Shown: positions 1-64,000, numbered from the stretch's first letter. The stretch is 64,000 nt of DNA from Gordonia sp. PP30 (GCF_023100845.1 NZ_CP095864.1:4154001-4218000); one strand, 5' to 3'. Translations and numbers: made by a program. The notes: generated from the letters alone by a model not told the origin.

Positions 1-751
1 GGACGGTATCAAGCACGTCCTGGGGATCTGGATCGCGCAGACCGAGGGCGCCAAATTCTGGGCGTCGGTGTGCGCTGAACTCCGTAATCGCGGCGTGCAG
101 GACGTGCTGATCGTGTGCTGTGACGGGCTGACCGGGTTCGCCGACGCGGTCGAGGCGACCTGGCCGCAGGCTACCGTGCAGACGTGCGTGGTCCACCTGA
201 TCCGGGCGTCGATGCGGTTCGTGTCCTACGGTGACCGCAAAGCCGTCGCCGCCGCCCTCAAACCGGTCTACCAGGCCTCCAGCGCCGACGCTGCTCTCCA
301 GGCCCTGGAGGAGTTCGACGCCTCCGAACTCGGGCGCCGCTACCAGTCGACGGTGCGCAGTTTCCGCGACGCCTGGGAACGGTTCACCCCGTTCCTGGCG
401 TTCCCGCCGGAGCTGCGCCGGGTGATCTACACGACCAACAGCATCGAATCGTTGAACTACCAGTTGCGCAAGGTCATCAAGAACCGCGGGCACTTCCCGA
501 ACGACGCAGCCGCCGTGAAGCTGCTGTGGATGGCGATCGGCAACATCGAGGACAAACGCGCCCGTGAACGCGAGAAGGAGAAAGGACTACCCGCCGATCA
601 ACGCCGAGCCCCCGGCCGACTCGTCGAAGGCCAAGTCACCACGAACTGGAAACGAGCATTGGAACAACTCTCCCTGATCTACCCCGAACGAATCAACCAT
701 CACCTCTAACCCGAACACCCGAACGACATACACAGAAAACTTGACAGGCTC
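1..751 (+). mobile_element. IS256-family element, right part (left end outside window)
   Basis: The window opens inside an IS256-type transposase gene. Forty nucleotides after its stop codon lies the probable right terminal inverted repeat (about 730-751), which read inward begins GAGCCTGTCAAGTTTTCTGT, a sequence of the kind seen at ends of actinobacterial IS256 elements. Immediately beyond it the sequence becomes an open frame of a siderophore-interacting protein, so the element marks an insertion or deletion breakpoint in that gene. The left end and any target duplication cannot be seen, so the exact last base is uncertain by a few positions. Confidence 0.8.
2..709 (+). CDS. IS256-family transposase, C-terminal part
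   Basis: This is the C-terminal 235 residues of a DDE (mutator-type) transposase that would cut and paste its own element. The frame is open to the left window edge, reading [20 protein letters not shown], so the GTG at 68 is not the real start. Visible family features are [18 protein letters not shown] (around the second catalytic Asp), CVVHLIRAS, and [15 protein letters not shown], which holds the catalytic Glu region. Full IS256 transposases have about 400-415 residues, so 170-180 are missing upstream. The C-terminus looks intact. Confidence 0.93.
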
Positions 752-753
752 GA

Positions 754-1383
754 CTGGGCTTCACCGGCGGCGGACTGCTGGCCAAGATGCCCAAGCACCC
801 GACCATGTGGATCCGTCTCTGGTTCGAGGATCACGGCGCGCTGCACCAGCGCGGCTACACCCTGATCGATCCCGACCCGGACACCGACACCTTCGACATC
901 GAATTCGCCATCCACGACGGCACCGCCGCGCGCTGGGCGCGCGGCGCCCAGCCCGGCGACACCCTCCAGGTGACGGTGATGGGCAGCGACTTCTCCCTCG
1001 ACCCGGAACCCGCCGGCTGGCTGATCGCCGGCGACACCGCGTCGCTCCCGGCGATCAACTCGCTGCTCGACGCCCGCGACGCCGCCGGGTCGAGCGCCCC
1101 GGCGACCATCTGGTTCGAATACCAGCACGACGACGACCGCGACCTCGACGTCCACGTGAGCGAACACGACACGCTCACCTGGATCCGCCGGGAGAACGAC
1201 GGCGCCGCGCTGGTCGACGCCGTCCGCGCGGCGGCGTTCGACGCATCCGGCCACCGCGGCTGGGTGGCGCTGGACAGCAAGAGCACCCGGGCGGTCACCG
1301 GAATCCTCCGCAACGACTTCCAGCTCGGCCGCAAGGGCGTGAAGTCCATGGCGTACTGGAAAGCCGGGAAGTCGTTCGCGTAG
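754..1383 (+). pseudogene. Siderophore-interacting protein, 5'-truncated by IS256
   Basis: This is the remnant of a siderophore-interacting FAD-binding protein (SIP/ViuB-like NAD(P)H ferric-siderophore reductase), which normally releases iron from imported siderophores in the cytoplasm. The frame is open from the IS end ([12 protein letters not shown]), with an internal ATG at 787. [19 protein letters not shown] is the flavin-binding RxYT region, [12 protein letters not shown] is the nucleotide-binding segment, and AYWKAGKSF is the typical C-terminal SIP signature. Intact homologues carry roughly 50-70 more residues before the first beta strands, and these are lost to the IS. A truncated product could be made from 787 but would lack part of the FAD barrel, so it is probably inactive. 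Confidence 0.82.
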
Positions 1384-1418
1384 TCTCGGCAGTGCGCCGA
1401 TACGCGCGCACACATCAC

Positions 1419-4035
<2,617 letters not shown>

Positions 4036-5082
4036 GCACCCGCGCCCGCGCCTCCGTCGGACCGTAGCCCAGCCCGGCCCGGAACCGGCTGCGGAAGGTG
4101 GCCTCCGAGGCGAACCCGCTCTGCCGGGCGAGCGCGCTGACCGACATCTGCGGTTGCGTTTCGAGGAGATCGACCGCGGCCTGCAACCGGCGATCGGCGA
4201 TACGGGCGGCCAGCGACTGGCCGGTGTCCTCGAAATAGCGATACACCTGCCGACGGGACAGATGCAGCGCGTCGGCGAGCACCTCGACCCCGAAATCCGG
4301 CTCGGCGTAGTAGCGCTCGATCAGATCGGCGACGGCCTCGCGGACGAACACCGGATTGTCGGTGAGCTTCACACCCCGGCCCGGCATCTCACAGAGCGCC
4401 GAGACCACTAGGTCGAGCACGGCCTGCTCGGTCTCCACCGACGGCTCCGCGATGACCCCTGTCGCGAGCGGTACGGCGAATTCGGTGAGGAACGCGGCCG
4501 TCGACCGGGCGAGCAGACTGCTGGAGATATAGGGCTGCGCCGCCCGTTTGAGGACCCGCGGGCGCTTTCCGAGCAGGCGGCGCGGAATCAGTACACCGAC
4601 CGCCGCCACTGCGCTGTCGGCCAGCCTCAGGTACTCGTCCGTGTCACTGCCGATGAGAAGTTCGCCGCGCCGATAGTGCACCAGCCGGCCGTTCCTCTCC
4701 AACTGGAGACTGCCGGGCTCCATGAGTGTCGCGACTACCAGGTCGTCGGATCGCTGAACCCCGGCGTTCTTCCTTCTGGTGAGCGTGTCCGCGCTGCGCA
4801 GCGAGGCGAACGCCGACGTCAGTATCCTCAATTCCCGCGTGTATACGGCCACTTCGAATTCCGAGGACACCGACGGCGCCCGATCGCTGAGGTCGATATC
4901 CAGCAGCGCGATCGCTTCCCTCCCGAACAGATGGATGTCCGGATCACCCACCGCGGAGCCCGCGATCACGCTCAACCGCCGCATCCACGACGTCATGACA
5001 CGTTCGGGAATCACCCGGCCGCCATCGGCGCGGGCCTCATCGGCGGCTCCTGAACGCCGCTGTCTGCCCGGCGACTGCGCAC

Positions 5083-5763
5083 TCACCTCCGGTTCCAGCG
5101 CCAGCCCGGCAGAGAGATCGCGGACGAGACCAGGAAGCAGAGGCCGCCGATGAACGTACCCCAATTGGCGAGCGCCGCGTCGAGCGTGCCGCCGGTGTTG
5201 TCAACGAAGGCTCCGGCCGCCGCGACACCGAAGGCGATGCAGCCCCACAGATTCACGTGCCCGGACCAGAAGTCCGGCAGGCGCGGCGACCAGAACGGAT
5301 GCCCGGCGCGCCAGAGGGCGAGCAGCACGAAGCCGCCGCTCAGGAGGAAGGCGACCGACCCGCCGGCGTCCGGGTTCCAGACCAGGTGCTGCTCGCCCTT
5401 CACGGTGTGCGCCATCAGCGCGGACGTCGTACTGACGTTGAACAACAGGGTGCCGAAGAACTGCGTCGAGGCCGCGAGCCACTCGGACCGGAACATCTGG
5501 CCCGGCTCATAGGACACCTTGACCATCATCGGACCGCTGAGCACCAGCTGGATCAGCGCACCGGCGGTGAAGAACCACGCACCGATGAAGTAGCTGAGGT
5601 TGGCCGCGTTCGCGCCGTTGCTCCCGAAGGCCGACTGGAACCCGGGTGCCGCGCCGAGCGCGAACAGCGCGGCGCCGATCATGAACAGCCAGCACTGCTT
5701 GGCCAGCGTCGGTGTCAGAATCCGGTTACCCACCCGCGATTCGTGCTGCTGAACATCCGACAT
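5083..5763 (-). CDS. Integral membrane protein next to gadB (YrhK-like)
   Basis: This 226-residue protein is built almost entirely of hydrophobic helices: about six segments, including LFMIGAALFALGAAP, YFIGAWFFTAGALIQLVLSG, VAFLLSGGFVLLALW and WGTFIGGLCFLVSSAIS. The repeated FIGAWFF / FIGGLCFL pattern followed by a polar turn resembles YrhK-type membrane domains. That assignment is tentative and no transport residues can be named. It lies 135 bases downstream of gadB in the same direction, so co-expression with glutamate decarboxylase is likely. It could be an accessory or sensor protein, and it is not the usual GadC-type antiporter, which is longer and has 12 helices. Confidence 0.75.
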   Translation of the reverse strand: MSDVQQHESRVGNRILTPTLAKQCWLFMIGAALFALGAAPGFQSAFGSNGANAANLSYFIGAWFFTAGALIQLVLSGPMMVKVSYEPGQMFRSEWLAASTQFFGTLLFNVSTTSALMAHTVKGEQHLVWNPDAGGSVAFLLSGGFVLLALWRAGHPFWSPRLPDFWSGHVNLWGCIAFGVAAAGAFVDNTGGTLDAALANWGTFIGGLCFLVSSAISLPGWRWNRR

Positions 5764-5898
5764 GTCAGAAGGTCCTTCCCGTCACCCCCGAGGCACCGCC
5801 ACCCCGGTCTTCCGTCTCTCCGCGCCCGCGGGCGTCACACACCGACCACCGAAAGGGAGGGCGACGCGAACGCGTCACCCTCCCCCTCGACCGATGGG

Positions 5899-7275
5899 TC
5901 AGTGGTGGAAGCCGCCCTGGTGCTCCTCGTGCGGCATCGGGCCGTCGAGCTGCTCCAGGAACTTCACCTCGGTCTCGATGTCCGCCAGCAGCTTGGTCGC
6001 CAGATCACGGCTCAGGCCGTTGCGGACGACGATGCGCTGCAGCGTCACGTCGGCCAGGTCGTCGGCGAGCGGGTAGGCCGGCACCTGCCAGCCCTTCATC
6101 CGGAGACGATCCTGCAGGTCGTACAGGGTCCAGTTCGGGCTGGCGTCCTTCTTCAGGCGCCAGGCGAACACCGGGATGGTGTCACCGCGGGTCACCAGCT
6201 CGAACGGGCCCATGGCCTCGATCGCGGACGACAGGTACTGCGCGACGTCGAGCGAGTTCTGCTGGACGGCGCGGTAGCCTTCCTTGCCCAGACGCAGGAA
6301 CTGGTAGTACTGCAGCAGCACCTGCGCGCCCGGGCGCGAGAAGTTGAGCGCCAGCGTGGGCATGTCGCCACCGAGGTAGGCGCAGTGGAACACCATGCTG
6401 TCGGGCAGGCGCTCATTGTTCCGCCAGGCGATCCAGCCAACACCCGGGTACACCAGGCCGAACTTATGGCCCGAGGTGCTGATCGAGACCACGCGGTCGA
6501 CGCGGAAGTCCCACTCGATCTCCGGCTGGCAGAACGGGGCGATCATCGCGCCCGACGCACCGTCGACGTGGATCTTCACGTCGAAGCCGGTGTCCTTCTG
6601 AATCTGGTCGAGCTTGGCGGCGATCTCCTTCACCGGCTCGTACGCACCGGTGTAGGTCTGACCCATGATGGCGACCACGCCGATGGTGTTCTCGTCGACG
6701 TACTTCTCCAGGTCGTGCCCATCGAGGTACAGGTGATCCTCGGTGACCGGCACCCAGTGCGGCTCCACCTCGAAGTAGTTGCAGAACTTCTCCCAGCACA
6801 CCTGGACCGCGGTCGAGAGCACGATGTTCGGCTTCTCGATCGACTTGCCCGCGGCCTTGCGGGCCTCCTGCCAGTGGCGCTTCAGCGCGAGGCCGCCGAG
6901 CATGCAGGCCTCCGACGAACCGATGGTCGAGGTGCCGATGGTGTCGGTCGGATCCGGGACGTGCCACAGGTTGGCGAGCATCCGCCAGCAGCGATCCTCG
7001 ATGGCCGCCGTCGCCGGGTACTCGTCCTTGTCGATCATGTTCTTGTCGACGGTCTGCATGTACAGGAGCTTGGCTTCCTTGTCCATGTAGGTCGTGACGA
7101 AGGTCGCCAGGTTCAGGCGGGCGTTGCCGTCGAGCATCGCCTGGTCGTGCACCAGCTGGTACGCGGCCTCGGCGGGCAGCATCCCGTCGGCGATCTCGTT
7201 GCGCGGCAGAGTCGTCGCCAGTCCGCCCTGTGCGAACACCGGGACGTCGATGCGATCGTTGTCCAGATCAGTCAT
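5899..7275 (-). CDS. gadB: Glutamate decarboxylase
   Basis: This PLP-dependent enzyme converts glutamate to GABA plus CO2, consuming a proton, and commonly serves acid resistance. It has 458 residues, the family norm. The PLP lysine is K271 in SISTSGHKFGLVYPG, the preceding Asp that contacts the pyridine ring is D238 in HVDGASGAM, and TSTIGSSEACMLGGLA is the phosphate-binding signature. The C-terminus ends in a His-rich GGFHH, as in mycobacterial homologues. It leads a minus-strand group with the membrane protein at 5083 and the AraC regulator. No GABA/glutamate antiporter gene is present nearby. Confidence 0.95.
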   Translation of the reverse strand: MTDLDNDRIDVPVFAQGGLATTLPRNEIADGMLPAEAAYQLVHDQAMLDGNARLNLATFVTTYMDKEAKLLYMQTVDKNMIDKDEYPATAAIEDRCWRMLANLWHVPDPTDTIGTSTIGSSEACMLGGLALKRHWQEARKAAGKSIEKPNIVLSTAVQVCWEKFCNYFEVEPHWVPVTEDHLYLDGHDLEKYVDENTIGVVAIMGQTYTGAYEPVKEIAAKLDQIQKDTGFDVKIHVDGASGAMIAPFCQPEIEWDFRVDRVVSISTSGHKFGLVYPGVGWIAWRNNERLPDSMVFHCAYLGGDMPTLALNFSRPGAQVLLQYYQFLRLGKEGYRAVQQNSLDVAQYLSSAIEAMGPFELVTRGDTIPVFAWRLKKDASPNWTLYDLQDRLRMKGWQVPAYPLADDLADVTLQRIVVRNGLSRDLATKLLADIETEVKFLEQLDGPMPHEEHQGGFHH

Positions 7276-7359
7276 TACTTCTCCATTTTCGGGTGATGGG
7301 TATTGCCTGGAGTCGGGCGCCTGATCGGCGCGGGGCGGACGGATGGAGGAGCCGGGAGA

Positions 7360-9246
7360 TCACACTTCCACCGGCGGATAGAGACGTTCCATGTTGTATT
7401 GGCGATTACGATGTGCGGCCCAGGTCGAGATCGCCAGGAAGACCAGCGTGAGACCGAGTAGCACCCCGACGGAGATCCACAGGTGCGTCGAGTTTCCGCC
7501 GGAGATCAGAATGCGCAGACCGTTCACCGTGTACGTCATCGGATCGAACGGATGCATCCATTGGAATGGTTTCGCCGTCGTCTGCACCGGATAGATTCCG
7601 CCCGCCGAGGTCAGCATGAGCATCAACAATGCCAGGGTGACGACGCGGCCGACCGAGGATCCGAAGACCGCGTTGAGCATCTGGATCAGGGCCATGAACA
7701 CCGCCACCATCAGCACCATGAAGAAGAACGTGGCCCACGGCGACAGCGGACGCAGCCCGACCGCGAACACGGTGACCACGTACAGGATCGCCGCCTGTAC
7801 CGCACCGACCGCCAGGGTCGGCGCGAACGATGCGAGCACGACCCGGAACGAGTTCAGCCCGTGCGCGATCGGCCGCGCCTGCAGCGGGGTGAACAGCATC
7901 CACGCGATGATGCTGCCGACGAAGAGCGCCAGCCCGAAGAAGAACGGCGCGAAGCCGGTGCCGAAGGTGGCCGCCCGGTTCTCGTAGCGCTCCTTGAGCT
8001 GCACCGGATTCCCCAGCACCTGCGCGAGCTGTTCCTGCTGCTTCTTGGACCAGTGCGGAATCGCATCCGCGCCCTGTTTCAGCCCGGCGGCCAATTGGTC
8101 GGCGCCCGTGCTGAGCTGCCCGAGACCGGAGGCCAGTTGATCGGTGCCGTCACTGAGCTGCGTCACCGCCGAACGCACCTGCTCGATGTCGTTCACCAGA
8201 TTGCCCGACTCGATCAGCGCCAGCAGTTTCCGCAGCGGACTCGACGGATTATTCAGCTGCGCGGCCAGCAGCGCCGAATCCGATTTGAGTTCGGTGAGGT
8301 CGTTCTGCGCGTTCGGGCCCAGTCCCTCCGAATAGAGGACGTTCTTGACCGGTTCCAGCGCGGGCGCGAGGGCGCGCACATTCGGATCCGAGCTGTTCTT
8401 CAGCTGGCCGCTGAGCGCGACCACGGCGTCGTACGCCTGCGACTGCGCGGTGGACGCCTGGCCGAGCCGCTTGTCGATGGTGTCGGCGGTGCGGCCGAGG
8501 CGGTCGGCCTTGGCCTTCAGTTCGGCGGCGCTCGGCCCCGTGCTCTGCTGTTCCTGCGCCGCGGCCAGCAGCGGGTCGGTGGCGGACATGACGCCACCGG
8601 CCAGTTCCTGCACGCCCGCGTTCAGCTCGTCGGCGCCGCCCTTGGCCTGCTTCAGGCCGGTCGCGAGCTCACCGGCGCCGTCGGCGGCCTCGGTGATCTT
8701 GCCCAGCATCGGCCCGGCCTGCTGGAAGACGATGCCGAAGGTCTGCGCGCCGACCTGCGCACCCACTTGATTCACCACCTGCGCCGCCGCATCCTGACCG
8801 ATCACCGTGGACAGGTAGTTGTTGGCGTCGTTGTAGGTGAAGATCAGGTCGGCCGATTTGGCGTTGCCACTCATCGGCGAGGCCAGCGACTCGCTGAAGT
8901 TCGCGGGCAGGGTGATGCTGAAGTAGTACTTGCCCTCGTAGAGGCCGTTGGTGGCCTCGTCCTCGGAGACGATGTGCAGGTCGAGCTGTTTGGAGGCGAC
9001 GAGGCCGTCGATCACCTGCTTTCCGGCGTCCAGCCGCTGACCGTTCACCTCGGCACCCTTGTCCAGATTCACGACGGCCACCGGCATCCGGTTGACCTCG
9101 TTGAACGGGTTCCAGAACGCCCACAGGTACAGCGCGCCGTACATCAGCGGCATCACCATGATGACCAGCAACGCGAGCCGCGGCATGCGGCCGCGGTAGT
9201 AGCGTTTGAAATCGCTGCCCGGGGAGAAGGCGGCAAGCATCTTCAC
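7360..9246 (-). CDS. YhgE/Pip-family membrane protein (ABC-2-like)
   Basis: This 628-residue membrane protein has an N-terminal helix (LALLVIMVMPLMYGALYLWAF region, about residues 25-45), a long extracytoplasmic domain rich in coiled-coil Ala/Gln/Leu heptads (about 60-400), and five or six C-terminal helices. This is the architecture of YhgE/Pip proteins, related to ABC-2 permeases and to phage-infection and ESAT-6-type secretion membrane proteins. PVAVVNLDKGAEVNGQRLDAG is the family's N-terminal signature. Its GTG start overlaps the stop of the upstream ATPase gene (GTGA), so the pair is translated together. The substrate is unknown; homologues have been linked to drug, lipid or phage susceptibility. 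Confidence 0.88.
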   Translation of the reverse strand: MKMLAAFSPGSDFKRYYRGRMPRLALLVIMVMPLMYGALYLWAFWNPFNEVNRMPVAVVNLDKGAEVNGQRLDAGKQVIDGLVASKQLDLHIVSEDEATNGLYEGKYYFSITLPANFSESLASPMSGNAKSADLIFTYNDANNYLSTVIGQDAAAQVVNQVGAQVGAQTFGIVFQQAGPMLGKITEAADGAGELATGLKQAKGGADELNAGVQELAGGVMSATDPLLAAAQEQQSTGPSAAELKAKADRLGRTADTIDKRLGQASTAQSQAYDAVVALSGQLKNSSDPNVRALAPALEPVKNVLYSEGLGPNAQNDLTELKSDSALLAAQLNNPSSPLRKLLALIESGNLVNDIEQVRSAVTQLSDGTDQLASGLGQLSTGADQLAAGLKQGADAIPHWSKKQQEQLAQVLGNPVQLKERYENRAATFGTGFAPFFFGLALFVGSIIAWMLFTPLQARPIAHGLNSFRVVLASFAPTLAVGAVQAAILYVVTVFAVGLRPLSPWATFFFMVLMVAVFMALIQMLNAVFGSSVGRVVTLALLMLMLTSAGGIYPVQTTAKPFQWMHPFDPMTYTVNGLRILISGGNSTHLWISVGVLLGLTLVFLAISTWAAHRNRQYNMERLYPPVEV

Positions 9247-10055
9247 TGGACTCGGTCCCCTTGTTCAAGACGCACGAATTCGTTGTCGGTCAGGTTGTGC
9301 ACCCGGATCACGTCGGTGACCCCGGGAATCGGCTGCACGCCGTTCACATCGGCGGTGATGACGGTCTGCTCACGGCCCAGATCGGCGAGTCGTTCCAGGA
9401 AGAGCCCGGAACTGGCGACCCGGTTGAGGTTGTCGATGCCGCCGACCACCAGCAGCGGCGGCTTCTCGGTGTTGGCCATCGCCACCCGGAACAGCGCGGC
9501 GGTCAGCTCGGGCAGTTCCTCGACGTAGGCATCGAGCGACGGCAGCGTGAGCGGCCCGAAGACCGGACGGCACAACCGTTCCAGGTCGTCTTCCTTGGCG
9601 ACGCCCACGAACTTGTACCAGGGCGCACCCCAGCGCAGTTGCTCGGTGACGACGTCCCGGACCCGGATGGTCTGACCGATGCCGTCGACCTCGTCGATGA
9701 AGCCGAGCGCGGCATCGTCGAACAGCTTCTGCGCCCTGTTGGTTCGGCCGAACGCGGTGAGCGAGCCGGATGTCGGTTTCATCCGGCCGGCGAGGGTGAG
9801 CAGCAACGCGGTGCGACCGCGGCCGCCGGAGCCGACCAGCACGGTGACTCCGCCGCGCCGCACCGTCAGGTCGACGGGGCCGTAGACGTGCCCCCACGAC
9901 GCATCGACGCCGATCCCGTCCGCGACCAGAATCACGTCACGGGGCATTCCGTGGGGAGCGGTTCCGGCGTGGTAGTCCGCCTCGACGGCGAGTACCTCGG
10001 TCGGCGACTCCGGCTCACCGGCGGGACCGAACTTCCCGGTGGGATCGATCGACAT
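9243..10055 (-). CDS. ABC-type ATPase with degenerate Walker motifs
   Basis: This 270-residue ATP-binding-cassette-like protein is coupled to the YhgE/Pip gene. The ABC fold is recognisable (LTVRRGGVTVLVGSGGRGRT, LTLAGRMKPTSGSLTAFG), but the Walker A Lys is Arg (GSGGRGRT), the Walker B end reads LLVVGGID instead of LLLDEP, and a clear LSGGQ signature is absent. Known homologues paired with YhgE/Pip genes often have similar GxGRT loops, so this is probably a family trait rather than decay. The protein may bind nucleotide without efficient hydrolysis. It is likely the cytoplasmic partner of the membrane protein downstream. Confidence 0.82.
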   Translation of the reverse strand: MSIDPTGKFGPAGEPESPTEVLAVEADYHAGTAPHGMPRDVILVADGIGVDASWGHVYGPVDLTVRRGGVTVLVGSGGRGRTALLLTLAGRMKPTSGSLTAFGRTNRAQKLFDDAALGFIDEVDGIGQTIRVRDVVTEQLRWGAPWYKFVGVAKEDDLERLCRPVFGPLTLPSLDAYVEELPELTAALFRVAMANTEKPPLLVVGGIDNLNRVASSGLFLERLADLGREQTVITADVNGVQPIPGVTDVIRVHNLTDNEFVRLEQGDRVQ

Positions 10056-10535
10056 CAGACGTCGTCACCTCGGCTTTCTCCTGGGCACCTCCGATCGGCA
10101 CCTCGTGGCGATTGTCTCCCATTCCAGCTACGCATGGAATTGATTGGGGTTAGAACATCGTCACGATTGCAGCGAGCCGTCCCCGCGCCGACGGAGATGT
10201 CGCGTCGCGGGCCCGGATCGTTCCATGAATCAGACGTTATCGGTCGCAGGCGACTCCTACCGATTCGACCCACCACCGCCGACCGGTCCGTCATTCATGC
10301 CCTCGAGCAGTGGTTTTGTGGATTTCGCCGGGCGGAACGCGCCACCGGGCGGTACCGTCACGCCGAAACCTTGGCACATATACGACGTCGTCTGGCACAA
10401 AATGCGCGTTCGGCCGGATCGTCCACCGGGCTCCGGCGCCACGATGAGCGGATTGACCTCGACGGCCGCCCCGGTAACCTGAATTCCCGACAGCGATCCC
10501 GGCGTTCCCGGCCGGTCGCGTGAGGAGCAAATCAG
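10056..10535. other. 480-bp intergenic region, no recognised gene
   Basis: This stretch lies between the divergent ABC-like ATPase and the Thr/Glu-rich membrane protein gene. It must hold both promoters, but I see no confident -35/-10 pair. Its base composition is less biased than the flanking genes, and no open frame has good codon usage. The last 15 bases carry the ribosome site (GAGGAG, 10523-10528) of the gene at 10536. Confidence 0.5.
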
Positions 10536-11087
10536 TTGAGCACGCCGCAGCCGCCCGATCAGCCGATCGAAGGTCAGCCCACCGAGGGTCAGCCACCGGC
10601 TGCGCCGTCCACCCAGCCTCCCGCGTACCCGCCCTACACCGACCAGACCGTCGGCTATGCGTCCGCGCCGCCCGCCGGGTATCCGGACGACCAGGCCACC
10701 GCCGTCGTCGCACTGACCCGGCGCGCCGACGCCGCCACCCGGCGCTGGCAGCTCATCGCGGCGCTCGCCGTCGCCGCCGCCGTCCTGGTGGTCCTCGGCT
10801 TCTTCCTGTTCGGCCAGCAGGGGCGCGGCGCCAAGGCCGCCCCGGTGACCACCACCGTCACCGAGACCTCGGAGACCGAGGGCGTCCCGGTGACCCGCAC
10901 CGATACCAAGACCGCGACACAGACCGAGCGCGAGACCGCCACCGCGACCCACACCGAGCGGGAGACGCAGGTCCGCACCGAGACCGAGACGGTCACGAGG
11001 CGGGTCACGGTGACCAGTCAGGTGCAGGTCCCCGGCCCCACGGTGACCTGCACCGTCACCGACGGCGGCAGCCCCGTCTGTCAGTAG
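10536..11087 (+). CDS. Single-span membrane protein with Thr/Glu-rich repeats
   Basis: This 183-residue protein is of unknown function. A Pro/Gln-rich N-terminus (residues 1-50, cytoplasmic by the positive-inside rule, with RRADAATRR just before the membrane) is followed by one helix (about 70-92, LIAALAVAAAVLVVLGFF). The exterior domain is dominated by short Thr/Glu repeats (TVTETSETE, TQTERETATATHTERET, RTETETVTRRVTVT). It ends with two cysteines (CTVTDGGSPVCQ) that could form a disulfide. The TTG start at 10536 is supported by a GAGGAG ribosome site. The repeats could be an extended, possibly glycosylated, wall-spanning stalk. A strong hairpin follows the stop. Confidence 0.8.
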   Translation: MSTPQPPDQPIEGQPTEGQPPAAPSTQPPAYPPYTDQTVGYASAPPAGYPDDQATAVVALTRRADAATRRWQLIAALAVAAAVLVVLGFFLFGQQGRGAKAAPVTTTVTETSETEGVPVTRTDTKTATQTERETATATHTERETQVRTETETVTRRVTVTSQVQVPGPTVTCTVTDGGSPVCQ

Positions 11088-11105
11088 CCCCGTCGGCTGA
11101 GCAGC

Positions 11106-11133
11106 GGCAGACGCCCCACCCGGGGCGTCTGCC
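11106..11133 (+). terminator. Intrinsic terminator-like hairpin
   Basis: A perfect 12-bp stem (GGCAGACGCCCC paired with GGGGCGTCTGCC) with a 4-base loop starts 18 bases after the stop of the 10536 gene. There is no U-tract, which is common for actinobacterial terminators. Confidence 0.75.
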
Positions 11134-11243
11134 CCACGACGGCTGAGCAGGGCGAGGCGCTCGTCCAAGCCACCGCCCCGGACTGGTGCTTGGCGGGTCC
11201 TGAGCTCGCGTGGCGGAGCCTGCGACGACACGCGGTCGAAGGG

Positions 11244-11288
11244 TCGACACGATCTCGCCCCCGCGGGGCTCGACCGGCTCAGCCGGCT
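11244..11288 (+). repeat. Dispersed intergenic repeat, copy 1 (copy 2 at 12507-12551)
   Basis: A 45-bp sequence starting TCGACACGATCTCGCCC and ending GGCTCAGCCGGCT recurs in the same orientation at 12507-12551 with a single difference (C/T in the CCCC(C/T)GCGGGG core). The two copies flank the IS481 element, the first ending about two bases before its target site. The repeat is rich in inverted segments (CTCGCCCC/GGGGCTCG-like and AGCCGGCT). Such short palindromic units are common between genes in Gordonia-type genomes. Confidence 0.75.
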
Positions 11289-11291
11289 AGC

Positions 11292-12384
11292 TGTACTTCC
11301 CCGACACGTTGTGAACATCTGAGGTGAAGCGAAGACCTCCGGGCAGGATGTGGGCTACCACACTCACTCCAAGCCACGGAGGTCTTCGTGATCCACGCTA
11401 ACGCACCATTGACTCCGGAGGGACGCCGACGCTTGGCGGTGCTGGTCGTCGAGGACGGCTGGTCACTGCGGCGGGCGGCCGAACGGTTCCAGTGTTCACC
11501 GGCCACGGCCAAACGCTGGGCTGATAGGTACCGGGCCGGACACGACCTCATCGACCGCAGTTCCCGGCCCCGGACCAGTCCCCGCCGACTCGATCGCCGC
11601 ACCGAACGACGGATTGTCTCACTGCGCTGCACCCGCCGGTGGGGGCCACACCGCATCGCCTGCCACCTGAAGGTGCCGCGCTCGACTGTCGGTCGTGTCC
11701 TGGCCCGCTACAACATGCCGCTGCTGACCCATCTCGATCAGGCCACCGGGCTCCGGGTCCGGCGGTCAGCACCGGTGCGATACGAGGTCGACAGACCCGG
11801 GCGGCTGGTCCATGTCGACATCAAGAAACAGGGAAGAATCCCTGATGGTGGTGGGTGGAGAGCCCACGGCCGCGGCTCGGCCCAGGACAAGAACGCCGGC
11901 CGGGCCCGCGATCAGGCCACCCGCGGTGGGGCACCCGGGTCACGCGGCTACCGGTACCTGCACCACGCCGTCGACGACTACTCCAGGATCGCCTACTCGG
12001 AGATCCTCGACGATGAACGTAAGGAGACCGCCGCCGGGTTCTGGCAACGCGCCAACGCGTTCTTCGCCGGGACCGGGGTCACGGTGACTGCGGTGATGAC
12101 CGACAACGGTTCCTGCTACCGCTCCAAAGCCTTCAACGCCGCGTTGGGCGCGCACGTCAAACACAAGTGGACCCGCCCCTACCGGCCCCAGACCAACGGC
12201 AAGGTCGAACGATTCAACCGGACCCTGGCCGCCGAATGGGCCTACGCCGCCCCGTACACCAGCGAAGCCGACCGCGCAGCGGCCTACCAGCTCTGGCTGC
12301 ACTACTACAATCACCACCGACCCCACACCGGGATCGGTGGCCTCGTCCCCTCAGCCCGCGTTCACAACCTCACGGGGAAGTACA
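11292..12384 (+). mobile_element. Complete IS481-family insertion sequence
   Basis: The 1093-bp element has ends 5'-TGTACTTCCCC and GGGGAAGTACA-3'. The inverted repeats extend about 26 bp with three mismatches (11292-11316 against 12360-12384). It is flanked on both sides by GCTAGC (11286-11291 and 12385-12390), which matches the NCTAGN target preference and duplication known for IS481. It carries a single transposase gene. The element has intact ends, target duplications and an intact gene, so it may be active and recent. Confidence 0.92.
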
Positions 12385-12389
12385 GCTAG
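11388..12389 (+). CDS. IS481-family transposase
   Basis: This 333-residue DDE transposase has an N-terminal helix-turn-helix (LTPEGRRRLAVLVVEDGWS, RAAERFQCSPATAKRWADRY) that binds the inverted repeats and an rve catalytic core. The catalytic residues are visible as Asp in VHVDIKK, Asp in VMTDNGSCY and Glu in GKVERFNRTL. ARYNMPLLTHLDQATG and WLHYYNHHRPHTGIGG are family hallmarks. The gene reads through the right inverted repeat. Its TAG stop (12387-12389) lies outside the element, inside the duplicated GCTAGC target, so the target site supplies the stop codon. Confidence 0.95.
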   Translation: MIHANAPLTPEGRRRLAVLVVEDGWSLRRAAERFQCSPATAKRWADRYRAGHDLIDRSSRPRTSPRRLDRRTERRIVSLRCTRRWGPHRIACHLKVPRSTVGRVLARYNMPLLTHLDQATGLRVRRSAPVRYEVDRPGRLVHVDIKKQGRIPDGGGWRAHGRGSAQDKNAGRARDQATRGGAPGSRGYRYLHHAVDDYSRIAYSEILDDERKETAAGFWQRANAFFAGTGVTVTAVMTDNGSCYRSKAFNAALGAHVKHKWTRPYRPQTNGKVERFNRTLAAEWAYAAPYTSEADRAAAYQLWLHYYNHHRPHTGIGGLVPSARVHNLTGKYS

Positions 12390-12506
12390 CGGCAGACGCA
12401 ACCGACCGAACACCACCAACCGGCCCACTGTTAGCCGGCTGAGCAGCGCCGAGCCCCACAGGGGCGAGGCGCTTGTCGAAGCAACCACCCAGCCAGGTAC
12501 TTGGCT

Positions 12507-12551
12507 TCGACACGATCTCGCCCCTGCGGGGCTCGACCGGCTCAGCCGGCT
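12507..12551 (+). repeat. Dispersed intergenic repeat, copy 2
   Basis: This is the second copy of the 45-bp repeat at 11244-11288, same orientation, one mismatch. It runs directly into the 29-bp tandem array and shares its CTCGACCGGCTCAGCCGGCT segment. Confidence 0.75.
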
Positions 12552-12618
12552 GGTGGCGGGCTCGACGGGCTCAGCCGGCTGGTAGCGGGCTCGACGGGCT
12601 CAGCCGGCTGGTAGCGGG
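12532..12618 (+). repeat. 29-bp tandem repeat, three units
   Basis: Three adjacent 29-bp units begin at 12532, 12561 and 12590. Each reads CTCGACSGGCTCAGCCGGCT plus GGTRGCGGG. Units 2 and 3 are identical and unit 1 has two changes. A partial fourth unit (CTCAGCCGCTGG) follows. Each unit carries the palindromic core AGCCGGCT. The array sits just beyond the stop of fgd (minus strand, ends 12659) and could act in termination. Confidence 0.85.
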
Positions 12619-12658
12619 CTCAGCCGCTGGCTGGGGCGTGGACCGGTGCGCGCGTCGG

Positions 12659-13720
12659 TCAGTCCGTGACGACGGCCAGTTCTCGCAGGCCGGGCACCAC
12701 CTCGGCGGTGAACGCCTCCAGGAAGCGGCGCTGATCGGCCCCCGGATTGTGGAACACCAGGTGGTTGAGACCGGCGTCGATGTACGGCTTGATCTGCGCG
12801 ATGGCGTCGTCGGGCGTGGAGGCGACGATCCAGCGCTTGGCGACCTGCTCGATCGGCAGCTGGTCGGCGAGGCGTTCCATCTCCACCGAGGAGTTGACCG
12901 AGTGCTTCTGTTCCGGGGTCAGTGAAAGCGGCGCCCAGAATCGGGTGTTCTCCAGCGCCCGCTCCGGATCGGGGTCGTAGGAGATCTTGATCTCGATCAT
13001 CCGGTCGATGTCGGCGAAGTTCCGCTCGGCCTTCGCCGCGCCCTCCCGCACCGCCGGGATCAGCTTCTCGGTGTAGAGATCCATCCCCTTGCCCGAGGTG
13101 CAGATGAATCCGTCCCCGGCGCGACCGGCGTAGCGCGCCACCACCGGGCCACCGGCGGCGATGTACACCGGGATCGGTTCGGTGGGCACGTCGTACATGT
13201 AGGCGCCCTGCGTGCGGTAGTACTCGCCGTCGAAATCAACAGCGCTGCGGCCATTCGGCCCGCTCGCTTCGCTCCCGGCGCCGGTGGTCCACAGTTCCCG
13301 CATCAGCCGCACGGCTTCGCGCAGGCGGGCGAACCGCTCCTTGAATTCGGGCCAGTCGCCGGTGAAGCCGGTGGCGTACTCGTTGAGCGCCTCGCCGGTG
13401 CCGACGCCCAGCATCACGCGTCCGGGGTACAGGCAGCCGAGGGTCGCGAAGGCCTGCGCGATCACCGCCGGGTTGTAGCGGAAGGTCGGCGTGAGCACCG
13501 AGGTGCCGAGCTGGACGCGCTCGGTGCGCTCACCGACCGCGGTGAGCCAGGCGAGGGAGAACGGGGCGTGGCCGCCGTCGTGCCGCCAGGGCTGGAAGTG
13601 GTCGCTCACGGTCACCGAGTCGAGGCCGAATTCCTCGGCGGCCACGCCGACCTCCACCAGCTCGCGCGGAGCGAACTGCTCCGCCGAGGCCTTGAGTCCG
13701 AGTTTGAGTTGCGCTGTCAT
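12659..13720 (-). CDS. fgd: F420-dependent glucose-6-phosphate dehydrogenase
   Basis: FGD oxidises glucose-6-phosphate to 6-phosphogluconolactone while reducing coenzyme F420, supplying F420H2 to other enzymes. The 353 residues match M. tuberculosis Fgd1 closely: ELKLGYK-like start, [11 protein letters not shown] with the catalytic His, [29 protein letters not shown] with the catalytic Glu, and [15 protein letters not shown]. About 14 extra residues ([14 protein letters not shown]) are inserted after MRELWT compared with the mycobacterial enzyme. The ATG at 13720 has a GAAGGAG ribosome site. The F420 PPOX enzyme at 24463 may be one consumer. Confidence 0.95.
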
Positions 13721-13778
13721 CGGGTGTGCTCCTTCGGTATGGGGGTCGTCCCTTCGACACGCCTCCTTCGTCGGCGGC

Positions 13779-13842
13779 TCAGGGATCGTCGTGACGCGCC
13801 TGCGTCTAGGCGGATCAGGGATCGTCGTGACGCTCCTGCGTC
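13779..13842. repeat. Short direct repeat, 36-bp period
   Basis: Copies starting at 13779 and 13815 each read TCAGGGATCGTCGTGACGC followed by a variable base and CCTGCGTC (28 bp, one mismatch). A degenerate third copy begins near 13852. The repeat lies between gcdH and fgd, which run in the same direction. Function is unknown. Confidence 0.65.
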
Positions 13843-13903
13843 GTCGGCGGCTCGGGGATCGGCGACACGGAATCGGGTGGCTCGAGGATCGTCGAACAGC
13901 TCG

Positions 13904-15106
13904 TCAGCGGAAGGCGTCCTGGCCGGTGAGGGCCTTGGCGATCATCAGCTGATGCATCTCGCTGGTGCCCTCGTAGGTGAGCACCGATTCCAGGTTGTTG
14001 GCGTGCCGGATCACCGGGTATTCGAGGGTGATCCCGTTGGCGCCCAGGATGGTCCGGCACTTCCGGGCGATCGCGATGGCCTCACGCACGTTGTTGAGCT
14101 TGCCGAGACTGACCTGTTCCGGCGCGATCGGGGTACCGCCGTCGTGCCCGGCGTCCTTGATCCGGCCGAGCTGGATCGCCAGCAGGTACGCCTTGCCGAG
14201 TTCCACCGACATGTCGGCGATCTTCGCCTGCGTCAGCTGGTACCCGGACAGCGGTTTCTCGAAGACCTCGCGGGTGGCGGCGTAGTCGATCGCCGTCTCC
14301 AGGCAGTCGCGGGCGGCGCCGACCGCGCCGAAGACGATGCCGAAGCGCGCCTCGTTCAGGCAGCTGAGCGGACCGCGCAGGCCGCGGGCCTCGGGCAGCA
14401 GCGCCGAGGCGGGGAGCCGGACGTCGTCGAGCGCGATCTCCCCGGTCACCGAGGCCCGCAACGACATCTTGTGCTTGATCTCCGGGGCGCTGAATCCGGG
14501 GGTGTCGGTGGGGATGACGAAACCGCGGATCCCGCGTGAACCGGCCTCCTCCTCGGTGCGCGCCCAGACCACCGCGACGTCGGCGACCGGCGCGTTGGTG
14601 ATCCACATCTTGGAGCCGTTCAGAATCCAGTCGTCGCCGTCGCGCCGGGCGTGCGTGCGCATGCCCGCCGGGTTGGAGCCGAAGTCCGGCTCGGTGAGCC
14701 CGAAGCAGCCGAGCGCCTCGCCCGCGGCCATCCGCGGCAGCCACTCCTGCTTCTGCTCCTCGCTGCCCCAGCGGTGGATCGCGAACATCGACAGCGACCC
14801 CTGCACGGAGACGAAGCTGCGCAAACCACTGTCGACGGCCTCGGCTTCCAGACAGGCCAGGCCGTACGCGGTGGCCGACGTCCCGGCGCAGCCGTAGCCC
14901 TCCAGGTGCATGCCGAACAGGCCGAGTTCACCGAGTTCGACGGCCAGCTCGCGCACCGGGAGGGCACCGTCCTCGAACCACTGCGCCACGTGCGGGCGCA
15001 GCCGCTTGGCGCCGAAATCGGCGACCGTCTTGGCGATGGCGCGCTCGTCGTCGTCGAGCAGTCGGTCGATGCCGAAGAGTTGTTCGGTGGTCTTGAGCTC
15101 ACTCAT
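13904..15106 (-). CDS. gcdH: Acyl-CoA dehydrogenase, glutaryl-CoA dehydrogenase type
   Basis: This is a 400-residue FAD enzyme of the acyl-CoA dehydrogenase family. Its closest signature is glutaryl-CoA dehydrogenase, which oxidises and decarboxylates glutaryl-CoA to crotonyl-CoA in lysine and tryptophan breakdown. Evidence: CFGLTEPDFGSNPAGM and WITNAPVADVAVVWAR (FAD contacts), ILGANGITLEYPVIRHANNL (GCDH-type segment), and the catalytic Glu in VLTYEGTSEMHQLM. A TATGGT hexamer lies six bases before the ATG, so the mRNA is probably leaderless. It has no catabolic neighbours, so the exact acyl substrate is inferred from sequence pattern only. Confidence 0.87.
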   Translation of the reverse strand: MSELKTTEQLFGIDRLLDDDERAIAKTVADFGAKRLRPHVAQWFEDGALPVRELAVELGELGLFGMHLEGYGCAGTSATAYGLACLEAEAVDSGLRSFVSVQGSLSMFAIHRWGSEEQKQEWLPRMAAGEALGCFGLTEPDFGSNPAGMRTHARRDGDDWILNGSKMWITNAPVADVAVVWARTEEEAGSRGIRGFVIPTDTPGFSAPEIKHKMSLRASVTGEIALDDVRLPASALLPEARGLRGPLSCLNEARFGIVFGAVGAARDCLETAIDYAATREVFEKPLSGYQLTQAKIADMSVELGKAYLLAIQLGRIKDAGHDGGTPIAPEQVSLGKLNNVREAIAIARKCRTILGANGITLEYPVIRHANNLESVLTYEGTSEMHQLMIAKALTGQDAFR

Positions 15107-15133
15107 GGCACCACCATACGACTCGCCCGGCGG

Positions 15134-17041
15134 CTAGACCGGAATCCGGGAACCCAGCACGACCACCCGTTCACGGGGCAGCCGGAAGTGGTCGCTCACA
15201 TCCGATTTCACGTGCGAGGTGGCGATGAACAGCCGCTTGCGCCAGCCCGCCATGCCCGGCTCGGTGCTGTATTCCAGTTCCGCGGTGGACAGGAAGTAGG
15301 TGACGTCGTCGGTGTCGATCGGTCCCGTCTGCTCCGGCCCGAGGAGTGCGAGGGCGGCGGGCACGTCCGGCGGCTCGGCGTAGCCGAAGCGGATCTGCGC
15401 ACCCCGGATCCCCCGGGCCTCGGTGCCCAGTTCCCGCATCCGGATGCGGTCGGCCTCGGCGATCCGCGGCACGGTGGCCACCTCGACGGTGGCGATCAGC
15501 ACGCGGGAGTGCCGGACCCGGTTGTGGGCGACGTTCGCCCGGAACGCCAGCGGCGCCGAGTCGAGGTCGCGGTTGAGGAAGACGGCGGTGCCGTCGACGA
15601 CGGCGATCTCCTTACCGCGGCACAGCTTGTCGAGGAAGCCGGTGAGCGACCCCTCCATCTCGCTGCGGCGGTCGGCGACCAGCCGGCGGCCGCGGTCCCA
15701 GGTGGTCATGATGACGAACACCGTCACGGCGATCACCACCGGCAGCCACGCGCCGTGCAGCACCTTGGTGCAGTTGGCCGCGAAGAACAGCACGTCGACG
15801 GTGAGCAGCGGGATCGCGGCGGGCAGCAACAGCCACCACGACAGTCTCCACCGGTGCCGGGCGACGACGAAGAACAGCAGCGTGGTGATCGCGATGGTGC
15901 CGGTGACCGCCATTCCGTAGGCGTAGGCCAGCGCCGCCGACCGCCGGAACGCGAAGATCAGGGTGATCACCGAGACCATCAGCAGCCAGTTGAGCCACGG
16001 CACGTAGATCTGGCCGTAGGTGCGGTCGGAGGTGTGCACCACCCGCAGCCGCGGCATGTAGCCGAGTTGCGCGGCCTGCGCGGCGACCGAGAAGGCCCCG
16101 GAGATCACCGCCTGCGCGGCGATCACGGTGGCGAAGGTGGTCAGCACCACCAGCGGGATACGCGCCCAGTCGGGGCTGAGCAGGAAGAAGGGCGCCGAGG
16201 CATCGCGCGGGTCGTGCAGGATCAGCGCGCCCTGGCCGAGGTAGCACAGCGTCAGCGCCGGGGCGACGAACACCGCCCACGACATCGAGATCGACGGCCG
16301 GCCGAAGTGCCCCATGTCGGCGTAGAGCGCTTCCGCGCCGGTCACCGCCAGCACCACCGCGGCGAGCGCGAAGAACGCCACTCCCGGATGACCGGCGGCG
16401 AAGCCGATCGCGTACGACGGCGACAGCGCGGCGACGATCCCCGGTTCCACCAGGATCCCGCGGACACCGAGCACCGCGATCGCGGCGAACCAGACCGCCA
16501 TCACCGGACCGAACACCGCCCCCACCCGGCCGCTGCCGAATCGCTGCACCAGGAACAGCACGAACACGATCAGCGCGGTCAGCGGCACCACCAGTTCCCG
16601 CAGCCCGGGATCCACCACCTTGACGCCCTCGACCGCCGACAGCACCGAGATCGCCGGGGTGATCATGCTGTCGCCGAGGAACAGCGCCGCCCCGAGGACG
16701 CCGAGCGCCACCAGCACGGCCATCACACGCGGCCGGATACCGCTCGACCAGCGGCGCAGCAGCGTCATCAGCGCCAGGATGCCGCCCTCGCCGTCGTTGT
16801 CGGCCCGCATCGCCAGCAGCACGTAGGTGACCGTGACGATGACCATCACCGACCAGAAGATCAGCGAGACCACGCCCTCGACGTTCTCCCGGGACGGGGC
16901 GATCGGGTGGGGATCGCGCGGGTCGAACAGCGTCTGGAGCGTGTAGATGGGACTGGTTCCCAGATCGCCGAACACCACGCCCAATGCGCCGATCATCAGA
17001 CCCGCGCGCAGCGGATGAACCGCCGCCGACTCCGTCGTCAT
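15134..17041 (-). CDS. kup: Kup-type low-affinity potassium transporter
   Basis: Kup (TrkD) is a proton-coupled potassium importer in the cytoplasmic membrane. The protein has 635 residues from the ATG at 17041; the open frame extends 20 codons further with no better start. GALGVVFGDLGTSPIYTL is the family signature in the first helix, and ADNDGEGGILALMTLL and YADMGHFG are further Kup motifs. About 12 hydrophobic helices occupy residues 1-430 and a cytoplasmic C-terminal domain follows, giving normal length. It is divergent from the Pls-like synthetase with a 178-base gap. Confidence 0.95.
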   Translation of the reverse strand: MTTESAAVHPLRAGLMIGALGVVFGDLGTSPIYTLQTLFDPRDPHPIAPSRENVEGVVSLIFWSVMVIVTVTYVLLAMRADNDGEGGILALMTLLRRWSSGIRPRVMAVLVALGVLGAALFLGDSMITPAISVLSAVEGVKVVDPGLRELVVPLTALIVFVLFLVQRFGSGRVGAVFGPVMAVWFAAIAVLGVRGILVEPGIVAALSPSYAIGFAAGHPGVAFFALAAVVLAVTGAEALYADMGHFGRPSISMSWAVFVAPALTLCYLGQGALILHDPRDASAPFFLLSPDWARIPLVVLTTFATVIAAQAVISGAFSVAAQAAQLGYMPRLRVVHTSDRTYGQIYVPWLNWLLMVSVITLIFAFRRSAALAYAYGMAVTGTIAITTLLFFVVARHRWRLSWWLLLPAAIPLLTVDVLFFAANCTKVLHGAWLPVVIAVTVFVIMTTWDRGRRLVADRRSEMEGSLTGFLDKLCRGKEIAVVDGTAVFLNRDLDSAPLAFRANVAHNRVRHSRVLIATVEVATVPRIAEADRIRMRELGTEARGIRGAQIRFGYAEPPDVPAALALLGPEQTGPIDTDDVTYFLSTAELEYSTEPGMAGWRKRLFIATSHVKSDVSDHFRLPRERVVVLGSRIPV

Positions 17042-17219
17042 CCCTGCAATGTACGCCCGGATCGTGCCCCCTCGACGGGGCCGAAGGTCCGGACTTCGCA
17101 CCGCCGCACACCACCGGAGATGCGCACCGTTCAGCCCTGCGCAACCCAGGCGTCATCAACCATCGACGCGCACCCGGGGGACCGCACGAAACCCGACATG
17201 CTCGTGCACAATCAACGCT

Positions 17220-20200
17220 GTGCCGATACCCGTGGAGTTTCTGCGCGCCGGGCAGGCGACGCCGCCGCGCACGCTCGTCGACGTCCTGCTCGCGACCGCC
17301 CTCGCGCATCCGGATGCGCCCGCGATCGACGACGGAGAGCAGATCCTCACCTACTCCGAGCTGATCGCGGTGATCCGCCGCGTCGCCGGCCGCCTCGGCG
17401 AGTCCGGCGTCGGCCGCGGCGACCGTGTCGGGATCCGGATGCCGTCCGGGCACCGCGATCTGTACATCGCCATCCTGGCCACCCTCTGGGCGGGCGCCGC
17501 GTACGTCCCGGTCGACGCCGACGACCCCGATGAGCGCGCCGATCTGGTCTTCGGCGAGGCCGAGATCGACGCTCTGCTCGACGCCGACGGCCTGCATGCG
17601 CGCGGCGGCCGGCATCGCGCGTCCGGTGACGCCGCCGAACTCGCGTCGTCGCCGGTCACCGTCGACGACGACGCCTGGATCATCTTCACCTCCGGGTCCA
17701 CCGGCACCCCGAAGGGCGTCGCGGTGACCCATCGCAACGCCGCGGCCTTCGTCGACGCCGAAGCCGCGCTGTTCCTGCAGGATGCGCCGCTCGGTCCGGG
17801 CGACCGGGTACTCGCCGGACTGTCCGTCGCCTTCGATGCGTCGTGCGAGGAGATGTGGCTGGCCTGGCGCAACGGCGCCTGCCTGGTGCCCGCGCCGCGC
17901 GCCCTGGTGCGCAGCGGCATGGACCTGGGACCGTGGCTGGTGATGCGCGACGTCAACGTCGTCTCCACCGTCCCGACGCTGGCGGCGTTGTGGCCGGCCG
18001 AAGCGCTCGAAGCGGTGCGGCTGCTGATCTTCGGCGGCGAGGCCTGCCCGCCGGAACTGGCCGACCGGCTGGCCACCGGCGACCGCGAGGTCTGGAACAC
18101 CTACGGCCCCACGGAGGCGACCGTCGTCGCCTCCGCCGCGCAACTCCGCGCCGGCGAACCGGTGCGGATCGGCCTGCCGCTGATCGGCTGGGACCTGGTG
18201 GTGGTCGACGCCCAGGGCGAGCCCGTCGAGGTCGGCGAGACCGGCGAGCTGGTGATCGGCGGCGTCGGCCTGGCCCGCTATCTGGACCCGGCCAAGGATG
18301 CCGAGAAGTACGCGCCGCTGCCGTCGCTCGGCTGGGAGCGCGCCTACCGGTCCGGTGACGTGGTCCGGCTCGATCCGGCCGGGCTGCTGTTCGTGGGCCG
18401 CGCCGACGACCAGGTGAAGATCGGCGGGCGCCGCATCGAGCTCGGCGAGATCGACAACGCGCTGCAGAACCTGCCCGGCGTGAGCGGCGGCGCGTGCGCG
18501 GTGCGCAAGAACGCCGCGGGCACGTCGTTGCTGGTCGGCTACCTGGCGTCGACCGACTCCGCATTCGACCTCACCGCCGCCCAGATGCGGCTGCGCGAGG
18601 AACTCCCCGCCGCCATGGTTCCGCGGCTGGTCCTGCTCGACGAACTCCCCACCCGCACCTCCGGCAAGGTGGACCGCGACGCGCTGCCGTGGCCGGTGCC
18701 CGGTGCGGGCGGCGCCGACTCGGCCGCGGCCGAAGACCTCACCCCCACGCAGGCCTGGCTCGCCGAACAGTGGACCGCGATCCTCGGCACCGAAGTGACC
18801 AGCGCCGACGCCGACTTCTTCACCGAGGGCGGCGGCTCGCTGTCCGCGGCCCAGCTGGTCAGCGCGCTGCGCAGCCGCCACCCCGAGGTGACCGTCGCCG
18901 ACCTGTACGACCACCCGCGGCTCGGTTCCCTCGCCGAACTCCTCGACTCGCTGGCACCGTCGGAGGCGGTCGCCGAACGGGACGTCGTGCCGATGCCTGC
19001 GTCGACCGGACTGGCGCAGGCCCTCGCCGCGATCCCGCTGGCCACCCTCACCGGCTTCGCCTGGATGACCTGGCTCGGCGTCGCCAACAACGCCGGCCGC
19101 GCCGTCGCCGATGCGCTCGGCTATCGCGCGAGCTGGCTGGTGCACGTCGACTGGTGGGTGCTGCTGGTCGCGTTCCTGATCTTCGTCACGCCGTTCGGCC
19201 GGCTGCTGATCGCCGCGGGCGGGGCCCGGCTGCTGCTGCGCGGCGTGACTCCGGGCGACCACCCGCGGGGCGGCAGCGTCCACGTCCGGCTGTGGACCGC
19301 CGAGCGACTGATGGTGGCCAGCGGCGCGCACAACATGTCCGGCGCGCCGTGGATCCCGACGCTCGCGCGTGCCCTGGGTGCCCGGATCGGCCGCGGCGTC
19401 GACCTGCATTCGCTGCCACCGGTCACCGGACTGCTCCGCGTCGGCGACGGCGCGGCGATCGAACCGGAAGTGGACCTGTCCGGCTGGTGGCTCGACGGCG
19501 ACGTCCTCCACCTGGGCACCGTCGAGGTCAAGCCGGGCGCGACCGTCGGCTCCCGGTCCACGCTGCTGCCCGGCAGCGTCGTCGGGCGGGATGCGATCGT
19601 CGACCCCGGATCCACGGTGATCGGCAAGGTCAAGGCCCGGCAGCGCTGGGGCGGCTCGCCCGCGGGCAAACTCGGCAAGGCGCGCAAGTCGTGGCCGGCG
19701 CAGCGCCCGGCGTCGCGGCGGCACTGGGTCCCGATCTACGCGGGCAGTGCGCTGCTGATCGCCGGGATCCCGCTGGTCTCGCTGGCCGCCGGGCTGGTCG
19801 TCACCTTCTGCTGGGCGCTGTCGGCCGACTCGCTCGGCGCGGCACTGTTGCGGGCCCTCGCGCTGAGCCCGCTCGGGGTGCTCGCGGCACTGGCGGTGTT
19901 CGCACTGCTCACGCTGATCGTCGTGCGCCTGGCATCGCTCGGGCTGAAGCCGGGGTCGTATCCGGTGCGCAGCCGCGTGGGCTGGCAGGTGTGGCTCACC
20001 GAACGGGTGATGGATTCAGCGCGCACCTATCTGTTCCCGCTGTACGCCAGTCTGCTGACCCCGGTGTGGTTCCGGGCGCTGGGGGCACGGATCGGCAAGG
20101 GCACCGAGATCTCCACCGCGCTGGTGGTCCCCAAGTTCACCGTGGTCGGCGACGACTCGTTCCTCGCCGACGACACCCTGATGGCGTCGTACGAACTCGG

Positions 20201-21107
20201 CGGCGGCTGGATGCGGATCGGCGAGGCACGGGTCGGCAAGCGGGCGTTCCTCGGTAATTCCGGGATGGTCGCCCCCGACCGCAAGGTGCCCAAGGGCGGT
20301 CTGGTCGCGGTGCTGTCGGCCGCGCCGGAGAAGGCGAAGTCCGGGTCGAGCTGGCTGGGCAGCCCGCCGCAGCGGCTGCGCCGCACGGCCGGGGAGGCCG
20401 ACACCTCGCGCACCTTCGCACCGCCGCTGCGGCTGAAGGTGGCGCGCTCGGTGGTGGAGACGCTGCGCCTGATCGCGGTGTGGGTGTCGTTCCTGATCGG
20501 GGTCGGGGTGCTGGCCGCGCTGCAGGCGGCGGCGTCGTCGTCGAACGCGGCGGTGGCCACCGTGGTGAGCGGGCTGATCCTGCTGGTCGCGGGCGGGGTG
20601 GCCGGCGTCGTCGCGGCCTGCGCGAAGTGGCTGGTGATCGGCCGCGTCCGGGCCGGTGAGCACCCGCTGTGGAGTTCGTTCATCTGGCGCAACGAGCTGT
20701 CGGACGCGTTCGTCGAGACCGTGGCCGCGCCGTGGTTCGCCAACGCCGCCGCGGGCACGCCGGTGATCAACCTGTGGCTGCGCGCACTCGGCGCGAAGAT
20801 CGGCCGCGGCGTGTGGTGCGAGTCGTACTGGCTGCCCGAGGCCGATCTGGTGGAGGTCGGCGACGGCGCCAACGTGCAGCGCGGCTGCGTGGTGCAGACG
20901 CATCTGTTCCACGACCGGGTGATGGCCATCGACTCGGTGCGCCTGGAAGCCGGGTCCACGCTCGGCCCGCACTGCGTGGCGCTGCCCGCCTCGCAGCTCG
21001 GCGCGGCGTCCACCGTCGGCCCCGGCTCACTGGTGATGCGCGGCGACCACGTGCCCGCGCACACCCGCTGGCAGGGCAACCCGATCGCCCCCTGGCCGCA
21101 CGACTGA
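17220..21107 (+). CDS. Pls/PosA-like NRPS: adenylation-carrier-membrane LbH protein
   Basis: This 1295-residue single-module peptide synthetase is fused to a membrane domain. An adenylation domain (about 15-515) shows IIFTSGSTGTPKGVAVTH, FDASCEEMW, NTYGPTEATV and RADDQVKIGGRRIE. A carrier domain follows with its phosphopantetheine Ser540 in FFTEGGGSLSAAQLV. The remainder alternates paired membrane helices with three left-handed beta-helix-like domains (about 720-805, 940-1030, 1175-1290). There is no condensation or thioesterase domain. This is the layout of epsilon-poly-lysine synthetase (Pls), which polymerises one amino acid and extrudes it. Related proteins occur widely in Mycobacteriales with unknown product. 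The GTG at 17220 is chosen as the last start before the conserved region; no ribosome site is visible, so it may be leaderless. Confidence 0.85.
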   Translation: MPIPVEFLRAGQATPPRTLVDVLLATALAHPDAPAIDDGEQILTYSELIAVIRRVAGRLGESGVGRGDRVGIRMPSGHRDLYIAILATLWAGAAYVPVDADDPDERADLVFGEAEIDALLDADGLHARGGRHRASGDAAELASSPVTVDDDAWIIFTSGSTGTPKGVAVTHRNAAAFVDAEAALFLQDAPLGPGDRVLAGLSVAFDASCEEMWLAWRNGACLVPAPRALVRSGMDLGPWLVMRDVNVVSTVPTLAALWPAEALEAVRLLIFGGEACPPELADRLATGDREVWNTYGPTEATVVASAAQLRAGEPVRIGLPLIGWDLVVVDAQGEPVEVGETGELVIGGVGLARYLDPAKDAEKYAPLPSLGWERAYRSGDVVRLDPAGLLFVGRADDQVKIGGRRIELGEIDNALQNLPGVSGGACAVRKNAAGTSLLVGYLASTDSAFDLTAAQMRLREELPAAMVPRLVLLDELPTRTSGKVDRDALPWPVPGAGGADSAAAEDLTPTQAWLAEQWTAILGTEVTSADADFFTEGGGSLSAAQLVSALRSRHPEVTVADLYDHPRLGSLAELLDSLAPSEAVAERDVVPMPASTGLAQALAAIPLATLTGFAWMTWLGVANNAGRAVADALGYRASWLVHVDWWVLLVAFLIFVTPFGRLLIAAGGARLLLRGVTPGDHPRGGSVHVRLWTAERLMVASGAHNMSGAPWIPTLARALGARIGRGVDLHSLPPVTGLLRVGDGAAIEPEVDLSGWWLDGDVLHLGTVEVKPGATVGSRSTLLPGSVVGRDAIVDPGSTVIGKVKARQRWGGSPAGKLGKARKSWPAQRPASRRHWVPIYAGSALLIAGIPLVSLAAGLVVTFCWALSADSLGAALLRALALSPLGVLAALAVFALLTLIVVRLASLGLKPGSYPVRSRVGWQVWLTERVMDSARTYLFPLYASLLTPVWFRALGARIGKGTEISTALVVPKFTVVGDDSFLADDTLMASYELGGGWMRIGEARVGKRAFLGNSGMVAPDRKVPKGGLVAVLSAAPEKAKSGSSWLGSPPQRLRRTAGEADTSRTFAPPLRLKVARSVVETLRLIAVWVSFLIGVGVLAALQAAASSSNAAVATVVSGLILLVAGGVAGVVAACAKWLVIGRVRAGEHPLWSSFIWRNELSDAFVETVAAPWFANAAAGTPVINLWLRALGAKIGRGVWCESYWLPEADLVEVGDGANVQRGCVVQTHLFHDRVMAIDSVRLEAGSTLGPHCVALPASQLGAASTVGPGSLVMRGDHVPAHTRWQGNPIAPWPHD

Positions 21108-21216
21108 CCTCCACGCCGATCCCGGCACAGGTCGTTCCGGCCGTCCGGCACCCGTGGACCGCGGAGTCCGACCGAGCACCCCTCCCCGCAACGCCGGCCC
21201 GGCGAGCAATCGCCCG

Positions 21217-21333
21217 GCTGACCGCAGGCGTGACGTCGCTGCGCCGGTCCGCCGCGGCCGTTCGGCGACCGACTGGCGAGTCCAGCGACGTTCACCGCGA
21301 ATGCCGGATTGCTACGCCACGCCTGCGGTCAGC
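21217..21333. repeat. 117-bp unit bounded by 16-bp inverted repeats
   Basis: GCTGACCGCAGGCGTG (21217-21232) is perfectly complementary to CACGCCTGCGGTCAGC (21318-21333). Inside, GTGACGTCGCTG and CAGCGACGTTCAC are also nearly complementary. It occupies most of the 304-base gap between the synthetase and the M1 peptidase, which otherwise holds no gene. It may be a terminator, or the footprint of a small non-autonomous element. Confidence 0.6.
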
Positions 21334-21411
21334 GCCATCGGCAAGCGGCCCGTCACGACCCCCGGTAGGGTGAGCACCGACTTACTTCCCGGCGAACAGA
21401 GATGAGGACAG

Positions 21412-22767
21412 GTGCCGAACAAGAGGCTCAAGGGCTTCTCGCACACCCCCACCCTCAGCGGCACCTCTCACGAGCTCGATCCGTATCTGCCGAACAACGG
21501 GAACCTGGGGTACCGCGTCTCCCGGTACGACCTCACGCTCGACTATCGCGTCGCTCCCAACCGGCTGCGCGGCACCGCGACGGTCACGGCGACGTCGTAC
21601 CAGCAGCTCAGCCGGTTCACCCTCGATCTGGCCGGCGGCATGCGCGTCGAGCGGGTGACGGTGAACGGCAAGCAGTCGCGGTACAGCCATCGCGGCGGGA
21701 AACTGGCGATCACCCCCGCCGCGGCGATTCCGCCGGGCGGTGCGCTGACCGTGGTCGTGCGCTACGCCGGCACCCCGCGTCCGCTGCGCTCGCCGTGGGG
21801 CGAGGTCGGCTGGGAGGAACTGGAGAACGGCGCGCTGACCGCCAACCAGCCCAACGGCGCGCCGACGTGGTTCCCGTGCGACGACCATCCCGAGGCCAAG
21901 GCACCCTTCCAGATCACACTGACCACCGACAGTCCGTACTACGCGCTCGCCAACGGTGTCCTGATCTCCAAGAAGCGGGCGGCGGCGCAGACCACCTGGG
22001 TGTACGAGCAGGTGGAGCCGATGGCGACCTACCTCGCCACCCTCCAGATCGGCGAGTACGAGCACCGGCAGCTGGCCGGCGCCCCGGTGCCGGTCTACGC
22101 GCTCGCACCGCGGCGGCTGACCCGGCAGTTCGACGCGAGCTTCCGCAACCAGGTCGCCATGATGGACGTGTTCAGCGAGTTGTTCGGGCCGTACCCGTTT
22201 CCGCTGTACACGGCGGTCGTGGTCGACGAGGATCTGGACATTCCGCTCGAGGCGCAGAGCTTTTCGACGTTCGGGGCCAATCATTGCGACGGATCGTTGA
22301 CGCATGAGCGGCTGATCGCGCACGAGCTGGCGCACCAGTGGTTCGGCAATTCGGTGACCCTCGGACGCTGGCGCGACATCTGGCTCAACGAGGGCTTCGC
22401 CTGCTACGCCGAGTGGCTGTGGAGCCAGCGCAGCGGCGGCAAGTCGGCCGACGAATGGGCGCGCTACTACTACGCCAAGCTCGCCGCGAACCCGGTCAAA
22501 GTGCCGCTCGCCGATCCCGGCCCCAAGCTGATGTTCGACGACTGGGTGTACAAGCGCGGCGCCATCACCCTGCACGCCCTCCGGCTGCGGCTCGGCGACA
22601 GCGCGTTCTTCCAGCTGCTGCGCCGCTGGACCGACAAGTACCGCTACCGCGCGGTGATCACCGAGGACTTCATCGCCCTGGCCGGCACCTACATCGGGGA
22701 GTCGCTCAACGACTTCTGGCGCGACTGGCTGTTCGTCCCCGAACTCCCGCCCTTCCCCGAACCCTGA
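21412..22767 (+). CDS. M1-family zinc metallopeptidase (aminopeptidase)
   Basis: This 451-residue M1 peptidase would remove N-terminal residues from peptides. The zinc site is HELAH (304-308) with the third ligand E327 in LNEGFACYAEW. The N-terminal beta domain precedes it, with PTWFPCDDHPEAKAPF as a family signature. The usual GxMEN substrate loop reads PLEAQSFSTFG, a variant seen in short actinobacterial members. It lacks the C-terminal alpha-helical superhelix of full-length PepN (about 850 residues), which is normal for this short subgroup. No signal peptide is present, so it is likely cytoplasmic. The GTG start has GAGGA close upstream. Confidence 0.92.
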   Translation: MPNKRLKGFSHTPTLSGTSHELDPYLPNNGNLGYRVSRYDLTLDYRVAPNRLRGTATVTATSYQQLSRFTLDLAGGMRVERVTVNGKQSRYSHRGGKLAITPAAAIPPGGALTVVVRYAGTPRPLRSPWGEVGWEELENGALTANQPNGAPTWFPCDDHPEAKAPFQITLTTDSPYYALANGVLISKKRAAAQTTWVYEQVEPMATYLATLQIGEYEHRQLAGAPVPVYALAPRRLTRQFDASFRNQVAMMDVFSELFGPYPFPLYTAVVVDEDLDIPLEAQSFSTFGANHCDGSLTHERLIAHELAHQWFGNSVTLGRWRDIWLNEGFACYAEWLWSQRSGGKSADEWARYYYAKLAANPVKVPLADPGPKLMFDDWVYKRGAITLHALRLRLGDSAFFQLLRRWTDKYRYRAVITEDFIALAGTYIGESLNDFWRDWLFVPELPPFPEP

Positions 22768-22807
22768 CCTACCGAGCGGAACGCAAGCCGGTCGAGCGAA
22801 GCCATGA

Positions 22808-22829
22808 TGGTCGAGCGAAGTCGAGACCA
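22808..22829 (+). repeat. Short interspersed repeat C, copy 1
   Basis: TGGTCGAGCGAAGTCGAGAC plus CA. The inverse orientation recurs at 26667-26687. A half-copy (GGTCGAGCGAAGCCAT) precedes it at 22790. This is a small repeat type frequent between genes in related genomes. Confidence 0.6.
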
Positions 22830-22844
22830 CACTCTCCGCCCGAG

Positions 22845-22911
22845 CGTACTGACCCGTATAGGAGCGGCCGACCTCCTATTGCGGTCGGCGGCCCCTATAC
22901 GGGTCAGTACG
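22845..22911. repeat. Interspersed palindrome family A, copy 1
   Basis: A 67-bp inverted repeat. The outer arms CGTACTGACCCGTATA (22845-22860) and TATACGGGTCAGTACG (22896-22911) are perfectly complementary over 16 bp, and the inner arms (GGAGCGGCCGACC against GGTCGGCGGCCCC) pair with few mismatches. Further copies are at 54635-54707 and 55755-55827. It lies between the M1 peptidase and the MerR promoter. Confidence 0.9.
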
Positions 22912-22919
22912 ATCCCGCC

Positions 22920-22950
22920 TTGCGCTGGAGTGCACTCCAGGTCCTAGCGT
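22920..22950 (+). promoter_or_regulatory. MerR-type promoter/operator (19-bp spacer)
   Basis: TTGCGC (22920-22925) and TAGCGT (22945-22950) are separated by 19 bp, the over-long spacer typical of MerR-controlled promoters. Between them lies a perfect 16-bp palindrome, CTGGAGTGCACTCCAG (22925-22940), placed where MerR proteins bind and untwist the promoter. The -10 ends six bases before the merR ATG, so the transcript should be leaderless. It is probably autoregulated together with the downstream reductase genes. Confidence 0.88.
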
Positions 22951-22956
22951 GGCAGC

Positions 22957-23403
22957 ATGCCCCACGACGACACCGGCCTCACCATCTCCGACGTCTCCGC
23001 GCGCACCGGCCTCTCCCGCGACACCCTGCGCTGGTACGAGTCCGAAGGCCTGATCCCCGCCGTCCCGCGCACCTCCGCCGGAGTGCGGCGCTACGACGAC
23101 GCCACCGTCGCGATGATCGACCTTCTGGTCCGGCTGCGCCGCACCGGAATGCCGGTCGCCCAGATGCGCGACTTCGTGACGATGGTCGGTCAGGGATCCC
23201 GCACCCACGGCCGCCGGATGCGGCTGCTCGCCGACCACCGGGAGGAGATCGAGTCCCGGATCCGCGAGCTGATCGGGGATCTCGAGGCCGTCGACGCCAA
23301 GATCGCCCACTACTCGCGGCTGATCGACGCCGGCCTGGACTGCGCCGAGCGACCGATCACCGACCCCGACGAACTCACCGAGCAGCGTCGCACCGACGAC
23401 TGA
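22957..23403 (+). CDS. MerR-family transcriptional regulator
   Basis: This 148-residue MerR regulator has an N-terminal winged helix (LTISDVSARTGLSRDTLRWY, ESEGLIPAVPRTSAGVRRYD), a linking helix with MPVAQMRDFVTM and a long dimerisation coiled coil (about 85-130). There is only one cysteine, near the C-terminus (DCAERP), so it is unlikely to be a metal sensor. It fits the NmlR/AdhR-like group that responds to electrophiles or aldehydes, which would suit the aldo/keto reductase 25 bases downstream. The leaderless ATG at 22957 follows a promoter with the classic MerR spacing. Confidence 0.92.
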   Translation: MPHDDTGLTISDVSARTGLSRDTLRWYESEGLIPAVPRTSAGVRRYDDATVAMIDLLVRLRRTGMPVAQMRDFVTMVGQGSRTHGRRMRLLADHREEIESRIRELIGDLEAVDAKIAHYSRLIDAGLDCAERPITDPDELTEQRRTDD

Positions 23404-23427
23404 CCGATACCGACAGGAGCAACCGAT

Positions 23428-24466
23428 ATGCACACCACCGAACTGGGCGACGGCCTGGTCACCTCCGCGCTGGGCTTCGGCGCGATGGCCGTCACGCACG
23501 TCTACGGCGGGACCGACGGCGACACCGCACTCGCCGTCCTGAACGCCGCGGTCGACGCCGGGATCACGCTGATCGACACCGCCGACGTCTACGGCGAACC
23601 TCTCCCCGGCACCGATGGTCCGGCGGGCACCAACGAGCGGCTGGTCGCCCGGCTTCTCGCGGACCGCCGCGACGAGGTGGTGCTCGCCACCAAGTTCGGG
23701 ATCACCGGACGCAGCGCCGCCGACGGCCGGCCGGGGCCTCGGTGCCGGGAAGCGGACGCGCGGCGACGCCGAGTACGTCCGGGCCGCCTGCGATGCGTCG
23801 CTGCGACGACTGAACACCGAGGTCATCGACCTCTGGTACATGCATCGCCGGGATCCCGACGTCCCGATCGAGGAGACCGTCGGCGCGATGGCCGAGATGG
23901 TGGCCGCGGGCAAGGTCCGCCATCTGGGACTGTCCGAGGTGACCGCGGACGAACTGCGCGCCGCGTGCGCCGTCGCCCCGATCGCCGCGGTGCAGAGCGA
24001 GTGGAGTCTGTGGTCGCGCGACGTGGAGCGGCGGGTCGTGCCGGCGTGCGCCGAACTCGGCGTCGGCTTCGTCCCCTACTCCCCGCTGGGCCGGGGCTTT
24101 CTCACCGGAACCCTGACTCGCGAGCAGATCGCGTCCGACTTCCGCGGCGCCACCGCCCGCACCGGCGACAACTGGGACGCCAATCAGCGCGTGGTCGAGG
24201 TGGTGTCCGGAGTCGCGCGCCGCGTCGGCGCCACCAACGCGCAAGTGGCCCTGGCCTGGCTGTACGCCGCCGGGCGTCGCGCCGTGGTGCCGGTGGTCCC
24301 CATCCCCGGCACCCGCTCGGTGTCCCGCGTCGCCGAGAACGCGGCCGCCGTCGACCTGGTGCTCGACGACGAAGCGGTCACCGCGCTCGACGAGGTCGCC
24401 GGACTGGTCGTCGGCGGGCGCAACATCGTCGCCGACCCGGCGTGGATCTCCGCAGGCCGCGAATGA
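23428..24466 (+). pseudogene. Aldo/keto reductase, split by a frameshift
   Basis: This is an NADPH aldo/keto reductase gene whose two halves lie in different frames. Codons 23428 to about 23730 encode the start, with the catalytic Asp and Tyr in DTADVYG and the Lys in LATKFG. From about 23735 to 24466 the next frame continues with [18 protein letters not shown], the catalytic His in LWYMHR and the cofactor loop IPGTRSV. One extra base (or two missing) between 23722 and 23762 explains the shift. Both halves keep strong coding character, so this is either a very recent mutation or a sequence error. If intact it would be about 345 residues. Confidence 0.85.
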
Positions 24467-24882
24467 CTCCCCACCCTCGGAAATCGAAGCCCGTGTCCGT
24501 GATCCCCGATTCCCACCGCGATCTGCTGGAACGCCCCCTCTACGCCCACCTCGCGACCATCCGGCCCGACGGCACGCCACAGGTGAACCCCATGTGGTTC
24601 TCCTGGGACGGCGAGCTCGTCTACTTCACCAACACCACCGTCCGGCAGAAGTACAAGAACGTGACCGCCCACCCCGAGGTCGCGTTCTCCGTGAACGACC
24701 CCGACCAGCCCTACCGCTACCTCGAAGTGCACGGCGTCCTCGAGCGCATCGACCCCGACCCGGACGACACGTTCTTCGGTGCCCTCGCCGACCGGTACGG
24801 CCTCGCGATGGACGGCCCGCCCGGCGACGTGGCGCACCGTGTGGTGTACGCGGTCCGGCCGACCGGGACCAGTCACCAGTAG
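24463..24882 (+). CDS. PPOX-class F420-dependent oxidoreductase
   Basis: This 139-residue split-barrel protein of the pyridoxamine-5'-phosphate-oxidase-like family is of the type that uses F420 ([56 protein letters not shown]). Its substrate is not predictable. The ATG at 24463 overlaps the stop of the aldo/keto reductase (ATGA), which implies coupled translation; an alternative GTG at 24493 lacks a ribosome site. It is the last gene of the MerR operon. With fgd in the window the cell clearly makes F420. Confidence 0.85.
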
Positions 24883-24904
24883 GCGAAGGCCGCGGACACA
24901 CCTA

Positions 24905-25516
24905 TCATCCGAAGTTCTGCGGACAGAGATACTTGCCCGCTGCCACGGTCGCCGAACTCGTGGCTCCAACCTGCTCCGCCGTCTTGTTCTTACCCGCCTG
25001 GTAGGTGCTCCGATAGTTCGCGGCGACCGACGGATCCGAACTCACGAAGTGCCCGATCTCGGCATCGGTGGCCACACAGGCAGGAAAGGAGTAGGAAAGC
25101 AACCACAGGTAGGGCTCGTTGACCAATTCACCAGATTCGGCGTCCGCCCGCGAAGCCTCGACAATCATCGGGCACATGTACTCGACGGCCTTCACCGTTC
25201 CGCCCTCCGGAATCTCACTCCACAGCCTCGCGGTCCCCGCATCGAGCTCGTCCATTTCTGGGTCACCGCTGCTGCCGGACGGAGCCGGGCGGGAGGTCAT
25301 CCCCTGCTCGCCACGAAGCGCTGCATTCACTTCACGATAAGACAAGTGCGGATCGGGCAACAGACAACCATCCTTCGACCGCATCGGCTGACTCTGGTGT
25401 TCTCCGCCACCGTGCCCGCTACCGTCTCCGGAGCCAGACGACCCGCACGCGGCCAAGCCGATCGCCGCTGCCGCCAGCGCCGCCGCCCCCAGAGTCCTCG
25501 TCACAATCGATCTCAC
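24905..25516 (-). CDS. Putative lipoprotein of unknown function
   Basis: This 203-residue exported protein begins with a signal peptide ending in the lipobox IGLAAC (TRTLGAAALAAAAIGLAAC), followed by a flexible Gly/Ser/His linker (SSGSGDGSGHGGGEH). The folded part has four more cysteines (DGCLLPD, EYMCPMIV, FPACVAT, YLCPQNFG) that could form two disulfides. The GTG at 25516 is chosen for its GGAGGAGG ribosome site; the open frame extends to 25585 without a better start. I do not recognise a family. It converges on the F420 PPOX gene with a 22-base gap. Confidence 0.8.
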   Translation of the reverse strand: MRSIVTRTLGAAALAAAAIGLAACGSSGSGDGSGHGGGEHQSQPMRSKDGCLLPDPHLSYREVNAALRGEQGMTSRPAPSGSSGDPEMDELDAGTARLWSEIPEGGTVKAVEYMCPMIVEASRADAESGELVNEPYLWLLSYSFPACVATDAEIGHFVSSDPSVAANYRSTYQAGKNKTAEQVGATSSATVAAGKYLCPQNFG

Positions 25517-25666
25517 GTGCGCCTCCTCCGTCGTTCCCACCGTGTCGGGCACGGCGTTCCAGAACGCAAACGCTACTGACGTCATCCCCTGAAACCACTG
25601 CTGGGAAGCCGAGATTCATCGGTCTGGGCGACCGGCCGGCGCCCCGCGAACGGGCATATCACCCGC

Positions 25667-25688
25667 TCTCTCCGGTTGACCGGAGAGA
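25667..25688. promoter_or_regulatory. 9-bp inverted repeat in divergent intergenic region
   Basis: TCTCTCCGG-TTGA-CCGGAGAGA is a perfect stem with a 4-base loop. It lies upstream of the Cys-rich small gene (ATG 25726) and 150 bases upstream of the divergent lipoprotein gene. It may be an operator. A terminator role is less likely because both neighbours point away from it. Confidence 0.45.
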
Positions 25689-25725
25689 AGGCCCCGGCGG
25701 CGCTACCGCCGAGTAGTCTCGTGGC

Positions 25726-25881
25726 ATGGCCAGTGCTCTGTGCGTCTGCGGTCACGACCGCGCAGCCCACGCACATTACCGAGACGGCACCGACTGCTCG
25801 CTCTGCTCGGACGGTTCGTGCCCCCGTTTCCGCTCCTCCTCCGGCCTGCGTGGCCTGCTGTCGAAGGTCCTCGGGAAGTAG
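25726..25881 (+). CDS. Small Cys-rich (zinc-ribbon-like) protein
   Basis: This 51-residue protein contains six cysteines and several histidines in the pattern CVCGHDRAAHAHYRDGTDCS then CSDGSCPRF. CxCGH...HxHYRxGxDCxxC resembles a small metal-binding motif found in actinobacterial proteins of unknown function. The C-terminus is basic (LRGLLSKVLGK). A TAGTCT hexamer (25713-25718) ends seven bases before the ATG, consistent with a leaderless mRNA. The gene ends one base before palindrome B1. Role is unknown. Confidence 0.75.
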   Translation: MASALCVCGHDRAAHAHYRDGTDCSLCSDGSCPRFRSSSGLRGLLSKVLGK

Positions 25882-25882
25882 C

Positions 25883-25959
25883 CTCGTCGGCCACACCCAG
25901 ATGACGGGTCACGAGGGACCATTCCCCTCGTGACCCGATATTCGGGGATGGCCGACGAG
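25883..25959. repeat. Interspersed palindrome family B, copy 1
   Basis: A 77-bp inverted repeat from CTCGTCGGCCA to GGCCGACGAG. The inner arm GACGGGTCACGAGGG pairs with CCCTCGTGACCCG. It lies between the convergent Cys-rich gene (+) and rmlC (-). Other copies are at 35636-35706 and 62942-63012, also between convergent genes. A transcription-terminator role is likely. Confidence 0.9.
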
Positions 25960-26034
25960 GACGCGGCGATCTGTCGCGGCCCGTCCGGGTCAGGCGTCGC
26001 TCGGCGCCCTCATCAGCGCTGCGGCCCGGTCGAA

Positions 26035-26652
26035 TCAGCGGGCCAACGACCCGCGGTACTCCACGACAGCACCGAATTCCGGGAGCAGCCCGGAGGCGAG
26101 CGCGCCGGACAGCGAGGGTGCGGCGGCGTCCTTCTCCGACAGCACGAAGGCCAGCGGGGTGCCGTCGCGGCCGACCGTCGGCCAGCCGATACCGAGTTCG
26201 GCGTCGAGCGGATGGATCCCGTGCTCGCCACCGGGGTTGTAGCCGGTGGAGCAGAGGTAGGTGACCACCGAGCCGTCCTGCATCGAGCAGAACGCGTGGC
26301 CGAGCCCCTCGGACAGGTACACGGCCTTGCGGTCGGCGTCGTCGAGCAGTACCGCGTCGTGCAGGCCGAAGGTGGGCGACCCGGCGCGCAGGTCGACGAT
26401 CACGTCGAGCACCGCGCCGGCCGTGCAGGTCACGTACTTGGCCTGGCCGGGCGGGACGTCCGCGAAGTGGATCCCGCGGATCACCCCGGCGGCGGAGACC
26501 GAGGTGTTGACCTGCGCGAGGGTGAGGTCGTGGCCGATCGTCTCGGCGACGACCTCCGCCTTGAAGCTCTCCAGGAAGAGGCCGCGGTCGTCCTCGTAGA
26601 CGGTCGGGGTGAACTCCCACGCGCCCTCGATACTCAGCTCTCGTACCTGCAC
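26035..26652 (-). CDS. rmlC: dTDP-4-dehydrorhamnose 3,5-epimerase
   Basis: This is the third enzyme of dTDP-L-rhamnose synthesis. It epimerises C3 and C5 of dTDP-4-keto-6-deoxyglucose and gives rhamnose for the arabinogalactan linker of the cell wall. The 205-residue cupin shows FLESFKAE, VIRGIHFADVPPGQAKYVTC with the catalytic His, DVIVDLRAGSPTFG and LGHAFCSMQDGSVVTYLCS. The GTG start has GAAGGGA upstream. It lies 115 bases downstream of rmlA in the same direction. An rmlD gene is not in the window. Confidence 0.95.
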   Translation of the reverse strand: MQVRELSIEGAWEFTPTVYEDDRGLFLESFKAEVVAETIGHDLTLAQVNTSVSAAGVIRGIHFADVPPGQAKYVTCTAGAVLDVIVDLRAGSPTFGLHDAVLLDDADRKAVYLSEGLGHAFCSMQDGSVVTYLCSTGYNPGGEHGIHPLDAELGIGWPTVGRDGTPLAFVLSEKDAAAPSLSGALASGLLPEFGAVVEYRGSLAR

Positions 26653-26666
26653 CGTGTTCCCTTCGT

Positions 26667-26687
26667 TGGTCTCGACTTCGCTCGACC
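26667..26687 (-). repeat. Short interspersed repeat C, copy 2
   Basis: TGGTCTCGACTTCGCTCGAC plus C, the reverse complement of the repeat at 22808. It sits in the rmlA-rmlC gap and is followed by three degraded GACCGTCATAGG / GACGGCCACATG / GACCGCCACATG segments. Confidence 0.55.
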
Positions 26688-26767
26688 GTCATAGGCCTTC
26701 GCTCGACGGCCACATGCCTCGCCCGACCGCCACATGCGCGACACGGCCACGTCAGGGGACCCTACAG

Positions 26768-27643
26768 CTACAGTTCCGGACCGCGGTCGATCACGTCGAG
26801 CAGGTACCGCCCGTAGCCCGACTTGGTGAGTTCCCCCGCCCGGGCGCGCAGCTCGTCGTCGGACAGGTAGCCGAGCCGCCACGCGATCTCCTCGGGCACC
26901 GCGATCTTGAGGCCCTGCCGCTGTTCGACGGTCCGCACGAAGTTCCCGGCGTCGAGGAGCGAGTCGAAGGTGCCGGTGTCGAGCCAGGCGGTGCCGCGGC
27001 GCAGCACCGTGACGGCGAGCCGGTCCTGACGCAGGTATTCAGCGTTGATGTCGGTGATCTCGTACTCGCCGCGCGCCGACGGCGCGAGCTCGCGGGCGAT
27101 GTCGACCACGTCGCTGGAATAGAAGTAGAGACCCGGGACCGCGTATCCCGACTTCGGCGAGGCGGGCTTCTCCTCGAGCGAGATCGCCCGGCCGGCGTCA
27201 TCGAACTCAACGACGCCGTACGCCCCCGGATCGGCCACCCGGTAGGCGAAGATCGCGCCGCCGTCGACGTCACCGAAGCCCGTCAGCTGACTGCCGAGTC
27301 CTGGGCCGTAGAAGATGTTGTCGCCCAGGATGAGCGCGACCGAGTCGTCGCCGATGTGCTCGGCGCCGATGACGAACGCCTGCGCGAGGCCGTTCGGCTC
27401 CGACTGCACGGCGTAGCTCAGCGTGATCCCGAAGCGGGAACCGTCACCCAGGAGGTATTCGAAGGCGGCGCGGTCGCGCGGAGTGGTGATCACCAGGATG
27501 TCGCGGATCCCGGCCAGCATCAGCGTGGAGAGCGGGTAGTAAATCATCGGCTTGTCGTACACGGGGACCAGCTGCTTGCTGACGCCCTGCGTGATCGGAT
27601 GCAGGCGCGTTCCGGTGCCGCCGGCCAGGATGATTCCGCGCAT
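26768..27643 (-). CDS. rmlA: Glucose-1-phosphate thymidylyltransferase
   Basis: RmlA couples glucose-1-phosphate with dTTP to make dTDP-glucose, the first step of dTDP-rhamnose synthesis. It has 291 residues. [20 protein letters not shown] is the nucleotide-binding signature, [20 protein letters not shown] carries catalytic Lys residues, and [12 protein letters not shown] and [19 protein letters not shown] complete the active site. It is divergent from rmlB with only 58 bases between the start codons, which suggests a shared promoter region. Confidence 0.96.
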
Positions 27644-27662
27644 GCGTTCACCCTATCGGTAG

Positions 27663-28706
<1,044 letters not shown>

Positions 28707-28726
28707 CTCATTCGACGGGAGAACAC

Positions 28727-29743
28727 ATGCGTGTACTGGTGACCGGCGGCGCGGGCTACATCGGCTCGCACACGGTGCTGCAACTGCTCGGCGCCGGCCA
28801 CGAGGTGGTGATCGCCGACGACTTCAGCAACGCCAAGCCTTCGGTGGTACCGCGGCTGGAATCGCTTGCCGGGCAGTCGATCCCGGTGCACCGCGTGGAT
28901 CTGACCGACCGCGCCGCGACCGCGGCGCTGCTGGACGCGGAGCCGGTCGACGCGGTGATCCACTTCGCCGGGTTCAAGGCCGTCGGCGAGTCGGTGGCGC
29001 AACCCCTCGACTACTACGAGAACAACCTGGACAGCACCCTGTCGGTCCTGCGCGCGATGGGTGCGCACGGGGTGCGGAAGTTCGTGTTCTCGTCCTCGGC
29101 GACGGTGTACGGCGAGAATCCGGTGCTGGAACGCACCGAGGACATGCCGACCTCGGCCACCAACCCGTACGGCTGGACCAAGGTGATGATCGAGCAGATC
29201 CTGAGTGATCTCGCCGCCTCGGACCCGAGCTGGCGGATCGCGGTGCTGCGCTACTTCAACCCGGTCGGCGCGCACGCCAGCGGCCGGATCGGGGAGGACC
29301 CGAGCGGCTTCCCGAACAATCTGATGCCGTTCATCACGCAGGTGGCGGTCGGTCGGCGCGAGAAGCTGTCGGTGTTCGGCGACGACTACGACACGGTCGA
29401 CGGCACCGGGGTCCGCGACTACATCCACGTCGAAGACCTCGCCGCCGGGCACATCGCCGCGCTCGACCGGCTCGGCGTGATCGACGACCCGTGGTCGGTG
29501 TGGAATCTCGGTACCGGACAAGGCGTTTCGGTGCTGCAACTGGTCGACGCCTTCGCCCGCGCCAGCGGCCGGGAGATCCCGTACCAGATCGCGCCGCGCC
29601 GTCCCGGCGACCAGGCCGCGAACTGGGCGGACCCGTCGAAGGCCAATGCCGAACTCGGCTGGCGCACCACCCGGACGGTCGACGACATGTGCGCCGACTC
29701 GTGGCGCTGGCAGTCGTCGAATCCGAACGGCTACCCCGACTGA
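28727..29743 (+). CDS. galE: UDP-glucose 4-epimerase
   Basis: GalE interconverts UDP-glucose and UDP-galactose and supplies galactofuranose precursors for cell-wall galactan. The 338-residue extended SDR has [19 protein letters not shown] (NAD motif), SSSATVYGENP (catalytic Ser), NPYGWTKVMIE (YxxxK) and RYFNPVGAHASGRIGEDP. The ATG at 28727 is preceded by GGGAG. Its placement directly behind rmlB ties rhamnose and galactose supply for the mycolyl-arabinogalactan wall. Confidence 0.95.
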   Translation: MRVLVTGGAGYIGSHTVLQLLGAGHEVVIADDFSNAKPSVVPRLESLAGQSIPVHRVDLTDRAATAALLDAEPVDAVIHFAGFKAVGESVAQPLDYYENNLDSTLSVLRAMGAHGVRKFVFSSSATVYGENPVLERTEDMPTSATNPYGWTKVMIEQILSDLAASDPSWRIAVLRYFNPVGAHASGRIGEDPSGFPNNLMPFITQVAVGRREKLSVFGDDYDTVDGTGVRDYIHVEDLAAGHIAALDRLGVIDDPWSVWNLGTGQGVSVLQLVDAFARASGREIPYQIAPRRPGDQAANWADPSKANAELGWRTTRTVDDMCADSWRWQSSNPNGYPD

Positions 29744-29808
29744 GCGGCCTGCTGGGCAGAGCCGGGCGGCGTGTGCTCCCCGTGCCGGGGCTGTCTCGGG
29801 TCGTTCTT

Positions 29809-29859
29809 CGTGTCGCGGGTTCCGCATGACACTCGACACGCAACAGGGCCCGCGACACG
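29809..29859. terminator. Possible bidirectional terminator
   Basis: CGTGTCGCGGG (29809-29819) and CCCGCGACACG (29849-29859) are perfect 11-bp inverted repeats around a 29-base loop that contains another small stem (GTCATGCGG/CCGCATGAC-like). It lies in the 271-base gap between the convergent galE and MFS genes, which holds no gene. Confidence 0.5.
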
Positions 29860-30014
29860 CCGATCCGGGGGCCACCCGACGGCTGAGCCACGGCCGCAGG
29901 TGAGCCGCGCCGCCCTTAGCTCGGCTTCGAGGCTCCTCGCCCGGGGGCTCGTCGCACCTCAGCCGACGGCCGAAGAGCCATGCCGATCCCGCAGCGAGTC
30001 GCCCCGCCGGGCCC

Positions 30015-31259
30015 CTATTTCGCGACGCCCTCCCGCGCGAGGACGACGTCCTCCTCGCGGTGCCGGTCGGCGACCCCGCCGGACGGCCGGTACCCCGCCA
30101 CGACCGCCATCCCGACGACGGCCACCGCCGCCCCGAAGATCAGCATCGCCGGATACCCGATGCCGAAGTGCTCGTGTATCCAGGCGAGGATCGCCGGGCT
30201 GGCGAAGCCCAGATAGGTGAGCCCGTAGAAGACCGCGGTGAGACCGGCGAGGTCGTCGGGCCCGGCGATCCGCTGGACCTCCAGCAGCCCGGAGATGAGC
30301 GCCATGCCGTAGCCGGCGCCGAGGACCGCCGCGGCCAGGATCGCGACCGGCACGGTCAGCACGTGCGCGGTGTACGCCGCCAGCAGCATCCCGGCCACGA
30401 CCAGGCCCATCGCCGTCACCAGGGCGCGCGATGATCCCGGACGGTCGATCCGCCGGCCGAACGTCTGGACACCGAAGCCCGCGGTGAGACCGACCACGCA
30501 GCAGACACCCGCGAAGACGATCTCCCAGCCACCGGTCTTCGGGGTGAGGAGCGCGGGGATCACCGCGTAGGCGACGGCACACGTGCCGAACACCCAGGGC
30601 GCCGTCGGCGCCACGCGCAGCCAGAAGCGGAGCCGGCGGGCCGACGGGATCTTGAGATCGTCGAGCAGGCGGCCGTCGTGCGTGCCGGGACGGGTCTCCG
30701 GGGTCCGCAGGAGCAGCCCGAAGGAGACCACGGCGAGCGCGATGTTCACCAGGTAGGCGAGCTGGTCGGGCCACGGCCCCCACTGCGCGAGCAGCGCCGC
30801 CACGCCGGCACCCAGCCCGAAACCGGCGGTGAGGCTGAGCGCGGCGCGTCGTGCCCCGGCGGTCACCGAGGCGCCGGCGGCGTCGGAGAGTTCCTTGATC
30901 CAGCTGCCGCCGACCGCCATCGCCAGACCGAGCGCGATCCCGCTGAATACCCGGCCGGCCGCCAGCAGCGCCACCGAATGCGCCCCGGCGGCGAGCAGCG
31001 CCGATCCGATCGCGGCGAGGATCGGCGACGGCAGCATCAGCGGGCGCCGGCCGAGCCGGTCGGAGAGCGGCCCGCCGATCAGCAGTGCCGGCACGATGCC
31101 CAGCACGTAGGTGAACAGCAGCGCGTCGACCACCACCGCGGACAGGTGCGAGTGGGCGCGGTACATCACCACCAGCGGCGTGAACTCGTTGCCTCCCCAG
31201 GCGGCGGTGAAGACGGCGAGGCTGACGCCGGGCCAGCCGTACCGCGTCGCGGCGCTCAT
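30015..31259 (-). CDS. MFS transporter
   Basis: This 414-residue major facilitator has 12 predicted helices. The signature between helices 2 and 3 is GGPLSDRLGRRPLML, with AGRVFSGIALGLAMAVGGSW in helix 4. The start WGGNEFTPLVVMYRAHSHLS is typical of a group of actinobacterial putative exporters of unknown substrate. Its ATG overlaps the stop of the GntR regulator (ATGA), so the regulator and transporter are one operon and the regulator probably senses the transported compound. Confidence 0.88.
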   Translation of the reverse strand: MSAATRYGWPGVSLAVFTAAWGGNEFTPLVVMYRAHSHLSAVVVDALLFTYVLGIVPALLIGGPLSDRLGRRPLMLPSPILAAIGSALLAAGAHSVALLAAGRVFSGIALGLAMAVGGSWIKELSDAAGASVTAGARRAALSLTAGFGLGAGVAALLAQWGPWPDQLAYLVNIALAVVSFGLLLRTPETRPGTHDGRLLDDLKIPSARRLRFWLRVAPTAPWVFGTCAVAYAVIPALLTPKTGGWEIVFAGVCCVVGLTAGFGVQTFGRRIDRPGSSRALVTAMGLVVAGMLLAAYTAHVLTVPVAILAAAVLGAGYGMALISGLLEVQRIAGPDDLAGLTAVFYGLTYLGFASPAILAWIHEHFGIGYPAMLIFGAAVAVVGMAVVAGYRPSGGVADRHREEDVVLAREGVAK

Positions 31260-31885
31260 CGGGCGACCCCCGGAACCTCGTGGACCTCGGTCAGATGCGT
31301 GGCCAGCAGATCGTCGAACCGCGCGGCGTCGCCTGCCGCGATCGCGGCGGCGAGGGCGGCGTGGTCGTCGTGGATCCGGGCGGTGACGCCCTCATCACGG
31401 TGCAGGCTGGCCGCGGTCATCCGGCGCCGTCGTTCGCCGAGGGAGTCGTAGAAGTCGCGCAGCAGGCTGTTGCGGCCGGCGGCGACGATCAACTGGTGGA
31501 ACTCAGTGTCGATGCGGGCGAACTCGTCGCCCCGCGCCCCGCGATGCTCGGCGAGATTGGCGCGCAACTGTTCGACGAGCGCCGCGATCGCCTCGGGCCG
31601 CTCGACGACACCGCGCACCGCGTGGCCCTCGATCAGCAGCCGCGCTTCCAGGACCTCCCGCGACTCGCGCTCGCCGACCGGCACCACCAGCGCGCCGCGC
31701 TTGGGGTACAGCCGCATCCAGCCCTCCGCGGCCAGGCGCAGGAACGCCTCCCGCACCGGGGTGCGACTGACCTGAAAGCGTTCGGCGATCTCGCCCTCGC
31801 TGATCAATTCGCCGCCGGGCAACGAGCAGGTCAGGATGAGCTCCTTGACCTCGCCGTACACCCGATCGGCCGCCGAATACGTCAT
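31256..31885 (-). CDS. GntR-family (FCD domain) regulator
   Basis: This 209-residue regulator has an N-terminal winged helix (LISEGEIAERFQVSRTPVRE, AFLRLAAEGWMRLYPKRGAL) and a C-terminal FCD all-helical ligand domain with metal-binding type residues (DTEFHQLIVAAGRN, HDDHAALAAAI, ATHLTEVHE). The ATG at 31885 is used; the open frame extends further but crosses the likely promoter. TACATC lies eight bases upstream, consistent with a leaderless transcript. It is translationally coupled to the MFS gene and divergent from malic enzyme. Confidence 0.9.
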   Translation of the reverse strand: MTYSAADRVYGEVKELILTCSLPGGELISEGEIAERFQVSRTPVREAFLRLAAEGWMRLYPKRGALVVPVGERESREVLEARLLIEGHAVRGVVERPEAIAALVEQLRANLAEHRGARGDEFARIDTEFHQLIVAAGRNSLLRDFYDSLGERRRRMTAASLHRDEGVTARIHDDHAALAAAIAAGDAARFDDLLATHLTEVHEVPGVAR

Positions 31886-31887
31886 AG

Positions 31888-31900
31888 ACACAAGATGTAT
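31888..31900. promoter_or_regulatory. Candidate GntR operator
   Basis: ACACA-AGA-TGTAT is an imperfect 13-bp inverted repeat directly upstream of the gntR start codon, of the size bound by FCD-type GntR regulators. It overlaps the presumed leaderless promoter, so it would give autorepression. Confidence 0.4.
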
Positions 31901-32046
31901 TTCTACTCTCCGGGTGCGTCCGGGGTCCACCGAATACCCGGCCACGGTGAGCGCCGTCACCATAGGGGTGCAGAATCGAACCACCCCACACCGGCGCGAC
32001 GGTGCGACGCAGGCCGCCGATACGCCGCCCACGCGAAGGAGCGACC

Positions 32047-33234
32047 GTGACCACCACGCCAGACACCAGCATCGCCACCCCCATCACCGACGACGAGATC
32101 TTCGCCGCCCACGTCGGCGGCAAGCTCTCCGTCGAACTGCGCGCTCCGATCGACACCCAGCGCGACCTCTCGATCGCCTACACCCCGGGGGTCGCGCAGG
32201 TCTCGCGCGCCATCGCCACCGGGCCGCGGCTGGTCGACGAGTACACCTGGACCGATCGCCTGGTGGCCGTGGTCTCCGACGGCACCGCCGTCCTCGGACT
32301 CGGCGACATCGGCCCGCGCGCCTCCCTCCCCGTCATGGAGGGCAAGTCGGCCCTGTTCCGCACGTTCGCGGGCCTCAACTCGATCCCGATCGTGCTGGAC
32401 ACCACCGATCCGGACGAGATCGTCGAGACGATCGTCCGCCTGCGGCCGAGTTTCGGCGCGGTGAATCTGGAAGACATCTCCGCACCCCGCTGCTTCGAGA
32501 TCGAGCGGCGGCTGATCGAAGCGCTCGACTGCCCGGTGATGCACGACGACCAGCACGGCACCGCGATCGTCGTGCTGGCCGCCCTCAAGGCCGCGGCCCG
32601 GCATCTCGGACGCGACCTCGACGGCCTGCGTGTGGTGATCTCCGGCGCCGGCGCCGCGGGGGTCGCCTGCGCCAAGATCCTGCGCGCGGCCGGGATCGGC
32701 GACATCGTCGTCCTGGACTCCAAGGGGATCATCGGCACCGACCGGACCGACCTGAACGAGTTCAAGACCGACCTGGCGAGCTGGAGCAATCCGCGCGGTC
32801 TCCGCGGCGGCATCACCGAGGCGCTGACCGGCGCCGACGTCTTCATCGGTGTCTCGGCGGGCACCGTCCCCGAAGCCGCCGTCGCCGCCATGGCCGACGA
32901 GGCGATCGTCTTCGCCATGTCCAATCCCGACCCGGAGATCCACCCCGACGTCGCCGCCCAGCACGCCGCGATCGTCGCCACCGGGCGCAGCGACTTCCCG
33001 AACCAGATCAACAACGTCCTCGCCTTCCCCGGCGTCTTCGCCGGGGCGCTCGACGCCGGCGCCCGGCGGATCACCGAGGGCATGAAGCTGGCCGCCGCCG
33101 AGGCGATCCTGGGTGTCGTGGGCGACGACCTCACGGCGGACTACATCGTCCCGAGCGCCCTGGACCCGCGGGTGGCGCCCGCGGTGGCCGCCGCCGTCGC
33201 CGACGCCGCCCGAGCCGAAGGCGTCACCGCCTGA
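32047..33234 (+). CDS. NAD(P)-dependent malic enzyme
   Basis: This enzyme decarboxylates malate to pyruvate with NAD(P)+ reduction, linking the TCA cycle to pyruvate and supplying NADPH. At 395 residues it is the short bacterial form. IAYTPGVAQVSRAI has the catalytic Tyr, MEGKSALFRTFAGL the catalytic Lys, NLEDISAPRCFEIE and CPVMHDDQHGTAIV the divalent-metal ligands, and VVISGAGAAGVACAKIL the cofactor motif. The GTG at 32047 has AAGGA six bases upstream. The phosphotransacetylase domain of the long form is absent. Confidence 0.95.
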   Translation: MTTTPDTSIATPITDDEIFAAHVGGKLSVELRAPIDTQRDLSIAYTPGVAQVSRAIATGPRLVDEYTWTDRLVAVVSDGTAVLGLGDIGPRASLPVMEGKSALFRTFAGLNSIPIVLDTTDPDEIVETIVRLRPSFGAVNLEDISAPRCFEIERRLIEALDCPVMHDDQHGTAIVVLAALKAAARHLGRDLDGLRVVISGAGAAGVACAKILRAAGIGDIVVLDSKGIIGTDRTDLNEFKTDLASWSNPRGLRGGITEALTGADVFIGVSAGTVPEAAVAAMADEAIVFAMSNPDPEIHPDVAAQHAAIVATGRSDFPNQINNVLAFPGVFAGALDAGARRITEGMKLAAAEAILGVVGDDLTADYIVPSALDPRVAPAVAAAVADAARAEGVTA

Positions 33235-33241
33235 CCCCGTT

Positions 33242-33271
33242 TTGCCTCACGCCCGACCCGCTCGGTACGAT
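33242..33271 (+). promoter_or_regulatory. Promoter of tRNA-Thr
   Basis: TTGCCT (33242-33247) and TACGAT (33266-33271) with an 18-bp spacer, 28 bases before the 5' end of the tRNA. Confidence 0.6.
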
Positions 33272-33298
33272 CGTGAGCGCTGTCGTCTCGCGCGGCAC

Positions 33299-33374
33299 GC
33301 CGCCTTAGCTCAGTCGGCAGAGCGATTCACTCGTAATGAATAGGTCGGGGGTTCGATTCCCCCAGGCGGCTCCA
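33299..33374 (+). tRNA. tRNA-Thr (CGT)
   Basis: A 76-base cloverleaf: acceptor GCCGCCT/AGGCGGC, D arm TTAGCTCAGTCGGCAGAGC, anticodon loop ACTCGTAAT with anticodon CGT (reads ACG, threonine), TpsiC arm GGGGGTTCGATTCCCCC, and an encoded 3' CCA (33372-33374). No integrase or attachment-site repeat is seen next to it. Confidence 0.96.
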
Positions 33375-33417
33375 CGACGAAGGCCGTGACATCCTCTGAT
33401 GTCACGGCCTTTGTCGT
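33374..33417 (+). terminator. Strong intrinsic terminator after tRNA-Thr
   Basis: A 20-bp stem with one mismatch (AAGGCCGTGACATC paired with GATGTCACGGCCTT, extended by ACGACG/TGTCGT) and a CTCT loop, immediately after the tRNA's CCA. Confidence 0.9.
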
Positions 33418-33547
33418 CTGTCCGGGCGATCGCAGACGACATTCCTTCTCCACTCGCGTCCGGTCACCGACGGGGCCGGCCACGACCCGATGGTCTCCGC
33501 GCTAGAGTAAGACGAACTATCCGGAATGTCCGTCTCGGGAGGTCGTC

Positions 33548-33895
33548 GTGCCGTATCTCGGCCTGATCGTGCTGGCGATCTGGGTGATCGCCCTGGTCGA
33601 TGTGATCGTCGCCGACGAATACCGGGTCCGGCACCTGCCGAAGGTGATCTGGCTGGTGATCGTGATCCTGCTGCCGCTGGTCGGCTCCATCATGTGGCTG
33701 CTGGTCGGGCGCCCGGAGGGTGCCGCGGCCACGCCCCCGCCCCGGACGACCGGCTTCCCCGAGTATGAGCGGCCCGAGTATCAAGCGGCCGTGCGCGCGC
33801 ACGACGACGCCGAGTTCCGCCGCAAGGCCCGCGAACGAGCGGAGGAACAGCGTCGCCGTGCACGACGGCTCGATGATCAGGCCGACGAGACCTGA
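33548..33895 (+). CDS. Small PLDc_N-type membrane protein
   Basis: This 115-residue protein has two membrane helices (about 3-22 and 33-53) in the pattern of the phospholipase-D N-terminal-like (PLDc_N) domain: MPYLGLIVLAIWVIALVDVI, then HLPKVIWLVIVILLPLVGSI and MWLLVGRP. A charged, coiled-coil tail follows (AEFRRKARERAEEQRRRARR). It has no catalytic part. The GTG start has GGGAGG five bases upstream. Many actinobacteria carry such stand-alone proteins without known role. Its 3' end overlaps a decayed minus-strand gene by 19 bases. Confidence 0.85.
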   Translation: MPYLGLIVLAIWVIALVDVIVADEYRVRHLPKVIWLVIVILLPLVGSIMWLLVGRPEGAAATPPPRTTGFPEYERPEYQAAVRAHDDAEFRRKARERAEEQRRRARRLDDQADET

Positions 33896-34180
33896 CCCGA
33901 AACGCGGGGTCGGCAGCCGGACACCCTGGTGATGATGTTGCCGTCGGACACCAGGGGCCCGGTGTCGACGTAGACCGATTTGTCGTGACGCAGCGTCCCC
34001 GTCGCCGCGCCCTGGCCGAGCGTCCGGAGCGCCTTACCGCTGGGCGAGAGCGTCGCCGACTCCGGCATCGGGCCGAGAGCAGTGGTGCCCGCCTGTGCAT
34101 TCGGCAGGACCCGTAGCGTGCCGTTCCGGCAGTGCCGATGCCATCAGAACCACCGCGACGGCCGTTACACGTAGTTTCAT
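33877..34180 (-). pseudogene. Small secreted protein gene with a frameshift
   Basis: The reverse strand encodes a signal peptide (MKLRVTAVAVVLMASA) starting at 34180. The rest of the coding sequence then continues in the next frame: CRNGTLRVLPNAQAGTTALG, GPMPESATLSPSGKALRTLG, SVYVDTGPLVSDGNIITRVS and the end GQVSSA at 33877. One extra base near 34130 explains the shift. Third-position GC is high in the downstream half, supporting a real gene of about 100 residues with two cysteines. Family is not recognised. Recent inactivation or sequence error are both possible. Confidence 0.5.
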
Positions 34181-34279
34181 TCCCCGGAAATTACGCGTAT
34201 CGGCGGTCCGCATCTGTTCAAGATTCTCGACACTTCCGGCGGCCTCCCGGCCCGCCCTACGTCACGGTAGGGTCAGAAG

Positions 34280-34449
34280 ATGAGCGCCAAGCCGATCGCC
34301 ATCCTCTATGTGATCGGGATGATCGTGCTGGTCGTGGGCGTCGACGTGCTGTTTCTCCGCGGTCGGGCCGACCTCTGGCCCGCCTGGCCGTGAACATCGC
34401 CATCGTCGCCGTGGCCGCCGTGATCTACGTCGTCTTTCTCCGGCACTGA
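34280..34449 (+). pseudogene. Two-helix membrane protein gene with a frameshift
   Basis: The ATG at 34280 starts MSAKPIAILYVIGMIVLVVG then VDVLFLRGRADLWPAWP and stops at 34393. The following bases, read one frame over, give ARLAVNIAIVAVAAVIYVVF plus LRH and a stop at 34449. Adding one G to the GG at 34377-34378 restores a single 56-residue reading frame (..RADLWARLAVNI..) of two membrane helices, matching the size and pattern of small actinobacterial membrane proteins. So a 1-base deletion or a homopolymer sequencing error is likely. Confidence 0.65.
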
Positions 34450-34459
34450 CCACGCCGCC

Positions 34460-34488
34460 TTGACGAAGACTCGAACGCATGTTCGTAT
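34460..34488 (+). promoter_or_regulatory. Promoter with LexA (SOS) box
   Basis: TCGAACGCATGTTCGT (34471-34486) matches the actinobacterial LexA operator TCGAAC-N4-GTTCGA at all but the last base. It sits between TTGACG (34460-34465) and TCGTAT (34483-34488), a promoter with a 17-bp spacer whose -10 ends six bases before the next gene's ATG, implying leaderless, DNA-damage-induced expression. Confidence 0.88.
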
Positions 34489-34494
34489 TGAATC

Positions 34495-35511
34495 ATGCGG
34501 TGGTCGAGTCAGGCGGCGGATGCCGACGACGGCGGACTGCCCGGCCTGGACCGGGCCGGGCTGGTCCGCACCGTGCAGACCCCCGAGTTCGAGGGCATCA
34601 CCTTCCACGAGGTGCTCGCGAAGAGCGCGCTGAACAAGATCCCCGAGGGCGTGCAGCTGCCGTTCACCTACACGGTCAACACCATGCGCGGCTGCACCCA
34701 CGCCTGCCGATACTGCTTTGCCCGCCCGACCCACGAATACCTCGACCTGAACCCCGGGCACGACTTCGATTCGCAGATCGTCGTGAAACTCAACGTCGCC
34801 GCGGTGCTCCGCAAGGAATTACGCCGCAAGTCGTGGAAGCGGGAGACCGTCGCCCTCGGCACCAACACCGACCCCTACCAGCGCGCCGAGGGCCGCTACC
34901 GGCTGATGCCCGGCGTGATCCGCGCACTGGCCGAGTCGGGCACCGGCATGTCGATCCTCACCAAAGGCACCCTGCTGCGCCGCGACCTCCCGCTGCTCCG
35001 CGCGGCACGCGGCTCGGTCGATGTCAGCGTCGGCGTCTCGCTGGCCATGCTCGACGACGACCTGCGCAAGCAACTCGATCCGGGCGCGCCCTCCCCGCGC
35101 GCCCGGCTCGACCTGATCGCCGCGCTCGCCGACGCCGGCCTGGCGCCGCACGTCATGGTGGCCCCGGTGGTCCCCTACCTCACCGACGACTCCTCGCAGC
35201 TCGACGCACTCCTCGCCGCGCTGGCCGACGCCGGCGCCGCCCGCATCACCGCGTTTCCGCTGCACCTGCGCGGCGCGACGCAGGGCGTCTTCCTGGAGTG
35301 GCTCGCCGAGCACCATCCCGCACTGGTCCGCCGCTACCGCTCCCTGTACGCCCGCGGCGGCTACGTCCGCCCGGAGTATTCGGCCCGCCTGCGTGAGAAG
35401 ATGGCGCCGCTCGTCGCCCGCCACGGTCTGGCCCGGCCCGAACCCGCGCCCGCCCCGGACCCGAACGACACCGAGGTCACGCCCCGGGAGCCCGCCCTCA
35501 CGCTCTTCTGA
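34495..35511 (+). CDS. Rv2578c-family radical SAM protein
   Basis: This 338-residue radical-SAM protein of the M. tuberculosis Rv2578c type resembles spore photoproduct lyase-like proteins in its core. The cluster motif is MRGCTHACRYCFARPTHEYL (CxxxCxxC), followed by LGTNTDPYQRAEGRYRLMPG and SILTKGTLLRRDLPLL. The reaction is unknown; the SOS box in its promoter points to a DNA-damage role, and Rv2578c itself is reported as LexA-regulated. It ends 124 bases before palindrome B2. Confidence 0.92.
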   Translation: MRWSSQAADADDGGLPGLDRAGLVRTVQTPEFEGITFHEVLAKSALNKIPEGVQLPFTYTVNTMRGCTHACRYCFARPTHEYLDLNPGHDFDSQIVVKLNVAAVLRKELRRKSWKRETVALGTNTDPYQRAEGRYRLMPGVIRALAESGTGMSILTKGTLLRRDLPLLRAARGSVDVSVGVSLAMLDDDLRKQLDPGAPSPRARLDLIAALADAGLAPHVMVAPVVPYLTDDSSQLDALLAALADAGAARITAFPLHLRGATQGVFLEWLAEHHPALVRRYRSLYARGGYVRPEYSARLREKMAPLVARHGLARPEPAPAPDPNDTEVTPREPALTLF

Positions 35512-35635
35512 GCCGGCCACCCGACACCGTCGAAGTCTGTGTTCGCCGTGAAACTGCTGCGATACCGCCATCGAGAGCGGGCCGCACAGGCACCACATGG
35601 ACATCGCCGGTGAGCCCTTCCACACGTCGGGCCGC

Positions 35636-35706
35636 GTCGGCCATCCCCGAATACCGGGTCACGAGGGACGATTCCCGCCGTAGCCCGACATTCGGGGGTG
35701 ACCGAC
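35636..35706. repeat. Interspersed palindrome family B, copy 2
   Basis: A 71-bp inverted repeat from GTCGGCCATCCCCGAATA to TATTCGGGGGTGACCGAC-like arms (the right arm reads CATTCGGGGGTGACCGAC). It lies between the convergent radical SAM gene (+) and the nSTAND gene (-). The inner arms are more diverged than in copies 1 and 3. Confidence 0.88.
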
Positions 35707-35727
35707 GAGACCGCTCGGCCGCGCCCG

Positions 35728-38700
35728 TCAGCAGGGCTGCTGGTACGGCACACCCGGCAGGTAGGTGCCCCATTCGGCCCGGCTGATGCGGTCGCCCGGA
35801 CGGGCGCAGGCCGCGCCGACCAGGTCACCGGAGTCGATCTGCCACGACATGATCAGCCCGCCCTGGCCCGCGGCGACGATCTCGCCGCCGGTCAGGAACC
35901 GCACGTCGAACACGGTGCCCGGGTACGAATGCAGCACCACGTCCTCGCGCGCGCCGTGGCCGGTGAGCGACCAGACCCAGATCTCCGAGTTGCCGCCCCC
36001 GGCAACGATCCGCTTGCCGTCCGGGGAGAAGGCCGCGCTGTAGAGCTGCCCGGCCGGACCGGTCATCACCGCGACGGTCCGCGGATGATCCGGATCGGAC
36101 ACGTCGGCGACGGCCACCGACTTGTCCTCGGACGTCGCGACGATCCGCTTTCCGTCGGCGGAGAACCGCACGGCCAGCGCGGAACCGTTGAAGTCCAGCG
36201 GATTCGGGTACGCGCGCGGGTGCGCGGGATCGCTCAGATCGAGCAGTCGTACCTGCCCGGAGTTGGTGGCGACGGCGGCGCGTCGCCCGTCCGGACTGAG
36301 CGACACCCACCAGACCCCGCTACCCGAATCGAAGGTCCCGGCCACGCGCGGCGCCGTCAGATCGGCGGCGTCCACCACGGTGAGGGCACGCTGATCGGTA
36401 CCGCCGGTCACCGCCAGATGCGAGGCCGCGCTGTAGTCCACCGTCTCGTTCAGTCCCGTGCCCGCCAGGACGCTACCGAGCAGATGCGGCCGCGCGGGAT
36501 CGCTGTAGTCGGCGAAGTAGACGGTGCCGGACACCGAGCCGAGGGTCGCCGTGTCCCCGTCCGGAGTCACGACCACCGCGCCGGAGAACACCGCCCCGGC
36601 GGGCGGCAACAGCACCGGGCCGCCACTGTGCAACGCGCCGTCGTCCACCCGCCACTGCGTCAGACGGCCGTCGATCTCGGTGTCGGCGGCCAGCAGCCGG
36701 CGGCTCCGCGCGCTGTACGGGATCTGAAACACGGTCTTGGGACCGACGACGGTCCGGTTCGTCACGGGCGGCCAGTCCTGGATGCGGCCGTCATCGCTCG
36801 CGGAGACCACGTGGTCGCCGACCAGCAACGCCGACGACGAGTTCGCGGCGACCGGCAGGATCCGCGGCGCACCACCGGGCCGGTCGAGGCGATACACCTG
36901 AACGGTGTTGTCCGCACCCGCGCTGACCAGGGTGTCGCCGTCGGCACCCATGTCGAGGGCCGAGACGTAGCTGGTGTGGCCTTCCAGGTCGGGCAGCCGC
37001 TTCGGCGCGGCCGGATCGGCGACGTCCCAGACGCCGATGGTGCGGCTGCGCAGCGCCGCGTACAGCGTCTTGCCGTCCGGGCTGTAGGCCAGTCCCTGGG
37101 CCAGCTGATTGTCACGCCAGCCGAGATCGATCCGCCCGGTCGGCCGCAGGCTGTCGCCGTCGACGGCCCACAGGTCGACCCGCTGGTTGACGGTGCTCGA
37201 CGCGAGCCCGCGACCGTCCGGGGTGAACTCGACCGCGCCTGACACGGTGCCCGGATCGCCCGGGACCGCGACCGGCCGCCAGTCGGCGTTCCCGGCCGAG
37301 GCGCCGCCGCGGCGCCACACCTGCAATCCGGCGCCGAGCTCGGCGGCCGCCAGGTACTCCCCGTTCGGGCTGGTGGTGAGCGCATTCGCGTCGCCGTGCA
37401 CGTCCGGCACCGCGCCGGTCCTGCGCGGATGCGCGGGATCGGCGACATCCCACACCTGGATCAGGCTGTGGCCGCCGAGCAGCAGCGTCTGACCGTCGGG
37501 GGTCAGCGCGACCCCGCCCAGGTGCTCCTCGGTGCCGTCGGCCGCGCGGAACTCGCCGATCTGCCCGGCGATCCCGTCGTCGGCGAGACGGAACAGCCGG
37601 ACCTGGCCGCTGCTGCTCGCCGCGACCATCAGCGAACCGGCCCGCGACAGCAGCAACGACCCGCCCGCGCCGGTGAACCGCGTCGGCACCCCGATCGCCA
37701 TGGTGTCGATCAGCGTCGACTGCGCCTCGATGGTGGGGGCCGTCCGATAGGCGACCATCGCGAGCTGCGCGGCCAGCAGCGGATCGCGGTCACGCAACTG
37801 GTTCGCCTGGATCGCGAGCTGTCGGCTCAGGGTCTCGTTGCGGGAACGCTCGGCGTCGTTCCGGTCGTGCACCGCGCTCGCGCCGGCGATGACGGCGAGG
37901 ACGGCCGCCAGCACGGCGACCAGTCCGAAGATCGCCGCCGACCAGGCGAATCGCCGCAGCTGGCGGGTTCGGCGGCGCTCGGCCGCGTCCTTCTGCGCCA
38001 CCTTCTGGTGTCCGGCGCGGAGGAACTCCCGGCTCGTCCGATCGGCGACGCCCGATTCGGCGCCCGCCTCCAGCGGCGCGAAAAGCTCGAGCCGCGCACG
38101 ACCGGGCAGCAGGTCGTCGGGCCGCCCGTCGGCGTCCCAGGGTTCGCTGAGCGCGCGCAGTCGGCGCTGCAGCAGCAGCCGCTCGCGGTCCGCGTCGAGC
38201 CACCCGGTCAGCCGGGGCCACGCGGTCAGCAGCGCCTCGTGCGTCACCTGGACCGAGGTGGCGCTCAACGTCAGCAGGCGCGCATCGGCGAAGGCCTCCA
38301 GCACCCGGTGGATCGGTTCGCCGGTCACCTCGTCGAGGTGCAGGGTGCGGCGGGTGACGGTGTCCTCGTCGACGTTCACCATGGCGAGCAGCAGGTCGCG
38401 CGCGATCGTCTGCTCGCCCGAATCGAGTTCGCCGTACACCTCCTCCGCGGTCTGCTCGACGGCGCCGTCGATCCGGCCGGTCTTGACGTAGTCGGCCACA
38501 GTGAGGCGTCGTCCGTCGGACTGCTCCCAGGTGGCCCGCAACGCGTGCGACAGGAGCGGCAGCACCTCGGCGTCGACGCGGCCGCCCGAGCCCGGCGCCG
38601 CCAGGTCGCTGAGCAGCAGCTGCACCAACTCGTCGTCGACCGTCGCACCGACGGTCTCGGCCGGACGCACGATCACCTCCCGCAGTTGCTCCTCGGTCAT

Positions 38701-39555
38701 CCGGGGAACCACGACCTGCGCTTCGGCGAAGGCCTCTGCCAGCCCGGGCACCTCGGACGCCTGGGAGTAGAAGTCGGCGCGCAGGGCGAGCACCGGCACC
38801 ACCGAGCGGCCGGCGAGTCGTTCGCCGAGCCGCTCGGCGAACGCGGCGCGGTCCGCGCCGGTGCTCTGCGTCCACAGTTCCTCGTACTGGTCGATCACCA
38901 GCAGCGCGGGACCGCTCGCGGCATCGGCAGCGGCCGCCAGCCGGTCCAGGGCGACGTCGAGCGCGGCCACCGGACGGTCCCCGGGAGTCATCAGTACCGC
39001 GGGCATGCCGGCGAGCGCGCCGCCCTCGCGCGTCTGCGCCAACAGGCCGGCCTGCACCAGCGACGACTTGCCCGCCCCGGACGTCCCCACCACGACCACC
39101 GCCCGGCGCAGCACCGCACCGGGATCGCCCGGGGCCGGATCCACCGGGGCCTCGCTCCGCCGGCGAACCAGCGCCACCGCCCGGGCGATCACCTCGTCGC
39201 GGCCGAAGTACCGCGCGCTGTCGTCGGGGGTGAAGGGATCGAATCCGCGGTAGGGCGACGCGGCGCGCTGGCGACGTCGTCCACCGCGCCGGCCGGTCCG
39301 TTCCACCGCGGCCCACCACTCCTCGCGGCCGGCCGGATCGACGACGCCGCAGACGGTCAAGACCCTCTCGAACATCTCCCGGCTCGCCCGGGTCGGCGCG
39401 TGCTGCCCGGCGAACCAGCCGGCCACCGTGCCGACCAGCGCGTCGGCCTCCGCGGCCACCTCGCGAACACTCAGATCGTTGGCGAGCCGCAGCTCGGTGA
39501 GGGCCTTTCCGAGGTCCTCGCGACCGTAGACCGAGTCCGGTCCCAGCGTCGTCAT
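35728..39555 (-). CDS. HTH-nSTAND NTPase-WD40 repeat protein
   Basis: A 1275-residue STAND-type signalling ATPase. The N-terminal XRE-like helix-turn-helix spans about residues 12-60 (LRLANDLSVREVAAEADALV). The nSTAND1 NTPase follows, with Walker A GTSGAGKSS at 157-165, Walker B ALLVIDQYEELW at 217-228 and a winged-helix/helical region to about 510 (HEALLTAWPRLTGWL). A membrane helix lies near 537-560. About 650 residues of WD40-like beta-propeller repeats then run to the C-terminus (SPDGRRAAVATNSGQVRLLD, FSPDGKRIVAGGGNSEIWVW). Such proteins act as sensors or switches in actinobacterial signalling and sometimes in phage defence; the effector here is unclear. It is divergent from the LuxR-type gene. 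Confidence 0.9.
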   Translation of the reverse strand: MTTLGPDSVYGREDLGKALTELRLANDLSVREVAAEADALVGTVAGWFAGQHAPTRASREMFERVLTVCGVVDPAGREEWWAAVERTGRRGGRRRQRAASPYRGFDPFTPDDSARYFGRDEVIARAVALVRRRSEAPVDPAPGDPGAVLRRAVVVVGTSGAGKSSLVQAGLLAQTREGGALAGMPAVLMTPGDRPVAALDVALDRLAAAADAASGPALLVIDQYEELWTQSTGADRAAFAERLGERLAGRSVVPVLALRADFYSQASEVPGLAEAFAEAQVVVPRMTEEQLREVIVRPAETVGATVDDELVQLLLSDLAAPGSGGRVDAEVLPLLSHALRATWEQSDGRRLTVADYVKTGRIDGAVEQTAEEVYGELDSGEQTIARDLLLAMVNVDEDTVTRRTLHLDEVTGEPIHRVLEAFADARLLTLSATSVQVTHEALLTAWPRLTGWLDADRERLLLQRRLRALSEPWDADGRPDDLLPGRARLELFAPLEAGAESGVADRTSREFLRAGHQKVAQKDAAERRRTRQLRRFAWSAAIFGLVAVLAAVLAVIAGASAVHDRNDAERSRNETLSRQLAIQANQLRDRDPLLAAQLAMVAYRTAPTIEAQSTLIDTMAIGVPTRFTGAGGSLLLSRAGSLMVAASSSGQVRLFRLADDGIAGQIGEFRAADGTEEHLGGVALTPDGQTLLLGGHSLIQVWDVADPAHPRRTGAVPDVHGDANALTTSPNGEYLAAAELGAGLQVWRRGGASAGNADWRPVAVPGDPGTVSGAVEFTPDGRGLASSTVNQRVDLWAVDGDSLRPTGRIDLGWRDNQLAQGLAYSPDGKTLYAALRSRTIGVWDVADPAAPKRLPDLEGHTSYVSALDMGADGDTLVSAGADNTVQVYRLDRPGGAPRILPVAANSSSALLVGDHVVSASDDGRIQDWPPVTNRTVVGPKTVFQIPYSARSRRLLAADTEIDGRLTQWRVDDGALHSGGPVLLPPAGAVFSGAVVVTPDGDTATLGSVSGTVYFADYSDPARPHLLGSVLAGTGLNETVDYSAASHLAVTGGTDQRALTVVDAADLTAPRVAGTFDSGSGVWWVSLSPDGRRAAVATNSGQVRLLDLSDPAHPRAYPNPLDFNGSALAVRFSADGKRIVATSEDKSVAVADVSDPDHPRTVAVMTGPAGQLYSAAFSPDGKRIVAGGGNSEIWVWSLTGHGAREDVVLHSYPGTVFDVRFLTGGEIVAAGQGGLIMSWQIDSGDLVGAACARPGDRISRAEWGTYLPGVPYQQPC

Positions 39556-39715
39556 CGTCGCTTCCCCACTTGCGTTTCCCCAGGTCGTCGTATCGACAAG
39601 CGTATCGACTTGCGGTTCGACGACGTTTCGACGCGCGCCCGGCTCAGTCCGAGCGACACGATGACCGTACCCCTTCGAAACCGCTTCGAAGCAGCCCCGT
39701 CAGAGGAGTCCGGCG

Positions 39716-40051
39716 ATGCTTGTCGACGACCATGGCCCCGCGCCCGACGATCTCGTCGATGCCGCCGATCCGACGCGGCCACGGCATGTCCCTCGCCCGC
39801 GTTCGGCCGCGGACACCGGATCCCGCCGCCCCAACCTCTCGCAGCGCGAGATCGAGGTCCTGCTCACGTGGCTGCGCGCCGAGTCCAAGGAGGACGCGGC
39901 GCGCGAACTGTTCATCAGCCCGGCGACGGTGAGCACTCACATCATCCGGATCCGCGCCAAGTACGCCGCCGTCGGCCGCCCGGCCAAACGCAAGGCCGCG
40001 CTTTTCGCCCGCGCCGTCCAAGACGGATACACCACTCTCGACGAGTGGTGA
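39716..40051 (+). CDS. Small LuxR-type HTH regulator
   Basis: This 111-residue DNA-binding protein has a short acidic N-terminus and a C-terminal LuxR/GerE helix-turn-helix (LSQREIEVLLTWLRAESKED, AARELFISPATVSTHIIRIR). No receiver domain is present, so it is a stand-alone effector, possibly controlled by a partner. ATG 39716 has GAGGAG upstream. It is divergent from the nSTAND-WD40 gene across 160 bases that contain near-repeats CGTATCGACAAG / CGTATCGACTTG (about 39590 and 39601), a possible operator. It may regulate, or be regulated with, the nSTAND protein. Confidence 0.85.
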   Translation: MLVDDHGPAPDDLVDAADPTRPRHVPRPRSAADTGSRRPNLSQREIEVLLTWLRAESKEDAARELFISPATVSTHIIRIRAKYAAVGRPAKRKAALFARAVQDGYTTLDEW

Positions 40052-40170
40052 TCGGCTCCAGCCGCTCGTCGGGGCCGAGCGACATCACCCCGGTTGAGCC
40101 GGTCACGGGCTGAACCTCACCCCACCGCAACCGCAGGCCACCGAGCCGACCACGCAGCGCCCTCACTCAG

Positions 40171-40209
40171 AGAACCGCTCTCCCCGTGAATCCCTAGGAG
40201 AGCGGTTCT
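40171..40209 (+). terminator. Intrinsic terminator after LuxR-type gene
   Basis: AGAACCGCTCTCC (40171-40183) pairs perfectly with GGAGAGCGGTTCT (40197-40209) around a 13-base loop, followed by GTAACC. It lies in the 332-base gap that otherwise holds only the promoter/operator of the MaoC gene. Confidence 0.8.
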
Positions 40210-40312
40210 GTAACCGGAGCACGCACCGGAGATGCGGGAGGATCGCTCCGTGGTCGGCGGCCGACGGCCTGCCGGCCGCGGACCCGAGTTCTCGGGGTGT
40301 CGTCCAATCGGT

Positions 40313-40346
40313 CGTAGTTGAATCCGTGTTCAGTTTCAACTACGAT
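40313..40346 (+). promoter_or_regulatory. Promoter and operator of the MaoC gene (site 1)
   Basis: TTGAAT (40318-40323) and TACGAT (40341-40346) with a 17-bp spacer form a good promoter. Overlapping them is a perfect inverted repeat, CGTAGTTGAA (40313-40322) and TTCAACTACG (40335-40344). The core TTGAATCCGTGTTCAGTTT (40318-40336) matches the motif found at three other promoters of this cluster (43001, 44642, 51277). It is probably a TetR-type operator. Confidence 0.75.
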
Positions 40347-40383
40347 GCCAGGTGAACCGACGATCACCTTCGAGGAGCCACTC

Positions 40384-40851
40384 GTGACACCGAAGCCGTA
40401 CCGGCCCACCACACCCCAGGACCTCATCGACCTGCTCGGCGTCGAACTGGGTCCGACGCGATGGCACCTTGTCGATCAGGCGAGGATCACGGCATTCGCC
40501 GACCTCACGGGCGACCATCAGTGGATTCACGTCGATCCCGAACGCGCGGCCACCAGCGCCTTCGGCTCGACGATCGCCCACGGCCTGTACAGCCTCTCGC
40601 GCACCCCGGCCTTCCTCGAAGAACTCATGGCATTCGACGGTTTCGCCCACTCACTGAACTACGGCTACGACAAGGTGCGCTTCGTGCACCCGCTCCCGGT
40701 CGACTCCCGCATCCGCCTACGGGCCCGTCTGACCAAGGTGGAGCAAGCCACCCCGGGCGGGGTCAAGGTGACCACCGAACTCACCGTCGAGGCCGAGGGC
40801 ATCGCGAAGCCGATTCTCGTGGCGGAGTCGATCGGGCTGTTCAGCAGCTGA
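40384..40851 (+). CDS. MaoC-type (R)-enoyl-CoA hydratase
   Basis: This 155-residue hotdog-fold hydratase adds water to enoyl-CoA. The active-site segment is FADLTGDHQWIHVDPERA, with the catalytic Asp and His of the MaoC/R-hydratase family, followed by FGSTIAHGLYSLSR. The GTG at 40384 is chosen for the AGGAG six bases upstream; in-frame ATG 40345 and TTG 40318 overlap the promoter. It is transcribed alone, but its promoter carries the same operator as the lactonase gene at 44804. It is the likely hydration step after the ACAD reaction in the proposed lactone pathway. Confidence 0.9.
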   Translation: MTPKPYRPTTPQDLIDLLGVELGPTRWHLVDQARITAFADLTGDHQWIHVDPERAATSAFGSTIAHGLYSLSRTPAFLEELMAFDGFAHSLNYGYDKVRFVHPLPVDSRIRLRARLTKVEQATPGGVKVTTELTVEAEGIAKPILVAESIGLFSS

Positions 40852-40926
40852 GTCCACGCCCGCCCCGCGCCACCCGCCCCCGCACGCGCGGGGAACCGGG
40901 CGTCGCGGCGACTCGATCGAGCAGGC

Positions 40927-41877
40927 TCACGGGACCAGGATCACCTTTCCCTGTACCCGCCGCCCCTCCAGCGCGAGGAGTGCCTGTGCGGCCTCGGAAA
41001 GTCGGTACCGGGCTCCCACCATCGGGCTCAGGGCCCCGCTGCGCAGGTGCGGCAGCATGGCATCCCACTCACCCCGGATATGACCGGGCCGCGAGAGGGC
41101 ATAGGCGCCCCACCCCACACCGATCACGGAGATGTTGTTCAACAGCAGCCGATTCACCTTGACCGTGGGAATCTCACCCGCAGTGAAGCCGATGACCAGG
41201 AGCCGACCGTGCTCGGCGAGCGTGCGCAGCGAATCGGTGAATCGGTCACCGCCTACCGGGTCGACGACGATGTCGACCTTGCCGCCGACACGCCCGCGGA
41301 AGCCGTCCGCGAGTACCACGTCGTCGGCTCCGGCGGCGAGGGCGACCGCGGCCTTCTCCTCGGATGAGACCACCCCGACGACCCGTCCGGCACCGAATGC
41401 CTTGGCAACCTGAATCGCCGCGGTGCCGATACCGCCCGCCGCACCGTGAACGAGCACCGATTCGCCTTCGGCGAGATGGCCGCGCTCGATGAGCGCGAAG
41501 TAACACGTCGCGTAGTTGAAGATGAACGCGGCGGCCTGATCGAAGGAGACCTCGTCGGGCAGTGCGAAAGTCAGCTGCGGCTGAGCCTGCACCTTCTCAG
41601 CGAATCCGCCGAGAAGGGAGAGTGCGGCCACCCGATCACCGGGGGCGAAGCCGCTCCCCTCCGGCGCGCTTTCGACGATCCCGGCCACCTCGGCCCCGGG
41701 CACGAACGGCAACTCCGGTGTGACCTGGTACAGACCGCGCGTCTGCAACAGCTCCGGGAAGGCGACACCCGCCGCCGCCACCGCGATGGTCACCAAGCCG
41801 GGCTCCGCCGGTTCTGGAACCTCAACGAATTCCACGGCTTCGGGGCCGTCAAGGGAGGTGATCTGGATGGCGTGCAC
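40927..41877 (-). CDS. Zeta-crystallin-type NADPH:quinone/enoyl oxidoreductase
   Basis: This 316-residue medium-chain dehydrogenase without structural zinc belongs to the quinone oxidoreductase group (AIQITSLDGPEAVEFVEVPE, PGAEVAGIVESAPEGSGFAP, VLVHGAAGGIGTAAIQVAKA cofactor motif, DPVGGDRF). It uses NADPH to reduce quinones or enoyl/enone substrates. The GTG at 41877 with AAAGGA upstream is taken as the start; the open frame runs back to 42033 but overlaps the preceding gene. It lies 76 bases downstream of another MDR enzyme and is probably in its operon. Confidence 0.88.
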   Translation of the reverse strand: MHAIQITSLDGPEAVEFVEVPEPAEPGLVTIAVAAAGVAFPELLQTRGLYQVTPELPFVPGAEVAGIVESAPEGSGFAPGDRVAALSLLGGFAEKVQAQPQLTFALPDEVSFDQAAAFIFNYATCYFALIERGHLAEGESVLVHGAAGGIGTAAIQVAKAFGAGRVVGVVSSEEKAAVALAAGADDVVLADGFRGRVGGKVDIVVDPVGGDRFTDSLRTLAEHGRLLVIGFTAGEIPTVKVNRLLLNNISVIGVGWGAYALSRPGHIRGEWDAMLPHLRSGALSPMVGARYRLSEAAQALLALEGRRVQGKVILVP

Positions 41878-41953
41878 GAGGTGATCCTTTCGGAGGCGGC
41901 AATCACTAGTGGGGAGGCGGACGGGCGAGACGGGTATCAGTCGCCGGGCGAAG

Positions 41954-42955
41954 CTAGCAACGCAGCAGCAGCTTTCCGGTGTTGATCCCTTCGAAGAGGC
42001 CGAGCAGGGCTCGCGGGAACTCCGCGACGCCACCGTCGAGAACCGTCTCCGCGGTGACGAACCGCCCCTGCGCGATCAGCGCCCCGATGGCCGCCACCGC
42101 CTCGCCGTAGCGGTCTTGGTAGTCGGTCACGAGGAAGCCCGCCATGGCGGCCCGAGAGATCAGCAACGACATGTAGCGGCGCGGTCCGGCAGGCACCGTC
42201 TCGGCGTTGTAGGTGGAGATCGCACCACAGATGGCGATGCGCGCGCCCAGCGCGAGATTGGCCAAGACCGCTTCGAGGAGTTCGCCGCCGACATTGTCGA
42301 AGTACACGTCGACGCCCTCGGGCGCGACCGCGCGAAGCCTGCGCGACAGGTCGCCGCCATGACGGTCGATCGTCTCGTCGCAGCCGATGTCCCGCAGCCA
42401 GGCGAGCTTGTCGGGCCCACCGGCGACCCCGATCACGCGACATCCCTTCGCCGCCGCGAGTTGCACGACCGTGCTGCCCACCGCGCCCGCCGCCGCCGAC
42501 ACCACGACGGTCTCGCCCGGCCGGGCCCGGGCCACGTCCTCGAGGCCGAAGTAGGCGGTCATACCGGCCATTCCGAGGGCGCCGAGCCACGTCTCCGGGG
42601 AGGCGACATCGAGGTCGAGCCGCACCACACCGACACCGTCGGACAGCGCGTATTCGCGGACCCCGAACATTCCACTGACCATCTCCCCGACGGCGAAGTC
42701 GTCATGGCGCGAGGCGACGACCTCGCCGGCGCCATTGGCCCGCATGACCGCCCCGAGCTCGACCGGCGGCACATACGAGCGGGCGTCGTTCAGCCATCCC
42801 CGCATGGCGGGGTCGAGGGACACCAGTGCGGTCCGCACGACGAACTCGCCCGGCCCCGGCTCCGGAACCTCGACGGTGGCGATATCCCAGGTCCCGTCGT
42901 CGGGCAGCCCAACTGGACGCCGCGCGAGGCGAACCTCCGTTGATGTCCAGCTCAT
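41954..42955 (-). CDS. NADP-dependent enone/alkenal reductase (PTGR/MDR family)
   Basis: This 333-residue MDR protein is of the leukotriene-B4-dehydrogenase / prostaglandin-reductase type (SLDPAMRGWLNDARSYVPPV, GMFGVREYALSD, LGALGMAGMTAYFGL, VVSAAAGAVGSTVVQLAAAK, VDVYFDNVGGELL, GAISTYN). Such enzymes reduce the double bond of alpha,beta-unsaturated carbonyls with NADPH. Operator-like site 2 lies 46 bases upstream of the ATG. It probably leads an operon with the quinone oxidoreductase and may recycle unsaturated intermediates of lactone or fatty-acid breakdown. Confidence 0.88.
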   Translation of the reverse strand: MSWTSTEVRLARRPVGLPDDGTWDIATVEVPEPGPGEFVVRTALVSLDPAMRGWLNDARSYVPPVELGAVMRANGAGEVVASRHDDFAVGEMVSGMFGVREYALSDGVGVVRLDLDVASPETWLGALGMAGMTAYFGLEDVARARPGETVVVSAAAGAVGSTVVQLAAAKGCRVIGVAGGPDKLAWLRDIGCDETIDRHGGDLSRRLRAVAPEGVDVYFDNVGGELLEAVLANLALGARIAICGAISTYNAETVPAGPRRYMSLLISRAAMAGFLVTDYQDRYGEAVAAIGALIAQGRFVTAETVLDGGVAEFPRALLGLFEGINTGKLLLRC

Positions 42956-43000
42956 GGCGATTCCCCTGCTCTCGAAGTGACGTCGACGTCACCCTCCCAC

Positions 43001-43019
43001 AACTTGAATCTGAACTCAA
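43001..43019 (-). promoter_or_regulatory. Shared operator motif (site 2)
   Basis: Reading the minus strand, TTGAGTTCAGATTCAAGTT lies upstream of the MDR gene (ATG at 42955) and downstream of the first TetR gene. It matches the cluster motif TTGAnTTCRGRTTCAnnTT. Confidence 0.65.
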
Positions 43020-43067
43020 CTTATTGTTCGTGGGACGCGGGCCGCCGGGTGGACGTCGGCGACGATC

Positions 43068-43763
43068 TCAATCGCCGCGCAGCTCCGGACTGGTCAGGCC
43101 GAGCGCATTGGTCCACATCCGCGTGGCCGTCTCTACCAGCCGATCGGTCGCACTCGGCGGCCTGCCGTCCTCGTCGACGTCGATGACGTAGGTGTCGTAG
43201 GCCAACCGCGAGATCATCCCCGACAACGCCTTCGCAGCCATCGCAGCGTCGACGCGGCGATCGGCGAGTCCGCGCGATTGCAGATCGGCGATCGCCCGCG
43301 CATTGCGCGTGACGAAAGCCCTGCTTCGGGCGATGCGCAGCGCACGGAACCGCGGGTCGACGGCGGCCACCTGCTGCAAGAGGTCGTTCAGCCGCGCGTT
43401 GCGGCGGTAGGCCTCGAAATACGCGCGATTGCTGGCCGCGATGATGGCGACCGGATCGTCGGTCTCGGAGATCCGGCCGGTGCCCGGATGCAACATGTCA
43501 CTCTGCGCCTCGCACAGGACGGCCGCGAAGACCTCGTCCTTGCCCTCGAACCAGGTGTAGAAGCTACCGATCGAGCAGTTCGCCTCGGCGACGATGTCGA
43601 CGAGACGGGAATCGACGAAGCCGTCCCGTTCGAAGACCCGGCGGGCGGAGGCGATCAGCGCCGACCGGGTGCGCTCCCCACGCGCGGTCTGCGGAGTCGC
43701 TCCCAGCTTCCCGGAATCAAAGAGGGCAGGGGCCTCGATCTCTCCATCGATATCCGAGGACAT
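43068..43763 (-). CDS. TetR-family regulator 1 (QsdR candidate)
   Basis: This 231-residue TetR repressor has an N-terminal HTH (RGERTRSALIASARRVFERD, VDIVAEANCSIGSFYTWFEG) and a ligand domain with DMLHPG and NRAYFEAYRRNARL. It is clearly paralogous to the regulator at 47314, sharing RGERTR, FERDGF, DMLHPG and NRAYFEAYRRNA. In Rhodococcus a TetR regulator (QsdR) represses the lactonase operon and responds to gamma-lactones; either paralogue could play that part. A GGTACT -10-like hexamer lies just before the ATG. Confidence 0.9.
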   Translation of the reverse strand: MSSDIDGEIEAPALFDSGKLGATPQTARGERTRSALIASARRVFERDGFVDSRLVDIVAEANCSIGSFYTWFEGKDEVFAAVLCEAQSDMLHPGTGRISETDDPVAIIAASNRAYFEAYRRNARLNDLLQQVAAVDPRFRALRIARSRAFVTRNARAIADLQSRGLADRRVDAAMAAKALSGMISRLAYDTYVIDVDEDGRPPSATDRLVETATRMWTNALGLTSPELRGD

Positions 43764-43858
43764 GCCAGTACCTTAGTACCCCGCCGACCATGCAAAGCGG
43801 GCGCCGCAACCTGCCCGAGGCAGGTCACCCGGCCCGGCCGGCACGCCGCGGTGCGACG

Positions 43859-44575
43859 CTAGGGCAGCGCAGGCAATCGGAAGCGGTCACTCAATTCGCG
43901 GGCGGTCCGCGCACCGTCGCGGTGCAGCAGCCCGGCGATCCCCAGACGTGCGGCACCCTCGAGGTTCTGTCGCAGGTCGTCGATCATCACGGCGCTGCGC
44001 GGCGCGACGTCCAGCCGTTCACAGGCGATCCGGTAGATCTCCCGGGACGGCTTGCGGATACCGACCTCCGAGGAGATGACGACGACGTCCGCCAACGCAT
44101 CGAGATCGAACCCCCGGTAGGTGTCACGACCGAAGGCATTGGACACCAGCGCCACCGGCGTCCCCGCCGCACGCAACCGATGCAGCATGGCCTCGGTCTC
44201 GGCGTCGGCACGGAGCCCCGATTGCATCCGGGCGGACAGGCCCTGAGCCTCGGCGTTCAGTCCGTGCGCCCGCAATCGCGCGGCGAAGCCGGCATCGAAC
44301 TCGTCGGCGCCGATGCGGCCGCTCTCGTGCTCGGCCAGGAGCGACCGTGACCGGTCATCGCCGGACAGCAGCTGCAGCGGCAGGTCGGCGTCGCCGAGCT
44401 CGCGCCCGAACTGCCGGAAAGCGTCGAACACACTCGTCGTGACCACTCCCCCGAAGTCCACCAGAACCGCCGTGCGGCCGTGGTCGCAGAGCGGTTCGGC
44501 GGCGAGGTCGGCCGGGTCCACGGCGGCTCGCCGGCCGATCTCGTCGCCTCCGGCGCCGCTGTTCGTCTGCACCAT
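43859..44575 (-). CDS. HAD-superfamily hydrolase (ACAD10 N-domain-like)
   Basis: This 238-residue HAD hydrolase has motif I AVLVDFGGVVTT (nucleophile Asp; the usual second Asp is Gly, as in the DFGGVL subgroup), motif II VALVSNAFG, motif III Lys in EVGIRKPSREIY, and motif IV SAVMIDDLRQN. The DFGG type is the one fused to the N-terminus of ACAD10-like proteins. With Gly in place of the acid/base Asp, classical phosphatase activity may be weak. The ATG at 44575 is used. It is divergent from the lactonase gene and shares the intergenic operator at 44642, so it belongs to the same regulon. Confidence 0.85.
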   Translation of the reverse strand: MVQTNSGAGGDEIGRRAAVDPADLAAEPLCDHGRTAVLVDFGGVVTTSVFDAFRQFGRELGDADLPLQLLSGDDRSRSLLAEHESGRIGADEFDAGFAARLRAHGLNAEAQGLSARMQSGLRADAETEAMLHRLRAAGTPVALVSNAFGRDTYRGFDLDALADVVVISSEVGIRKPSREIYRIACERLDVAPRSAVMIDDLRQNLEGAARLGIAGLLHRDGARTARELSDRFRLPALP

Positions 44576-44641
44576 TGCCCGCACACCCTTCTCGTCGGCG
44601 GCTGCCCACCGATCCGTCGTCTCCCCATCGCTTAAGTGAGC

Positions 44642-44671
44642 TTGACTTCAGATTCATATTAAGAGCAGAAT
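44642..44671 (+). promoter_or_regulatory. Promoter and operator of the lactonase operon (site 3)
   Basis: TTGACT (44642-44647) and CAGAAT (44666-44671) with an 18-bp spacer form the likely promoter. TTGACTTCAGATTCATATT (44642-44660), overlapping the -35 and spacer, matches the shared cluster motif. A repressor bound here would block the promoter; it may also serve the divergent HAD gene. Confidence 0.7.
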
Positions 44672-44803
44672 AGGGCAACCGGAGGTGATACCCATCACGT
44701 TCGATGACTCCTATGAACCGAGTCTCGAATCGCGCTCACCGGCTGAGCCGATCGTCCGGTTGCGAAAACGCGGCATCACCGCCGCCCGTACGAAGGGCAA
44801 CCC

Positions 44804-45763
44804 ATGAGTACCGTGCAGACCGTCACAGGCGCCATCGACTCCGCCGACCTGGGGAAAGTACTCGTCCACGAGCACATCTTCGTGCTCGGCGAGGAACACC
44901 GCGAAAACTACCAGGACGATTGGAATGAGGACGAGAAGGTCGCCGACGCCGTGCGGGACCTGAACGAGCTCAAGGGCCTGGGCATCGACACCATTCTCGA
45001 CCCCACCGTGCTCGGTCTCGGCCGCTATCTCCCCCGGATCCAGCGCATCGCCGCACAGACCGAGCTGAACATCGTCGTGGCGACGGGGCTGTACACCTAC
45101 AACGACATTCCCTTCCAGTTCCACTACACCGGGCCGGGCCTCCTGTTCGACTGCCCGGAGCCGCTGGTGACGCTGTTCGTCCGCGACCTCACCGAGGGAA
45201 TCGCCGACACCGGTGTCCGCGCGTCCTTCCTCAAGTGCGCCATCGAAGAGCCCGGACTCACTCCGGGCGTGGAGCGTGTCATGCGCGCCGTCGGCCAGAC
45301 CTCGGTGCAGACCGGAGCACCGATCACCGTGCACACCAATCCGCACACCCAGTCCGGACTGGTGGCCCAGCGTGTGCTCAAGGAAGAGGGCGTCGATCTA
45401 CGCAAGGTCGTCATCGGCCACTCCGGCGACTCGACCGACCTGGACTACTTGATGAAGATCGCCGACGCCGGCTCCGTTCTCGGTATGGACCGCTTCGGCC
45501 TCGACGTGTTGCTGCCCTTCGAAGATCGGATCAACACCATCGTCCAACTCGCCGAGCGCGGCTACGCCGACCGGATAGCCCTGGCGCACGACGCGTCCTG
45601 CTTCATCGACTGGTTCGCCCCCGAGGCCAAGCGCCAGGCCGTGCCCAAATGGAATTTCCGCCATATCAGCGAAGACGTCCTGCCCGCACTGCGTGAACGC
45701 GGAGTCACCGAGGAGCAGATCACCACGATGCTGGTGGACGTCCCGCGCGCCTACTTCGAGTGA
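44804..45763 (+). CDS. qsdA: Phosphotriesterase-like lactonase, QsdA type
   Basis: This 319-residue binuclear-metal amidohydrolase of the PTE/PLL family opens N-acyl-homoserine lactone and gamma-lactone rings. It closely resembles Rhodococcus QsdA (VHEHIFVLGEEHRENYQDDW, DPTVLGLGRYLPRIQRIA, YTYNDIPFQFHYTGPG). Metal ligands are H22 and H24 (VHEH), K144 in ASFLKCAIEE (carbamylated bridge), H177 (TVHTN), H206 (IGHSGDST) and D263 (AHDASC). GAAGGG precedes the ATG. The CoA ligase follows after 15 bases, as in the qsdA-qsdC operon. The product of a gamma-lactone would be a 4-hydroxy acid, ready for that ligase. Confidence 0.9.
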   Translation: MSTVQTVTGAIDSADLGKVLVHEHIFVLGEEHRENYQDDWNEDEKVADAVRDLNELKGLGIDTILDPTVLGLGRYLPRIQRIAAQTELNIVVATGLYTYNDIPFQFHYTGPGLLFDCPEPLVTLFVRDLTEGIADTGVRASFLKCAIEEPGLTPGVERVMRAVGQTSVQTGAPITVHTNPHTQSGLVAQRVLKEEGVDLRKVVIGHSGDSTDLDYLMKIADAGSVLGMDRFGLDVLLPFEDRINTIVQLAERGYADRIALAHDASCFIDWFAPEAKRQAVPKWNFRHISEDVLPALRERGVTEEQITTMLVDVPRAYFE

Positions 45764-45778
45764 CGGGAGAACTCACCG

Positions 45779-47281
45779 ATGTCGAATCCCGTAGCCGCAC
45801 TCTGGCGAAACGCCGAGTCGGTTCCCGACCGGATCGCCGTGCGCAGCGGAGACCGCACCCTGACCTATCGCGAGTTGCGCAGGCGGATCGCCGTCGGCGC
45901 CGCCGACTTCGCCGAACTCGGCGTCGAGCGCGGTGACCGCGTCCTGCTGATCGCCCCATCGATTCCCGAGTTCGCAATCACCTACTACGCGCTGCACGCC
46001 CTGGGCGCCACCGTGATCACCATGAACGTGATGTCGACGACGCACGAGATCGACTACGTCGTCGAGGACTCGGGGACGTCGTTGATCGTGGCCTGGGAGG
46101 ACTGCCTCGACGCGGCGGAGTTCGTGGCCCGCGAGCGCGGTCTGCCCTTCCGCACCGTGCTGCCGTACGAGTCCGTCTCCGCCGAGGCTGGCGCGGTGAG
46201 CGAGTACGTCGAGCTCGCCGATGAAGACACCGCAGTGGTGCTGTACACCTCGGGCACGACCGGCAAACCCAAGGGCGCTCAACTCACGGTCGGCAATGTC
46301 AACGCGGTGCCGGTGGCCTTCCGGGACGCCCTGCGCGTCGGGGAGCATGAACGCTGGGCCACCGCGCTCCCGCTCTTTCACTGCTTCGGCCAACTGGTCG
46401 TGATGCACGATGCGCTCACATGGAGCGGCACGCTTTCGCTGCTGAGTCCGTTCACCCCGGGCGAGTTCATGAATCGGCTCCGTGACGAGAAGATCACCAT
46501 CGCATGCGGCGTGCCGACCATGTGGAACGCGATGCTGCAGATCAGCGGCGACTACGTTCCCGAAGACTTCGCAGACCTCCGGCTGGCCTGCTCCGGCGGT
46601 GCCTCGCTTCCCGGCGAGGTGATCCGCGCCTTCGAGGAGCAGTTCGGCGCCACCATCCTCGAGGGCTACGGACTCACCGAGACGGCCGGCACGGCAACGT
46701 TCAGGGATCTCAGCGCCCCGCTGAAAGTGGGTGCGGTCGGACGTGCGCTGCCCGGGTTCCGCGCGCAGGCGCGCGACCCCGAGGGCCGGTCGCTACCCCC
46801 GGGAACCGTGGGCGAGATCTTCCTCGCCGGCCCGTCGGTGATGAAGGGCTACTGGAATCGCCCGGAAGCCACCGCGGAGGCACTGGTCGACGGTTGGTTG
46901 GCCACCGGCGACCTGGGCACGATCGACGAGGACGGTGACATCCGAATCGTCGACCGGAAGAAGGACCTGATCATCCGTGGCGGGTACAACGTCTACCCCC
47001 GCGAAGTGGAGGAGATTCTCTACGGTCATCCCGACATCGTCGAGGCCGCGGTGATCGGCGTACCCGACGACCACTACGGGGAGGAGATCGCGGCCGTCGT
47101 CGCCCTGCGCAGCCCGGACGCCCTCGACCACGATTCCCTGCGCTCCTGGTGCAAGGAGCGACTGAGCGCCTACAAGGTTCCCCGATTGATCTCGTTCGTC
47201 GACGAACTGCCCAAGGGCGCCACCGGCAAGATCCTTAAACGAGCGATCAACACCGACGGGCTGTCGGCGCCGGCCCGGTAG
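45779..47281 (+). CDS. Acyl-CoA ligase (QsdC/LvaE-like)
   Basis: This 500-residue ANL-family ligase activates a carboxylic acid with ATP and CoA. Motifs: VVLYTSGTTGKPKGAQLT (P-loop), GYGLTETAGTATF, ATGDLGTIDEDGDIRIVDRK and the C-terminal catalytic Lys in PKGATGKILKRAI. It is co-transcribed with the lactonase (15-base gap), exactly as qsdC follows qsdA in Rhodococcus. It is inferred to convert the 4-hydroxy acid released by the lactonase to 4-hydroxyacyl-CoA. The acyl chain length cannot be deduced from sequence. Confidence 0.9.
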   Translation: MSNPVAALWRNAESVPDRIAVRSGDRTLTYRELRRRIAVGAADFAELGVERGDRVLLIAPSIPEFAITYYALHALGATVITMNVMSTTHEIDYVVEDSGTSLIVAWEDCLDAAEFVARERGLPFRTVLPYESVSAEAGAVSEYVELADEDTAVVLYTSGTTGKPKGAQLTVGNVNAVPVAFRDALRVGEHERWATALPLFHCFGQLVVMHDALTWSGTLSLLSPFTPGEFMNRLRDEKITIACGVPTMWNAMLQISGDYVPEDFADLRLACSGGASLPGEVIRAFEEQFGATILEGYGLTETAGTATFRDLSAPLKVGAVGRALPGFRAQARDPEGRSLPPGTVGEIFLAGPSVMKGYWNRPEATAEALVDGWLATGDLGTIDEDGDIRIVDRKKDLIIRGGYNVYPREVEEILYGHPDIVEAAVIGVPDDHYGEEIAAVVALRSPDALDHDSLRSWCKERLSAYKVPRLISFVDELPKGATGKILKRAINTDGLSAPAR

Positions 47282-47304
47282 ACCTCCGTCGGACGCGTCC
47301 CCGA

Positions 47305-47339
47305 CGAGCCCGGTCACTCCGCTCGAGTGACCGGGCTCG
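47305..47339. terminator. Bidirectional terminator between ligase and TetR 2
   Basis: A perfect 15-bp stem, CGAGCCCGGTCACTC (47305-47319) with GAGTGACCGGGCTCG (47325-47339), and a 5-base loop. It lies between the convergent ligase and TetR genes and overlaps the TetR stop codon (47314-47316), so the last TetR codons form part of the hairpin. Confidence 0.88.
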
Positions 47340-47952
47340 CCAGTTTGATCGCATTGGCCCACAGCAGGGTCGCGGTCTCGACCAATTCATCGATCTCTGC
47401 TTCGTCGCCGAGCGCGAAGGCGTTGTACGCCATCCGGGAGACCATCCCGGACAGCGCTCGCGCGGCCCGGTCCGGATCGACATCCGGATCGGCGAGGCCC
47501 CGCTCCTGCAGTCGCTCGATCTGCCGGGCGTTCCGCTCGGCGAAGACCCGGCCGCGGGCGCGGCGCTTATCGCGGAACTCGGGGCTGATCCCGGAGACCT
47601 GCTCGAGTACCAAACGGAGCTTCGCGTTACGCCGATACGCCTCGAAGTAGGCCCGGTTGGCCGCTTCCAAGACCACCACCGGATCATCGTCGGCATCGAC
47701 ATGGGGAAACCCGGGGTGCAGCATGTCCTCGTGCGCCATCTCGAAGACCGCATCGAGGATCTCTTCCTTGCTCTGGAAGTACGTGTAGAAGGTGCCCGTC
47801 GAGCACGAGGCCTCGGCGGTGATGTCCGTCAGCCGGGAGTTCTGAAACCCGTCACGCTCGAACACGGTGCGGGCCGCGGCGACGAGCGCCGCGCGCGTGC
47901 GCTCACCGCGTGGCGTGAGCGTCTTCTTTGTCGCCTCTCCAGCCTGCTGCAT
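47314..47952 (-). CDS. TetR-family regulator 2 (paralogue)
   Basis: This 212-residue TetR repressor has an HTH (RGERTRAALVAAARTVFERD, LTDITAEASCSTGTFYTYFQ) and a ligand domain sharing DMLHPG and NRAYFEAYRRNAKL with the regulator at 43068. The ATG at 47952 is used; the open frame to 48024 overlaps the upstream gene's 3' region. It is 75 bases downstream of the kinase gene and in line with it, so it is probably the last gene of the SDR-ACAD-APH-TetR operon and would provide feedback on the regulon. Confidence 0.9.
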   Translation of the reverse strand: MQQAGEATKKTLTPRGERTRAALVAAARTVFERDGFQNSRLTDITAEASCSTGTFYTYFQSKEEILDAVFEMAHEDMLHPGFPHVDADDDPVVVLEAANRAYFEAYRRNAKLRLVLEQVSGISPEFRDKRRARGRVFAERNARQIERLQERGLADPDVDPDRAARALSGMVSRMAYNAFALGDEAEIDELVETATLLWANAIKLASPVTRAE

Positions 47953-48027
47953 GCGTCGATCATCCCAGCACGCCCCGCGGGCAGGCGACCCGGCGCCCCG
48001 TCGAGCGGGACCACGCCGGGTCATCGC

Positions 48028-49086
48028 TCACACACCGGCGAGATCGGCCACCTCGGTCGCCTTGCCCACCAGGGCGTCGACCACCTCGGTGGTGGGCACG
48101 CCCGCGCGGGCACGATTCTTCGGGTTGTCCTTCGCCCGTCGCACGACGCCCTCGGCGATGATCGCAATCTTCCAGAGTCCGAGCGCATGCCAATAGCGGA
48201 GCGCACGAGCGTCCCGTCCGGTCCGCGCCAGGTATCCGGCGGCCAGCTGGTCACGATCGGGAAATCCCTCGAGCAGCTCCACCGGCGCCGCCGACAGCGG
48301 GGCCTCGCCGGGGGCCGGCCAATAGGCGAGCGTGCTGCCGATGTCGGCGAGCGGATCGCCGAGCGTGGACAGCTCCCAATCCAGCACGGCCCGTACGCGA
48401 CCAGCCGCCGGATCGACCATCACATTGCGGATGTGGAAGTCACCGTGCACCAGACGGACTTCCTTCTGCTCCGGAATGTCCGCGGACAGCCTGCGCGTGA
48501 GGTCGTCCAGGGCGACGATCTCGCGCGTCTTGGACTTCTCCCACTGCGCGCTCCACCGGCGCAGCTGACGCTGGGCATACGAACGGTGGCTCGCCAGATC
48601 GGCCAGACCGATCCGGTCGAGATCGAGGCCGTGGATATCGGCCAGCGTGTCGAGCATCGATGTTCCGACGGCCTCCCGGGCCCGGGCGGTCATCGCCTCG
48701 GCGGCCGGTAGATTGTCGAGCACCTCCGCGTCGACGTAGTCCATCACCACCAGCGGCACGGCACTGACCGCTGGATCGGTGCATACCCCCCAGACGCGAG
48801 GGACCGGAACGTCCGTGCCGGCGAGAGCGGTGAGGATACGGGCCTCGCGGGCGACGTCGTGTGCCGACGCCAGCAGGTCACCGAGCGGCGGCCGTCGGAT
48901 CACCCATCGCCCGCCGGCGGCGTCCGCCAGCAGATAGGTGAGATTGGACTGACCCGTCCCCACGCGCCGCGCGGTCAGGGCGCCGGCCGGCTCGATGCCC
49001 AAGCCGGCGAGCCAGCCGCGTAGCGCGTTGGGGTCGACGCCGGGAATCTCAGTTGTCGCCCGCGGTTCCCGGTCGTGATCACTCAT
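48028..49086 (-). CDS. APH-family kinase (ACAD10/11 and LvaA-like)
   Basis: This 352-residue aminoglycoside-phosphotransferase-fold kinase has an ATP site (RVGTGQSNLTYLL, WVIRRPPLG), the catalytic loop HGDFHIRN at 214-221 and the metal-binding D236 in VLDWELSTLGDPLAD. RRPPLG...GDFHxRN is the pattern of the kinase domain in ACAD10/11 and of stand-alone partners of acyl-CoA dehydrogenases. Known members phosphorylate the hydroxyl of 4-hydroxyacyl-CoA so that it can be eliminated. It lies 11 bases downstream of the ACAD gene, strongly supporting a joint function. Confidence 0.92.
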   Translation of the reverse strand: MSDHDREPRATTEIPGVDPNALRGWLAGLGIEPAGALTARRVGTGQSNLTYLLADAAGGRWVIRRPPLGDLLASAHDVAREARILTALAGTDVPVPRVWGVCTDPAVSAVPLVVMDYVDAEVLDNLPAAEAMTARAREAVGTSMLDTLADIHGLDLDRIGLADLASHRSYAQRQLRRWSAQWEKSKTREIVALDDLTRRLSADIPEQKEVRLVHGDFHIRNVMVDPAAGRVRAVLDWELSTLGDPLADIGSTLAYWPAPGEAPLSAAPVELLEGFPDRDQLAAGYLARTGRDARALRYWHALGLWKIAIIAEGVVRRAKDNPKNRARAGVPTTEVVDALVGKATEVADLAGV

Positions 49087-49097
49087 TCGGCGGCCGG

Positions 49098-50372
49098 TCA
49101 GTACCGGGCGCTCAGCGCGTCGTCGGACACGCCCGCGACGGTCTCCGGAATGCTGGCCGCGTCGCGGTAGGGGCGGAGTTCGCGACGGGCGATCGCACGC
49201 TTGTGCACCTCATCGGGGCCATCGGCGAGGCGCAGCGTCCGGATGTGGGCATAGGCCATCGCGAGCGGGAAGTCATCGGTGACACCCGCGCCGCCGTGCA
49301 CCTGGATGGCCCGGTCGATGATCTTCAAGGCCACGTTCGGGGCGGCGACCTTGATCGCGGCGATCTCCGTCGCGGCGGCCTTGTTGCCGACGGTGTCCAT
49401 CATGTAAGCGGCCTTGAGCGTCAGCAGGCGCACCATCTCGATCTCGATCCGCGCTTCAGCGATCCAGTCCTGGATGTTGGCGCGATCGGCCAAGAGCGCA
49501 CCGAAGGTGACTCGCCCGGCGGCGCGCGCACACATCAACTCGAGCGCCCGCTCGGCCATTCCGATGGTGCGCATGCAGTGGTGGATGCGCCCAGGCCCCA
49601 GCCGCGCCTGAGCGATCGCAAAGCCCTCCCCCTCGCCCTTGAGTACGTCGCCGGCCGGCACCCGAACGTTCTCGAAGACCAGTTCCCCGTGACTCTCGCG
49701 GTCGACGTAGCCGAAGACCGGGAGATTGCGCACGATGGTGAGGCCGGGCGCATCGGCGGGTACCACCATCATCGACTGCTGGCGATGGGTCGGCGCGCTC
49801 GGATCGGTCTTGCCCATCACGATGAGGACTGTGCAGTCCGGGCGAACCGCATTGGAGGCGAACCACTTGCGGCCGTTGAGCACGTATTCGTCGCCGTCGC
49901 GCTCCATGCGCAACTCGATATTGGTCGCATCGGAACTGGCCGCGGCGGGTTCGGTCATCGCGAAGGCGGAAGCGATCTCGCCGTCGAGCAGCGGCTGCAG
50001 GTAGCGCTCCTTGTGCTCATCGGTACCGAACAGAGTGAGTACTTCGATGTTCCCGGTGTCGGGAGCATTGCAATTGAAGACCTCCGGCGCCCACACCACT
50101 CGGCCCATGATCTCGGCCAGGTGCGCGTACTCCAGATTGCTCAGTCCCGGTCCCCAGTCCGGGTGAGGGTGAAAGAGATTCCACAGGCCTGCCGCCTTTG
50201 CTTCGGCCTTGAGGTCGAGCAGTATCTGCGGGCTGGCGTGCGGGTCGGCACTGGCGCGCATCTGTTCCTCGTACACCGCCTCGTTGGGGTAGATCCGGGT
50301 CTGCATGAAGTCCAGCAGCCGAACCCGGTACTCCTGGGCACGCTCGGAAGGCTCGAACAGGGTCGTGGTCAT
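49098..50372 (-). CDS. Acyl-CoA dehydrogenase, ACAD10/11-LvaC type
   Basis: This 424-residue flavoprotein has the acyl-CoA dehydrogenase fold ([65 protein letters not shown]). At the place of the usual YEGT catalytic Glu it reads [13 protein letters not shown], which is characteristic of ACAD10/11-type enzymes. In that group the domain acts on 4-phosphorylated acyl-CoA made by the partner kinase, expelling phosphate to give an enoyl-CoA. The ATG at 50372 has GAGGAGA six bases upstream. It sits between the SDR (39-base gap) and the kinase (11-base gap). Confidence 0.92.
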
Positions 50373-50411
50373 CGTCGTCTCCTCACCACAGTGTCGGTCA
50401 CGCGTCATTGA

Positions 50412-51233
50412 TCAGTCGTCATCGGGGCTGGTCAACCCCTGCTGCACGCGACGCATGCCGCGCAGCCAACGGTCGTAGTCGCTCCCCTTGTGCCGGTACA
50501 TCCCGAGCACTTCCGGGTGCGGCAGAATAAGGAAGGTCTCGCTCTCCAGCCCGGACATCACGTCGTCGGCGACCCGCTCGGGTGTCAGCACGTCACCGGC
50601 GGACTCGACCGCCCGCTGCATGAGCAGCGCGGACTCGTCATCGATGTGATCGGGACGAAGAAGCTTCGTATCGACACCCATCGGACACAGGCAACTGACC
50701 CGCACGCCGCAGTCGCCATACGTCACGGCGAGCCACTCGGCAAAGCCCACCGCAGCGTGTTTGGTCACCGAGTACGTGGCCGAACCGAGTTGGGTGAGCA
50801 GCCCGGCGGCGGAAGCGGTGGCGATGAAGTAGCCCTCGCCCCGCGACACCCACTCGGGCACCAGCCGCCGGGCGGCCCGGACATGGGCCAGCAGGTTGAT
50901 GTCCAGCGCGGCGTCCCATTGGTCGTCGCTCGCCTCCAGCCCCGGGCCGCCCGCGATGCCCGCGTTGGCGAAGTAGAGGGCCACCGGACCGAAGCGCTGC
51001 TCCGCCAGTTCGATCGCCGTCTCGATGTGTTCCACGCTCGACGCATCCCCGGCCAGCGCGGCTGCGGAGCCGGCCACCCTCCGATTCAGCATGTCGGCGA
51101 CGCCCCGTGCCGCGGTGGCCGCGATATCGGTCACGACGACCTTCGCACCTCGATCCACGAGGGCACCGGCGATCGCGGCCCCGATCCCGCCGCCGCCGCC
51201 CGTGACGATGGCAACGCGTCCTGCTATCTCCAC
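50412..51233 (-). CDS. Short-chain dehydrogenase/reductase
   Basis: This 273-residue classical SDR has cofactor motif VAIVTGGGGGIGAAIAGAL, an NAG motif as FANAGIAGGP, catalytic Ser in ATASAAGLL and YSVTKHAAV (YxxxK), and SCLCPMGVDTKLL. The Asp after strand 2 (VVTDIAA) suggests NAD(H). Start at GTG 51233, with AAGGGGG upstream; GTG 51239 is possible. It is the first gene of the SDR-ACAD-kinase-TetR operon, whose promoter carries operator site 4. It could oxidise the 3-hydroxyacyl-CoA product or interconvert 4-hydroxy and 4-oxo acids, as LvaD does. Confidence 0.9.
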   Translation of the reverse strand: MEIAGRVAIVTGGGGGIGAAIAGALVDRGAKVVVTDIAATAARGVADMLNRRVAGSAAALAGDASSVEHIETAIELAEQRFGPVALYFANAGIAGGPGLEASDDQWDAALDINLLAHVRAARRLVPEWVSRGEGYFIATASAAGLLTQLGSATYSVTKHAAVGFAEWLAVTYGDCGVRVSCLCPMGVDTKLLRPDHIDDESALLMQRAVESAGDVLTPERVADDVMSGLESETFLILPHPEVLGMYRHKGSDYDRWLRGMRRVQQGLTSPDDD

Positions 51234-51276
51234 CGGCACCCCCTTTTGCGTCACCCGCGAGCCTCGGAAATTGAAC

Positions 51277-51296
51277 TTGGCTTCGGGTTCAAACTT
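51277..51296 (-). promoter_or_regulatory. Shared operator motif (site 4)
   Basis: TTGGCTTCGGGTTCAAACTT, upstream of the SDR operon (minus strand). It matches the cluster motif and, together with TTGAAC at 51271, forms a wider inverted repeat TTGAAC...GTTCAA (51271-51292). Confidence 0.65.
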
Positions 51297-51503
51297 AACA
51301 GAGTGGGCGTCACCGGACACGTGAATGCCGAGACACCCCGCGGCGAGGGGAACAGGTCGTGCCGCGCACGCTCACCGGCCGGACGTTCCGCATGCGGCGT
51401 AGTCGTCGGCGCCGGCGGCGCGCCATACGCGGGCGCACGGCGCGATCGACCTTCTCACCAGCGCCGCACCGTCGTCGCCGGACCTAGCGATAGAGTCTGC
51501 GGT

Positions 51504-51659
51504 ATGTCTGACTTCACCAACAAGATCACCGAAGCGGCGCATGCCGTCTCGGCGGCGATCGACAACGAACTGACCGTGCTCGAAGGTGCGGGCGGCGACG
51601 ATCTGCTGGCCGAACACCAGGAGTCCGAGGGCGACGACTCCGGCGAGACCACCGACTGA
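51504..51659 (+). CDS. Small acidic protein of unknown function
   Basis: This 51-residue acidic protein (MSDFTNKITEAAHAVSAAID, NELTVLEGAGGDDLLAEHQE, ending DDSGETTD) has an amphipathic N-terminal helix and a disordered Asp/Glu tail. TAGAGT (51491-51496) ends seven bases before the ATG, giving a leaderless promoter. It is clean of frameshifts and has biased codons, so it is probably expressed. It lies between the catabolic region and holB, converging on holB. Confidence 0.7.
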   Translation: MSDFTNKITEAAHAVSAAIDNELTVLEGAGGDDLLAEHQESEGDDSGETTD

Positions 51660-51699
51660 CACCCGGCGCCCCGCGCCGGGGCGCCGCGAGCCCGGTCGC

Positions 51700-52974
51700 T
51701 CAGGCCGGACGTGAGCGCCGGGAGAGTTCCCGGCTGAGCTGCACCATCATGGCGTCGACCGCGAACCGCGGTTTGACGTTCTTCTCCAGCGCATCGCGGC
51801 AGTCCAGCACCGCCTCCAGCGCGCGCAGCAGATTCTCCGGGGCCGCGAACGACGCGATCGGCCCGGACAGGTCACCCGCCCGGTCCGGATGCATCATCGC
51901 CACCGAGGCGCCCATCGACAGCGCGAGCGCGTCGCGGAAGAGCGCCGCCAGGTCGACCAGCGCGCGGTCGAGGGTGTCACGCATGATCCGCGTGTGCCGG
52001 ACCTTCTGCCGCTTCTCCAGTTCCTTGATCGCGCCGGCCGTCCCGCGGGGCGGCCGGGCGGTGCCCTTGCCGGTGCCGCCCGCGCCGAGCGCGGTCATCA
52101 GCTCGGCCGTCTCCGGCTCGTTCAGTTCGGCGGCGATCTCGTCGGCGACGGTCTTCGCCGAGGACACCAGCAGCTCGCCCGCCGCGTACATCTCGCCCTC
52201 GCGGACCGCGGCGCGGGCCAGGGCGAGCGCCTGTTCGCGCTGGCTGCGGGCCAGCTCGTCGGTGGCGAGTCGTCGTGCACGGCCGATGTGCCCGCCCGCG
52301 ACACCGGCGGCCCAGGCCGCCCGCTCCGGGTCGATGCCGTCCCGGCGGATCAGCACCTCGGCGATCGCGCCGACCGGCGGCGCCGTCAGCGCCACGTGCC
52401 GGCACCGGGAACGGATGGTCACCGAGATGTCCTCGGGCGACACCGACGGTGCGCAGAGCAGGAACAGCGTGCGCTCCGGCGGCTCCTCGACCGCTTTGAG
52501 CAGCGCGTTCGCGCCGTGTTCGGTGAGCCGGTCCGCGTCCTCCACGATCACGATCTGCCAGCGGCCCGTCGTCGGACGGCGTGCGGCCAGCTTCACGATC
52601 TCCCGGATCTGGCTCACCGCGATGCTCAGGCCCTCCGGCACGATGTGCCGGACGTCGCCGTGCGTGCCGCCCATGACCGTCGTACACGCCCGGCATTCGC
52701 CGCAGCCGACACGCTCGGAGTCGGTACACTGCAACGCCGCGGCGAAGCTCGTCGCCGCGACCGATCGACCGCTCCCCGGCGGCCCGGTGAACAGCCACGC
52801 GTGCGTCATCACCGACGAGTTCGGGGCGGGCAGCTCGGCGTCACCGAACATCGAGACCGCGCCGGCGTCGGTGTGGTCCAGCTCGGCCGCCACACCGCGG
52901 GCCGCCCGGGCCGCGGTCGCCAGCTCCGCGGCCAGCGCTTCCTGGCCGATCAGCCCGTCGAAGACATTGGTCAC
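51700..52974 (-). CDS. holB: DNA polymerase III delta' subunit
   Basis: HolB is part of the clamp loader that puts the sliding clamp on DNA. This 424-residue AAA+ protein has a P-loop-like GPPGSGRS in which the Walker Lys is Arg, as expected for the non-hydrolysing delta' subunit. A four-cysteine zinc module follows (ALQCTDSERVGCGECRAC), then HGANALLKAVEEPPERTLFL and an SRC motif in TIRSRCRHV. It is divergent from the adenylate cyclase gene, as in mycobacteria (Rv3644c-Rv3645). The insertion TGKGTARPPRGTAGAIKELE is longer than in E. coli. Confidence 0.95.
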   Translation of the reverse strand: MTNVFDGLIGQEALAAELATAARAARGVAAELDHTDAGAVSMFGDAELPAPNSSVMTHAWLFTGPPGSGRSVAATSFAAALQCTDSERVGCGECRACTTVMGGTHGDVRHIVPEGLSIAVSQIREIVKLAARRPTTGRWQIVIVEDADRLTEHGANALLKAVEEPPERTLFLLCAPSVSPEDISVTIRSRCRHVALTAPPVGAIAEVLIRRDGIDPERAAWAAGVAGGHIGRARRLATDELARSQREQALALARAAVREGEMYAAGELLVSSAKTVADEIAAELNEPETAELMTALGAGGTGKGTARPPRGTAGAIKELEKRQKVRHTRIMRDTLDRALVDLAALFRDALALSMGASVAMMHPDRAGDLSGPIASFAAPENLLRALEAVLDCRDALEKNVKPRFAVDAMMVQLSRELSRRSRPA

Positions 52975-53058
52975 AGGGACCAGAGTAAGGCCCTGTTCAG
53001 ACAGCCGGACTCACGGTGATGCGTTTAACTACTGCAAGCACCCCGGTACCGTTGTCTT

Positions 53059-54636
53059 GTGGTGAAGCATCGGTCGCGCCTGGCGAGTGCAGGACATACC
53101 CTGCGCTGGCTCTCGCACACGCCGTGGCCGATCCTCGCCCTGGACATGCTGCGCGCCAACCTGATCGGCGCACTCTTCACTTTCGCGTTCCTCCGCTTCG
53201 GCATGCCCGACGCCGACTCCATCTCGCTGGGCGAGATCAACGCGCAGAATCAGCTCTACTTCCTGGTGTATCTGGTCGTGGCGATCACCGTCGGCGCCTG
53301 GGCCTCCATCCAGTTGTCGATGCCGGTGCTCATCTGGCATCGGCGCCGGTCCAGGCTCGACGACGAAGCGGCCCGGCGGCGCGCTCTGCGCCTGCCCAGC
53401 CTGCTGACCGCGGTGAACCTGGGCTTGTGGATGTTCGGCGGCGTCCTCCTGGCCATGCTGAATCTCCGCAGCTCCGGGAAGAACGCGATCCTGGTGGGCC
53501 TCGCCAGCCTGATCGGCGCGCTGGTCACCGCGGTGCTGAGCTTCATGCAGTCCGAGAAGGTGCTGCGGCCCATCACCGTCGCGGCGATGGCCAATGATCC
53601 GGAGACCGCGAAAGCGCCCGGTGTCGCGGTGCGCATCGCGGCGTTCTGGACCGTCAGCGTCGCGGTACCGATGTCCGTCATCGTCGTGCTGATCGTGTTG
53701 CAGCGCGTAGGCACCATCGACGCCTCCGCCCAGGACCTCGAGCGGCCGATCCTGTGGATGGCCGTCGCCTCCATCGTGTTCGGCCTGCTCGCGATCAGCC
53801 GGCTGGTCCGGTCCATCACCGACCCGATCAAACAGATACGCACCGCGCTGCGGCAGGTGCGGGCCGGCAACCTGAACGTCGCCGTGAAGATCTACGACGG
53901 CAACGACCTCGGCCTCTTGCAGGCCGGCTTCAACGAGATGGTCGACGACCTGCGCGAACGGCAGGAGCTCCGCAATCTGTTCGGCCGCTACGTGGGCGAG
54001 GACGTGGCCCGTCGGGCCATCGAGAGCGGTACCGAACTCGGCGGCGAGGAACGCTACGTCGGGGTGCTCTTCGTCGACATCGTCGGGTCCACGCGGCTCG
54101 CGGTGAACCGCCCGCCGCGCGAGGTGGTGGAGCTGCTCAACGAGTTCTTCCAGATCGTGGTCGAGGTGGTCGGCCGGCACGGCGGCTTCGTCAACAAGTT
54201 CCAGGGCGACGCCGCGCTGGCGGTCTTCGGCGCCCCGCTGGATCAGGCCGACTTCGCCGGTGCGGCGCTGGCAGCGGGCCGTGAGCTACGGGTCGAGCTG
54301 GCCCGCAGGCTGGGCGATGTGGACATGGGCATCGGCGTCTCCGCGGGCAAGGCCGTCGCCGGCCACATCGGCGCCCAGCAGCGCCTGGAGTACACGGTGA
54401 TCGGCGACCCGGTGAACGAGGCGGCCCGGCTGACCGAACTGGCCAAGGACGAGCCGACCCGCGTGCTCGGCTCGGCTCGCGCGGTCTTCCTCGCCAGCGA
54501 TGCCGAGGCCGAGCACTGGCAGATCGGCGAGGGCATCGAACTCCGCGGACGCGGTATCGAGACCCTGCTCGCGCGGCCGAATCTGGTCGAGACCGCCCCC
54601 GACGTGATCGCCGAGGTGGCGGCCGACGAGGACTGA
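53059..54636 (+). CDS. Membrane class III adenylate cyclase with HAMP (Rv3645-like)
   Basis: This 525-residue cyclase makes cAMP. About six membrane helices occupy residues 25-265, then a HAMP domain (RLVRSITDPIKQIRTALRQV) and a class III catalytic domain (about 340-500). It keeps both metal-binding Asp residues (GVLFVDIVGST and GGFVNKFQGDAALAVFG), the Lys in NKFQGD that selects adenine, and Asn/Arg in VIGDPVNEAARL. This matches M. tuberculosis Rv3645, with the same neighbours. TACCGT ends six bases before the GTG, so the mRNA is probably leaderless. The stop codon overlaps palindrome A2. Confidence 0.95.
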   Translation: MVKHRSRLASAGHTLRWLSHTPWPILALDMLRANLIGALFTFAFLRFGMPDADSISLGEINAQNQLYFLVYLVVAITVGAWASIQLSMPVLIWHRRRSRLDDEAARRRALRLPSLLTAVNLGLWMFGGVLLAMLNLRSSGKNAILVGLASLIGALVTAVLSFMQSEKVLRPITVAAMANDPETAKAPGVAVRIAAFWTVSVAVPMSVIVVLIVLQRVGTIDASAQDLERPILWMAVASIVFGLLAISRLVRSITDPIKQIRTALRQVRAGNLNVAVKIYDGNDLGLLQAGFNEMVDDLRERQELRNLFGRYVGEDVARRAIESGTELGGEERYVGVLFVDIVGSTRLAVNRPPREVVELLNEFFQIVVEVVGRHGGFVNKFQGDAALAVFGAPLDQADFAGAALAAGRELRVELARRLGDVDMGIGVSAGKAVAGHIGAQQRLEYTVIGDPVNEAARLTELAKDEPTRVLGSARAVFLASDAEAEHWQIGEGIELRGRGIETLLARPNLVETAPDVIAEVAADED

Positions 54637-54707
54637 TCGTACTGACCCGTATCGTGCAAGCGACCTCCGGATAGAGATCGGCACCCCTTATACGGGTCAG
54701 TACGATC
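54635..54707. repeat. Interspersed palindrome family A, copy 2
   Basis: 73 bp; GATCGTACTGACCCGTAT (54635) and ATACGGGTCAGTACGATC (end 54707) pair perfectly over 18 bp. It overlaps the last two bases of the cyclase stop codon and is followed by the DUF559 gene. Confidence 0.9.
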
Positions 54708-54811
54708 GAGCACAAGAGCCGACACCGGCCACCTGTGGACAACCGCCGCTATCCACAGTCCTGCCTAGCACCCTCTCCCCAGTACGCCCTGACCTGCACA
54801 GACTCGAACGC

Positions 54812-55765
54812 ATGGAGATCGAGTCCATCCTGGCCGCCCACCACGGAGTCGTGCGCTGGTCGGCCCTACGCGGCGCCGGCATGACCTTCCCCGAACTCAA
54901 TGCGGCGGTGGCATCCGGACGACTCAGATTCCTGCGTCACGGCTGGTACGCCGCGGAGACCGCGGACCCGGTGGTGGTCGAGGCGGTGACCACCGGAGGC
55001 GTCTGCAGCTGCGTCTCGGCGCTGCGGCTCCACGGTGTGTGGATCCCGGAGGGATTTCACAAGGTGCACAAGCGAGCACGTCAAAGCGTCCATCGTGCCG
55101 GAGTCAAAGACCTGTGCACACGTCACGGCCGCCCGCTCCCTGAGCACGGCTCCGTCGATGACGTGCCGACCGCGCTGGCACACGCCGTCCGGTGTCTCGA
55201 CGCGGAGTCGATCGTGGTGGTGATGGACTCCATTCTGAACCTGGGCCTGATGAGCCGCGACGAGATCGAGTACCTCCTGCGCCGCACGCCGAAGCGGACA
55301 CAGGCGCTGCTGGATCGCTGCGACACCGCCGAAGCCGGCACCGAGACGATGGCGAGACTTCGGCTGAAGCGGCACGGCATCGCTGTCGCGACCCAAGTGG
55401 AGATCCCCGGTATCGGCCGGGTCGACCTCCTCGCCGGCAAGTGCCTGATCATCGAGGTGGACGGCGAGGGGTACCACGCTTCCTCGGAGCAATTTCATCG
55501 CGACCGGGAACGCGACGTGGAAGCGCACCGCCTCGGCCACCTCACGATGCGGCTCGCGTACCGGCAAGTCGTACACACGTGGGCCACCAGTGAGGCCGCC
55601 ATCCTCGCGGTCGTGCGGCGAGGCGATCACCTGCGGAAGCCGGCCGCCGCACACACGACCGAGGCCGACCCCGACCAGGACCCCCACCAAGATCAGGACC
55701 AGGACCAGGACCAGGACCAGGACCAGGACCAGGACCAGGACCAGGACCAGGACGGATCGTACTGA
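54812..55765 (+). CDS. AbiEi-like wHTH + DUF559 nuclease-fold protein with Asp-Gln tail
   Basis: This 317-residue protein has an N-terminal AbiEi-type winged helix (about 1-70: SILAAHHGVVRWSALRGAGM, RFLRHGWYAA) and a C-terminal DUF559/Vsr-like PD-(D/E)xK domain (about 175-265: TETMARLRLKRHG, GRVDLLAGKCLIIEVDGEGY) with conserved Glu, Asp and Glu/Asp. No AbiEii toxin gene is adjacent, so a classic toxin-antitoxin pair is not supported; such solitary proteins are common in actinobacteria. The last 30 residues are an Asp-Gln repeat encoded by a 6-bp tandem array. The stop codon is supplied by palindrome A3 (GGA TCG TAC TGA). It interrupts the core block between the cyclase and topA. Confidence 0.82.
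   Translation: MEIESILAAHHGVVRWSALRGAGMTFPELNAAVASGRLRFLRHGWYAAETADPVVVEAVTTGGVCSCVSALRLHGVWIPEGFHKVHKRARQSVHRAGVKDLCTRHGRPLPEHGSVDDVPTALAHAVRCLDAESIVVVMDSILNLGLMSRDEIEYLLRRTPKRTQALLDRCDTAEAGTETMARLRLKRHGIAVATQVEIPGIGRVDLLAGKCLIIEVDGEGYHASSEQFHRDRERDVEAHRLGHLTMRLAYRQVVHTWATSEAAILAVVRRGDHLRKPAAAHTTEADPDQDPHQDQDQDQDQDQDQDQDQDQDQDGSY
55694..55753 (+). repeat. (CAGGAC)10 hexanucleotide tandem repeat
   Basis: Ten perfect 6-bp units encode alternating Gln and Asp at the C-terminus of the DUF559 protein. Slippage by whole units would alter tail length without shifting the frame. Confidence 0.95.
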
Positions 55766-55827
55766 CCCGTATAGGGCAGACGGACGCCATATAGAGGTCG
55801 GCGTGCGCCATACGTGTCAGTACGATC
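55755..55827. repeat. Interspersed palindrome family A, copy 3
   Basis: 73 bp; GATCGTACTGACCCGTAT (55755) and ATACGTGTCAGTACGATC (end 55827) pair with one mismatch. It lies between the convergent DUF559 gene and topA, contributes the last four codons (including the stop) of the former, and ends three bases before the topA stop. It is likely a bidirectional terminator here. Confidence 0.9.
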
Positions 55828-55830
55828 GGC

Positions 55831-58800
55831 TCAGTCCGCTGGTTTCGTCGCCGGCGCCTTCTTGGCCGCCGTGGTCTTCTTCGCGGCCGTCTTCTTGGCC
55901 GCCGTCGTGGTCTTCGCAGCGGTCGTCTTCGTGGCCGTCGTGGTCTTCTTCGCCGCCGTCGACTTCTTGGCCGCGCTCGTCTTGGCCGCGGTCTTCTTCG
56001 CCGCCGTCTTCTTCGCCGCCGTCTTCTTCGCCGCCGTCTTCTTCGCCGCCGTCTTCTTCGCCGGGGCCTTCTTGGCTGCCGCCTTCTTGGTGGTCTTCTT
56101 CGCGGCCTTCTTGGCCGGGCCCCGCGCACGACGCTCCGCTAGCAGTTCCATCGCCCGCTCCGGGGTGATGGTGGCGACCTCGTCACCCTTCCGGAGGCTG
56201 GCGTTGGTCTCGCCGTCGGTGACGTACGGGCCGAAGCGGCCGTCCTTGATCACCATCGGCTGTCCGCTGGCCGAGTCCTCACCCAGTTCGCGCAGCGGCG
56301 GAGCGGCCGCGGCACGACCGCGCCGCTTCGGCTCGGCGTACAGCTTGAGCGCCTCCTCGAGGGTCACCGTGAAGAGCTGTTCCTCGGTGGCCAGCGACCG
56401 TGAGTCGCTCCCCTTCTTCAGGTACGGCCCGTATCGGCCGTTCTGCGCAGTGATCTCCTCGCCGCTGGCCGGGTCGACGCCGACCACGCGCGGAAGCGAC
56501 AGCAGCTTCAGCGCGTCCTCGAGGGTCACCGTCGAAATGTCCATGGTGCGCAGCAACGACCCGGTCCGTGGCTTCGGAGCCGCCTTCTTAGCGACCTTCT
56601 TCGCCGCCTTCTTGGCCGGCGCCTTGGTCACGACCGAACCGGCCGTGGCGACCTCGTCGAGGGCCACCACCTCCTCGCCGGCAGCGCCGGGCAGCAGCGA
56701 TCCGCCGCCGCGCGGGGTCGGGCCCTGCGGGATGGTCGCCGGAGCGACCTCGCCGCCGTCCCCATCGTCGTCGGACGGCAGGATCTCGGTCACGTACGGG
56801 CCGAAACGGCCCTCCTTGGCGACGATCTCGTGGCCGGTGACCGGGTCGACACCGAGCACGCGCCCCTCCTGCGGGGTCGAGAAGAGCTTCTCGGCCACCT
56901 CCAGGGTGAGCTCGTCGGGCGTCATGTCGGCGGGCAGATTCGCACGCTGCAGGTCCGGCTCCGCGTCCGGACCGGCGACATTGCGCTCCAGGTAGGGGCC
57001 GTAGCGGCCGACGCGGACGAAGATCGGCCGCCCCTGCTCGTCGTCGAGCAGCTTGATCGAGTTCACCTCGCGGGCGTCGATGCCCTCCAGGTTCACGCCG
57101 ACCAGCTTCTTCAGCCCGCCGAGGTTGGCGATCTCGTGCGCGGAACCGTCGTCGTCGGCCGCGCCCTGGTCCTCGGCGCCGAAGTAGAACTCGCTGAGCC
57201 AGCGGGTGCGGTCGGCGGAGCCGTTCGCGATCTGGTCGAGGTCGTCCTCGAGGGCCGCGGTGAAGTCGTAGTCGACGAGGCTGTTGAAATAGCTCTCCAA
57301 CAGGCCGACCACGGCGAACGCCACCCACGACGGCACCAGAGCGTTGCCCTTCTTCACCACGTAGCCGCGGTCCTGGATGGTGCCGATGATCGACGCGTAC
57401 GTCGACGGCCGCCCGATCCCGAGATCCTCCAACACCTTGACCAGCGAGGCCTCGGTGTAGCGGGCGGGCGGGTTGGTGGTGTGCCCGTCGGCGGTGAGCG
57501 ACGACGCGGTGAGCGCCTGCCCCTCGCGCAGATTCGGGAGACGGTTCTCGGCGTCATCGGCCTTGGTGTCGGTCTGCTCCTCGACGCCCTCGACGTACGC
57601 GGACAGGAAGCCCGGGAAGGTGATGGTGCGGCCGGACGACGCGAAGACCACCCGCTCACCAGTCGCGGCGGTGCCGCCGATCCGGAGAGTCATGGTGGTG
57701 CCCTTGGCGTCGGCCATCTGGGAGGCGACGGTCCGCTGCCAGATCAGCTCGTACAGCCGGAACTCGTCGGTGTTCAGCGCCGAGGCGAGCTGCCCGGGCG
57801 TCTTGAAGGTGTCTCCGGCGGGGCGGATCGCCTCGTGTGCTTCCTGCGCGTTCTTGACCTTGCGGTTGTACTGCCGCGGCGTCGCGTGCACGAACTCCGG
57901 TCCGTACAGCTCCCGCGCCTGATTGCGCGCGGCGTTGATGGCCGACTCGCTCAGCGTGGTCGAGTCGGTACGCATGTAGGTGATGTAGCCGTTCTCATAC
58001 AGCCGCTGCGCGGTGCGCATGGTGCGGTCCGACGAGAAGCGCAGCTTGCGGCCGGCCTCCTGCTGCAGCGTCGACGTCATGAACGGCGCGTACGGACGGC
58101 GCGTGTACGGCTTCTCCTCCACCGAGGTGACGGTGAGCTGCGCGTTCTGCAGGCCGGCGACCAGCGCGTTCGCACCCGATTCATCGAGCACTACGACGTC
58201 GTTCTTGCGGAGCTTGCCGTCCGGGCCGAAATCGCGACCGGTGGCGACGCGGGCGTCGTTCACCGACAGCAGTCGCGAGCCGAAGGTGCGCGGCGACGCC
58301 TCGGCTCCGGCGTCCATGGTGGCGGCGATGTCCCAGTAGTCGGCGGAGACGAAGGCCATCCGCTCGCGCTCGCGGTCGACGATGATGCGCGTCGCCACCG
58401 ACTGCACACGGCCCGCCGACAGCTTCGGCATGACCTTCTTCCACAGCACCGGCGAGACCTCGTAGCCGTAGAGGCGGTCGAGGATGCGGCGGGTTTCCTG
58501 GGCGTCGACCAGGTCGATGTCGAGGTCGCGCGGGTTCTCCGCGGCGGCACGGATCGCGGGCTCGGTGATCTCGTGGAAGACCATCCGCTTCACCGGGATC
58601 TTCGGCTTCAGTGTCTCCAGGAGGTGCCAGGCGATGGCCTCCCCCTCGCGGTCACCGTCCGTGGCGAGGTAGAGCTCGTCCACCTGCTTGAGCAGGGACT
58701 TCAGCTCGGTGACCGTCGACTTCTTGTCCGCGGACACCACGTAGAGCGGCTCGAAGCGGTCGTCGACGTTGACCCCGAGGCGCGCCCACGGCTGCCCCTT

Positions 58801-58971
58801 GTACTTGGCCGGCACATCGGCCGCACCGCGCGGCAGGTCACGGATGTGTCCGCGCGAGGATTCCACGATGTAGTTCCCGCCGAGGTAGCCGGCGATCTTG
58901 CGGGCCTTGGTCGGGGACTCGACGATGACGAGTCGCCGGACGGCGGGAGAATCGGTGTCGGTGGCGGCCAC
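55831..58971 (-). CDS. topA: DNA topoisomerase I
   Basis: TopA relaxes negative supercoils. At 1046 residues it is longer than typical mycobacterial TopA (about 934). Toprim domain: RRLVIVESPTKARKIAGYLG and ATDGDREGEAIAWHLLETL. The catalytic Tyr lies in NGYITYMRTDSTTLSESA. Four or more C-terminal Topo_C repeats follow (GRYGPYLERN, GRFGPYVTEILP, GRYGPYLKKGS, GRFGPYVTDGE), without zinc cysteines, as is usual in actinobacteria. A long Lys/Ala tail (about 110 residues, AAKKT units) increases DNA binding and processivity in this lineage. GTG start with AAGGG upstream. Confidence 0.97.
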   Translation of the reverse strand: MAATDTDSPAVRRLVIVESPTKARKIAGYLGGNYIVESSRGHIRDLPRGAADVPAKYKGQPWARLGVNVDDRFEPLYVVSADKKSTVTELKSLLKQVDELYLATDGDREGEAIAWHLLETLKPKIPVKRMVFHEITEPAIRAAAENPRDLDIDLVDAQETRRILDRLYGYEVSPVLWKKVMPKLSAGRVQSVATRIIVDRERERMAFVSADYWDIAATMDAGAEASPRTFGSRLLSVNDARVATGRDFGPDGKLRKNDVVVLDESGANALVAGLQNAQLTVTSVEEKPYTRRPYAPFMTSTLQQEAGRKLRFSSDRTMRTAQRLYENGYITYMRTDSTTLSESAINAARNQARELYGPEFVHATPRQYNRKVKNAQEAHEAIRPAGDTFKTPGQLASALNTDEFRLYELIWQRTVASQMADAKGTTMTLRIGGTAATGERVVFASSGRTITFPGFLSAYVEGVEEQTDTKADDAENRLPNLREGQALTASSLTADGHTTNPPARYTEASLVKVLEDLGIGRPSTYASIIGTIQDRGYVVKKGNALVPSWVAFAVVGLLESYFNSLVDYDFTAALEDDLDQIANGSADRTRWLSEFYFGAEDQGAADDDGSAHEIANLGGLKKLVGVNLEGIDAREVNSIKLLDDEQGRPIFVRVGRYGPYLERNVAGPDAEPDLQRANLPADMTPDELTLEVAEKLFSTPQEGRVLGVDPVTGHEIVAKEGRFGPYVTEILPSDDDGDGGEVAPATIPQGPTPRGGGSLLPGAAGEEVVALDEVATAGSVVTKAPAKKAAKKVAKKAAPKPRTGSLLRTMDISTVTLEDALKLLSLPRVVGVDPASGEEITAQNGRYGPYLKKGSDSRSLATEEQLFTVTLEEALKLYAEPKRRGRAAAAPPLRELGEDSASGQPMVIKDGRFGPYVTDGETNASLRKGDEVATITPERAMELLAERRARGPAKKAAKKTTKKAAAKKAPAKKTAAKKTAAKKTAAKKTAAKKTAAKTSAAKKSTAAKKTTTATKTTAAKTTTAAKKTAAKKTTAAKKAPATKPAD
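55991..56065 (-). repeat. 15-bp tandem repeat in the topA Lys/Ala tail
   Basis: Four identical units of GTCTTCTTCGCCGCC (55991-56050, plus-strand reading) and a fifth with two changes encode successive Ala-Ala-Lys-Lys-Thr pentapeptides of TopA. It is prone to expansion and contraction in steps of five residues. Confidence 0.92.
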
Positions 58972-59250
58972 GGGTGCCCTTCGCTCTGATGAATCGCTGC
59001 TCGTTGCCGTTGTACCTTATATATAGCGTCTTCTGCACATCGCCGCTTCGCCGAGTCGGCCCGCTGAGGCCACCGAGGACCGCGTACAACGGCCGGGATC
59101 AGGCACCCGCGCAACGATCGATCGACGCGGGAACACACCCGGGTTCACTGACTCGAGGGTGATTCCGTACCGGCCCGCGACCCGTTGGTTCGCACCGCGG
59201 GGCGCTCCTCCCCGGAGAAGCCTGCACGGTCCCCGGCGGTCACGCGGCGA

Positions 59251-59829
59251 CTAGGGGGTGGGCCAGGAGGCGTAGGCCTCGGCCACCGGGGGCGGACCGC
59301 CGACGGTCTCCAGCAGCCGGGTCCGGCGCTTGCGGCCCGTCACCCGGAGCGCCGGATGCTGGCCGCCCGAGCCGACCAGGGTCGGCGCGATACCCACCCG
59401 CATGAGGGCCGTCGCCAGCGGACCGTGAGTGTCGGGAGCATGCGGGTCGAGGCCGAGGACGTAGTGCGCACCCTCCGGGTGGCCCGACGCGAGAACCCAG
59501 AGGCGTAATGCCCGCGGCGACGGCGCCCACGCTTCCGGGACGGTCTTCACCGCGCCCGCCGACCAGCGCCGGTGCAGTGCGGTGAGCCGGGGGTTGGCCT
59601 CCGTGCGCGCCATCGGCGAACCCTCCTCGGATTCGGTGATCTCCGCTTCGAGGCCCGTGGCACGGATGTCGTCGCAGATGGCCTGGGCCCGCCACCGCGC
59701 GGCGACCACCACCGACACCCGCGCGCCGAAGGCCATATGCGTCGACTGCCCTTGTGCCGCAAGGAGTCCGGCGAGGTCGACGATCGCAGGGTCCTCCGTC
59801 TCGGCGGAGAACAACGACAACTGGCTCAC
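59251..59829 (-). CDS. Conserved hypothetical protein (Rv3647c-like)
   Basis: This 192-residue protein is found next to topA and cspA in Mycobacteriales (position of Rv3647c). Function is unknown. It starts MSQLSLFSAETEDPAIVDLA and has no membrane helices. Conserved-looking segments are FGARVSVVVAARWRAQAICD, LRLWVLASG and HYVLGLDPHAPDTHGPLATA. It has the feel of a small nucleotide- or RNA-interacting domain but no motif can be named. The GTG at 59829 is preferred over 59835 because TAGAGT (59842-59837, minus strand) lies seven bases before it, giving a leaderless start. Confidence 0.82.
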   Translation of the reverse strand: MSQLSLFSAETEDPAIVDLAGLLAAQGQSTHMAFGARVSVVVAARWRAQAICDDIRATGLEAEITESEEGSPMARTEANPRLTALHRRWSAGAVKTVPEAWAPSPRALRLWVLASGHPEGAHYVLGLDPHAPDTHGPLATALMRVGIAPTLVGSGGQHPALRVTGRKRRTRLLETVGGPPPVAEAYASWPTP

Positions 59830-60076
59830 CCTCACGACTCTACGGCGGGCAGGACGCCGATTCGGGCCGACAGGCGCAACGTCTGATCGTACTGTGGCGT
59901 AGCTATTCGGTTCGGCGGTAGTCGATCACTGTCGACCAGCAGCGATTCAGAAGCGTATTGGCCAGCGGCGGAACGGGCGGCGCAGTCGGGACAACGGCGG
60001 GGGTGGGCGACCTCAATCAGCATGGTACGGCTCGGCCGGCGGGCAGGGTCTGGACTTCTCTCAGCCGGCGCGCGGG

Positions 60077-60280
60077 TCAGGCGGGGTGGACACCCATCGC
60101 CTGCAGCCCACGATCGCTCTGCCCGAGTTCGTATTCGACGCGCTGATCCTCGGCGAGCGTCCGGAAGCCCTCGCCGGCGATCTCGGTGTAATCGACGAAG
60201 ACGTCGCGGTTGCCGTCGTCCGGCGCGATGAAGCCGTAGCCCTTCTCCGAGTTGAACCACTTCACGGTGCCCAGTGCCAT
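60077..60280 (-). CDS. cspA: Cold-shock protein CspA
   Basis: This 67-residue single-strand nucleic-acid-binding protein acts as an RNA chaperone. It starts [20 protein letters not shown], with RNP1 (KGYGFI) and RNP2 (VFVDY, usually VFVHY/F). The Asp at this RNP2 position and the [20 protein letters not shown] segment match mycobacterial CspA (Rv3648c). GGCAGGGAGGCAGAAG gives a strong ribosome site. It is divergent from the helicase gene. Confidence 0.96.
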
Positions 60281-60459
60281 CTTCTGCCTCCCTGCCGACG
60301 AACCGGGTCACGCGCACTCGTCGCCGCGGCCCGGCCGGTCCAGCTAAGCACGACCGGCCGCACCGACGAGAACGCCGCGCGGTGCGGAAACGGCGACGAG
60401 GCGCACCACCCGCCCGCGACTACGATGGAACATCGGGCACGACGACCGGAAGGGACGGA

Positions 60460-62781
60460 ATGGAGCAGGCCACCTACGGCACCGAACTGCTGCAACGCAC
60501 CCTCGCCGGCGAGGACCCGGAGTCCGAGAGTCCCCTCACCCACACCGCGGTGATCCCCACGCGGACCGCGCAGTTCGCCGACTGGCCGGAATGGGTGCCG
60601 GCGCAGGTGCGGGAGACCTTCACCGAGCGCGGGATCGCCCGGCCGTGGCGGCATCAGATCGAGGCGGCCGACCACGCGGTGGCCGGCCGCGACGTGTGCA
60701 TCTGCACGGGCACCGCGTCGGGCAAGTCGCTCGCCTACCAGCTCCCGATCCTCAGCCGCCTCGCCGACGACCCGCTCGCCACCGCGCTCTACCTCTCCCC
60801 CACCAAAGCCCTCGGAACGGATCAGCTGCGCACCGTCTCCCAGCTCATCGCGGGCCGGCCAGCCTACAGCCATCTGCAGCCGTGCATGTACGACGGTGAC
60901 ACCGAGCAGGAACTCCGCCAGTGGGCGCGCCTGCACTCCCGCTGGATCTTCACCAACCCGGACATGCTTCACCTCGGGATCAATTCCACCCATGCCAAGT
61001 GGCGTCAGTTCTTCGCGCGGCTGAGCTACATCGTCGTCGACGAATGTCACCACTACCGGGGTGTCTTCGGCTCGCACACGGCACTGGTCCTGCAACGCAC
61101 CCTTCGCCTGGCGCGCATGTACGGCGCGGACCCCGTCGTGATCGGTGCCAGCGCCACCGTCGCCAATCCCGCGCAGGCCCTCTCCCGGCTGATCAACGAC
61201 GAGGTCGTGGCCGTGACCGGCGACTCCTCCCCGCACGGGGAGCGCACCGTCGCCCTCTGGGAACCCGGCTTCACCGACGATGCGCACCGCGGCGAGAACG
61301 ACGCCCCGGTCCGCCGGCCGGCCGGCGCCGAGGCCGCCCGGCTACTCGCCGACTTCGTGATCGAGGGCGCACGCACCCTGTGCTTCGTCCGCAGCCGCCG
61401 GGGCGCGGAGATCACCGCGCTACGCGCCCAGCAACTGCTCGCCGAATCCGCACCGGCCCTGACCCAGCGGGTGGCCGCCTACCGCGCCGGGTACCTGGCC
61501 GACGACCGCCGCCGCCTCGAGCGCGCCCTCGCCGACGGCGAGCTGCTCGGCGTCGCCACCACCAACGCCCTCGAACTCGGCGTGGACATCAGCGGCCTCG
61601 ACGCGGTGGTCGTCGCCGGATACCCGGGCACGGTCGCCTCGTTCTGGCAGCAGGCCGGTCGTGCCGGGCGCCGCGGCGAAGGCTCGCTGGTGGTGCTGGT
61701 CGCCCGCGACGACCCGCTCGACACCTATCTCGTGCACCATCCCGAAGCCCTCCTCGACCGGCCCGTCGAGGCGACCGTCACCGACCCGTCCAACCCCTAC
61801 ATCCTGGGCCCGCACCTGCTGTGCGCCGCGGCGGAATCACCGCTCACCGAGGCCGACGTCACCGCGTTCGACGCGCACGAGGCCGTGGACGACCTCACCC
61901 GGCAGGGCCTGCTCCGGCGCCGCAAGGCCGGTTGGTATCCGGCCCCCGGATTGGACCCGTGGTCCGAGATCGACATCCGCGGCGGTATCGGCGGCCAGGT
62001 GCTCATCGTCGACTCGACGACGTCGCGGCTGCTCGGGACCGTCGACTCGGCCCGCGCCAAGCAGAGCGTGCATCCCGGTGCCGTCTACCTGCACCAGGGC
62101 GAGAGCTTCGTGGTCGACGAACTCGACCTCGACGAGTGCCTCGCCTTGGCACACCCGGAGGAACCGGACTGGACCACCTCGGTCCGCGAGGTCAGCGAGG
62201 TGGAGGTGATCCGCACCCTCGACGCCCGGACCTTCGGGCCGCTGACCGTCGCCTTCACCGAGGTGGTGGTGACCGATCAGGTGGTCGGCTACCTGCGCAA
62301 AGCGCTCTCCGGAGAGATCCTCGATTCGGTGCCGCTCGACCTGCCCGAGGAGACCCTGCCGACCCGCGCGGTGATGTACACGATCGAGCCCGAGACGCTG
62401 ATCGCCGCCGGGATCGCGCCCGACAAGTTCCCCGGTGCGCTGCACGCCGCCGAGCACGCCGCCATCGGCATGCTCGGCCTGGTCGCCACCTGCGACCGCT
62501 GGGACATCGGCGGCCTCTCCACCAACCTCCATCCGGGGACCGGCCTTCCGACCGTGTTCGTGTACGACGGTTTTCCGGGTGGCGCGGGCTTCGCCGAGCG
62601 CGGCTACGAGGCGTTCGGCGCGTGGATCACGGCCACTGCCGACGCGGTCGAGTCGTGCGCGTGCCGATTCGGCTGCCCGTCGTGCATCCAGTCGCCGAAG
62701 TGTGGGAACGGCAACGAACCCCTGGACAAGGCGATGGCGATCAAGGTCCTGCGCCTGCTCCTCCGGCTGTACGACGCCTGA
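60460..62781 (+). CDS. MrfA/YprA-type DEAD/H-box helicase with DUF1998
   Basis: This 773-residue superfamily 2 helicase has Walker A ICTGTASGKSLAYQLPIL, Walker B VVDECHHYRG (DECH), SAT as GASATVANPAQ and motif VI FWQQAGRAGRRGEG. The C-terminal DUF1998/MZB domain carries the four metal-binding cysteines (SCACRFGCPSCIQSPKCGNG). Bacillus MrfA, of the same design, repairs mitomycin crosslinks; the M. tuberculosis equivalent is Rv3649. The ATG at 60460 is preceded by GAAGGGA. It ends 160 bases before palindrome B3. Confidence 0.93.
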   Translation: MEQATYGTELLQRTLAGEDPESESPLTHTAVIPTRTAQFADWPEWVPAQVRETFTERGIARPWRHQIEAADHAVAGRDVCICTGTASGKSLAYQLPILSRLADDPLATALYLSPTKALGTDQLRTVSQLIAGRPAYSHLQPCMYDGDTEQELRQWARLHSRWIFTNPDMLHLGINSTHAKWRQFFARLSYIVVDECHHYRGVFGSHTALVLQRTLRLARMYGADPVVIGASATVANPAQALSRLINDEVVAVTGDSSPHGERTVALWEPGFTDDAHRGENDAPVRRPAGAEAARLLADFVIEGARTLCFVRSRRGAEITALRAQQLLAESAPALTQRVAAYRAGYLADDRRRLERALADGELLGVATTNALELGVDISGLDAVVVAGYPGTVASFWQQAGRAGRRGEGSLVVLVARDDPLDTYLVHHPEALLDRPVEATVTDPSNPYILGPHLLCAAAESPLTEADVTAFDAHEAVDDLTRQGLLRRRKAGWYPAPGLDPWSEIDIRGGIGGQVLIVDSTTSRLLGTVDSARAKQSVHPGAVYLHQGESFVVDELDLDECLALAHPEEPDWTTSVREVSEVEVIRTLDARTFGPLTVAFTEVVVTDQVVGYLRKALSGEILDSVPLDLPEETLPTRAVMYTIEPETLIAAGIAPDKFPGALHAAEHAAIGMLGLVATCDRWDIGGLSTNLHPGTGLPTVFVYDGFPGGAGFAERGYEAFGAWITATADAVESCACRFGCPSCIQSPKCGNGNEPLDKAMAIKVLRLLLRLYDA

Positions 62782-62941
62782 CGCCGCCCCTGTCGATCAG
62801 CCCCCGGCCTCGGCCACCCGGTCCGGCTCGGAGACATCCGCCCGATTCCCGGAGAGCAGGCCACGCGGGTGCGCTCGCACACCCACGTGAACAGGCGGGT
62901 CGAGCGAACACCCTGGCCACCCGTGCCGTCCGCCGAGCCGC

Positions 62942-63012
62942 GTCGGCCACCCCCGAATATCGGACCACGAGGGGAATCGTCCCTCGTGACGCAGTATTCG
63001 GGGGTGGCCGGC
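62942..63012. repeat. Interspersed palindrome family B, copy 3
   Basis: 71 bp; GTCGGCCACCCCCGAATAT and the right arm GTATTCGGGGGTGGCCGGC pair over about 17 bp, with inner arms CCACGAGGG and CCCTCGTGA. It lies between the convergent helicase (+) and ackA (-). Confidence 0.9.
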
Positions 63013-63024
63013 GAGATCGCTGGG

Positions 63025-64000
63025 TCAGGCGCCGGCGACCACCGCGGCGGCCTGGTGCGCGATCTCCAGTTCCTCGTTGGTCGGGACCACCAGGACGGCC
63101 ACGGCGGACGCATCCGTCGATATCCGGCGCGGCTCGGGCGAGCGCACCTCGTTGCGGTCCGGATCGATCTCGATGCCGTACATCTCCAAGCGCGCCAGGG
63201 CATCCGCGCGGACGGAAGCGGCGTTCTCGCCGACACCGGCGGTGAAGACAACAGCGTCTACCCGGCCGAGCTCGATCATGTAGGCGCCGAGATAGTGGCG
63301 CAGCCGGTGCAGATAGACCTGGTAGGCGAGAGCGGCGGCCTCGTCGCCGGCGTCGACGCGCTCCAGGATGGCGCGGAAGTCGTTGTCGCCGGACAGTCCC
63401 TTCAGCCCGGACCTCTTGTTGTAGAGATGGTCGATCTCGTCGATGCTCATGCCGCCGACGCGGGCGAGCTGGAAGGCGATGCCGGGGTCGATGTCGCCGG
63501 TGCGGGTGCCCATCACCAGGCCCTCCAGCGGGGTCATGCCCATCGACGTGTCGATCGGGCGGCCGCCCCGGATCGCCGACGCCGACGCACCGTTGCCCAG
63601 GTGCAGCACGATCTGATTCACGTCGCCGTAGTCACGCCCCAGGAACTCCGCCGCCCGGCGCGACACGTACTGGTGGCTGGTGCCGTGGAAGCCGTACCGG
63701 CGGATCGCGTACTTCTGCGCCACCTCGGCGTCGAGCGCGTAGGTCGCCGCGTCGGCGGGCAGGTCGTGAAAGAACGCGGTGTCGAAGATCCCGACCGCAG
63801 GCACGTCCGGTAGCAGAGCCGATACCACCTCGATACCCACCAGATTGGGCGGGTTGTGCAGCGGAGCGAGTGGCGCGATGCGTTCGATCTCGGCACAGAC
63901 CTCGTCATCGATGACGGTCGGGGCATGGAAGGTCCGGCCGCCGTGGACCACGCGATGGCCGACCGCCGCCAGCTCTGATTCGCGCAGGAAGATGCCGTCC
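63025..64000 (-). CDS. ackA: Acetate kinase, C-terminal part
   Basis: AckA interconverts acetate plus ATP with acetyl phosphate. The visible 324 residues run from the window edge ([20 protein letters not shown]) to the stop at 63025; about 70-80 N-terminal residues lie outside. Signatures are [47 protein letters not shown] with the catalytic His, [12 protein letters not shown] and [10 protein letters not shown], plus [15 protein letters not shown] pta gene, its usual partner, would be expected upstream, beyond the window. Confidence 0.96.

Follow-up and report, generated by a model that had tools for sequence, protein, structure and literature searches.

A candidate regulon for the degradation of gamma-lactones and 4-hydroxy acids in Gordonia sp. 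PP30

Described systems and the layout of the Gordonia locus

In Pseudomonas putida KT2440, the lvaABCDE route converts levulinate to 4-hydroxyvaleryl-CoA, which is turned into 4-phosphovaleryl-CoA and subsequently into an enoyl-CoA. According to Rand et al., as given in PMC6692424, lvaABCD are present in Alpha-, Beta- and Gammaproteobacteria, and the same source reports that LvaB is missing from P. citronellolis LA18T. Plain beta-oxidation is reported to be unsuited, for the most part, to 4-hydroxy acids (PMC12440821). In the biocontrol agent Rhodococcus erythropolis, qsdA is described as being controlled by QsdR (PMC6262395), an MFS transporter of the cluster was named qsdD (PMC4640858), and the fate of the opened lactone is given as beta- or omega-oxidation (PMC3689677). 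Our literature search revealed no paper that joins the lactonase half with the kinase/ACAD half.

Here, a 64 kb stretch of the 4.48 Mb Gordonia genome, referred to as the window, was analysed; the computations established what the genes encode, which active-site residues are present, which palindromes the promoters share and how far the linkage is conserved. It contains a cluster encoding eleven proteins, which probably forms one regulon that would degrade gamma-lactones and 4-hydroxy fatty acids via the phosphorylative 4-hydroxy acid route:

40384-40851, +: MaoC-type enoyl-CoA hydratase (maoC); PF01575, E=4e-22
40927-41877, -: PIG3/quinone-oxidoreductase-like MDR (mdrB); PF00107/PF13602, best NCBIfam TIGR02824, under its cut-off
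41954-42955, -: curcumin/LTB4-reductase-like MDR (mdrA); PF16884/PF00107, NF058644 334 bits, under the cut-off of 440
43068-43763, -: TetR1, repressor-like (tetR1); PF00440, EthR_C
43859-44584, -: HAD protein; PF00702, best NCBIfam TIGR02247, under its cut-off
44804-45763, +: QsdA-type phosphotriesterase-like lactonase (qsdA); PF02126, 304 bits
45779-47281, +: acyl-CoA ligase, proposed 4-hydroxyacyl-CoA ligase; PF00501/PF13193
47314-48024, -: TetR2, repressor-like, last gene of the SDR-ACAD-APH operon (tetR2); PF00440, EthR_C
48028-49086, -: APH-fold kinase of the LvaA/ACAD10/11 type, proposed 4-hydroxyacyl-CoA kinase
49098-50408, -: ACAD of the ACAD10/11-LvaC type, proposed 4-phosphoacyl-CoA phosphate lyase
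50412 to about 51233, -: SDR oxidoreductase; PF00106, 137 bits

Every gene named in a preliminary description of this DNA is an intact open reading frame in its place and agrees with Pfam (the listing covered open reading frames of at least 100 amino acids), so its gene positions were right. It had also noted a TetR gene, which is indeed present; however, there are two, tetR1 and tetR2. The cluster had further been called complete, which it is not, since no thiolase was found by Pfam among the eleven proteins. If begun at their outermost possible start codons, the SDR gene and maoC would overlap predicted operators; the starts used here (51233 and 40384, respectively) are our reading, based on RBS-like sequences and comparison with R. 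erythropolis.

Like the lva locus of P. putida, the cluster combines an APH kinase, an LvaC-type ACAD, an SDR and an acyl-CoA ligase, but it additionally encodes a lactonase, MaoC, MDRs and a HAD protein. Moreover, both of its regulators are TetR proteins by Pfam, and an LvaR-type sigma54 regulator is not among them. No LvaB was noticed among the listed open reading frames of at least 100 amino acids. With R. erythropolis qsdR-qsdA-qsdC(-qsdD), the locus shares a qsdA gene followed by an acyl-CoA ligase gene; there, the MFS transporter gene and a cassette for 4-hydroxy acids follow directly downstream. Beginning some 3.4 kb beyond qsdA, the R. erythropolis contig carries genes for TetR, HAD, ligase, TetR, MaoC, SDR, ECH, ACAD (79%) and APH (59%), the ACAD orthologue being located 9.8 kb downstream of qsdA. 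The two loci differ in that the window ligase is closer to LigB than to QsdC (52% versus 35% to the R. erythropolis proteins) and in that QsdR has no counterpart in the window, where the gene divergent to qsdA encodes the HAD protein and not a QsdR-type TetR. The window ligase was therefore rejected as a QsdC orthologue. R. erythropolis QsdR belongs to TetR_C_36 (PDB 4za6), whereas the cluster TetRs, which are 56% identical to each other, are of the EthR_C type; since, in addition, TetR2 matches QsdR with just 17 bits (E 0.22), they were rejected as QsdR. These two points correct the parallel that the preliminary description had drawn with the Rhodococcus qsdA-qsdC operon under QsdR.

Enzymes of the proposed route

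With its R. erythropolis counterpart, the window QsdA shares 75% identity, and it scores 419 bits against 4if2 and 269 bits against SsoPox. Its residues H22, H24, K144, H177, H206 and D263 (positions counted by hand) fall into the columns of the SsoPox alignment that we take to hold the metal ligands, in agreement with the earlier statement that all ligands are present. By its PTE fold family, the six aligned ligands and its closeness to QsdA, the protein belongs to the QsdA phosphotriesterase-like lactonases, and it would open gamma-lactones or AHLs. The ligase gene starts 15 bp past the qsdA stop codon.

Among known structures, the window ACAD matches ACAD11 (8v3u) with 450 bits, whereas no ordinary ACAD exceeds 152 bits; apart from 8v3u, scores of more than 400 bits are reached only by two further ACAD11 entries, 8v3v and 2wbi, and by 4hr3, which has no named function. 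The ACAD11 structure paper describes R626, H634 and R637 as specific for ACAD10/11, D753 as catalytic and R631 as conserved across ACADs. R269, R274, H277, R280 and D396 of the window ACAD align with ACAD11 R626, R631, H634, R637 and D753, and the protein possesses the HCMR motif, the phosphate-binding Arg/His/Arg and the catalytic Asp. It is thus predicted to be of the ACAD10/11-LvaC type, and conversion of 4-phosphoacyl-CoA to 2-enoyl-CoA is its proposed reaction. The APH protein scores 175 bits against 3dxp, 171 bits against 9o56 and 145 bits against the kinase domain of ACAD11; D216, N221 and R173 align with the catalytic D220 and N225 and the substrate-side R176 of ACAD11 (counted by hand). 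It is predicted to be the kinase type matching the ACAD, as in LvaA and ACAD10/11. Mammalian ACAD10 and ACAD11 thus share kinase and ACAD domains and, for ACAD11, the diagnostic residues with the cluster; in the window, however, there are three separate genes, which are part of a lactonase-linked TetR regulon. A second APH-ACAD pair (59-60%) is encoded in the same Gordonia genome without lactonase, ligase or palindrome; hence, the cluster pair is not the only candidate route for 4-hydroxyacyl-CoA in this cell.

We infer all reactions and the substrate of the route from sequence. QsdA would open the ring of an alkyl gamma-lactone, and the ligase encoded downstream would form the 4-hydroxyacyl-CoA. 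The APH kinase would then phosphorylate the 4-hydroxyl group, and the ACAD would remove the phosphate to yield 2-enoyl-CoA, which could be hydrated and oxidized by MaoC and the SDR, followed by thiolysis by an enzyme encoded outside the cluster. The best PDB match of the SDR is the (3R)-hydroxyacyl-CoA dehydrogenase 2et6 (112 bits); it may be a 3-hydroxyacyl-CoA dehydrogenase or an LvaD-like 4-oxoacyl-CoA reductase, and an interconversion of 4-oxo with 4-hydroxy compounds, as catalysed by LvaD, might replace or accompany its oxidation step. If this is true, the phosphorylative 4-hydroxy acid route known from Proteobacteria and mammals extends to lactone use by actinobacteria. The Gordonia cluster and its R. 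erythropolis counterpart downstream of qsdA would then provide candidate enzymes for the missing steps of lactone degradation and suggest how such bacteria feed on lactone carbon.

Predicted operators and linkage across genomes

A position weight matrix (PWM) of a 26-bp palindrome was built from 28 unique sites of 80 other qsdA loci, with the window left out. Exactly four sites in the window score at least 18 (21.7-29.6), each at a cluster promoter:

40316-40341: predicted operator 1, maoC promoter; PWM 29.3 (29.4 without Gordonia); AGTTGAATCCGTGTTCAGTTTCAACT
43002-43027: predicted operator 2, mdrA promoter; PWM 29.6 (29.2 without Gordonia); ACTTGAATCTGAACTCAACTTATTGT
44634-44659: predicted operator 3, divergent HAD/qsdA promoters; PWM 21.7 (23.0 without Gordonia)
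51269-51294: predicted operator 4, SDR-ACAD-APH-tetR2 promoter; PWM 28.8 (28.9 without Gordonia); AATTGAACTTGGCTTCGGGTTCAAAC

The next independent site scores 11.0, no site of at least 12 was found in the 52.2 kb of the window outside the cluster, and the same four sites rank top when every Gordonia sequence is removed from the model. When the pattern was searched for in the whole 4.48 Mb genome, operator 4 was the sole hit without a mismatch; operator 1 has one mismatch. The 80 loci contain 41 sites with at least 12 of 14 arm matches, compared to a mean of 0.53 and a maximum of 7 for 200 permuted arms. A site was also present in 18 of 20 ACAD loci that were fetched later and lie outside the model (17 of 19 after removal of L137, a duplicate of the record L085 among the 80). 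Within the sample used for the model, 33 of the 34 qsdA loci with an ACAD orthologue have a palindrome of at least 18. Of 52 loci that contain at least one gene of the cassette, 10 lack such a site; five of these 10 are Gordonia loci with only the SDR gene, and another, L048, has ACAD and APH. We infer that the palindromes act as operators and that the paired EthR_C-type TetR proteins would bind them and repress the cluster, which names a candidate regulator-operator pair that is accessible to tests in laboratory strains that are not pathogenic.

Operator 3, located 50 bp from the HAD start and 145 bp from the qsdA start, has the lowest score of all four. That the site at qsdA is the weakest and lies closer to the HAD gene counts against the reading as one regulon. 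In R. erythropolis, palindromes are found at the cassette and the transporter, but none at qsdA, which likewise counts against this reading.

An ACAD orthologue (at least 68%) was found in the qsdA flank of 34 of the 80 loci, representing 8 of 17 genera; the preliminary description had named rare linkage in other genomes as an outcome that would disprove it, and this did not hold. The available flanks of the other 46 loci lack one, in some cases owing to contig ends. Among 201 genomes of the family, an ACAD orthologue is present in 27 of 39 with a qsdA of at least 70% and in 58 of 162 without (Fisher P 2.4e-4), and it lies within 10 kb of qsdA in 15 of those 27. Conversely, 58 of the 85 ACAD-bearing genomes have no close qsdA; a QsdA-like gene (53-60%) was seen in the cluster at 6 of 20 such ACAD loci viewed, and a seventh was found by clustering of open reading frames. 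Nocardia cyriacigeorgica has a 60% APH gene placed directly between qsdA and its ligase gene in two loci (L065, L070). Three Gordonia loci (L011, L016, L031) have kept qsdA, tetR2, ACAD and SDR but lack APH and ligase, the best APH match in these genomes being just 34% identical. Five others (L020-L023, L025; L021 and L022 end at contig edges) have only qsdA and the SDR gene, without a palindrome of at least 18, and a search for ACAD in the genomes of L020, L023 and L025 gave matches of at most 59%. Gordonia strains that have qsdA without kinase, ligase or ACAD count against a single route.

Alternative readings and the HAD protein

The four shared operators, the linkage across genera and ACAD and kinase residues matching those of ACAD11 support the view, already put forward in the preliminary description, that a single regulon and a single route unite the lactonase half with the kinase/ACAD half. 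The halves might instead be co-regulated neighbours, with QsdA and the ligase serving lactones or AHLs via ordinary beta- or omega-oxidation, the fate published for R. erythropolis (PMC3689677), and APH-ACAD serving 4-hydroxy acids of unrelated origin, for instance levulinate-derived 4-hydroxyvalerate. The retention of qsdA without APH or ligase in Gordonia species and the different regulator on qsdA in R. erythropolis fit this reading. However, ring opening of an alkyl gamma-lactone yields the very 4-hydroxy acid on which the other half would act, the linkage recurs in eight genera with differing gene orders, and 17 of the 80 loci have the palindrome at the qsdA promoter (11 from Gordonia, three from Nesterenkonia, two from Brevibacterium and one from Streptomyces); we regard mere neighbourhood as improbable. 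A stronger competitor, although still rather unlikely, is that the same regulon clears 4-hydroxy fatty acids or 4-hydroxyalkenals that arise within the cell when its own lipids are peroxidized or its mycolates are turned over, and that QsdA serves repair rather than feeding by reopening lactones that arise spontaneously from 4-hydroxy acids. Endogenous 4-hydroxy acids are described as substrates of mammalian ACAD10/11 (PMC12440821, PMC11342911), the cluster encodes two MDRs of the curcumin/LTB4-reductase and PIG3 types, one with its own palindrome, and only part of the cassette carriers have QsdA. Nevertheless, R. erythropolis QsdA is reported to take part in the assimilation of external lactones (PMC3689677, PMC6476934), and the MFS transporter family occurs in 6 of 21 clustered loci, all six with a qsdA-like gene.

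Quorum quenching proper, with AHLs as natural substrate and the kinase/ACAD route consuming the opened N-acyl-homoserine, is very improbable. R. erythropolis QsdA, to which the window QsdA is so similar, is described as opening AHLs (PMC6262395), but N-acyl-homoserine has a primary 4-hydroxyl and a 2-acylamido group. Neither an amidase nor a homoserine enzyme was found by Pfam among the eleven cluster proteins, and we know of no enzyme of the ACAD10/11-LvaC class that acts on an N-acyl-homoserine-like substrate. Chemically, alkyl gamma-lactones are the better candidates compared to AHLs; since the phosphorylative step suits the former and not N-acyl-homoserine, the link between lactonase and kinase does not explain the use of AHL carbon, which narrows the statement of the preliminary description on lactone carbon.

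The preliminary description gave the HAD protein no role, and a specific precedent exists in ACAD10, whose HAD domain is reported to have an incomplete DxD motif with the first Asp alone retained. The window HAD protein likewise has the first but not the second Asp, since its motif I is degenerate (DFGGV, with Gly in place of the second Asp), and DFGGV is kept in all 14 HAD orthologues (>40%) found among the 80 loci. Together with the kinase and the ACAD, it therefore resembles the domain set of ACAD10 in separate genes. By analogy with ACAD10, the HAD protein might restrain the kinase as a partner. More tentatively, QsdA could by origin be the entry enzyme of an actinobacterial phosphorylative 4-hydroxy acid pathway, with quorum quenching as a by-product, and the HAD-kinase-ACAD trio a free-standing bacterial counterpart of human ACAD10 in which the HAD protein would brake the kinase in trans; we consider this combined view possible, though somewhat more doubtful than not. 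The trio would offer a simple three-gene system for studying the puzzling HAD domain of ACAD10. Among 7995 proteins scored, no longer protein containing this HAD was found at E<=1e-6; in Janibacter and Nocardia, the HAD, ACAD and APH genes are direct neighbours.

Cluster layout and the shared palindrome

The host genome consists of one contig of 4.48 Mb, and the genes that the preliminary description had listed in this part of it were confirmed.

Gene cluster in the window (operons are probable, with bounds inferred from the gaps)
about 40316 to 51294: whole cluster
plus strand: maoC
minus strand: mdrA-mdrB
minus strand: HAD-tetR1
plus strand: qsdA-ligase
minus strand: SDR-ACAD-APH-tetR2

The proposal that the lactonase half and the kinase/ACAD half would form one regulon and serve one route is supported at the sequence level, with corrections: the completeness of the route, the use of AHLs, and the identities given to the ligase and the regulator each had to be revised. 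The individual parts are of known kinds, and what is new is their combination, the palindrome and the HAD partner. Because an opened AHL is an N-acyl-homoserine, use of AHL carbon through the phosphorylative route is chemically unlikely. The cluster is adjoined on the minus strand by a gene (35728-39555) whose 1275-aa product combines an nSTAND1 NTPase domain (347 bits) with WD40-type beta-propellers at its C terminus; a small LuxR-type HTH protein is encoded on the plus strand between this gene and maoC (39716-40051).

A palindrome common to the promoters of qsdA, SDR, maoC and mdrA was first spotted by eye. In the 80 loci retrieved via qsdA, 41 sites agree with the pattern ACTTGAA-N12-TTCAAGT at 12 or more of its 14 arm positions, and 200 permuted arms gave a mean of 0.53 and a maximum of 7. 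A weight matrix built from 28 unique sites, with the window excluded, places four window sites on top, at 43002 (29.6), 40316 (29.3), 51269 (28.8) and 44634 (21.7), well ahead of the best remaining independent one at 11.0; no site of at least 12 was found in the 52.2 kb of the window outside the cluster. The same four sites lead (29.4-23.0; next 13.4) when the matrix is built without all 18 Gordonia loci, from 15 unique sites. Sites scoring at least 18 number 100 in the 52 loci that contain at least one gene of the 4-hydroxy acid cassette (997,268 bases; spread over 42 of the 52), versus one in the 28 loci without (512,530 bases), a comparison that is partly circular because the matrix was trained on sites from these 80 loci. 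Cleaner tests are provided by the permuted arms, by the window and by ACAD loci that were fetched afterwards; 18 of these 20 loci have a site, or 17 of 19 new ones, since L137 and L085 are one record. Of the 100 cassette-locus sites, 81 are located where a cluster gene begins and the remaining 19 elsewhere. Five of the ten cassette loci lacking a site are Gordonia loci that keep only the SDR, and L048 is the only one without a site among the 34 loci with an ACAD orthologue. TetR1 and TetR2 share 56% identity, their N-terminal DNA-binding parts are much alike, and both are predicted to bind the palindrome. Sequence comparison rejected the identification of TetR2 with QsdR, the TetR regulator of Rhodococcus erythropolis.

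Genome-wide, a simpler pattern, CTTGAA-N12-TTCAAG with up to two mismatches, shows no excess (23 sites versus 65 for the backward control); the basis of the regulon claim is therefore the weight matrix. A fuller pattern with up to three mismatches matches 90 sites in the same genome versus 16 for its control, the site at 51269 being the only one without mismatch among the matches listed. Among these, one further near-perfect site lies outside the cluster, at C1:217038. It was rejected as a member of the cluster regulon, as it belongs to another beta-oxidation locus (L107, C1:207000-226900) with its own related TetR (35-38%); L107 is thus probably a sister regulon, and cross-talk between the two is possible. 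Closely similar palindromes lie at positions 3049 and 10037 of L107. An identical 22-mer recurs at, for example, C1:71884, 223351, 1070777, 1104679 and 2181259 among the matches listed, probably as copies of an insertion sequence.

Predicted catalytic types and the HAD partner

The window ACAD matches ACAD11 with 450 bits, versus 152 for the best ordinary ACAD. According to the 2025 structure paper on mouse ACAD11 (PMC12440821), R626, H634 and R637 occur specifically in ACAD10/11, D753 is the catalytic residue, and R631 is shared by ACADs in general; in the alignments, R269, H277, R280, D396 and R274 of the window ACAD correspond to R626, H634, R637, D753 and R631, respectively. The best matches of the kinase are 3dxp (175 bits), 9o56 (171) and the kinase domain of ACAD11 (145), and both the catalytic Asp and the Asn are kept. 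According to the work on ACAD10, pairs of this type convert 4-hydroxyacyl-CoA to 2-enoyl-CoA, and Burkholderia orthologues are able to stand in for ACAD10 domains (PMC11342911). Given these matches, the kept residues and the ACAD10 work, the predicted catalytic type of ACAD and kinase is well assigned. The 120 kinase relatives listed are all 331-372 aa long, with no fusion among them, and the closest named one is from Gordonia iterans (79%). For the SDR, the best solved relative is a (3R)-hydroxyacyl-CoA dehydrogenase with a score of just 112 bits, in a search whose query started one codon upstream of the preferred start.

What sets this locus apart most is the likeness of HAD, kinase and ACAD to the ACAD10 domain set. 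In ACAD10, the HAD domain keeps only the first Asp of the DxD motif and restrains the kinase (PMC11342911); according to PMC12440821, this domain has no homologue among the proteins of the lva operon, the levulinate pathway of Pseudomonas putida, whereas the window cluster includes a HAD protein. Motif I of this protein reads DFGGV, and it does so too in every one of the 14 HAD orthologues that the 80 loci contain. Neighboring genes are arranged as HAD-ACAD-APH-TetR in Janibacter and as SDR-HAD-ACAD-APH in three Nocardia loci (L037, L038, L043). Based on the degenerate motif and these arrangements, the three proteins resemble the ACAD10 set split into separate genes, and it is tempting to speculate that the HAD protein has an ACAD10-like functional role. 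No longer proteins with a window-like HAD were found at E<=1e-6 among only 7995 scored candidates, which makes this a weak test for fusions.

Linkage of ACAD and qsdA across genomes

An ACAD orthologue (at least 68%) is present in the flank, of up to 10 kb, of 34 of the 80 qsdA loci, which include two near-identical pairs and several that end at contig ends. Positive loci were found in Gordonia (12/18), Janibacter (6/7), Nesterenkonia (3/3), Nocardia (6/21), Rhodococcus (3/7), Brevibacterium (2/9), Skermania (1/1) and Streptomyces (1/2), and none among the 12 loci of the other nine genera. Two loci of the R. erythropolis group (L050, L051), counted as negative, have an ACAD orthologue just past the flank. 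In 201 genomes of the family, ACAD orthologues (E<=1e-185; the best eight candidates per genome were scored, so that counts may miss some) occur in 85, qsdA (at least 70%) in 39 and both in 27; 16 genomes whose QsdA matches reached only 58-64% were not counted as qsdA-positive. ACAD is thus found in 27/39 genomes with qsdA versus 58/162 without (Fisher P 2.4e-4, a guide only, as species are not independent). Read by hand, the distance between the two genes in the 27 genomes is at most 10 kb in 15 and at most 26 kb in 18; they are 115 kb apart in one, 1.7 Mb apart on the same contig in another and on different contigs in seven. Among genomes that lack a close qsdA, six of 20 ACAD loci carry a QsdA-like gene (53-60%) in the same cluster, and ORF clustering revealed a seventh. 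In Nocardia cyriacigeorgica L065 and L070, an APH (60%) lies directly between qsdA and its ligase, with no ACAD nearby; other loci of the species (L055, L058, L068) lack an APH at this place.

Three Gordonia loci (L011, L016, L031) keep qsdA, tetR2, ACAD and SDR and have lost APH and ligase, the best APH elsewhere in these genomes being 34% identical. In Gordonia alkanivorans and relatives (L020-L023, L025; two of the five are contig-cut), only qsdA and a convergent SDR were found, and these loci contain no palindrome. Across these Gordonia loci, the SDR stays with qsdA more consistently than the kinase, a pattern that the simple pathway does not account for.

Rhodococcus erythropolis and related loci

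In R. erythropolis NBRC 15567 (L105), the genes are ordered QsdR-qsdA-qsdC, MFS transporter, TetR, HAD, second ligase, TetR, MaoC, SDR, ECH, ACAD, SDR and APH, followed by more beta-oxidation-type genes; its ACAD is 79% and its APH 59% identical. The structure PDB 4za6 was confirmed to be that of QsdR. The window ligase was rejected as an orthologue of QsdC, the ligase encoded next to qsdA in R. erythropolis, by sequence comparison. All four palindromes of L105 lie at promoters of the transporter or the cassette, and qsdA has none; in this species, qsdA is consequently under the control of QsdR, and the cassette is probably under that of the other TetRs. A palindrome at qsdA was found in 17 of the 80 loci, from Gordonia and three other genera. 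In the published view, 'a beta- or omega-oxidation step' breaks down the opened chain, and contiguous downstream genes are suspected members of the pathway (PMC3689677). The specific proposal made here, in which these genes constitute the phosphorylative route, was not found in the literature searches, nor did searches for a lactonase with ACAD11, or for levulinic acid together with the lva operon and Rhodococcus, return a match.

Gordonia sp. PP30 itself has a second APH-ACAD pair (L104, C1:2383719-2385885; ACAD identity 59-60%), with two SDR genes ahead of it and, after it, an ORF that by eye resembles an FAD-linked oxidase; lactonase, ligase and palindrome are absent from this locus. A second QsdA-like gene of the PTE family, 60% identical to the window QsdA, is located at C1:2096872-2097825.
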